Shown here piece after piece: positions 1 to 26,890 of a stretch of DNA of 26,890 nucleotides; the first letter of the stretch is position 1, and each line of letters starts with the position of its first letter. The DNA comes from a virus. The DNA is taken from IMG/VR virus record IMGVR_UViG_3300018080_000518, positions 1 through 26,890 of that record. One strand, given 5' to 3'. The notes under the pieces were generated by a model. The model saw nothing but the letters and a program-made list of their open reading frames with translations. It was not told where the DNA came from and ran no database searches. A program made the position numbers and the translations under genes.

Positions 1-1371
1 CATCGGAATTTTAAGATGCTTAGGCTTGATCGCGATAGCCGTGCCGGCTAACTCATCTCCGCACGGCGGTTCACCGTTATCGTCTACGCAATAGAGGCAA
101 CCGCTTGGGGGACAAACCGATAGAGGTTTGAACTTTTCTTCGGAACTACTCCGCGTATAGACAGGAACGCGATGGCCGTGGCACTGGTCCGAAGTCGTAT
201 ACTCTCTACCGATACTAACTCCGGTCTTGTCGACGATTTTACCACTTTCGTTTCGCTCGTAACGATACTCATAGCAAACGGAGTACGTTAACCCGTAGTC
301 AGAAGCCCAACGAATATACTTATCGTGAGCCGCCATTCTATACGCTTCGTTTACTGTCCGTTGTCCGCCGATATTCTCCTGGAAGAGAGACTCGAATGCT
401 CCGCCACGCTCTGGGCCGAAGCGTTTAGTAATACGATCTACCATCGCTGGGGCCCAAGAGTATCCAGCTTCAACGAACTTAACGATGACGTGATCTGCTC
501 CGGCGTTCGCTAACTTGCGAAATAGAGACTTAACGTGACCGTGCGTAGTCACTCCCGGTATGATCGGGTTGACTTGTATAGAAACGTAGATGTCGTTTTT
601 CTTTAGCCGTCGTATATCTTTGAAGTGGTCGGCTAACGGTAGAGCACCTGGAGATAGCTTTCTCCAGTCGGAGCTACTACAAGTGTTAATCGATTTCTGC
701 GCGTAGCTATGCTTATTCTTTCGAAGAAGACGTATAGCCCAAGAAGGGTAGCGCAGTCGACTCAAGAAGAAGATAGGCAACCCCACTTCTACGCAAGCTT
801 CAGCTGCCTCCTCTGAGTTATGGTAGAGTTCTTCTAGTGGAAGAAACGGATCAGTAAAACTACTGAAGTAAACTGCCGCTCCACGACGTACTGGACGCAG
901 CTGCTTCCTAATCTGTTCGCCGTAGTTATTCGGAACGGTTATAAGGCCGGTACCACGGTATCCGCGAAATCCAGAGTTTACGTAGCAGAACGCGCAGCCT
1001 ACCGCGCACCAACCGCCGTAGGGTTCAGTAAGAATAGCCTCAGTAAAACACGGTCTTGGTCTAACACCCTTTGGTTCGTGCTTATTCTTATACCAACCCT
1101 GAAGAGGTTTCGCTTTATCAATCCTCATATGAGGGTACGGTTCTAAGTAGGCTAAGACGGTTTTGCGATTCTCCTCAGATGCGTTACGCGTCATGCCGAT
1201 CTTGATCTCTCGTACCTTGATCTTTCTTTTCAAGACCTTGTCGTAAACAGTCTTGATCGGACCTAAGTTATCCCTAGGTTCAGGACGCATAAAATATTCG
1301 TAGTTGGTGGCGGCAGCGTTGTCGTCTTCTCCAACCATCTTCGTCGTTATCCAAGATTGTTCCTGATCCAT
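1..1371 (-). CDS. Radical SAM enzyme of the SPL/Rv2578c-like type (C-terminus cut by the window edge)
   Basis: An open frame runs without a stop from an ATG at 1371 to base 1, so at least 457 residues are present and the end lies outside the window. The start follows a clear GGAG ribosome-binding site. Residues 122-129 read CAVGCAFC, the CxxxCxxC motif that binds the radical SAM [4Fe-4S] cluster, and are followed by YV as in many family members. A later stretch, YFSSFTDPFLPLEE, matches the pattern after the first strands of spore-photoproduct-lyase-like and Rv2578c-like proteins. A second cysteine group (Cys420, 425, 428 and 437) could hold an auxiliary Fe-S cluster or zinc. The gene is last in the leftward operon, 12 bp after the P-loop kinase gene. 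The substrate is unknown. Its neighbours suggest a role in DNA base hypermodification, which is inference; a repair role is the main alternative. Confidence 0.85.
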   Translation of the reverse strand, partial: MDQEQSWITTKMVGEDDNAAATNYEYFMRPEPRDNLGPIKTVYDKVLKRKIKVREIKIGMTRNASEENRKTVLAYLEPYPHMRIDKAKPLQGWYKNKHEPKGVRPRPCFTEAILTEPYGGWCAVGCAFCYVNSGFRGYRGTGLITVPNNYGEQIRKQLRPVRRGAAVYFSSFTDPFLPLEELYHNSEEAAEACVEVGLPIFFLSRLRYPSWAIRLLRKNKHSYAQKSINTCSSSDWRKLSPGALPLADHFKDIRRLKKNDIYVSIQVNPIIPGVTTHGHVKSLFRKLANAGADHVIVKFVEAGYSWAPAMVDRITKRFGPERGGAFESLFQENIGGQRTVNEAYRMAAHDKYIRWASDYGLTYSVCYEYRYERNESGKIVDKTGVSIGREYTTSDQCHGHRVPVYTRSSSEEKFKPLSVCPPSGCLYCVDDNGEPPCGDELAGTAIAIKPKHLKIPM

Positions 1372-1383
1372 TTCTTTCTCCTA

Positions 1384-1935
1384 TCAGCGTGAAGCCTGAT
1401 CTACCCACTTGAGAACTGTTCGATGAGCTTGAGTCGATGCTCTACGTACGCATTTTATGTTCGCGGCAGTTAGCTTAACTCTAGCCCGTTCAATAACTCC
1501 TACCCGATTGGTCGTATTGGCTGGGTTTAGTGGTTTAGTATTACCAGCGGCACTTCTCCTTTGTTTTATTCTATCTAAGCACTGGTCGAGTGGGGTTGTT
1601 AGGAATACAACCTGTAGAGACTCTCCTAAGACATCCCCCATCTGTAACGCCCACTTCGTATCTTCGCTTAGGAGTAATCCTTCAGCGAGAATAACTTCAG
1701 CGTCTACCTCTTTCATCACGTCGAAGACTTGGCGAGCACTACCTATTGTATCGCAACCGCCGCACGCTAGTCCTTCGTAATGACCTAAGACCGCAATCTT
1801 TCCTTTCTTCGCTGTGTAAAATAGTGGATTCTTTCTACCGTCGATAAAGTGCTTAGCCCACTTGTACTCCTCCATAACTTTACGCATGACGGTAGTCTTA
1901 CCGCTACCGCTCGTGCCCCTAATCTGAATAACCAT
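1384..1935 (-). CDS. P-loop kinase, probable 5-hydroxymethyl-dU DNA kinase-type domain
   Basis: This 183-residue protein has a Walker A loop GTSGSGKT at residues 7-14 right at the N-terminus, then GHYEG and CGGCDTIGSA around residues 51-66, and a later EGLLLSED segment likely to hold the Walker B acidic residue. I recognise this pattern from small phage nucleotide-kinase-like proteins that accompany DNA base-hypermodification proteins. In characterised hypermodifying phages a kinase phosphorylates 5-hydroxymethyluracil in DNA to make a leaving group. Here the kinase is a separate protein whose start overlaps the end of the upstream helical-domain gene by 17 bp, so the two are probably translationally coupled. 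The ATG follows GAGGAG at good spacing. ATP-binding kinase is well supported; the DNA-base substrate is inferred from the neighbour. Confidence 0.8.
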   Translation of the reverse strand: MVIQIRGTSGSGKTTVMRKVMEEYKWAKHFIDGRKNPLFYTAKKGKIAVLGHYEGLACGGCDTIGSARQVFDVMKEVDAEVILAEGLLLSEDTKWALQMGDVLGESLQVVFLTTPLDQCLDRIKQRRSAAGNTKPLNPANTTNRVGVIERARVKLTAANIKCVRRASTQAHRTVLKWVDQASR

Positions 1936-2797
1936 TGTATCTCCTCTTCATCTTACCATCGCCTAGCCTAGCTCGTTCGTACTTATCGAACTCGCAGAGG
2001 CTATGCTCTATCTCTCGCATCTCCAGCCTAGGCTTCGTATGAATCTTCTTACGAGCTAACGTGAGAAGTTTCTTCATACGCTTTAGCCAATCCTTAGGCC
2101 ACGCCGGAGAACTAGAGTTGTTAGCTTTACCGGTTGGCTCCTCAGCGATACGGTATAGACCGCGTATAGCTCCGGGACCAGGGTTACACCACGTCAGAAC
2201 GTCCGTAGCGTCTCTTAGTAGGTTCGTATACCGGAGGTCGCACACGACTTCGTAAGCCATGAATCCGCCTAGCCCGTCGTAAGCGGTTAACGCTTCGTGA
2301 GCTTCCTGGAGAGAAGATACCTCTACAATCTTCGCGGTTAAGTTCTTACGATCTACCCAGACGTTCTGAATACGCTCGCAGATAGCTTCCAGCTTAGGCT
2401 TACCCGCTGGAGAGTTTATCATAAACGCTCCGGTGAATACTTTCTCTTTACGGTCTCGTATCTTTCCCAAGATACGGAGAGTCTTAGCCTTACTCCACTT
2501 TACGAGCAGCCCTTGGTCGAGCAGTATCTCTCCGGTTGGTATGTAGTTAAACCAACGGAAGATAATCGTAGCCATCACTTGATCGACGTCGGGATGGTAG
2601 GCGAACGGTTCACGGATATTCTCTCTGAACCATACCGTCGTCTTATCGTTTTCGCGGTACGGATTGGTAAAGAAATACTCACGCATAACCGGATCAGTTG
2701 TCCAGGGTTTTGGTTCTCCTCTCTCTTTACGTAGGTGGATCGCGTGGCGTTCCTTTATCCAGTATAGAAAACGTTCGGTTGGGTCTTCAGGGATCAT
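1919..2797 (-). CDS. DNA base hypermodification alpha-helical protein (HMUDK-helical / thymine pyrophosphorylase-like family)
   Basis: This protein of about 292 residues carries the conserved pattern I know from the helical domain of phage 5-hmdU DNA kinases and the related alpha-glutamyl/putrescinyl-thymine pyrophosphorylase families. Near the N-terminus are WIKERHAI, GEPKPWTTDP (about 27-36) and FTNPYRENDKTTVWF (about 43-57). Centrally are FRWFN, GGFMAYEVVCDLR and NPGPGAIRGL. The C-terminus has MREIEHSLCEFDKYERARLG. These families act on 5-hydroxymethyl-dU already in DNA and help replace its phosphorylated group with an adduct. I chose the ATG at 2797 because GGAG lies eight bases upstream; a GTG at 2806 is also in frame but overlaps the polymerase stop. 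It is encoded between DNA polymerase and the kinase. Family membership is strong; the exact reaction is not known. Confidence 0.85.
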   Translation of the reverse strand: MIPEDPTERFLYWIKERHAIHLRKERGEPKPWTTDPVMREYFFTNPYRENDKTTVWFRENIREPFAYHPDVDQVMATIIFRWFNYIPTGEILLDQGLLVKWSKAKTLRILGKIRDRKEKVFTGAFMINSPAGKPKLEAICERIQNVWVDRKNLTAKIVEVSSLQEAHEALTAYDGLGGFMAYEVVCDLRYTNLLRDATDVLTWCNPGPGAIRGLYRIAEEPTGKANNSSSPAWPKDWLKRMKKLLTLARKKIHTKPRLEMREIEHSLCEFDKYERARLGDGKMKRRYNGYSD

Positions 2798-2798
2798 A

Positions 2799-4880
2799 CT
2801 ACTCACTCCAGTTGTTCTTATGGTATTCGATACTTACCGGCGTAGGTATGCCGATGTCGTTGCCTCCTTCTTCCATCAGCTTGGCTACCTTCTTGACGAT
2901 TGATAGGTTGCGTTTATCCGGTCTATACGGAAAGTCAAATACAATCTCGTCGTGGACTTGCATAATCATTTTATACTCCTTCCGACGTCTACGACTGAGA
3001 TCAGTAAGGTAGTTATAGCAACGTATCATCGCTTTCATCATCCACCACATCGCCGTACCCTGAACGTGGTAGTTAAGAGGTACTGTAGGTTTGACCCTAC
3101 CGTACTGTCTTTCGCATTCGAGCGGATACCCTCTAGAAGGATCTACGGTCTTATCGGGTATCGTCTCTACGTAACCATACTTCGTAGCGTGTTCTACCAT
3201 CCTATCGTTGAGCTTTTTCATCTTAGCAAAACGAGCTTGAACTAGCTCTTGCGCTCCGGCTTTATGATAAGCTCTATCCGCCGTACCGCTTTCTGGTACA
3301 GCTCCGTATTGTACTGCGAAGTTTCCATTCTTCGTCCATTGGTAGTTTGTACTTGCGTACTTCTTCTTTGCTTTTAGAAGGTATTCTGGATCGCTTGTAT
3401 CTAGTTTAAGACGCTTAGTCCAAAGAATATCGAATACGAGTAGATGATTGCTACCGAAGTATGGAGGCTCATCGGGTTTCTCGAATAGGACTATCATCTC
3501 ATCTTCTTCTGCTTCGTACGCTGGTATTCGTAGTTCGATGTTATTAGCGTCGAGAGACCACCACTCTCTACCTTTAGCCGGACCAAAACAGTAGCGTAGG
3601 TTGAAACCCTCTTGCTTACTGATATTTTGTTCGTTGGGATTACTACTCGACCAACGTAACGTATTTGTACCGGTTGTATTCAACGACGGGTGAAGGACTC
3701 TCGCATCTCTCTTTTTAGGGAGAGAGAATTTGACGTAACTATTCATGTAGGTTATTGCCGTGTCTCGTCTACGCTTCTCTAGTAAGCTCTCCAAGAATCT
3801 AGGTATTCGTTGGTCTTCGGATAAAACTTTAGCAGCTTCTAGACAAGCTAACAGATCCGCCCTACCCATGCGAAGTTTTCCAGTCGGTGTTCTTATGTTT
3901 TTCCTCTTTGCTACGTCTTTACCTTTGGCCCCTGAGCCTACAAAACCGGAAGCATCTACTATCCCCATAAAGGGCTCAAGATACTTTTCTCCAAACTCTA
4001 ATAGAGAGGTATTTGTACCGCTCTTTGGTAAGGTTACTTCACTGCCGATACTTTTAGATAGACTAACGCAATCGTCATTAAGGGCAGCTGATTGGTTTTG
4101 ATACTCTCCTAGTAACTCGTTTAACCTAGACTCTGAATAGGTTACGCCAAAGTCTTCCATGTCGACAACGATAGGAAGGAGCTTAAGGCGTTCTCTATAG
4201 ATAGCTAGTAGCTTACGTTCCTTCATCTTACGAAGATGCTTTTTGTAGAGACGAATCGTAGCGGCACTATCCATGTTCGCGTAGTTCTCTAGGACGGTAA
4301 ACCACTCGTGGTCCGGAGGATACTCTGACGCTTCAGCTATTTGTCTAGGTAACCAGGCATCGTATTTCCAAACGCTGCCCTTAGCACTCGGCATTCCCTT
4401 CAGACCTGCCTCAGCGATCTTCCATTTGGGAAACTCCTTCTTCGCTATCCGCCTAGCCTTTTGACAGGCATCCTTTAGAGCTTCGTTATAGCCGTCTATA
4501 TCGATACCTAGATAAACTAGCGACATCGTAGAGAGGTCGTGACGGTTAAGACTCGATAAGAGATGTCCGCTTAGTAGAGTATCCCGTACTTTCGACCAGT
4601 CCCAACGAAACTTTACGTGGTTAGCTTCGAATACGTTTCTCAAAGCGTGGTAGTCAAACTTAGCGTTTTGCAATACGACGATTTTCGCAGCGTCGATAAG
4701 TCTTTGAATCTCGATGAGGTCTTGTCTGGGGACGATAGGTTGACGCGTAGCCGGACAGACTCTCCAGTGCCAGTAGAGTTGGTTATCTTTATCGTCGCAA
4801 GTCGTAACGAAGTACGGCATAGCATCGTGGTAGAGGTCTAAACCAGTCGTCTCAGTATCTAACGCTAGAACCTTAGGCAT
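2799..4880 (-). CDS. polA: Family A DNA polymerase with 3'-5' exonuclease domain
   Basis: The 693-residue protein is the replicative or repair DNA polymerase of the phage. The N-terminal proofreading domain has all three exonuclease motifs: DTETTGL (Asp8/Glu10), NAKFD and YANMD. The polymerase domain shows LRWSSSNPNEQNIS, motif A SLDANNIELR with the catalytic Asp, motif B TKNGNFAVQYG and motif C QVHDE. There is no 5'-3' exonuclease domain, which is normal for phage versions. In motif B the Lys, Phe and Tyr-Gly are kept, but the residue four before the Lys is Tyr where Pol I has Arg754. Phe rather than Tyr at the Pol I Phe762 position predicts discrimination against dideoxynucleotides. The gene overlaps the HNH gene by 8 bp and ends just before the hypermodification gene. 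Confidence 0.96.
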   Translation of the reverse strand: MPKVLALDTETTGLDLYHDAMPYFVTTCDDKDNQLYWHWRVCPATRQPIVPRQDLIEIQRLIDAAKIVVLQNAKFDYHALRNVFEANHVKFRWDWSKVRDTLLSGHLLSSLNRHDLSTMSLVYLGIDIDGYNEALKDACQKARRIAKKEFPKWKIAEAGLKGMPSAKGSVWKYDAWLPRQIAEASEYPPDHEWFTVLENYANMDSAATIRLYKKHLRKMKERKLLAIYRERLKLLPIVVDMEDFGVTYSESRLNELLGEYQNQSAALNDDCVSLSKSIGSEVTLPKSGTNTSLLEFGEKYLEPFMGIVDASGFVGSGAKGKDVAKRKNIRTPTGKLRMGRADLLACLEAAKVLSEDQRIPRFLESLLEKRRRDTAITYMNSYVKFSLPKKRDARVLHPSLNTTGTNTLRWSSSNPNEQNISKQEGFNLRYCFGPAKGREWWSLDANNIELRIPAYEAEEDEMIVLFEKPDEPPYFGSNHLLVFDILWTKRLKLDTSDPEYLLKAKKKYASTNYQWTKNGNFAVQYGAVPESGTADRAYHKAGAQELVQARFAKMKKLNDRMVEHATKYGYVETIPDKTVDPSRGYPLECERQYGRVKPTVPLNYHVQGTAMWWMMKAMIRCYNYLTDLSRRRRKEYKMIMQVHDEIVFDFPYRPDKRNLSIVKKVAKLMEEGGNDIGIPTPVSIEYHKNNWSE

Positions 4881-5424
4881 AATGTCTATCCGCTTCTGCT
4901 TCGGTTTTGAATTTCGGTGGGTACTCTTTACCGTCTACGACTAGTCGCCAATCTTCCCAAGCGGCTAACGCTCCGTTAGCTATTAGACTCTTAAGCTCTA
5001 CGACTCGTTCTGCCGCCGTTAGGCGTACTAGTCCAGCTTCTCTCAGGACGGTATTACCATGGCGGATAATCCGCGTAAACTCTTGGTGCCTGATCTTCCT
5101 AGTATCGAGTAGCCACTGAAGTCTACCGTCGTGAATAAAGTTGTGGCAGTCTTTACAAAGAGGCACCGCTTCAATGTAGTAGAGCTTACCACTAAGGTAG
5201 TCGACTTCGTAACGCTCGTGAGCGTCCAGTACTCCCTGCTTCGTTTGGTACTTTGAAATACCGCAAGCCTTACAATGAAAGTTCGTAGACTCGTATGCCT
5301 CTCTCCGAACTTTATCCCACCACGGCGTACCTAAAACTACTCTAGGAGCTACGCCGTGGAGAGGTTTCGGTATGTTACATCCAAGTAGTAGTTTAGGCTC
5401 ACGTTTCCATTTCCATCTAGCCAC
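4873..5424 (-). CDS. HNH-type zinc-binding protein, probable endonuclease
   Basis: A 183-residue protein with CKACG at about residue 51, then LDAHERYEVDY, then VPLCKDCHNFIH. This is the two-CxxC, beta-beta-alpha-metal layout of HNH nucleases, although the first His of the classic motif sits in an AHE context and the family is divergent. Such proteins in phages are homing endonucleases or packaging- or replication-linked nicking enzymes. The segment after the finger (about residues 110-183) is helical-looking and has no recognised domain. The start is GTG, with AAAGGA upstream, inside the end of the zinc-finger gene (8 bp overlap). The 3' end overlaps the polymerase start by 8 bp, so it is part of the replication operon. 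Nuclease activity is inferred from the motif only. Confidence 0.7.
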   Translation of the reverse strand: MARWKWKREPKLLLGCNIPKPLHGVAPRVVLGTPWWDKVRREAYESTNFHCKACGISKYQTKQGVLDAHERYEVDYLSGKLYYIEAVPLCKDCHNFIHDGRLQWLLDTRKIRHQEFTRIIRHGNTVLREAGLVRLTAAERVVELKSLIANGALAAWEDWRLVVDGKEYPPKFKTEAEADRHYA

Positions 5425-5629
5425 TGGTAATCCTTTCTAGCCGACTACTACCGCACCGTTTACACGTCAGCTTCCTGGAAGAGATAGACCTACAGTCTAG
5501 GCAACGATAGAGGGATTGGCTACCGCTACCGTTACAAGGTACACATCTACCTCCGGAGCTACTAACGCCGGTGCCGCTACACGCGATACACTTAACCTTC
5601 TTCAGGCGTAGTTTCTTTGCTCCTCCCAT
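5417..5629 (-). CDS. Small zinc-finger protein with DnaJ-like CxxCxGxG repeats
   Basis: This 70-residue protein has two CxxCxGxG units, CIACSGTG and CVPCNGSG, like the zinc centre of DnaJ. They are followed by CLDC and CKRCG, a second zinc-ribbon pair. Such small proteins often bind nucleic acid or act as adaptors, but no specific function can be given. It begins inside the 3' end of the upstream gene (38 bp overlap) with AAAGGA 11 bases before the ATG, and its end overlaps the GTG start of the HNH gene. Confidence 0.7.
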   Translation of the reverse strand: MGGAKKLRLKKVKCIACSGTGVSSSGGRCVPCNGSGSQSLYRCLDCRSISSRKLTCKRCGSSRLERITSG

Positions 5630-5969
5630 CTGCGTCTATATCCTTTCTCGGCAGGTTTCTACGGTCAGCCTCTTTACGAAACTCTTCGTACACGTTCTCT
5701 GAAACGATGATTTGGTTATCCGATAGCATCGGGTTGCTGATAACGTGGATCTGTCCTCTCCAACAATCTAATATACCGATAGCTAACGAAGCGTTCATCC
5801 GCTGTTGGTTAGCCTTCATACCTTTTGAGGCTTTATCCATTAGCTGTTTCAGTTCTTTTGGGTCAGTTACTTGGTTCTTCTCCTGAGGCCCCGTCGTTGC
5901 TTGGCTCATCCGGCGTTCGAATTGATTGTAACGTTCTGGCGATGACGGGTGCGAGTCCTTCTCGTTCAT
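5592..5969 (-). CDS. Hypothetical protein, 125 residues
   Basis: I do not recognise this protein. It is hydrophilic and charged at both ends, with a central segment (SLAIGILDCWRGQIHVIS) that looks beta/hydrophobic. The first ATG at 5969 has AAAGGA six bases upstream and is the best supported start, but it makes a 107-bp overlap with the preceding gene, which is long for this genome. An internal ATG at 5909 (MSQATTG) would cut the overlap to 47 bp but has no clear ribosome-binding site. Its 3' end overlaps the zinc-finger gene. It and the preceding gene share an IVIEDTVE / IIVSENVYEEF type segment, so they may be related; this is only a visual impression. Confidence 0.6.
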   Translation of the reverse strand: MNEKDSHPSSPERYNQFERRMSQATTGPQEKNQVTDPKELKQLMDKASKGMKANQQRMNASLAIGILDCWRGQIHVISNPMLSDNQIIVSENVYEEFRKEADRRNLPRKDIDADGRSKETTPEEG

Positions 5970-6180
5970 AGGTTTCCTTTAGCTCTTTGATAAAGTCGAC
6001 GGGATGCTTGTCGAGTACCAACTCAACCGTATCCTCGATGACGATCTGGTTTTGTTGAATAGCTACCTTAGACCGTGAAGCTTTAGCTATACGAAAGATG
6101 CGAACATCCGTCCCGTACGCTATATTGACCGCAGCAGCCGGTTCTTCCTTCTTCCCTTCAAACTTAAGTATATCACTCAC
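5863..6180 (-). CDS. Hypothetical protein, 105 residues, GTG start
   Basis: No recognised family. I chose the GTG at 6180 because AAGGGA lies seven bases upstream and the start falls in the GAGTGAGTGA overlap with the stop of the upstream gene. Longer in-frame extensions would run deep into that gene. The product has a beta-rich middle (AVNIAYGTDVRIFRIAKAS, QIVIEDTVELVLD) and a helical, acidic tail rich in Glu, Ser and Pro. The next gene starts 107 bp before this one ends. Role unknown. Confidence 0.55.
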   Translation of the reverse strand: MSDILKFEGKKEEPAAAVNIAYGTDVRIFRIAKASRSKVAIQQNQIVIEDTVELVLDKHPVDFIKELKETYEREGLAPVIARTLQSIRTPDEPSNDGASGEEPSN

Positions 6181-6838
6181 TCTTCTTTCCCTTTCTGGCA
6201 AGTTTCCTTCTTTGTTGACGTCGAGTCTCTTCTTCAACCATCTTCTCGAACTCTTCAGCACAGCACGGTACTCCCGGAGGTAATAATGGAGTCTCTTCTT
6301 TAGTAGGCTCCGTATTAGTTTCCGAGATACGAGTAAAGACGTCAGCATTCCTATTGAGTAGCACGACTTCGGCCCCACCGTAGTCGATAGTATCACCTTG
6401 GTGCTTACCATCTATCGTAGGAGTCCCAGTACCTCCGGAGCCTACCTCTACGCCGACCTCTTTTTGCCCGTCTACTAGCTTCATAACTGTAGGAGAGAAT
6501 AACGTTTGGAAGACGTTTCGATAGTGGTTGAAATCGTTTTCGAATCTACGCTGGTTCTCGCGTAGCTCTCGAAATTCGTTGTAGACTTTGTTACTATCCC
6601 GCGTTTGCTTCGTATAGCGTTCGACAACTTCTTTCAGAATAGTTAGCTGCTCTTCAAACGCCTCCAATCGTTTCTCTAACTCCGTAGCGTAGTCGTAGAG
6701 CTTGACCGTAGGTTGCTCTCTTCTCTCCGTAGCTTTCGTGCCGGACTTAACGGAACTGAACGCAACGATGATAAACCCTACGATACAGACTAGGGCAAGT
6801 ACCAAAACAAAATCCAGTAGAGTAAACTCAACTATCAT
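6173..6838 (-). CDS. Membrane-anchored coiled-coil protein, 221 residues
   Basis: Residues 7-28 (LLDFVLVLALVCIVGFIIVAF) form one strong transmembrane helix. It is followed by a long charged helical region (about 45-115) with heptad-like spacing, a Gly/Thr-rich hinge around GSGGTGTP, and a basic tail. One N-terminal membrane helix plus a coiled coil is the layout of inner-membrane spanins and of various phage scaffolding or membrane proteins, but nothing in the sequence proves a lysis role. The start has AAGGAG at good spacing and overlaps the upstream stop. It sits in a run of small membrane or unknown genes between the epimerase and the zinc-finger gene. Confidence 0.7.
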   Translation of the reverse strand: MIVEFTLLDFVLVLALVCIVGFIIVAFSSVKSGTKATERREQPTVKLYDYATELEKRLEAFEEQLTILKEVVERYTKQTRDSNKVYNEFRELRENQRRFENDFNHYRNVFQTLFSPTVMKLVDGQKEVGVEVGSGGTGTPTIDGKHQGDTIDYGGAEVVLLNRNADVFTRISETNTEPTKEETPLLPPGVPCCAEEFEKMVEEETRRQQRRKLARKGKKSE

Positions 6839-7100
6839 CCCGTTCTCCTTGTCTACTTGCGCCTATAGCGGTGCCGATAGTTCGTAGTATCCAGACAAAC
6901 GCGTCAGTGTCTTCTTCGATCCAATCAGCGATACGTCGTGGGATAGGGCTACCGAAGATGTGAGAGCCTATTACATACTCTCCGTCTTCTTTACCTGTAC
7001 AGTCGTCTCCGAACACGAAGCAATTATCGACTCCAGGTACAACGTCTGCGTTGAGACCGACGATAGTGCTGTTGGTCGTTTCCTTTTTTCCTCCGGTCAT
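6828..7100 (-). CDS. Hypothetical protein, 90 residues
   Basis: Unrecognised protein. The ATG at 7100 follows AAGGAG at nine bases and is preferred over a TTG further upstream that lacks a ribosome-binding site. The first third is Thr/Gly/Val-rich, with NCFVFGDD and YVIGSHIFG strands. The C-terminus contains a mildly hydrophobic stretch, AFVWILRTIGTAIGAS, which could be a weak membrane or amphipathic helix. Its stop overlaps the start of the membrane coiled-coil gene, so the two are coupled. Confidence 0.6.
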   Translation of the reverse strand: MTGGKKETTNSTIVGLNADVVPGVDNCFVFGDDCTGKEDGEYVIGSHIFGSPIPRRIADWIEEDTDAFVWILRTIGTAIGASRQGERDDS

Positions 7101-7167
7101 TTCGGTTTTCTCCTTCGTAGCTTCCAAGTAAAGTTCTCATCTTCGGGTAGTAGATCCTGGGGAGAAG

Positions 7168-7326
7168 TTAGTCCCACATCGTCCGACGACTTTGTTCTAC
7201 TACCTTGTTCTCTTCTTCCCTGAAGGGTTGGAGCTTTCCCATGATGTCGGGGTCCCAACTATGAAAGATGTCCAACCAGATTTTAGAGTAGAACAGAAAC
7301 GAAACTAGAAGACGTATGATATTCAT
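7168..7326 (-). CDS. Small N-terminally hydrophobic protein, 52 residues
   Basis: A short frame beginning MNIIRLLVSFLFYSK and ending RRTMWD, preceded by a near-perfect AAAGGAG with ideal spacing, 11 bp after the epimerase stop. The first 20 residues are hydrophobic and aromatic and could insert in or lie on the membrane. The remainder is charged (REEENKVVEQSRR). The strong ribosome-binding site is the main reason to call it a gene. No function can be assigned. Confidence 0.6.
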   Translation of the reverse strand: MNIIRLLVSFLFYSKIWLDIFHSWDPDIMGKLQPFREEENKVVEQSRRTMWD

Positions 7327-7337
7327 CGCGTTCTCCT

Positions 7338-8381
7338 TTAGAGGTTAAGCCAGTACTTCAGTTGCCGTTCGTGTTCCGCTATCCAATCGTATAGATTTTC
7401 AAACGTATTACATACGGATATACGGGGTTCCCAAGCAAAGTCCCGTGAGATCCTTTCGATGTTTGAAACGAATACGTGTTGATCGTACGGACGTGGACGG
7501 GCGTTATCTTTTTCAACTACTATCTTCGTTATATTTTCGCAGAGGGTAGCAGCCTCTCTAAGACTAATAGTGTTATTGATACCCCCACCCACGTCGTAGG
7601 TTTCGCAGATAGAACCACTACGGAGTAAGGCGTGGGCTTGAGCGTTGATAAGCCTACACAAGTCACCTACGTAAAGAACGTCTCTGACCTGCTTACCTCC
7701 CCATCCGTAGTAAGTGAACGGTAAGTCAAAGTAGTGAGCTAGCATTAAACGCATCGCCCAACCCTGCTCTACCGAAGCCATCTGGTTGGGACCGGCGATA
7801 CAAGAGAATCGGTTAATGATTACTCTGAGATCGTAAGCCCGGGCCCACTCCTTGATTACTTCTTCGGCTACATACTTAGAGTTACCGTAGATAGTACGCG
7901 GTAAGCCTGAGGCCGCATTGTAACTATCGGAAACCTTGAACGTAGTCTCGACTCTGAATCGCGTAAGCTCTTCAACCAGATTAAACTCGTTAACGTACTC
8001 TCCAGGGTAGACCTTATTAGACGACCATTGAATCAGAGAACAGTCGAGTTCCCGACAGAGCTTAAGAATCCAGACTACTTCGGCTACGTTGTTATCGAAG
8101 TCAGTAGTAGGATTCTCCATACTAGCTACCGCCGAACTCTGAGCAGCGCAGTTGAGGATGATATGCGGTTTACTGGAACCATCGCTTAGATATGAGGCAG
8201 TCATATCCCCGATAGGGCATTCTTTGACGGCGATACCGTTGAGTCGTAGATACTGATAGTTACGTTGATTCTCTGGTCGGTAGATAGGATCTACGCAGAG
8301 AACTTTATGACCTAGCTTCGTAAAATACAAAGCCAAATTAGTCCCGACAAAACCGCACCCGCCTGGGATAAGTATATTCAC
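7338..8381 (-). CDS. NAD-dependent sugar epimerase/dehydratase, CDP-paratose 2-epimerase-like
   Basis: A 347-residue extended short-chain dehydrogenase. The Rossmann glycine motif GGCGFVG lies at residues 7-13 and the catalytic YGNSK (YxxxK) is present, with a preceding WSSNKVY serine segment. The later pattern INRFSCIAGPNQM, then QGWAMRLMLAHYF and GKQVRDVLYVGDL, closely follows CDP-paratose/CDP-tyvelose 2-epimerase-like proteins. It would interconvert a nucleotide sugar in the cytoplasm. In a phage this supplies or alters a donor sugar for glycosylating virions, host surface polymers or DNA. Its only glycosyltransferase partners here are over 13 kb away at 21849-24493. It overlaps the upstream gene by 4 bp. 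Family is secure; the sugar substrate is not. Confidence 0.9.
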   Translation of the reverse strand: MNILIPGGCGFVGTNLALYFTKLGHKVLCVDPIYRPENQRNYQYLRLNGIAVKECPIGDMTASYLSDGSSKPHIILNCAAQSSAVASMENPTTDFDNNVAEVVWILKLCRELDCSLIQWSSNKVYPGEYVNEFNLVEELTRFRVETTFKVSDSYNAASGLPRTIYGNSKYVAEEVIKEWARAYDLRVIINRFSCIAGPNQMASVEQGWAMRLMLAHYFDLPFTYYGWGGKQVRDVLYVGDLCRLINAQAHALLRSGSICETYDVGGGINNTISLREAATLCENITKIVVEKDNARPRPYDQHVFVSNIERISRDFAWEPRISVCNTFENLYDWIAEHERQLKYWLNL

Positions 8382-8797
8382 TTCTCATCTTCCTTTGTCT
8401 GGTTGAGGCCCCTCAGAAACTCCTCAAGCTCTACGCCGAACTTGGTAAGCTCTTGGGTCTCGTATTCAACTACATTCAAAAGAGCGTTAGAGTCCTGACC
8501 TAGTAATCTTAAAATGATCCCTGTCTTGATTTGCATCAGTTCGGAGAGCATTAAAACGCACCCGATAATCCGGTCAGGATTTCTCACGAGTATGTCTTTC
8601 AAGAACTGGAATCGTTTTTCTAGATTCGCTTCTTGAATCAAACAAAGGTCATCCAACTTACGAAGGATCTTATTAACGCATTCAAAGTCGTCTAGATTAG
8701 ATACCACTGTTTGGGCCCTGAGATAGAAATAAGAAAAGAGAAGGATACCAGCCGGCAACAAGTTACCCACATCCCACCAAGCCGGTATCCTTCTCAC
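8378..8797 (-). CDS. Hypothetical protein with possible N-terminal membrane helix; start uncertain
   Basis: The longest version begins at a GTG at 8797 and gives 139 residues, with a hydrophobic segment NLLPAGILLFSYFYLRA (about 12-28) followed by a helical, charged domain rich in Leu and Glu. That first part is encoded exactly by a terminator-like hairpin and its T-rich tail, and the GTG lacks a good ribosome-binding site. A second GTG at 8707 has AGGG eight bases upstream and would give a 109-residue soluble helical protein. I cannot decide between them. The 3' end overlaps the epimerase start by 4 bp. No family recognised. Confidence 0.55.
   Translation of the reverse strand: MRRIPAWWDVGNLLPAGILLFSYFYLRAQTVVSNLDDFECVNKILRKLDDLCLIQEANLEKRFQFLKDILVRNPDRIIGCVLMLSELMQIKTGIILRLLGQDSNALLNVVEYETQELTKFGVELEEFLRGLNQTKEDEK
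8725..8795 (-). terminator. Rho-independent-type terminator after the acidic protein gene
   Basis: Bases 8784-8795 and 8738-8749 are perfect 12-bp inverted repeats (GAGAAGGATACC and its complement), extended by GGC/GCC with a small bulge around a loop of about 25 nt. In the leftward direction the stem is followed by TTTTCTTATTTCT. It lies just past the stop codon at 8819, where a terminator for the highly acidic protein's transcript would be expected. The long loop makes it weaker than classic terminators. Confidence 0.6.
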
Positions 8798-8818
8798 GGA
8801 GAAACGAAACGACCAAGA

Positions 8819-9904
8819 TCAATCTTCGCTGAGATCGTCCCAGCTAACGCCCTTGTAAACTTTGCCGTTGTCGTGGTTCTTGAGGTTAACCGTTTTAGCT
8901 TTCGGGAATACGGCGGTTACCTCGCAGTCGTAGGACTTCCGAGAACGTGGCGGCTTGTAGCTGTAAACTTCTTCCTTCTCAGGAACAAATTCATCGCCGT
9001 CGTCGTCTTCATCCTCCTCATCGTCTTCTTCTTCTTCTTCGTCGTCTTCGTCGACTTCTTTACGAGCTTCGATGATAGCGTCACCGAGTTCTACCCAAGT
9101 CGGGTAGTCATCCGGTTCAAGCTCGAACTCCGCTGCGAGTTCGGTGAGCTTCTCTGCTAAATCTTCGTGCCCGTCGTCTGCGAGTTCGCCAGCGTCGTGC
9201 GGGTTGATATCTTCGTCTGGATCAAACTCCGGTTCTTCGTCTTCGTCTTCGTCTTCTTCGTCTTCTTCGTCTTCTTCGTCTTCTTCGTCGTCTTCCAACT
9301 CTTCGTCTTCTTCCGGTTCTTCGTCGTCGTCGGTATCGTCGTCAACGTCGTCAGGGATGTCTTCGTCGAAACCTTCGGCTACTCCGCCCCAGACGTGGTT
9401 AACACGCAGGTTGGGGTACTGCTTCGTAGCCTCACCTTGCCAGGTTCGAAAACGGAAGTAAACGCCGGACTCTTTGAGTTCTTGGGCGAGTGCTTCGACT
9501 TCTTCTCCGCTCTCGACTTCTTCGGTTTCCGCTCCCAACTTTCGAAGTTCGTTAAGCACCCAATCGAAGTGTTCGTCAATCGTCTTGCGAGAGCGGTTAG
9601 GCGTATCGCAGATCGGTTCAGGGCCAATAGACGTACGGAGACCTTGAACCTTCATCATACCGCTCTTACCCAACGAGATTTCTTCGGGAGCCACGACGAT
9701 GCCGGCCGCACGAAAGAAAGGCTCACCCTTCATGTCTCCTTTCTCGTACGTCCCAAACTTACACTCAGTAAGCTGGGCTATGCCGTTTTCGATTCCTGGA
9801 GGTAAGTCTCCGCCACCGGGCATCTTCGTTTCGTCTGCTCGATGTTTCTTGATCGCTTTGTTGTACTTAGCTCCAGCCAACGCACTTTTCTTTGCTCTAG
9901 CCAT
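8819..9904 (-). CDS. Highly acidic protein, possible phage single-stranded DNA-binding protein
   Basis: 361 residues in three parts. Residues 1-185 look like a folded beta-rich domain, with KMPGGGDLPPGIENGIAQL, PFFRAAGIVVAPEEI, QGLRTSIGPEPICDTPNRSRKT and VYFRFRTW. A run of Asp/Glu (about 186-235) comes next, then a short helical segment, a second Asp/Glu run (about 283-305) and a small basic/beta C-terminus ending KGVSWDDLSED. I do not recognise a named family with certainty. The position directly after CsrA, the Sak4-like ATPase and the recombination nuclease, together with the acidic tracts typical of SSB tails, suggests an ssDNA-binding or recombination-mediator role; this is inference. 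The start follows GAGGAG and overlaps the csrA stop by 8 bp. Confidence 0.75.
   Translation of the reverse strand: MARAKKSALAGAKYNKAIKKHRADETKMPGGGDLPPGIENGIAQLTECKFGTYEKGDMKGEPFFRAAGIVVAPEEISLGKSGMMKVQGLRTSIGPEPICDTPNRSRKTIDEHFDWVLNELRKLGAETEEVESGEEVEALAQELKESGVYFRFRTWQGEATKQYPNLRVNHVWGGVAEGFDEDIPDDVDDDTDDDEEPEEDEELEDDEEDEEDEEDEEDEDEDEEPEFDPDEDINPHDAGELADDGHEDLAEKLTELAAEFELEPDDYPTWVELGDAIIEARKEVDEDDEEEEEDDEEDEDDDGDEFVPEKEEVYSYKPPRSRKSYDCEVTAVFPKAKTVNLKNHDNGKVYKGVSWDDLSED
9251..9286. repeat. Tandem 9-bp repeat inside the acidic tract
   Basis: Four perfect copies of GTCTTCTTC (read on the + strand) sit within a longer GTC/TTC low-complexity stretch of about 110 bp. They encode the Glu-Asp-Glu runs of the acidic protein. 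Slippage could change the length of the acidic tract between relatives. Confidence 0.85.
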
Positions 9905-10085
9905 TGAGTTGCTCCTCTGGTACTGGCTTTGTTACTAACTCTTCTCGAACGATAGGTATATGCTTTTTAGCTTCAATCCCTAACCGAACGTTTTCACTAT
10001 TCAAACGAACTACCGTAATCTTGATTAGGTCGTCACCCTCTCCTAGACAAATAACCTCTTGGACTTTCCTACTTAAAACTAACAT
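9897..10085 (-). CDS. csrA: CsrA/RsmA-type translational regulator
   Basis: A complete 62-residue CsrA. It begins MLVLSRK, has the beta-strand core ITVVRLNSENVRLGIEA, and ends the conserved part with HIPIVREEL. Arg47 in VREEL corresponds to the RNA-binding Arg44 of E. coli CsrA, and Leu4 and Arg6 at the N-terminus, also part of the RNA-binding surface, are kept. CsrA homodimers bind ANGGA motifs in mRNA leaders and usually block ribosome access. The ATG at 10085 follows GAAGGGA and lies one base after the stop of the ATPase gene; longer upstream frames are not supported. It overlaps the acidic protein gene. A phage copy could target host or phage mRNAs; the targets are unknown. Confidence 0.94.
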   Translation of the reverse strand: MLVLSRKVQEVICLGEGDDLIKITVVRLNSENVRLGIEAKKHIPIVREELVTKPVPEEQLNG

Positions 10086-10086
10086 C

Positions 10087-10908
10087 TCAATTCCCTTCGA
10101 TGAGTTTAAGGATTTTCTGGTACGATGGGTCCGAAACGAACTGGGGTAGCTCCGTACCTTTAGGCACTCGGAACTTAACCGTGTAAACCGGATGAGCTTT
10201 GGTGCGTATACACCACTCGACGTCACCGCTTTTAATCTGTCGCGTTACCGTCTTCTTCCCTACCTTTATCCGCTTCGTCTTCGTACTCTCCCGGATGAAC
10301 GCTTGGACTACGTAGTCGCATGCCGGATTTAGCCAACCCGTTACGCTAGGGCTAGCAGCTGCTCCGACGTAGGGTAAAACTACATCGCCCTCAGTATCGG
10401 TATTAAAGTCTCTTTCCTGGGCGAGAATGAGAACGTTAGCGTCAAGCTCTAGTAACGCTCTGAGGTATTCCTTCGTTTGGAGAGCGCACTGAGACCAGTC
10501 CTGCTGAGAAGCCATACCCCAAGAACCTTGAGCGGGCAACTTTTCTATCTCTAAAATCTCGCGCAGACAAAGATCCTGTAAACCCGTAAGCGTATCCGCT
10601 ACTACCGTTTTGTACTTGGAGGATTCTCCTACGTGATCTACTAGTCGTTTAACGTCGTCGGTGCTACGGACGTCGATAAAGTCTACACCCTTAACGTTGT
10701 GGACGGACTTCGTACCGTCTTCGAATCCTACTAGAAGTAAAGGTTTTGGAAACGTACATGCGAACGTCGTCTTACCGGTGCCGGTTCTGCCGTAGACGTT
10801 CATCTTGATAGAGTTATCTTTGAGGGATACCGGCTGGATCCTACTCGCAATAGAACTCTTAGAACGTCGTCTTGGCCCTTTGGGCCGTTGCTTCTTGACG
10901 GTAGGCAT
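10087..10908 (-). CDS. Sak4/RecA-like phage nucleotide-binding ATPase
   Basis: A 273-residue P-loop ATPase with a basic N-terminus, Walker A GRTGTGKTT at about residues 40-48 and a Walker B-like strand KTVVADTLTGL near residue 100. QERDF and later strands follow, in the layout of the AAA_24 phage nucleotide-binding family, which includes Sak4-type single-strand annealing proteins. Such proteins promote recombination with the phage SSB. The ATG overlaps the nuclease stop (TAATG) with AAGGAG upstream. The gene lies between the PD-(D/E)XK nuclease and csrA, with the acidic putative SSB next, which fits a recombination group. The ATPase family is secure; annealase activity is inferred. Confidence 0.87.
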   Translation of the reverse strand: MPTVKKQRPKGPRRRSKSSIASRIQPVSLKDNSIKMNVYGRTGTGKTTFACTFPKPLLLVGFEDGTKSVHNVKGVDFIDVRSTDDVKRLVDHVGESSKYKTVVADTLTGLQDLCLREILEIEKLPAQGSWGMASQQDWSQCALQTKEYLRALLELDANVLILAQERDFNTDTEGDVVLPYVGAAASPSVTGWLNPACDYVVQAFIRESTKTKRIKVGKKTVTRQIKSGDVEWCIRTKAHPVYTVKFRVPKGTELPQFVSDPSYQKILKLIEGN

Positions 10909-11945
10909 TACAACTCCTTATAGAGGTTATCCGTCACTACCAAGCCTAGCTTACTTCCGTTATTCATGTATTGGTCTAGTTCTCCAACTCCGCTACGGTC
11001 CATCGGATTCCATACGCCGTACGGATACCGATAATGAAAAGAGTTTACTAACTCTCCTTGATCTTCGCTCGAAAGGTTTATCCACTCCCACCAATCCCAA
11101 AGCATCTCCAAGATCGGGTAGAGGCAGAGGCGTTCGAAGTCGTCTATATTCTTCTCCGTAAACTCTACTCTCCAACGCATGAAGAAGAACTCCGGTTCAC
11201 CTTTTATGAGCCCTGCTAGCCGAACGTAGAATTGAGATGACGTTTCTCCTCTCGGATTAGACTTGGTAGGCTTAAACGGACGTATCGAATGTCGGCCGCC
11301 AGCTAGTGGGCGACGTATTACGTTATACCGTACGCCGGAAACGGGTAAGTCTATACCCTCTCTCCTACACCTAGCCCGCAACGCGACTAGATACGTTCCA
11401 GTTTGTAGATCCCAGAGAAGTTGATTAGCTACCTCTTGCTCGTTGATCTCGCCTTTCGTTTTATTCTCCTGGAGGTAAATACCTTTCTTACGTCCACGAG
11501 CGTTCGGCATAGCGTCTACCGAATCGAACTTACCGCGAAGACGTACGATACGTCCACTAGGCAACTCGATAGGTTCGCTGAACGTGTCTTCGGCGTAGAG
11601 CGGTTCACGCTTTTTAACGTCCGGATGCTTCTTCCAGTACTGAACGTAGATAGGAAACTGAAGGCGGCATACTTGATACCACTTCTCTACGTCGGCACTT
11701 TGTAGAGGATACTCTTTCGCCAACTCTTGGGCGTACTCTTTGAGTTTTCCTTCGTAGGGTTGCTTATTCGCTAAGCACTCCTCGCAGAGATGCCACATGT
11801 TACCGTACTCTAGAGCGTGGCTAAATCTAGGAGCAGATACCAACCCGTCGATAACGAGTAGCTTGAAACGCTCTCGGCAGACGATAAACTTACTCAGTAA
11901 CGATTGAGTGATGCCGTCTACCTCCGGACCTTTCCAGAGACTCAT
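10908..11945 (-). CDS. PD-(D/E)XK nuclease of the RecB/Cas4-like superfamily
   Basis: 345 residues. The N-terminal ITQSLLSKFIVCRERFKL is the typical first helix of PDDEXK_1 proteins. The active-site pattern is LRGKFDSVD near residue 137 (motif II Asp) and LQENKTKG near residue 160 (Glu-x-Lys, motif III), followed by a helix with NQLLWDLQTGTYL that corresponds to the QxxxY region. I see no four-cysteine Fe-S set of the Cas4/AddB kind. It probably works as a 5'-3' exonuclease in phage recombination with the adjacent ATPase. The ATG follows AAGGAG. Confidence 0.9.
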   Translation of the reverse strand: MSLWKGPEVDGITQSLLSKFIVCRERFKLLVIDGLVSAPRFSHALEYGNMWHLCEECLANKQPYEGKLKEYAQELAKEYPLQSADVEKWYQVCRLQFPIYVQYWKKHPDVKKREPLYAEDTFSEPIELPSGRIVRLRGKFDSVDAMPNARGRKKGIYLQENKTKGEINEQEVANQLLWDLQTGTYLVALRARCRREGIDLPVSGVRYNVIRRPLAGGRHSIRPFKPTKSNPRGETSSQFYVRLAGLIKGEPEFFFMRWRVEFTEKNIDDFERLCLYPILEMLWDWWEWINLSSEDQGELVNSFHYRYPYGVWNPMDRSGVGELDQYMNNGSKLGLVVTDNLYKEL

Positions 11946-11998
11946 AACTTTCTCCTTCGGACTAAAGACTAACCGACTACTACTTAGTATACCGGCTA

Positions 11999-12565
11999 TT
12001 AAAACGGCACTAATTCGCTAAGAGTATCGCGGAGCGTAACGATAGAGCGTTGAACCGCTAAACCTTTTTGCGACTCATCCGCACGAAGGATAGCTGCGGG
12101 GTGGATAATATCCGCGAAGAGAATAGACTCTTCTAGTTCGTCCGTTCCTAGGTGCTCTGGCGTAGCGTACGTAGTAGAGAGCTTACCTATTCGTACGATA
12201 GCTTGGGGCCTAGCTAGTCTTACAACTTCGCGTAGACGATTTCTACACTTACGAATACAAGACTTACTAGGCTCACTAATCTTGTTCGAGTCTTCGTCCA
12301 GAGGAATACACGCAACTAGATTAGTAAAAGCGAATCTCCAGCTGACGTCTTCGGTAGCTTCGGAGATAATACCGTTCAACAGTTTACCCGCTGGACCTAC
12401 GAACGGATTTCCAACTACGTTCTCACTAGCTCCAGGAGCTTCTCCAATCATAAGAACGTCGCACGGTAGCTTACCTCTCAATAGCACTACCTTCTTTCGA
12501 GTCTTCCAAAGCTCACACTTTTTACAGTTACTCCACTTCTTCTTATGAGTAGTCCATCGGCTCAT
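11999..12565 (-). CDS. Family 4 uracil-DNA glycosylase with Fe-S cluster
   Basis: 188 residues from the ATG at 12565, which overlaps the upstream stop (ATGA) and follows GAAGG. Motif A is GEAPGASE (41-48), the water-activating loop of family 4 enzymes; motif B is IHPAAIL with His155. Cys14, Cys17, Cys86 and Cys103 match the spacing of the four [4Fe-4S] ligands. The NPFVGPAGKLL stretch after motif A is also typical. It removes uracil from DNA. In a phage that may use hydroxymethyl-dU-derived bases it could purge misincorporated or deaminated uracil; activity on modified bases is untested. It sits between the small Cys protein and the PD-(D/E)XK nuclease. Confidence 0.93.
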   Translation of the reverse strand: MSRWTTHKKKWSNCKKCELWKTRKKVVLLRGKLPCDVLMIGEAPGASENVVGNPFVGPAGKLLNGIISEATEDVSWRFAFTNLVACIPLDEDSNKISEPSKSCIRKCRNRLREVVRLARPQAIVRIGKLSTTYATPEHLGTDELEESILFADIIHPAAILRADESQKGLAVQRSIVTLRDTLSELVPF

Positions 12566-12774
12566 TCTTCGAAACCTTCTGTAGCAAAGTTCGCTCCACA
12601 CTCATCGTCTAAGATTACGTCTCCTTTGTAGGAAAACGAAACCCACGGAGAACCACAACAGCCGCAACCGCCAACGTTCATTTCTATCTCGTGTTCTTTG
12701 AGTATCTCCTTTATAGATTCGATTCTCTCTTCAACTTCTTCTTGGTCCTTACACTTGCCGGTTTTGTAGGTCAT
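12562..12774 (-). CDS. Small cysteine-rich protein, 70 residues
   Basis: Begins MTYKTGKCKDQEEVEERI at an ATG in the ATGA overlap with the RuvC stop, with GGAG nine bases upstream; a TTG further up is less likely. The N-terminal half is a charged helix. The second half has GGCGCCGSPW, four closely spaced cysteines counting the earlier Cys, then strands and DDECG, which suggests metal binding. The function is unknown. It is translationally coupled to both the resolvase and the uracil glycosylase. Confidence 0.65.
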   Translation of the reverse strand: MTYKTGKCKDQEEVEERIESIKEILKEHEIEMNVGGCGCCGSPWVSFSYKGDVILDDECGANFATEGFEE

Positions 12775-13256
12775 CGGTTTGTTCTCCAACAGTACTCCGC
12801 GATGAGAAGAGCGTCACACGTCTTTAGCGTTAGCTTAGGAGCAGCGTTACCGAAGTGCTGTTGGGCTGCTCCCTTAAGGAAGTTCTTCCACTGGCTACTC
12901 GTTTCGGTTTTCTTCCTAGTCCGAATACCTAAGCCCTTCATCCACTTACGTGGGACAGCTTCCTGGAAAGGAACTCCGAAAGAGATTAGACAACCGCGAA
13001 TGAATCCGTAGTTGCGACCGAAGTTAAACGAGCTAGTTACGCCCTGCTTAGGCATCGCGTTTACTTGTTCGAGTACCGCGCAGCATTCTTCGTCTACTAC
13101 CCACTCTTCTAGAAGTTCCGCAATGTCGGTTTCAGTATCAGGCATTGGAGCTACGCCTATCTCTGAGAAGCGTAGTAGCTTAACGCTCGTATGAATACCT
13201 TCTCTTAGAAAGGCCAACCCACCACCCTTACCTGGGTCGATACCGATATAAATCAT
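12771..13256 (-). CDS. RuvC-like Holliday junction resolvase (phage type)
   Basis: 161 residues with an RNase H-like fold signature. GIDPGKGGGLA carries the first catalytic Asp (Asp7), VLEQVNAMP carries the Glu (Glu63), and CDALLIAEY near the end carries the last Asp (Asp148). Between them is the TSSFNFGRNYGFIRG segment common in phage RuvC-like proteins. It would cut branched DNA made during replication and recombination before packaging. The ATG overlaps the upstream stop (TAATG). Confidence 0.9.
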   Translation of the reverse strand: MIYIGIDPGKGGGLAFLREGIHTSVKLLRFSEIGVAPMPDTETDIAELLEEWVVDEECCAVLEQVNAMPKQGVTSSFNFGRNYGFIRGCLISFGVPFQEAVPRKWMKGLGIRTRKKTETSSQWKNFLKGAAQQHFGNAAPKLTLKTCDALLIAEYCWRTNR

Positions 13257-13489
13257 TAGTCGTAAGCTCCTACCTGAATCGTTAGCATGTCTTCTTCGAT
13301 TGTTATGCTTACCGACGTACCGCGTTCACTAGCTCTCGTACGAAACATAGCAGCCATCGCGTGTGGTTGGCATTCGAAGTCTCTATGCCGGTAGATGCTA
13401 AACGGTCTCTTTCGCTTAAACCAAGAGTCCCACGGATAGAGCGGTGCTGGACCGCGTTTACCTTTCTCTTTCTTCTGTCTTCTAATCAC
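13256..13489 (-). CDS. Hypothetical basic protein, 77 residues, first gene of the leftward operon
   Basis: GTG start at 13489 with AAAGGAG at ideal spacing. The N-terminus is very basic (IRRQKKEKGKRGPAP), followed by a WDSWFKRKRP segment and a C-terminal beta part with SVSITIEEDMLTIQVG. No family recognised. The second half looks like a small alpha-beta domain that could bind DNA or a partner. Being first after the divergent control region, it is probably an early protein. Confidence 0.65.
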   Translation of the reverse strand: MIRRQKKEKGKRGPAPLYPWDSWFKRKRPFSIYRHRDFECQPHAMAAMFRTRASERGTSVSITIEEDMLTIQVGAYD

Positions 13490-13574
13490 GGCGTTCTCCT
13501 TTGTTTAGTCTCACTAACTAATACCTAATATACCCGACCTCTAAACGGCTAAACGTTCGCCTCTAGGTCCGCTT

Positions 13575-13638
13575 TTACGTAAGTTAGAAATCGATTATAC
13601 TAATAGAGGGACGGTCTACTTACGTAAGATTACGTAAG
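13575..13638. promoter_or_regulatory. Three TTACGTAAG operator-like repeats in the divergent control region
   Basis: TTACGTAAG occurs at 13575-13583, 13620-13628 and 13630-13638. The core TACGTA is palindromic, and the middle copy extends to the full palindrome CTTACGTAAG. Copies two and three are exactly 10 bp apart, one helical turn. They lie between the leftward and rightward operons, as expected for a dimeric regulator's sites. The regulator is unknown; the two small HTH proteins in the rightward operon are candidates. Confidence 0.5.
13594..13599 (-). promoter_or_regulatory. Candidate leftward -10 box TATAAT
   Basis: A perfect TATAAT on the minus strand, about 105 bp before the first leftward start codon. 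No good -35 box lies 16-18 bp upstream; a TTACGTAAG copy occupies that place instead, which would fit an activator-dependent or repressed promoter. A second weaker -10 (TATATT) lies closer to the gene, near 13527-13532. Confidence 0.35.
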
Positions 13639-13673
13639 TAATCTAGTAGTAGAGGGCAGCCGTCTCTTCTCTC

Positions 13674-13703
13674 TTTACCCTCTACGCCTATTACGGTATA
13701 AAT
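13674..13703 (+). promoter_or_regulatory. Rightward sigma-70-type promoter
   Basis: TTTACC at 13674-13679 (4 of 6 to TTGACA), a 17-bp spacer, then TATAAA at 13697-13702 (5 of 6 to TATAAT). Transcription would start near 13710, giving a leader of about 35 nt before the first rightward gene with its GAAGGAG site. The TTACGTAAG copies lie 36 bp or more upstream of the -35 box. Confidence 0.6.
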
Positions 13704-13744
13704 AGGTTTCTGCTATACGTACCCTAACGAAGAAGGAGCTAGTA

Positions 13745-13951
13745 ATGGTGCGAGTAGTCTCTACGGAGTTCCTAGGAGATTGTTTATCAGCCAATGAGTT
13801 AGCTGACGGTCTGCCTATGAACGAACAAGTATCGAAGCCACGTAAGAAGCGGAAAGGGACGAAACGAAAGATCAAGCTTCAAGAGACGGAGAAAGAGATT
13901 GGTTACCAGTATACCCCAGTAACGTTTAAGAAAGTCCGCAGGAGTAAGTAA
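13745..13951 (+). CDS. Hypothetical basic protein, 68 residues, first rightward gene
   Basis: ATG with GAAGGAG upstream, shortly after the predicted promoter. The N-terminal third (FLGDCLSANELADGLP) looks helical. The rest is strongly basic, with KPRKKRKGTKRKIK, and could bind nucleic acid. No family recognised. Its stop overlaps the next start by one base (TAATG), so the two are coupled. Confidence 0.65.
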   Translation: MVRVVSTEFLGDCLSANELADGLPMNEQVSKPRKKRKGTKRKIKLQETEKEIGYQYTPVTFKKVRRSK

Positions 13952-15207
13952 TGATCAAGAAAGTAGCGAACGGAAAGAAAACGGAAGCAACAGCTACGGC
14001 GAAACGGAGCCCACGTAAGAAGGAGTCCACTACATCAAAAACGTCGTCAACCCCTAAACGAAAGAGCAGCGGTAAGTCTAAAGCGAAGTCCGACGAGAGA
14101 GAGGTTGTCTATCCTCAAGTCGAACTCATGGTAGCGGATACTGATGATCCGTTAACCGTAGACAAAGCTAAGAAGCTGCTCGGATGGAAGCAGGAAACTG
14201 ATATCGACAAGTGGACTAACGATTATCTCTTCAAGCTTGATAGCGGCAAGAAGGTACGTTGTCTTAACAATCCTACTAACCGCCCTCTTCAACTAGGACG
14301 GGTTAAAGTTCTCGTTCAGGAGATACTTCAAAAGCGTTGGAGGCTAAACGGTGAACCGATTATCCTGGGGAAAACCGGCACGCTTCTTAACGGTCAGCAT
14401 ACTCTTATTGCTCTCATCTTAGCCGCAGAGAAGTGGGAGAAAAACTCAGACGCTACGAAGTGGGATGAAGAACCTTGGCTAGAGAAAGTTATCGTCGCAG
14501 GTATCGACGAGTCCGACGAAACCGTCAATACGATGGATACGTGTAAGCCACGATCTATCTCGGACGTACTTTACCGCAGCGAGTTCTTTGCGGGTATCTC
14601 TAAGAAAGATCGCAACACGCTATCTAAGATGGCTGGTAACGCAGTACGTATCATGTGGGATCGAACCAGAGCTAAAGATGATGCGTTCGCTCCTATCCGT
14701 ACCGTCTCTGAATCGGTTGACTTTTTAGAACGCCATCCAAAGCTCGTTGACGCCGTTAAGTTCGTCTACGAAGAAGACGGTAGTGAAGGAAAGGTATCAC
14801 GTTTCGTTTCTCCCGGTTACGCAGCTGGCTTACTCTACCTCATGGGCGTTAGTAGCACGTCTGAAGATACGGAGTACGGAACTACTCCGGAAGAAACGAA
14901 AGAGACAACTCTCAACTTAGATCGTTGGGAGCAGGCAGAAGAGTTTTGGACGTTACTGGCTGGAGGTTCGTCGGACCTCTCCGCCGTTAAGCACGCACTG
15001 GCGGTGATGATCGAAGACGAGTATGGCGTATCGTTAAAGGAACGTCTAACGCTCATCGTCAAAGCGTGGAATACTTGGATAGCCGGTAAGAAGGTTACGG
15101 AGTCCGCAATCAGCTTAGACTACGAAACTGACGAGCACGGAATCCCCTGGCTAGTCGACTCTTCCAATCTAGGCGGCATCGACTTCGGACTAGAAAACGC
15201 CGAATAA
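13951..15207 (+). CDS. ParB/DGQHR-like nuclease-fold protein, 418 residues
   Basis: The first 50 residues are a low-complexity Lys/Ser/Thr-rich, disordered-looking basic tail. A domain follows with QLGRVKVLVQEILQKRWR and GEPIILGKTGTLLNGQHT, the position of the DGQHR/ParB N-terminal motif, here NGQHT. GIDESDETVNTMDTCKPRS and a mainly helical half (SPGYAAGLLYLMG, WEQAEEFWTLLAGGSS) come next. I have seen proteins of this layout in planctomycete and phage genomes, usually unannotated. DGQHR/ParB-like domains bind nucleotides or DNA and can act in modification, partition or defence. The Arg-to-Thr change suggests a divergent activity. It is coupled to the preceding basic protein and followed by a terminator. 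Confidence 0.7.
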   Translation: MIKKVANGKKTEATATAKRSPRKKESTTSKTSSTPKRKSSGKSKAKSDEREVVYPQVELMVADTDDPLTVDKAKKLLGWKQETDIDKWTNDYLFKLDSGKKVRCLNNPTNRPLQLGRVKVLVQEILQKRWRLNGEPIILGKTGTLLNGQHTLIALILAAEKWEKNSDATKWDEEPWLEKVIVAGIDESDETVNTMDTCKPRSISDVLYRSEFFAGISKKDRNTLSKMAGNAVRIMWDRTRAKDDAFAPIRTVSESVDFLERHPKLVDAVKFVYEEDGSEGKVSRFVSPGYAAGLLYLMGVSSTSEDTEYGTTPEETKETTLNLDRWEQAEEFWTLLAGGSSDLSAVKHALAVMIEDEYGVSLKERLTLIVKAWNTWIAGKKVTESAISLDYETDEHGIPWLVDSSNLGGIDFGLENAE

Positions 15208-15260
15208 CTTCTAGACTCTCCTCAGGATACGCTCGAAACGGGTAAAACCGCCCTACGAAT

Positions 15261-15303
15261 ACCGCCGAAAACCTCTTGTTTTAAGGTCTCCGGTGGTTTT
15301 TTT
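15261..15303 (+). terminator. Rho-independent terminator after the ParB-like gene
   Basis: ACCGCCG pairs with CGGTGGT (seven pairs, one G-U), with an inner AACCT/AGGT pairing in the loop, followed directly by seven T residues. It lies 54 bp past the stop codon and closes the first rightward transcript, or attenuates reading into the noncoding stretch beyond. Confidence 0.75.
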
Positions 15304-15896
15304 CGTAAAATCTCGACTTTTTTACCCGTTACGGGCGTAGTTCGCTTTACGAAAGTCGATAAATAGACTAACCTCTTAGTAGTCGGTTAGCTCTTTGATA
15401 ACTTAAACGGCCTGAGACGGAAACGGAAACTTTCCTGAGCGTACTTAGACCTAACGTCGAGACGACTGTTAGTGCTCCTTTGAGAAAGCCAACCGGAATA
15501 CTCAGCCCCGATCACCGGATTCTACCCGGAACGATTCGGAAAGCAAACTAAGAAGTAGCCCATAGGGGTTACTTCGGTTAGACCTAACCTACCGCCGGAT
15601 GAGGCGGGTTACTCTCTCGGACTTCTTCCGACTAAGAAGCTCAAGTAGCTACCAGAGTCAACGACGGGCTAAGTCGAGTCCTTACCATACGACGACGACT
15701 AAGCTCAACGAGACTACGCGAAACAGTAGAGAGTAATGCTAACCGAAGACGCAAGCTGACGAGCTTGGGGCTACTTCGCCTACGCCGAACTAAGGCACTG
15801 GATTACTACGGTAAGTCCTACTTGGTTCGGAACGGGTTGGTGGGGATTGGTACCCTACCCTGACGAGTAACCAAACGAAACCCGAAGGAGATAGTA
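15304..15896 (+). other. Noncoding stretch of about 590 bp rich in hairpins, possible structured RNA
   Basis: No convincing ORF: TAA, TAG and CTA triplets are frequent in all frames on both strands. Successive short hairpins are visible: GAAGTA..TACTTC at 15552-15575, GGTTA-GACC-TAACC at 15576-15589, CCGCC-GGATGA-GGCGG at 15592-15607, TCGG..CCGA at 15617-15631, and CAAGCT-GACG-AGCTTG at 15752-15767. GACCTAAC and ACTAAGAAG each recur. It follows a terminator and ends at the AAGGAG of the next gene, so it must carry a promoter or be transcribed by read-through. It could be a long leader, a phage ncRNA or an origin region. I found no complete tRNA. Confidence 0.4.
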
Positions 15897-16103
15897 ATGA
15901 CAACGAGAAAGCTAAGACGTTACGTAGAGAGAATTGACAAACGAACTTTTCGCTACGGTAGCTGGACTATCGTGAAATGGTCTCGTTGTAATAACGAAGT
16001 TATTTGGATTGCAACTATCGGCAATGCAATGCGGATTGAAGTTAAGAGCGAAGTGATGGGGTGTATCCTAGATCGAATCGACCAAGCAGGCAAAGATAAC
16101 TAA
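15897..16103 (+). CDS. Hypothetical protein, 68 residues
   Basis: ATG with AAGGAGATAGTA directly upstream. The product is small and basic at the N-terminus (TTRKLRRYVERIDKRTFRYG), with a WTIVKWSRCNNEVIWIATIG beta region and a helical tail. No family recognised. It opens a run of tiny genes that share strong AGGAG ribosome-binding sites. Confidence 0.6.
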   Translation: MTTRKLRRYVERIDKRTFRYGSWTIVKWSRCNNEVIWIATIGNAMRIEVKSEVMGCILDRIDQAGKDN

Positions 16104-16114
16104 GGAGATAAACA

Positions 16115-16317
16115 ATGAGTCGCAAGACTAACGAGACCGAAGAGACGACTGGCTGACCGAAGACGTTACGACTATCTACCTTCAGCAGCAAGCTACCGGA
16201 CTCTATACCGTTCTGACGGACTGCCGCTTGGTAGCCCAGATGAAGACTATCGAGTTGGTAGCCGAAGCCTTTCAGGCCGGTTGGGGTATGCGGACATTCG
16301 ACGAAGATAACGAGTAG
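16115..16317 (+). pseudogene. Small gene broken by an apparent one-base deletion
   Basis: The ATG at 16115 has AAGGAG at ideal spacing but reads only 13 codons (MSRKTNETEETTG) before TGA. In the -1 frame, with no start of its own, a good-looking coding sequence continues: DWLTEDVTT, IYLQQQATGLYTVLTDCRL, MKTIELVAEAFQAGWGM, ending at TAG 16315-16317 just before the next AGGAG. The total length is 203, one short of a multiple of three. Adding a single G after GAAGAG would give EEDDWLTED and restore one frame of 67 residues. It may be a true frameshift mutation, an assembly error or, less likely, programmed -1 frameshifting. No family recognised. Confidence 0.6.
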
Positions 16318-16327
16318 GAGAAACGAG

Positions 16328-16543
16328 ATGGAAACTAAAGTAGTCAACTTTAACGGTGGTCGGATCGAGCGAAGAGTAATCAGTCGCCCAGTGTATATCA
16401 GGCAAGGTAGGAACAAGGGATGGCGAGACCGAACGGTTGTATGTTGGGTTGCTTATGATCGTAACGGTAACTTTTTGAGGAGCAAGGATAAAGGTCGTAC
16501 ACTGCGGGGGGCTAAAGCTGCTATCACCCGTGCCCACGAGTAG
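16328..16543 (+). CDS. Hypothetical basic protein, 71 residues
   Basis: The start is preceded by the leader TAGGAGAAACGAG, which recurs before the 16566 gene. The product is Arg-rich, with RIERRVISRPVY, a CWVAYDRNGNFLRS strand pair and a C-terminal helix GAKAAITRAHE. It could be a small nucleic-acid-binding protein, but no family is recognised. Confidence 0.6.
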   Translation: METKVVNFNGGRIERRVISRPVYIRQGRNKGWRDRTVVCWVAYDRNGNFLRSKDKGRTLRGAKAAITRAHE

Positions 16544-16565
16544 TAATCAGCGTAGGAGAAACGAG

Positions 16566-16769
16566 ATGAGAACGATCACGGAGACAGGCTGCGCTCTCCA
16601 GGCGGTACGAAAAGTAAAACAGAACTTCCTACACGTCGTAGGAAAGCACGACACAGTAACTATCCCAATTACGAAGCTCCAAGCCAGAGAGATTTTGATG
16701 TCGGAAGTCGGAATAGAAGTAAGAGTAAACGACTCTGGTACTCGTGCCTACTTGGACCAGCAAATCTAG
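16566..16769 (+). CDS. Hypothetical protein, 67 residues
   Basis: I take the ATG at 16566, which has TAGGAGAAACGAG immediately upstream; an in-frame upstream start would overlap the previous gene. The product begins MRTITETGCALQAVRK, has HDTVTIPITKLQAREILMS in the middle and a short beta/acidic end. The pattern suggests a small alpha-beta domain. Function unknown. Confidence 0.6.
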   Translation: MRTITETGCALQAVRKVKQNFLHVVGKHDTVTIPITKLQAREILMSEVGIEVRVNDSGTRAYLDQQI

Positions 16770-16779
16770 GAGAAGTAAG

Positions 16780-16881
16780 ATGACTGTTGGACTTCTTATC
16801 GCGTTAGGCGTCGCAATCGTTGCCGGGTTCATCGGTTGCGTCGTAGCTATCGGTTGTATCATCGAAGACGTAGACGATTAG
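16780..16881 (+). CDS. Single-helix membrane peptide, 33 residues
   Basis: ATG with AGGAG upstream. Almost the whole product (residues 3-28, GLLIALGVAIVAGFIGCVVAIG and on) is one Gly- and Ile/Val-rich transmembrane helix, ending in the acidic tail EDVDD. Small phage membrane peptides can modulate host membrane proteins or act in lysis. Nothing here shows which. Confidence 0.55.
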   Translation: MTVGLLIALGVAIVAGFIGCVVAIGCIIEDVDD

Positions 16882-16891
16882 GAGAGAAGAA

Positions 16892-17197
16892 ATGAATACT
16901 GACGTCGAGTATATCGTACTCTACGGTCAACACGACCTGGGTAGCAAAGGCGGCAGGTTTCGTAGGAACGGTTTCGAGAACGCTCTACGCTCCGCCGAAC
17001 TAATGAAGGAGTGTGGTTACCAGGCAGTGGTTATCGAAAACTGTTGTCAAGTTTGCGGAGAAGTCGCTACGTGTTTTCCTCCGACCCAGCTAGTGTCGGG
17101 TTACGAAGATCCAGAGGGTTTCGTTAACCTCTGCGACTCGTGCGCTAAAAACGACGACATCGACCCCAACGAGTATCGAGAAGAGAGAGAATTTTAA
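16892..17197 (+). CDS. Hypothetical protein with a probable zinc site, 101 residues
   Basis: ATG after GGAGAGAAGA. The first half is alpha-beta, with VEYIVLYGQHDLG and a helix FENALRSAELMKECG. The second half holds NCCQVCGEVATC and LCDSC, two cysteine clusters likely to bind zinc, and then an acidic tail. No recognised family. Confidence 0.65.
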   Translation: MNTDVEYIVLYGQHDLGSKGGRFRRNGFENALRSAELMKECGYQAVVIENCCQVCGEVATCFPPTQLVSGYEDPEGFVNLCDSCAKNDDIDPNEYREEREF

Positions 17198-17211
17198 CGG
17201 AGACCGGAAGC

Positions 17212-17295
17212 ATGGAAGCTCTACTCATCGTACTAACTATCACGGCGGTCATTGGTACCGCCGTCTTCGCTTACTTAGTCCTGAAGGAGAACTAG
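17212..17295 (+). CDS. Single-helix membrane peptide, 27 residues
   Basis: The short frame MEALLIVLTITAVIGTAV.. ends in VLKEN. It is one predicted transmembrane helix with a charged C-terminal tail. The ribosome-binding site is moderate (GGAGACCGGAAG). Its position between well-supported genes and its membrane-like composition, similar to the 33-residue peptide 0.4 kb upstream, support it as a gene. Confidence 0.45.
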   Translation: MEALLIVLTITAVIGTAVFAYLVLKEN

Positions 17296-17296
17296 A

Positions 17297-17359
17297 ATGG
17301 CTATCCAAACTCGAACGCTGGAAGAAGCGTTTCCCAGCGATAAACAATTTGGATTTTAG
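17297..17359 (+). CDS. Possible 20-residue peptide ORF
   Basis: ATG one base after the previous stop, with GAAGGAG within the end of that gene. It codes for MAIQTRTLEEAFPSDKQFGF and then stops just before the next AGGAG. The ribosome-binding site and fit in the operon support translation, but it is too short to judge. It may act only to couple its neighbours. Confidence 0.35.
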   Translation: MAIQTRTLEEAFPSDKQFGF

Positions 17360-17368
17360 GAGAGTCCG

Positions 17369-17557
17369 ATGCGCCAACAGTACACCGTTCGCGAAGCAGC
17401 TAAGATTTTGAACGTCTCCCCCAGTTCCGTACGCCACGCGTGCGAGACTAAACGTCTTAAGGCTTATCGCATGCCCGGTAGCTTGGACGACTATCGTATC
17501 CTCAAAAAGGATCTGGCCGACTACTACACTAAATACAGAACAAGAGGAGTCCGATGA
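17369..17557 (+). CDS. Helix-turn-helix excisionase/MerR-type DNA-binding protein, 62 residues
   Basis: The product reads YTVREAAKILNVSPSSVRHACETKRLKAYRM, the standard HTH_17 pattern with a winged strand following, as in excisionases and small phage regulators. The C-terminus is a basic helix. It could bind the TTACGTAAG sites in the control region or serve as a recombination directionality factor; no integrase lies in the window. Its stop overlaps the next ATG (ATGA), and the start has GGAGAGTCCG upstream. Confidence 0.8.
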   Translation: MRQQYTVREAAKILNVSPSSVRHACETKRLKAYRMPGSLDDYRILKKDLADYYTKYRTRGVR

Positions 17558-17826
17558 AACGAGTACTCAAAGCAGACGTCATTCAGTTAGCCTGTCTCAA
17601 ACGACAGATCAAACGACTCCAAGCCCAAGAGAAGGAGTTAACCGCCAAGCTCATCGAAGCCTTACCAGAAGGAGAGACGGTAATCAGAGACCGTTACGAA
17701 GTCCGTTGGACGTACGTATCCGGTCAACCGAAGGTTAAGGATGCCTTCATCGAAGCGTTAGGAGAAGAAGCCTATGAAGCACTACCGCGTACCGAATACC
17801 CTAGACTCTCGATCAAAGGAGTGTAG
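17554..17826 (+). CDS. Hypothetical coiled-coil protein, 90 residues
   Basis: The N-terminal 40 residues form a charged helix with coiled-coil spacing (LACLKRQIKRLQAQEKELTAK). A small beta part follows, with RDRYEVRWTYVSG, and the end reads EALPRTEYPRLSIKG. I do not recognise the family. The start shares the GGAGTCCG leader with the preceding and helicase genes and overlaps the HTH gene stop. Confidence 0.6.
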   Translation: MKRVLKADVIQLACLKRQIKRLQAQEKELTAKLIEALPEGETVIRDRYEVRWTYVSGQPKVKDAFIEALGEEAYEALPRTEYPRLSIKGV

Positions 17827-17828
17827 TC

Positions 17829-18131
17829 ATGATTATCTCTGGGACCCTGTCGATAACCGTTCCCCAAGCAGACTACGACAACTTCAAATACTGCGTAGGT
17901 CTGATTCTAGATAGGACGCTATCCGAAGCCAAGATGGTAGGAGAATGGAAGTCTAGGTTAGACGTTGCCGTTGACGCCGAAACCGTACGTATCATCGTTT
18001 GGTGTAAAGACGTAGGAGCTTACAACGGAAAGTATGCAGAAGAGAGGCACGCCAAAGACGAGCAATTCATCTGCGGTATTCTCAGCTTCATTTTCACTCT
18101 ACTCACAACGGAAGGAACAACCAATGGTTAA
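17829..18131 (+). CDS. Hypothetical protein, 100 residues
   Basis: ATG two bases after the previous stop; the GGAGTGTAG upstream supplies a ribosome-binding site. The product opens MIISGTLSITVPQADYDNF, contains a helix and strand pair around RLDVAVDAETVRIIVWCKD, and ends with a hydrophobic helix ICGILSFIFTLLT. It could be an alpha-beta protein with a C-terminal membrane-seeking helix. Function unknown. It overlaps the next gene by 8 bp. Confidence 0.6.
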   Translation: MIISGTLSITVPQADYDNFKYCVGLILDRTLSEAKMVGEWKSRLDVAVDAETVRIIVWCKDVGAYNGKYAEERHAKDEQFICGILSFIFTLLTTEGTTNG

Positions 18132-18456
18132 TATCGACGAAGACAAGCTCCGTATGTTTCGGATGTACGATGCGGATCTATACCGCCGTATCGAGAACTT
18201 GGCTCCGGAAAATCTCATCGTAGAGACGATGAAGAACGTAACAGACAGAGAGTGGACTGCCGTAGCTACTTACATCGGAGATACGGTAAGCGTTTGTATT
18301 ACCTGTCTCGAAACCCCAGACCCAAAGAGCGGTCTTGAGTTTATTACTTCCATGGCGGAAGTCACCTACTGGAAGTATATCCTTGAGGGTATCCTCGAAA
18401 CCATCGACGTTATCCACGAGCGTATGCAACAACAAATTACGCAGGAGTCTAACTAA
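18124..18456 (+). CDS. Hypothetical protein, 110 residues
   Basis: I take the ATG at 18124, which has AAGGAACAACCA upstream and an 8-bp overlap with the previous gene. The frame extends further up but would overlap that gene almost fully. The product is helical at both ends (EDKLRMFRMYDADLYRRIE; YWKYILEGILETIDVIHERM) with a beta middle (WTAVATYIGDTVSVCITCL). No family recognised. Confidence 0.6.
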   Translation: MVNIDEDKLRMFRMYDADLYRRIENLAPENLIVETMKNVTDREWTAVATYIGDTVSVCITCLETPDPKSGLEFITSMAEVTYWKYILEGILETIDVIHERMQQQITQESN

Positions 18457-18457
18457 G

Positions 18458-18634
18458 ATGGTAACGTTTGAAGCCGACACCGTTCAAGTAGAGTTTCGCG
18501 AAGCTCCCGGTGGCCTAAGAGGTAGGGTTCAAGTTCGTATCTACTTGGACGGTGGAGAAGAAGAACTACAGATCAATAACGTCCGACTCCTAAATCTAGA
18601 TGGAGTTTGGGTACATACGAAGGATAAAGACTAA
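18458..18634 (+). CDS. Hypothetical small beta-rich protein, 58 residues
   Basis: ATG one base after the preceding stop, with GCAGGAG upstream. The whole product looks like beta strands: VTFEADTVQVEFRE, GRVQVRIYLDG, ELQINNVRLLNLDGVWVH. It could be a small barrel or sheet. Its TAA overlaps the next ATG by one base. Function unknown. Confidence 0.55.
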   Translation: MVTFEADTVQVEFREAPGGLRGRVQVRIYLDGGEEELQINNVRLLNLDGVWVHTKDKD

Positions 18635-18831
18635 TGAAACCAAGTGAAGCCGCAGCGATAATCGGCTGCGATGAAAGTCACGTCCGTCGTCTTATTCGAG
18701 AAGGTAGTATGGAAGCTACCTACATCGAAGTCAACGGTCGTAAGTTCTACGACGTAACGATGCGAGAGACAAAGCGTGTACGGGATAACGTATCCAATAG
18801 AGGTCGTGCCCGTGGTCCGTTAGAAAACTAG
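18634..18831 (+). CDS. Second small HTH protein, excisionase-like, 65 residues
   Basis: The product reads MKPSEAAAIIGCDESHVRRLIREGSM, a helix-turn-helix like that of the 17369 gene but diverged, then a short beta wing (YIEVNGRKFYDVT) and a basic tail. It is a likely DNA-binding regulator or recombination factor. Having two such proteins in one operon suggests paralogous regulators. It is coupled to the previous gene by a TAATG overlap. Confidence 0.7.
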   Translation: MKPSEAAAIIGCDESHVRRLIREGSMEATYIEVNGRKFYDVTMRETKRVRDNVSNRGRARGPLEN

Positions 18832-18845
18832 TTAGGAGAAGTCCG

Positions 18846-20879
18846 ATGAAGAAGAAAGAAATCAAAGAGGGTGGTCGGTATATCGCAACGGTAAGCGGTA
18901 AGCGTACTATCGTCAAAGTCGAGTCGATAGTCAAACGGGAAAAGACTAAGTATCGAAAGGGCGGTACTACCTACCTTTGTATCAACGAAGGTACTGGACG
19001 AGAAGTCGTCTTCAAGTCGGCTATGAAGTTCCAACGAGAAGCTCTAGACGGCGAACCCAAACCCGGCAGAAGTAAGAAGGACAAGCCCAGTAAACCGCCC
19101 ATCGGTAATAAGAGTATCCTCCAGGATAAGCTGGCGTCGAGGAACGGCGGTAGTCATCTTATCGTCGAAGCGTTAGCCGGCACCGGTAAGACCTTCACGA
19201 TGATCGTCGGAGTCGTTTGGTCGTTAGCCTATAGCCTCTGGCCGTCTCTGATGGACCGGATGCGAGAAGAGACGGGCAACCCTAACCTCGACATCGTACC
19301 TAGCGACCAGCAGCAGGCCGTCTGGGACTTCATGCGGAAGTTAGAAGGAAAGGTTACCAACGTCGTCTACTGCGCGTTTAACCGCTCTATCGTTTCGGAC
19401 TTCGCTACCAAGTGGGGTTTCGTTCCGGACCTTCTCTCTACCGTAGGCATCTACCTCAAGTTCTCTACCGTTAACTCTCTAGGTAACCAAGCGTGCGCGA
19501 GAGTCTACGGACGTAAGCCACCTAGAGGCTATCATACGGAGAACATTTTAGCAGAGTATTGGAAGACCGATATTCGAGAGCTCAAGCGTAAAGACTTGGT
19601 AACCGTTACGGCTATCTGCCGGCTAGTCGATCTTTGTAAGCTAACGATGACGGGTTGGACCGAAGAGAATGGTTTTGACGCCTCCACCGTAGACTTCGAT
19701 GCGTTAGATGCTCTCACCTCCCACTTCGACATCGATCTAAACGGCAACCGCGATAAAGTCTACGAAACGGTCCCCACTATCTTGGAGCTGTCGAGAGACG
19801 TTAAGCGTTGGAACGAGATAGATTTCAACGACCAGAACTGGTTACCTATCGTTAACAATCTTCCGATACCCAAGTGCGATCTTATTATGGTCGACGAAGG
19901 TCAAGACTTACCGCGTTGTAAGCAGGAGTTTGTACGTCGTGCCGGTCGTAACGTTATCGTCGTAGGAGACGTTAACCAAGCCATCTACGGTTTCGCCGGA
20001 GCAGACGTCGAATCTATCCCGCGTATGCGAACGCTCCTCAGCGAGTCAGTAGAAACGATGTACCTTACGGAGACTCGACGGTGCGGCAAAGCTATCGTCA
20101 AAGAAGCTAACGACGTTCTAGCTAGGTTAGCCGAAGACGGTAGCCAACCAATCTTCGTAGCCCACGAGTCTAATCCTGAAGGAGACGTAGGACTCGCCAA
20201 GAAAGATAAGCTGCTCGACTTAGCCGAAGACGGCGACATGGTTCTTAGTCGCGTCAACGCTCCTCTCGTCTCCCACGCTCTCCGCTTTCTTAAGGGCGGT
20301 ACGAAAGTCGTCATTCGCGGTAGAGAGTTTGGTACGGAGATTATCAATTTCATTAAACGTCTCAAGCCTACCGACATCGGAGACCTTTTGGAGAAAGTCG
20401 ATAGTTGGTTCGACAAGGAAGCCCAGAAGGAGTCGAAGAAGAAGAACCCATCCGAAGCGAAACTCATCGGCCTGGAGGATAGGGTTAACTGTATCCAAGC
20501 GTTCGCAGACTCCGCGAAGAGTATTGACGAGATACTAGAAAACATCTCCAAAGTCTTCGCCGGTAAACGCTGCCCTATCTGCGGACGTACCTACGACGAG
20601 TCTACGGAGCGATGCTATAACCGCGACTGTAAGACGGAGACTGACCCTCTTAGCGGTTACCCTTGCGGACCTCGACTCGTTACGCCTAAAGGTATTCTCT
20701 TTAGTTCCGTCCATCGGGCTAAAGGCTTGGAGGCGGATAACGTCTTCTTACTTGCGTGCGATGGTTCGATGTTCCCTCACCCGATGGCTAGTAGCAAGTG
20801 GCAAGTTCTTCAGGAGTGGAACCTCAAGTACGTAGCCGTCACTAGAGCTATCCAACGTCTCACCTACGTCGTAGAGTAA
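18846..20879 (+). CDS. SF1 UvrD/PcrA-like DNA helicase with zinc finger
   Basis: 677 residues. An N-terminal beta-rich domain of about 65 residues (GGRYIATVSGKRTIVKV) and a basic linker precede the motor. Motif I AGTGKT lies near residue 110, motif Ia region VVYCAFNRSIV near 180, motif II VDEGQD near 348 and motif III GDVNQAIYGFAGA near 375. Motif V is SSVHRAKGLEADNVF near 620 and motif VI YVAVTRA near 662. A four-cysteine finger, CPICG then CYNRDC, sits just before motif V and is an insertion not seen in standard UvrD. It would unwind DNA 3'-5' in phage replication. The protein ends soon after motif VI and lacks a long C-terminal tail. The start has TAGGAGAAGTCCG. Confidence 0.93.
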   Translation: MKKKEIKEGGRYIATVSGKRTIVKVESIVKREKTKYRKGGTTYLCINEGTGREVVFKSAMKFQREALDGEPKPGRSKKDKPSKPPIGNKSILQDKLASRNGGSHLIVEALAGTGKTFTMIVGVVWSLAYSLWPSLMDRMREETGNPNLDIVPSDQQQAVWDFMRKLEGKVTNVVYCAFNRSIVSDFATKWGFVPDLLSTVGIYLKFSTVNSLGNQACARVYGRKPPRGYHTENILAEYWKTDIRELKRKDLVTVTAICRLVDLCKLTMTGWTEENGFDASTVDFDALDALTSHFDIDLNGNRDKVYETVPTILELSRDVKRWNEIDFNDQNWLPIVNNLPIPKCDLIMVDEGQDLPRCKQEFVRRAGRNVIVVGDVNQAIYGFAGADVESIPRMRTLLSESVETMYLTETRRCGKAIVKEANDVLARLAEDGSQPIFVAHESNPEGDVGLAKKDKLLDLAEDGDMVLSRVNAPLVSHALRFLKGGTKVVIRGREFGTEIINFIKRLKPTDIGDLLEKVDSWFDKEAQKESKKKNPSEAKLIGLEDRVNCIQAFADSAKSIDEILENISKVFAGKRCPICGRTYDESTERCYNRDCKTETDPLSGYPCGPRLVTPKGILFSSVHRAKGLEADNVFLLACDGSMFPHPMASSKWQVLQEWNLKYVAVTRAIQRLTYVVE

Positions 20880-20895
20880 CGACGTTTGTAGTTTG

Positions 20896-20921
20896 AACCG
20901 TCGACTACGTTGTCGGCGGTT
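20896..20921 (+). promoter_or_regulatory. Hairpin between helicase and downstream gene
   Basis: AACCGTCGAC pairs with GTCGGCGGTT through ten pairs (one G-U) around a six-base loop. It lies in the 75-bp gap after the helicase, followed by AGAGTTTGTTC rather than a clean T-run. It may be a weak terminator, a processing or stability element, or an attenuator for the last two rightward genes. Confidence 0.45.
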
Positions 20922-20954
20922 AGAGTTTGTTCAAGTTCGATAGGAGAATTAGAA

Positions 20955-21275
20955 ATGGCGAAGCGAAACGTAAACCAGTTGAAGGACGCAGAGAAGTACG
21001 CCGTGATTCGAATCTTGGCGCAGAACGATGGTAAGGAGTTCGAAAGTGTCGAGTCTCTTCTTAAGTACCTCCAAGTCAAAACCCAAGTAACGGTAACCCG
21101 ATACAACCTCCAAGCGATGCTGAGAAACGCCGGTATCAAGATCAAGTTCCGGCATGAGGATGAGGTTAAGAAGAAGTCACCGATGGCTACTCTCTTCAAA
21201 CGAGTCGACAGCCTCACCGAAGAAGTCGAAGAACTCAAACGTCGGGTAGATACTATCACCAACCTTCTCAAGTAG
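20955..21275 (+). CDS. Hypothetical protein with C-terminal coiled coil, 106 residues
   Basis: ATG at 20955 with TAGGAG upstream. Residues 5-65 are helical, with a possible winged-helix feel (EKYAVIRILAQNDGKEF, VESLLKYLQVKTQVTVTRYNLQAMLRNAG), compatible with DNA binding. The last 30 residues (LFKRVDSLTEEVEELKRRV) form a clear heptad coiled coil for oligomerisation. It could be a transcriptional or replication-accessory protein. No named family. Confidence 0.65.
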   Translation: MAKRNVNQLKDAEKYAVIRILAQNDGKEFESVESLLKYLQVKTQVTVTRYNLQAMLRNAGIKIKFRHEDEVKKKSPMATLFKRVDSLTEEVEELKRRVDTITNLLK

Positions 21276-21288
21276 AACGGAGTCTGGT

Positions 21289-21498
21289 ATGTATTACGTA
21301 GTCGTAGACGGTAACCGAAGTTGTAGTCATCGACATCGAACGTTAGACGCTGCGTTGAGTTGCCTCCAACGTAGTAACCGCTCTGGACCGTTCGCTCGTA
21401 TCGAACGGATTGAAGGTGGTAAAAGGTTTCTACTCAATCGCGAAGAAGCTACCACGCTAATCGGTCTCCGGACGGCGAAGAAACCGAAAGTAAAGTAG
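21289..21498 (+). CDS. Hypothetical basic protein, 69 residues, last rightward gene
   Basis: ATG with CGGAG upstream. The product has YYVVVDGNRSCSHRHRTLDAAL, a helix, then RIERIEGGKRFLLN and a basic tail KKPKVK. It looks like a small alpha-beta protein. No recognised family. Confidence 0.6.
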   Translation: MYYVVVDGNRSCSHRHRTLDAALSCLQRSNRSGPFARIERIEGGKRFLLNREEATTLIGLRTAKKPKVK

Positions 21499-21799
21499 CG
21501 AACTAGACTTTATACCCCTCTAATAGGGGTAGAAGGTCGAGAAGCTCTGTATTCGCCGTGTAAGCAGCGTTCTCCGCCTAAGTCTATCGAATCGTCGGTA
21601 GAATCTAGGCGTGAGTACGCTCGATGTAGGTAGCTTGTACGCGGGATTTTCGGGGTTATCCGGACGTCCCGAAGCTACCGCCGTAGTCTAACGCCCGTAT
21701 TCGCCGTCTAAGCTCTCCGAAGCCTAGACGAGTCGATAGCCGTACGCGAACGCGAACGCTACGTACGCGGACGAACGAGAGACGACAGACGTGGTTTAA
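21499..21799. other. Noncoding convergent intergenic region with hairpins and a diverged direct repeat
   Basis: No credible ORF. TACCCC-TCTAATA-GGGGTA forms a hairpin at 21513-21531 just past the last gene. CGCCTA..TAGGCG with an inner CTATCG/CGGTAG stem spans 21575-21611. GGTAGCTT..AAGCTACC with an inner GGGA/TCCC stem spans 21629-21679. GTATTCGCCGT(G/C)TAAGC occurs at 21549-21565 and 21697-21713. Short ACGCGA repeats follow near 21742-21770. The repeated, folded look suggests a structured RNA or an origin/recombination region. Confidence 0.4.
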
Positions 21800-21861
21800 G
21801 CCCTAGCCAGTACCGTGAGAGGAGCGGCATTCTCTCGACGGATACCGGCTAGGGCATTTTT
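21800..21861 (+). terminator. Strong rho-independent terminator of the rightward operon
   Basis: GCCCTAGCC and GGCTAGGGC form a perfect 9-bp base stem. Inside are GTA/TAC, CCGT/ACGG and GAGAG/CTCTC pairings, and the hairpin is followed by ATTTTT. The 3' arm contains the stop codon of the converging glycosyltransferase gene. In the leftward direction there is no T-run, so it mainly serves rightward transcripts. Confidence 0.8.
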
Positions 21862-22745
21862 CGTTGGATCGCTGCGAGTAACGTCTCGACTCTCCGCGTA
21901 TACGTGAACTCTCCGCAGCGTTCGAAACCGGCTTGGCGTACTCGTTCGCGTTCGCTTTCTTTAGGTAGCCATTCAGTTATCTTCTCTAGCATCTCATCGA
22001 AGTTGTACTGCTCGAAACCGATGTAGTGTTTACCTTCTTCGAACTCCGCTTCCAATCCCGGAGTACGGGGATAGAGTAGGAACGCCCCACGACCTAGCAT
22101 CTCATAGATTCTATTAGACCAATAATTGGGTGAAGGGTAGGAGTCTCCAACTACGATCTTCACGCGGGACATCCAGCGATTCAAATTCATACCGCGTTTA
22201 GTTCGTATATGAAGAAACTTGTAATCGTAGACTTCGTTAAGAGCCTCTACTAGTAGCTTTCGATTGGGATGGCTATACGGAGTAAGCGAACCCACAAACG
22301 CTACGTCGTGAGTATATCCCCCAGACTTAACGATGTGATGTTCTGGTCCGTGGATACCTTGACGTAGTAAGCGGTGGTGCGCTAGTCCGTTAGACTCCCA
22401 AGCATCTTCGTTACCTCCATCGGTAGTAAAGAGTATATCCGAATGAAACTGCGGAAAGACTTTGTTACGTAAGCCCCAAACTAAATCCCACATCCAACAA
22501 GCAGTTACGATTCCTGACGCTCTGAGCTTTGAGATAAGCTCAGCATAGTAGGGGTGGAACGCTTTGGAGAATAGAACTACGTCTGGTCGATAGTGCCTGA
22601 CTTGGCTTAAGTCGTTTTCTATGGATGGGTCTCTATTAGTAAACTGGATAGGGATAACCTCTACCCCGTGTTGTTGTAAAGCATAACGTACCCAGTTTTC
22701 TGTTCGCCAAGCTTCAATGAACTTACCGAAGTATAAAATCCTCAC
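21849..22745 (-). CDS. CgeB-like glycosyltransferase (GT-B fold), 298 residues
   Basis: Starts MRILYFGKF at a GTG with GAGGT upstream. The N-terminal Rossmann half has RHYRPDVVLFSKAFH and ACWMWDLVWG. The C-terminal half has DVAFVGSLTPYSHPNRKLL, YWSNRIYEMLGRGAFLLYPRTPGLEAEFEEGKHY and a final helix, the pattern of CgeB/Glyco_trans_1_2 proteins in which ExxGRGAFLL and LExxF-G-H line the donor site. It transfers a sugar from a nucleotide donor. The acceptor is unknown: virion protein, host glycan or modified DNA. It lies 5 bp after the large glycosyltransferase in the same operon. Confidence 0.85.
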   Translation of the reverse strand: MRILYFGKFIEAWRTENWVRYALQQHGVEVIPIQFTNRDPSIENDLSQVRHYRPDVVLFSKAFHPYYAELISKLRASGIVTACWMWDLVWGLRNKVFPQFHSDILFTTDGGNEDAWESNGLAHHRLLRQGIHGPEHHIVKSGGYTHDVAFVGSLTPYSHPNRKLLVEALNEVYDYKFLHIRTKRGMNLNRWMSRVKIVVGDSYPSPNYWSNRIYEMLGRGAFLLYPRTPGLEAEFEEGKHYIGFEQYNFDEMLEKITEWLPKESERERVRQAGFERCGEFTYTRRVETLLAAIQRKMP

Positions 22746-22750
22746 AGCGT

Positions 22751-24493
22751 CTACCTCATCTTGATAACTAATGGATCGGGATTCTTACCGGTACGTACCA
22801 GTTCGGTAAACGCAGCTGCTCTATCTTTCCACTGCTCCGCCCTAGCCCACTCCCAAGCTCTACGACTCTCCGCCGTTAGGTCGGTTTTGTAGATCGACTT
22901 ACAGGCTTCTACTATCGACTCTGGATCGCACTCTACCCAAGGCATCGTACGTCCTACTTTTTGATACTTGAGACGATACTTAAGACGACGTATCGCAGGT
23001 ATCTCATTCCATGGAGGAGCGTCAGGAGTTATTACCGGCATCCCGCTAGCCATCGCTTCACTAATCTCTAGCCCGATACCGTCTACGGTATGCGGAGCTA
23101 GTAGGACGTCACCTAGGTCGTAGAGGTCGGTTTCTAGTTCTGTACGTTTGTTGTGGTAGATAACATCGTCCGTCCACTTGATGGGAATCTGAGAGCGGAT
23201 TACTAAAGGCATCTCCGGCCATAGCTCTTTAGCTTGGCGTACGAACTCTGATCCCTTACGACCTTTCCACCCGCCTAGTCCGTTGATGAATAGAAACTTT
23301 TCGCATCGTGGTCTTATCCTGAAGGAGAATCTACCAGTGTCTACCGGCCAAGGAAAGTAGGAGCAGGGTAGGGTATCTTTGAGAAGGTTATAGCACTGCT
23401 CCGTAGGACAGATAAATTGGTCTACATATTTAGTCCAAGCCTTATGAACGTTTTCGGGTAGCCACTCGACCATAGGGACGCATACGATACGCTTGTTTCG
23501 CTCCTGAGCTAGTTCTAAGAGTTGAGGGTAGTAGGGAACTTCGAAGAACAGTAGGACGTCTATGCGGTCTAGAAACTCTACAATCTTCTGCTTGTCGTTA
23601 CCTCTACAAACGAAGGAGTCGACGTCTGGGTGTAGGGGCTTGGTCACTAGGTTGCGGTGAGGCTTAACCAACCAAGTGTCTATCTCTGCGTAGGTAGCCG
23701 TTTGGTAGTTAAGCATACCCAGCCCGCTAGCGCAGTTATAGCCGACTAGTCCGATGCGATAGTTCTTAGGATCTACGCTCCGCTTCGGAGCTTTACTAAC
23801 TAGCGTCATCGCGTCGAAGTCTTCTCCAGGAAAGGTATTGGCTTTCTGCTGAACGCTGTTCCCTATCGCTGAGACTTCTCCCGTATGCTGTAGGAGAGAC
23901 GGAGTATGAACTAGCTCTACGCCGTTAGCTTTACGCATCGAGGTTACAACCGCACCGTCTATAGAACGATCATCGTTCTTACGACCACGTGGACGATTAG
24001 TCATATGCTCTGCGGCTAGCATCATTCGGAGAGAACGGTTAGAGAATACGAGACCGACGGCACCCTTTCCCATCTGGTCCGAACGATGCCAACCGTTAGT
24101 AGGTCGAACGTTATGAGGAAACGTGTAGAGGTTCCAGTATTCGTTTTTGCCTAGCTCGCATGTTTCGAGGTACTGGCGCATGTTTTGTACGCAAACCAAG
24201 TCGTCTTGGAATATAGCGTAGCGGTCTGCCTTCGGGAAACGCAGGAGTAGTTCCCACGCGGCGAGAATGAAATTCCCAAAGGCTCCAATCTTTGCTTGTC
24301 TCTGGACTACGTGGATAGATGGGCTGATATTCTTCAGCAATCCGGTTTCTCCGTTTCCATCGACGAAGACTACATCGCATTTGAAACCCCCATTAGATAG
24401 AGACTCTATCGTGCGGTTTAACAACTCATCGTTGATCCGTTTCGGTACTGTCGTTATTCCCACCGCCCACCTTACTTGCCGCTCGTCTCGCAT
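22751..24493 (-). CDS. Two-domain glycosyltransferase (GT-A plus GT-B), 580 residues
   Basis: The N-terminal part (about 1-235) is GT-A-like: WAVGITTVPKRI, CDVVFVDG, YAIFQDDLVC with a DxD-like acidic pair, and GAVGLVFSNRSL. The C-terminal part (about 245-570) is GT4-like GT-B: RIGLVGYNCASGLGMLNY, VPMVEWLPE, FICPTEQCYNLL, FLFINGLGGWKGRKG and EISEAMASGMPVITPDAPPWNE, the family's donor-binding E-x7-E-like region. Two transferase domains in one chain suggest successive sugar additions. The ATG at 24493 overlaps the upstream gene by 68 bp; a GTG at 24463 with AAGGTG upstream is an alternative start. Glycosyltransferase is secure; the acceptor is not. Confidence 0.88.
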   Translation of the reverse strand: MRDERQVRWAVGITTVPKRINDELLNRTIESLSNGGFKCDVVFVDGNGETGLLKNISPSIHVVQRQAKIGAFGNFILAAWELLLRFPKADRYAIFQDDLVCVQNMRQYLETCELGKNEYWNLYTFPHNVRPTNGWHRSDQMGKGAVGLVFSNRSLRMMLAAEHMTNRPRGRKNDDRSIDGAVVTSMRKANGVELVHTPSLLQHTGEVSAIGNSVQQKANTFPGEDFDAMTLVSKAPKRSVDPKNYRIGLVGYNCASGLGMLNYQTATYAEIDTWLVKPHRNLVTKPLHPDVDSFVCRGNDKQKIVEFLDRIDVLLFFEVPYYPQLLELAQERNKRIVCVPMVEWLPENVHKAWTKYVDQFICPTEQCYNLLKDTLPCSYFPWPVDTGRFSFRIRPRCEKFLFINGLGGWKGRKGSEFVRQAKELWPEMPLVIRSQIPIKWTDDVIYHNKRTELETDLYDLGDVLLAPHTVDGIGLEISEAMASGMPVITPDAPPWNEIPAIRRLKYRLKYQKVGRTMPWVECDPESIVEACKSIYKTDLTAESRRAWEWARAEQWKDRAAAFTELVRTGKNPDPLVIKMR

Positions 24494-24911
24494 TACTAAT
24501 AGCCCTTCTGATCAAAAGTTTTGCCGCGAAACCCCAATAGGGTAAGTCCTGAGCTTTGGCTTCTTCTCTTAACCAATTCTCGATCTTGTCTAGATTCTTC
24601 TCACAACCGTCTGGCCCCCAAACGTTCATTAGATGAATACGCGATTTACACTTACACTTCTTCGTAGGGTTGATGCCTAGCTTTCCTAGGAGTGAATGTA
24701 GAAAGTCTCCTGGACCTGGCGTCTTAGTTTTCTTTACTACGTCTTGAGCTTTAACTAGATTCTGCCCTGGTCCTACTCCGGTTTCCCAAGCTTCAAAGTA
24801 TACCTTATTGGTTTGACAAAGTTTTACCCAACGTGGGCCCTTATACATTCGGTGGCGGGGACACCAAATACTTTTACCGGTAGGATCGGGTTTACATTCG
24901 CAAGGGTTCAT
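24426..24911 (-). CDS. Cysteine-rich protein linked to the glycosyltransferase operon, 161 residues
   Basis: The N-terminus has CECKPDPTGKSIWCPRH, a likely zinc knuckle. A Gly/Pro-rich region GPGDFLHSLLGKLGI precedes CKCKSRIHLMNVWGPDGCEKN and a helix ENWLREEAK. I recall the CxCxxxxxxMNxWGxxxCxxNxxxIxxWL pattern from planctomycete and phage proteins near glycosyltransferase genes, without a known function. The start is in an ATGA overlap with the upstream gene and lacks a clear ribosome-binding site, so translation probably depends on coupling. Confidence 0.65.
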   Translation of the reverse strand: MNPCECKPDPTGKSIWCPRHRMYKGPRWVKLCQTNKVYFEAWETGVGPGQNLVKAQDVVKKTKTPGPGDFLHSLLGKLGINPTKKCKCKSRIHLMNVWGPDGCEKNLDKIENWLREEAKAQDLPYWGFAAKLLIRRAISNARRAASKVGGGNNDSTETDQR

Positions 24912-25513
24912 TGAGTTATCGTTACAAATAGAGGGCAGGAGTAGTCATCGTAGTAGAGGCAGTTGTTAGGGTCGGTGTCTTGATCTTCTCGAAAGCAAGG
25001 ACCTATGTCTGCCTGGACTGTTGTGGGACCCACGTATAGCGTCTTAGAGAACTCGATAGTAAACGGATCACAGTCGGCACTTATAAAATCCCACTCCCAA
25101 TCGGTTGGTGCTACCGCCATGTCAGGTAGTTCTAAGCAACTACGATCATCGTACTGTCCATGGTAGGGCCACCAACTAAGTTTCCATAGGGCATCGTTTT
25201 CGTAGTCGCATCTAAAGAACCATTGGATGTAGTGGTAGGTTGCTCCGGTCTCCGGCCCTGCCGCGCAGGGTAGGTAGTAAAGCTCTACTAAATCAGAGCT
25301 CCAGTAAACCATCGAACGGTAGACTTGGTTTATCGTATATTCCTGAGACCAAGGTAGTTGTTCGCAGCAGGGTAGCTCTGAACCCGTACCTGGATCAATC
25401 CCCTGAGTTAGAGTTAAAGTTAAGTCTCCGGTGAGACACTCTACTAGGGTAGTTCCTTTACCAGAAGACTTACCGGAGATAGGAGCGTCAGAGATAGGGA
25501 ATCTAGAAACCAT
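24908..25513 (-). CDS. Hypothetical Cys/Trp/Tyr-rich protein, probable virion component, 201 residues
   Basis: Rich in aromatic residues and with about ten cysteines spread along the chain (LPCCEQLPW, YYLPCAAG, FFRCDYEN, SCLELP, ADCDPF, GPCFRE, NNCLYY, DYSCPLF). It looks like a beta-rich extracellular-type domain, perhaps disulphide- or metal-stabilised. No family is recognised, but the position between other putative virion/adhesion genes suggests a tail or surface protein. Start in TAATG overlap with the upstream gene. Confidence 0.6.
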   Translation of the reverse strand: MVSRFPISDAPISGKSSGKGTTLVECLTGDLTLTLTQGIDPGTGSELPCCEQLPWSQEYTINQVYRSMVYWSSDLVELYYLPCAAGPETGATYHYIQWFFRCDYENDALWKLSWWPYHGQYDDRSCLELPDMAVAPTDWEWDFISADCDPFTIEFSKTLYVGPTTVQADIGPCFREDQDTDPNNCLYYDDYSCPLFVTITQ

Positions 25514-26205
25514 TACTCAAGAGCCTCACAGAAACAACCGGCCCACGGACAAAGCGGATCATGGACCTCATGGTCGGACCACCAGAGAGTATCGAGGTAG
25601 ATAGGATTAGTGCCGGCGTTAACGATCATAACCTGAGTAGATGCTTCTTTAGGGGGATCATAGCAACGCCAGAGTTCGTAGTGGTATCCGGTAGGGGTTG
25701 GTCCTTCGTTTATTCGAAAGGTGGTACGGTCGTATGAGATAGTTACTCGTTTTGTACTGTCTTCGGCTACCGGCATCTGGTTAGTATTACAATCCGGTAT
25801 TAGCTCTACGTTGTCTGGGTACCATCCTTGCTTTAGATCCCAAAGAGACGCTATCCAAAAGTCGGTACCAGAACCTACGGCAGGACTAGCAGCGAATGAA
25901 GCTTTTAGTGCCGGAACGGAAGGACTCTCGTGATAGAACCAGAATTCAATCCAGTTACCTAACTTGATCTCAGCAAAGTAAATATCTAGATAGAACGCTC
26001 CTTGCTTATCGTCCAAGACGGTGTTAACTAGAACCGCTCCTTTAGTAATCTTCAAGCGGTGGTCTACTATCTCTGCGATAGTATCGTCTTGTTCGGTATA
26101 GTCCGGACCTAGCTCTGACGTGTACGTACCCGTACCGCTGCGAGTAAACTCGTCTTGGAAAATAATACACTCGGAACAACAACACCACCAACCGCTTCCA
26201 GCCAT
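25513..26205 (-). CDS. Probable concanavalin/LamG-like virion protein, 230 residues
   Basis: The ATG at 26205 overlaps the upstream stop (TAATG) and has GGAG upstream; an earlier in-frame start is less likely. The N-terminus is odd, MAGSGWWCCCSEC, with four Cys in five residues. FQDEFTRSGTGTYTSELGPDYTEQ follows, then VDHRLKITKGAVLV, the typical opening of LamG/concanavalin-like jelly-roll domains, and beta-rich repeats up to IYLDTLWWSDHEV. Such domains bind carbohydrates and occur in phage tail fibres. The C-terminus is again Cys-rich (CPWAGCFCEALE). The fold is a visual judgement; host-glycan binding is inferred. Confidence 0.6.
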   Translation of the reverse strand: MAGSGWWCCCSECIIFQDEFTRSGTGTYTSELGPDYTEQDDTIAEIVDHRLKITKGAVLVNTVLDDKQGAFYLDIYFAEIKLGNWIEFWFYHESPSVPALKASFAASPAVGSGTDFWIASLWDLKQGWYPDNVELIPDCNTNQMPVAEDSTKRVTISYDRTTFRINEGPTPTGYHYELWRCYDPPKEASTQVMIVNAGTNPIYLDTLWWSDHEVHDPLCPWAGCFCEALE

Positions 26206-26852
26206 TAGGGACACTCCGGCAAGATACAGATCCACTCTTCTTCTTGATGCCAAAACGCCGTACCTCTATCACCTTCGTCGGCGTAGAATTCATACGTATC
26301 ACTTGAGCCGTCGTGACGAAGAAGGTTGTAAACTTTAATAGAGATACCGCTAGTTCCTGAGCCCGTACCCGTACCACCTTCGGTATGAGCTGTTCCAGGA
26401 CCGTATTGAACTTCTATAGTAGCCCACCACCACTCATCTTCCTGGGTAAAATCTTCTTCAGCGATCCACCTACAGAACTTCTTCATCCGGGTCGATTCTT
26501 CAGAGGGTACGCCCGAAGCTATCCAAGGTCCGCCCTTTGTCCTTAGTACTGGAACGTAGCCCTCTTCAATCTCGTCTTCGCTAACGTTGAATATCTCTCG
26601 TTCGATACCTACTTCAGTGATGCTAGGAGTAAGTGGATCTATTCGATAGATGTCGCAGACAGCAGAGCCAGGGGTTGTATCTGAGAGAGCTTGGATACCT
26701 TCAGAAGTTACCTTGGCGATGTAGATGTCGTTCGCAGTCTGGCTCTTATCTAGCCACCGCTTCTTTTGGAGGCTATTCATATTACGATACATATGTACTA
26801 TCCGTCTTAGTACATCTACATCGCTTTCAGAAAGAGTATAAAGAGCGGTCAT
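26205..26852 (-). CDS. Hypothetical structural-type protein, 215 residues
   Basis: The ATG at 26852 has TAGGTAAACC upstream. Residues 1-35 are helical and charged (SESDVDVLRRIVHMYRNM) and may be an attachment or trimerisation helix. The middle is beta-rich. A long Gly/Thr/Ser-rich linker (GTAHTEGGTGTGSGTSG) precedes a final strand-rich segment ending WICILPECP. The helix-then-beta architecture with a flexible linker resembles tail or fibre accessory proteins. No family recognised. It is the first visible gene of this leftward operon, whose promoter is presumably beyond the window. Confidence 0.6.
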   Translation of the reverse strand: MTALYTLSESDVDVLRRIVHMYRNMNSLQKKRWLDKSQTANDIYIAKVTSEGIQALSDTTPGSAVCDIYRIDPLTPSITEVGIEREIFNVSEDEIEEGYVPVLRTKGGPWIASGVPSEESTRMKKFCRWIAEEDFTQEDEWWWATIEVQYGPGTAHTEGGTGTGSGTSGISIKVYNLLRHDGSSDTYEFYADEGDRGTAFWHQEEEWICILPECP

Positions 26853-26890
26853 GGTTTACCTATTTAGGTATAAGAGTCAAACGAAACTTA

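Follow-up and report, generated by a model that had tools for sequence, protein, structure and literature searches.

The three genes beside the DNA polymerase

The window analysed here is the whole 26,890-nucleotide stretch of the IMG/VR record IMGVR_UViG_3300018080_000518. At its start, a family A DNA polymerase gene lies directly upstream of the gene for a helical (HMUDK_hel) protein, followed on the same strand by genes for a P-loop kinase and a radical SAM enzyme.

1 to 1371, minus strand: radical SAM enzyme, relative of M6 gp53 / YuA gp12
1384 to 1935, minus strand: probable kinase of 5-hmdU in DNA, with a P-loop; M6 gp54 and PaMx11 gp49 are relatives
1919 to 2806 from a GTG start, or 1919 to 2797 from an ATG three codons later, minus strand: HMUDK_hel protein (PF18723)
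2799 to 4880, minus strand: family A DNA polymerase (DNA_pol_A, E 1.6e-31; 3'-5' exonuclease, E 1.4e-7)

The kinase and helical genes overlap by 17 bp (1919-1935), a 12 bp spacer (1372-1383) separates the kinase stop from the radical SAM gene, and stretches judged by eye to be Shine-Dalgarno-like lie upstream of the kinase and radical SAM starts. The radical SAM gene is truncated by the window edge and lacks its last two residues and stop codon. The sequence-only reading had placed the three genes after the polymerase, and coordinates, overlap, spacer and strand bear this out. By profile comparison all three exceed chance, with E values of 9.1e-55 (helical protein, HMUDK_hel), 5.4e-186 (radical SAM enzyme, phrog_9252) and 3e-18 (kinase, phrog_800).

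The helical protein scored 186.4 bits against PF18723 (cutoff 25; profile positions 5-278 of 281), confirming the suggested HMUDK-helical membership. The aGPT-PPlase families, to which the same reading had also pointed, matched neither this protein nor the kinase among the Pfam matches listed (limit E 1, most above 0.1 left out). A search by sequence gave no credible solved relative of the helical protein, and a Foldseek search with its predicted model (pLDDT 93.3) gave no match at E <= 0.001. VIA-align superimposed the model on the PaMx11 5-PmdU glycinyltransferase 8z2n (Z 11.9, rmsd 3.5, 214 aligned) and on MjaOgg 3knt (Z 10.0, rmsd 4.1, 186 aligned), a predicted DNA-glycosylase-like fold. 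Such a fold suggests a base-flipping partner of the kinase, and the protein probably presents the base to that enzyme, which gives the HMUDK_hel family a testable role.

The kinase passed the AAA_33 cutoff (29.1 bits, cutoff 27) and scored 18.9 bits against HMUDK_HMUD1 (PF18748; cutoff 27), a score that leaves it outside that family by profile. It is 42% identical to PaMx11 gp49 over 89% and 27-29% identical to M6 gp54 (E 1e-8 to 4e-11). These homologies, together with the context, make it a probable 5-hmdU DNA kinase. The radical SAM protein is 57.1% identical to its M6 counterpart (query residues 15-454). It fell under the Radical_SAM PF04055 cutoff (23.5 bits, E 7e-5; cutoff 29.5), and a sequence search gave no credible solved relative. 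Its CX3CX2C cluster motif (C122/C126/C129) is invariant across three aligned relatives and was found in 59 of 61 radical SAM ORFs, L061 and L062 being the exceptions.

The separation of kinase and helical genes had been read as special. It proved not to be, since M6, YuA, PaMx11 and Rhizobium phage RHph_I65 share it. A fused protein as the norm was likewise rejected: in the fetched loci none of the 73 helical ORFs matched both profiles. There is a hint of fused proteins in phrog_800, a profile of 511 positions that the kinase matches at 34-207, with a weak helical match at 325-418. The neighbourhoods of Det7 gene 36 and PhiW-14 gene 72 contain a helical gene and gave no kinase match.

The rest of the cassette and the proposed pathway

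The single record of the window contains no thymidylate-synthase-family gene, in agreement with the earlier statement that no hydroxymethylase is visible there. The search beyond the window that had been proposed was productive. A 66,846-base contig (G001) holds the entire window at 100% identity and carries such a gene about 4.5 kb past the window edge, in the same virus, which was found only as IMG/VR contigs. The additional genes of G001 encode an amino acid:DNA transferase, a PLP enzyme, a glycosyltransferase-like protein, an amidoligase, a 5'-nucleotidase (NT5C, E 3e-9), a dUMP-hydroxymethylase-like protein and MazG (E 9e-11). The transferase matched PF18724 (ADDT; E 1.1e-14, 55.2 bits, cutoff 26.2) and the solved PaMx11 glycinyltransferase 8z2m (E 4.8e-45). 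The PLP enzyme matched PALP (E 9e-12), with no credible solved relative by sequence. The hydroxymethylase-like protein matched PF00303 (E 3.6e-21), a match that by itself is compatible with thymidylate synthase as well as hydroxymethylase activity.

G001 10875 to 11666: glycosyltransferase-like protein, weak profile match

The glycosyltransferase-like protein gave no Pfam match up to E 0.01 and none among phage records. Its resemblance to TET-associated glycosyltransferases is weak (hhalign E 0.023, probability 2%), and a DDD motif is invariant in six copies.

The core enzymes (thymidylate-synthase-like protein, kinase, helical protein, transferase, radical SAM enzyme and PLP enzyme) are thus all present in one virus. 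Their identities to M6 proteins are 57% for the radical SAM enzyme, 39% for the transferase (gp51), 45% for the PLP enzyme (gp52), 41% for the thymidylate synthase homologue (gp58), 35% for the helical protein (gp55) and 27-29% for the kinase (gp54). M6 DNA contains 5-aminoethyl-2'-deoxyuridine (5-NedU; PMC6449724). We consider it very probable from this homology that the window shows one end of an operon making 5-NedU or a derivative by the M6 route. The shared features include the transferase, the PLP and radical SAM enzymes, separate kinase and helical genes and a thymidylate-synthase-like hydroxymethylase, all near the DNA polymerase, in M6/YuA as here. Gene order differs, being polymerase-helical-kinase-radical SAM-transferase-PLP in this virus and transferase-PLP-radical SAM-kinase-helical-thymidylate synthase-polymerase in M6. 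Moreover, unlike M6, this virus has the glycosyltransferase-like protein, amidoligase, 5'-nucleotidase and MazG beside the cassette.

From gene content, homology, gene order and the predicted fold we infer every chemical step of the following pathway in this phage. The thymidylate-synthase-like enzyme would make hydroxymethyl-dUMP, and 5-hmdU would then be incorporated into DNA. There the kinase would phosphorylate it, aided by the glycosylase-fold HMUDK_hel protein, which would flip or present the base. The amino acid:DNA transferase would swap the phosphate for glycine, the radical SAM enzyme would rearrange the glycine adduct, and the PLP enzyme would decarboxylate the rearranged adduct to a primary amine. 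Normal thymidine nucleotides are probably removed by MazG and the 5'-nucleotidase. As sequence searches with the PLP and radical SAM proteins gave no solved relative, their assigned reactions rest on M6 homology and on the pathway reportedly described by Lee et al. 2022.

The nearest kinase and helical proteins among phage records are those of the PaMx11 group (PaMx11, 42% and 43%; Epa5, 44% and 46%). The PaMx11 pathway uses the glycinyltransferase gp46, the FAD oxidoreductase gp47 and the acetyltransferase gp48. The glycinyltransferase step is common to both viruses, as would be an amine-capping enzyme after the amine maker, whereas PaMx11 has an FAD enzyme instead of the radical SAM and PLP pair and its cap is an acetyltransferase rather than an amidoligase.

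Among 55 viral loci recovered with the radical SAM profile, several of them short contigs, 47 had the transferase, 47 the PLP enzyme, 48 the kinase, 45 the helical protein and 37 the thymidylate synthase homologue, and 28 had all five. In PHROG and RefSeq the radical SAM gene is labelled as a DNA repair photolyase, and the kinase appears as a terminase small subunit. Neither label is at all likely, given that dozens of viral loci have both genes within hypermodification operons and that the kinase contains a P-loop and scores above the AAA_33 cutoff.

Homology and the M6-type gene set thus support the earlier proposal of a thymidine-hypermodification cassette with a kinase step, an amino-acid adduct and radical SAM remodelling. 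The accompanying idea of an undescribed base fared less well. Since the three genes and their near neighbours match the M6 gene set, they do not predict one by themselves; such a product is still possible through the amidoligase and the glycosyltransferase-like protein, both outside the window.

An amidoligase family in hypermodification loci

The amidoligase (L003/G001), two genes after the PLP enzyme, scored 30.1 bits against Amidoligase_2 (PF12224; cutoff 22), and several relatives fell under that cutoff (L022, 20.0; L006, 16.5; L088, 19.2 bits). Searched by sequence, it had no credible solved relative (best E 0.011). In VIA-align all of the 50 matches listed for its model were carboxylate-amine ligases, including 1tt4 (Z 10.3, rmsd 4.5, 223 aligned) and the gamma-GCS 1v4g (Z 9.9); Foldseek TM-scores by query were low (0.28-0.39). 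Residues E15, E17, E58, H95, R197, E212 and R214 are kept in all 24 aligned rows, some of them near-identical, and we take these acidic, histidine and arginine positions to have catalytic meaning.

A hypermodification transferase and a kinase accompany the amidoligase in 71 of 80 viral loci as compared with 5 of 19 loci of a control gene, Sak4 of the same phage (Fisher p 1.5e-7). The 80 are the best 80 of 115 relatives, include near-identical loci and are not independent, and the 71 is partly self-fulfilling because the TET-type profiles were built from the same loci. The 19 control loci were counted from 20, L018 being already in the first survey; 7 of 20 would also be fair, as L018 has both genes and L151 belongs to the virus of the window, with its cassette lost at the contig end. 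Several control contigs are short, so the comparison restricted to loci of at least 20 kb is fairer (22/25 versus 2/9, p 6.5e-4). A first count had left 26 of the 80 without core genes, and it changed when a TET-type set with its own transferase and kinase subfamilies was found; the first-survey profiles alone place both genes in 24 of 80. Pfam matches on one TET-type representative each gave PF18724 for the transferase (E 1.2e-19), TET/JBP (E 7e-25) and GATase_6 (E 2.3e-10). The TET-type kinase cluster is loosely defined, taking in 80 ORFs spread over 46 loci, and Pfam identifies one member as P-loop nucleotide kinase 3. L064, L067 and L109 have neither transferase nor kinase.

An amine-making module occurs in 22 of 25 thymidine-type amidoligase loci (radical SAM plus PLP in 5, FAD enzyme in 17), the other three being two on short contigs and L078. 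TET-type loci carry a glutamine amidotransferase alongside the amidoligase in 38 of 40 cases. Nearly all thymidine-type loci lack one, with L078 and L149 as exceptions. Only 6 of the 55 radical SAM loci have the amidoligase, which is therefore optional in these cassettes. In a quick tree without bootstraps, from which nine duplicate or near-identical loci were left out, one side of a branch (SH-aLRT 94) holds 33 rows (22 FAD, 7 radical SAM, 4 other) with the modules interleaved, and the starred branches force at least four changes of the radical SAM label. The radical SAM loci L044 and L054 fall on the TET side. In the literature we found no amidoligase in thymidine-type cassettes, an earlier mention in Lee 2018, Lee 2022, Iyer 2013, Hutinet 2021 or Wen 2024 being possible.

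What the amidoligase may do

The reading we prefer, to which we give an even chance, is that after 5-NedU is formed the amidoligase uses ATP to couple the primary amine with a carboxylic acid, giving an amide-capped base; the acid would probably be an amino acid. This reading extends the M6-route explanation and would put the amidoligase in the slot of the PaMx11 acetyltransferase. It is consistent with the gene's position two genes past the PLP enzyme, with the amine-making modules of either kind in thymidine-type loci and their interleaving on one side of the tree, and with the carboxylate-amine-ligase fold and its seven conserved positions. A distant relative in Vibrio phage 2.275.O, whose neighbours are 7-deazaguanine genes with a 7-cyano-7-deazaguanine reductase among them, also favours it. 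The record of phage Simon carries the gene too. A precedent for amide ligation on a phage DNA base is CmoY. According to PMC12783734, CmoA/CmoX/CmoY of Synechococcus phage S-B43 act in ATP-dependent amide ligation on a modified base, 5-carboxymethylcytosine. That ligase is asparagine-synthetase-like rather than of the glutamine-synthetase/gamma-GCS fold, and the base there gives the carboxylate, whereas here it is proposed to give the amine. Against amine capping, the TET-type amidotransferase pairing fits amidation of a carboxylate better, the amidoligase is optional, three thymidine-type loci are without an amine module, and L044 and L054 group with the TET side.

It is unlikely, though the stronger of two alternatives, that the enzyme is unrelated to DNA and acts on host cell wall or a metabolite, the phage base being plain 5-NedU. 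Phage Amidoligase_2 members have been assigned elsewhere to peptidoglycan (PMC11945000) and to cell-wall or secondary-metabolite roles (PMC10580990), and in L064 and L067 only a PLP enzyme and polymerase were detected with the amidoligase. The enrichment over Sak4 argues against this assignment, with the reservation that the loci are not independent.

Somewhat less likely again is action one step earlier, the enzyme amidating the glycine adduct's carboxylate with ammonia or another amine, so that the DNA would hold two end products. The glycine adduct is an intermediate common to the radical SAM and FAD routes, and the GATase_6 gene beside the ligase in TET-type loci could supply ammonia. However, the amidotransferase is missing from almost every thymidine-type locus, and 22 of 25 such loci contain enzymes expected to remove that very carboxylate.

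The analysis gives the most likely identity of the three window genes and locates a hydroxymethylase-like gene, which the window itself lacks. It also points to a family of phage amidoligases whose base-hypermodification cassettes represent two chemistries or more. Returning to amine capping, a broader proposal, to which we lean slightly short of even, is that a DNA-dedicated amidoligase subfamily in many uncultivated phages extends amino-acid-derived base modifications through an amide bond. Here an amino acid would be placed on 5-aminoethyl-dU to give aminoacyl (peptide-like) side chains, and the same ligase would serve radical SAM/PLP, FAD and TET/JBP-oxidised bases and possibly 7-deazaguanine. 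If the amidoligase acts on DNA bases, amide-linked amino acids on thymine become possible. Such bases would widen the known chemistry of DNA and be relevant to the evasion of restriction and other defences.

Cassette genes and their continuation past the window edge

The 26,890-base viral record carries four genes on its minus strand at the window's left end, in the order polymerase, HMUDK_hel protein, kinase and radical SAM enzyme.

2799-4880, minus: family A DNA polymerase, first in reading order
1919-2806, minus: HMUDK_hel (helical) protein, a clear PF18723 member (E 9.1e-55)
1384-1935, minus: P-loop kinase (phrog_800, E 3e-18)
1-1371, minus: radical SAM enzyme (phrog_9252, E 5.4e-186), cut by the window edge

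The sequence-only reading had proposed a thymidine-hypermodification pathway here and was right in outline: the cassette is real and an M6-type gene set is present in the same virus. As it stated, the helical and kinase genes overlap and the radical SAM gene follows 12 bp later; the overlap is 17 bp. The profile search it proposed placed the helical protein in its expected family. The kinase scored under the Pfam cutoff for the 5-hydroxymethyl-dU (5-hmdU) kinase family. The record labels "DNA repair photolyase" and "terminase small subunit" look wrong given the cassette context. The split of kinase and helical genes, which had been thought special, is ordinary. The two are separate in YuA, M6, PaMx11 and Rhizobium phage RHph_I65, and none of the 73 ORFs matching the helical profile in 73 fetched loci (including a few duplicates of one virus) also matched the kinase profiles. 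The helical-kinase-radical SAM order recurred in 14 of 55 loci retrieved with the radical SAM profile, and two further contigs (L012 and L022) start inside it.

The IMG/VR contig G001 (locus L003, 66,846 bases) holds the whole window at 100% identity, so what lies past the window's edge is part of this one virus. Window 26890-9234 corresponds to G001 49190-66846 and window 9256-1 to G001 1-9256; the two segments share 23 bases, which suggests a circular map.

G001 7886-9265: radical SAM enzyme
G001 9267-10055: amino acid:DNA transferase (PF18724)
G001 10048-10875: PLP enzyme (PALP)
G001 10875-11666: glycosyltransferase-like protein
G001 11669-12643: amidoligase (PF12224)
G001 13198-13770: 5'-nucleotidase
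G001 13751-14815: thymidylate-synthase-family protein
G001 15347-16039: MazG, followed by primase

The thymidylate-synthase-family gene is separated from MazG by one for a protein that matched neither Pfam nor PHROG families. The hydroxymethylase sought beyond the window has a candidate in the thymidylate-synthase-family protein, 41% identical to that of M6, whose YuA equivalent is annotated "putative deoxyuridylate hydroxymethyltransferase". The other M6 counterparts share 57% (radical SAM, about the same with YuA), 45% (PLP), 39% (transferase), 35% (helical) and 27-29% (kinase) identity, and among solved structures the transferase hits the PaMx11 5-PmdU glycinyltransferase 8z2m (E 4.8e-45). 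Judged by its genes, the cassette belongs to the M6-type pathway, in which a split kinase is normal. Lee et al. in 2022 reportedly assigned the radical SAM protein as an isomerase and the PLP enzyme as a decarboxylase. The DNA of M6 contains 5-(2-aminoethyl)deoxyuridine; phosphorylation of 5-hmdU is attributed to a 5-hmdU DNA kinase (PMC6449724).

Several neighbors and relatives merit description. In the radical SAM family (window 1-1371, minus), all but one of 59 full-length ORFs share a conserved C-terminal pattern of four cysteines, which may mark a second cluster or a metal site. The related operon of L004 (11385-13944) retains the radical SAM gene and has a DAO-type FAD enzyme (PF01266, E 3.4e-12) plus an aldo/keto reductase (PF00248, E 4.7e-28) in place of the PLP enzyme. 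The glycosyltransferase-like protein, single in G001, occurs as five tandem copies in L078 (12522-16408), beside kinase, helical and thymidylate synthase genes. In the close Sak4 relatives L152 (14597-19233) and L153 (13073-18357) the polymerase is present and no cassette genes were detected downstream, although inspection by eye shows a 5'-nucleotidase-like gene at that place in L152. The cassette resembles a module that can be acquired or lost. Elsewhere on the window's minus strand are a uracil-DNA-glycosylase-superfamily gene (12002-12601; PF03167, E 2.4e-18), in a phage expected to bear hmdU-derived bases, and a CsrA-like global regulator (9897-10226; PF02599, E 1.8e-16). Two glycosyltransferase-like genes (minus, 21849-24493 and 7338-8381; PF13524, E 7.7e-17; PF13692, E 4.9e-6) and a nucleotide-sugar epimerase in the same virus (PF01370, E 2e-27) could possibly serve sugar decoration of DNA or of the host surface.

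Predicted fold of the helical protein

The AlphaFold2 model of the HMUDK_hel protein, built from an alignment of 26 sequences, was confident (pLDDT 93.3). Foldseek gave no match at E <= 0.001; its top rows were an archaeal 8-oxoguanine DNA glycosylase on DNA (E 0.15) and the PaMx11 glycinyltransferase (E 0.28), both with probability 0.97 despite the weak E-values. VIA-align, which re-examined Foldseek's own candidates, aligned the model with 8z2n (Z 11.9, 214 residues at rmsd 3.5), queuosine-salvage DUF2419 proteins (Z 10.4-11.1) and 3knt (Z 10.0), and nearly all other matches listed were DNA glycosylases (Z 5.7-9.3). Helical proteins can commonly reach Z values of up to about 13, so support for the fold lies in the consistency of these rows. 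From the model, we infer that the protein would grip DNA and flip or present 5-hmdU to the kinase.

Association of the amidoligase with hypermodification genes

Searched as sole query with context ignored, the amidoligase protein retrieved 18 viral loci. A profile search gave 115 relatives, and among the best 80 transferase and kinase were both present in 71 loci and at least one in 77 (exceptions L064, L067 and L109). The control, the Sak4 gene of the same phage about 5 kb from the polymerase, had both genes in 5 of 19 loci and either in 8 of 19, or both in 7 of 20 if L018 and L151 (the window's own cut-off locus) are credited. The difference between 71/80 and 5/19 gave a Fisher p of 1.5e-7, and with loci of at least 20 kb only (22/25 versus 2/9) p was 6.5e-4, the loci not being independent in either case. 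Profiles of the second (TET) type were built from the 80 loci themselves; the first-survey profiles alone found both genes in 24 of these best 80. Four bacterial MAG contigs (L147, L148, L149 and L150) also carry the amidoligase and are probably phage or prophage DNA. Three, binned as WOR-3, Parcubacteria and Sulfuricaulis, have transferase and kinase as well; the fourth, with amidoligase alone, is binned as Loktanella. The L148 amidoligase is identical to that of viral locus L127.

The amidoligase model (pLDDT 87.3) matched carboxylate-amine ligases in all rows listed by Foldseek and VIA-align (50 each), including YbdK and its relative 1tt4, gamma-glutamylcysteine synthetase and glutamine synthetase. 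Foldseek TM-scores were low (0.28-0.39), with E <= 0.001 in three of the rows listed. Residues G13, E15, E17, D20, E58, H95, R197, E212 and R214 were invariant across all 24 aligned rows, which include near-identical sequences.

Two contexts and candidate chemistry of the amidoligase

The best 80 loci fell into different contexts, with Pfam support for the context genes taken from single representatives. The 25 thymidine-type loci, defined by thymidylate synthase or helical genes, had a FAD enzyme like PaMx11 gp47 (17), radical SAM plus PLP enzymes (5), a glutamine amidotransferase (1) or none of these (2, short contigs). Forty TET/JBP oxygenase loci had GATase_6 (38) or the FAD enzyme (2). 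The remaining 15, of neither kind in the available DNA, had GATase_6 (7), the FAD enzyme (2), radical SAM plus PLP (1), PLP only (2) or none (3). A distant amidoligase relative in Vibrio phage 2.275.O (L007 9866-15074) directly adjoins a gene annotated as 7-cyano-7-deazaguanine reductase, together with further 7-deazaguanine genes.

The GATase_6 pairing suggests that carboxylate amidation may apply in the TET-type loci, and the same chemistry could, less probably, operate in the window's virus. In an amidoligase tree of 84 rows (quick method, no bootstraps), radical SAM and FAD loci intermingled within the 33 rows to one side of a branch (SH-aLRT 94), the radical SAM label needing at least four changes across starred branches; two radical SAM loci were placed among TET rows. 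One amidoligase lineage thus accompanies whichever module makes an aminoalkyl-dU, and this is the main argument for the proposal that the thymidine-type enzyme performs amine capping, in which it would join a carboxylic acid to the primary amine of the base.

An amide ligase, CmoY on 5-carboxymethylcytosine, has been demonstrated to act on a phage base (PMC12783734), and cell-wall or metabolite roles have been proposed for phage amidoligases (PMC11945000, PMC10580990). Our literature search, which did not reach key primary papers, found no account of an amidoligase in thymidine-type cassettes. The candidate for novelty in this virus may be a putative amidoligase extension of the M6-type pathway.
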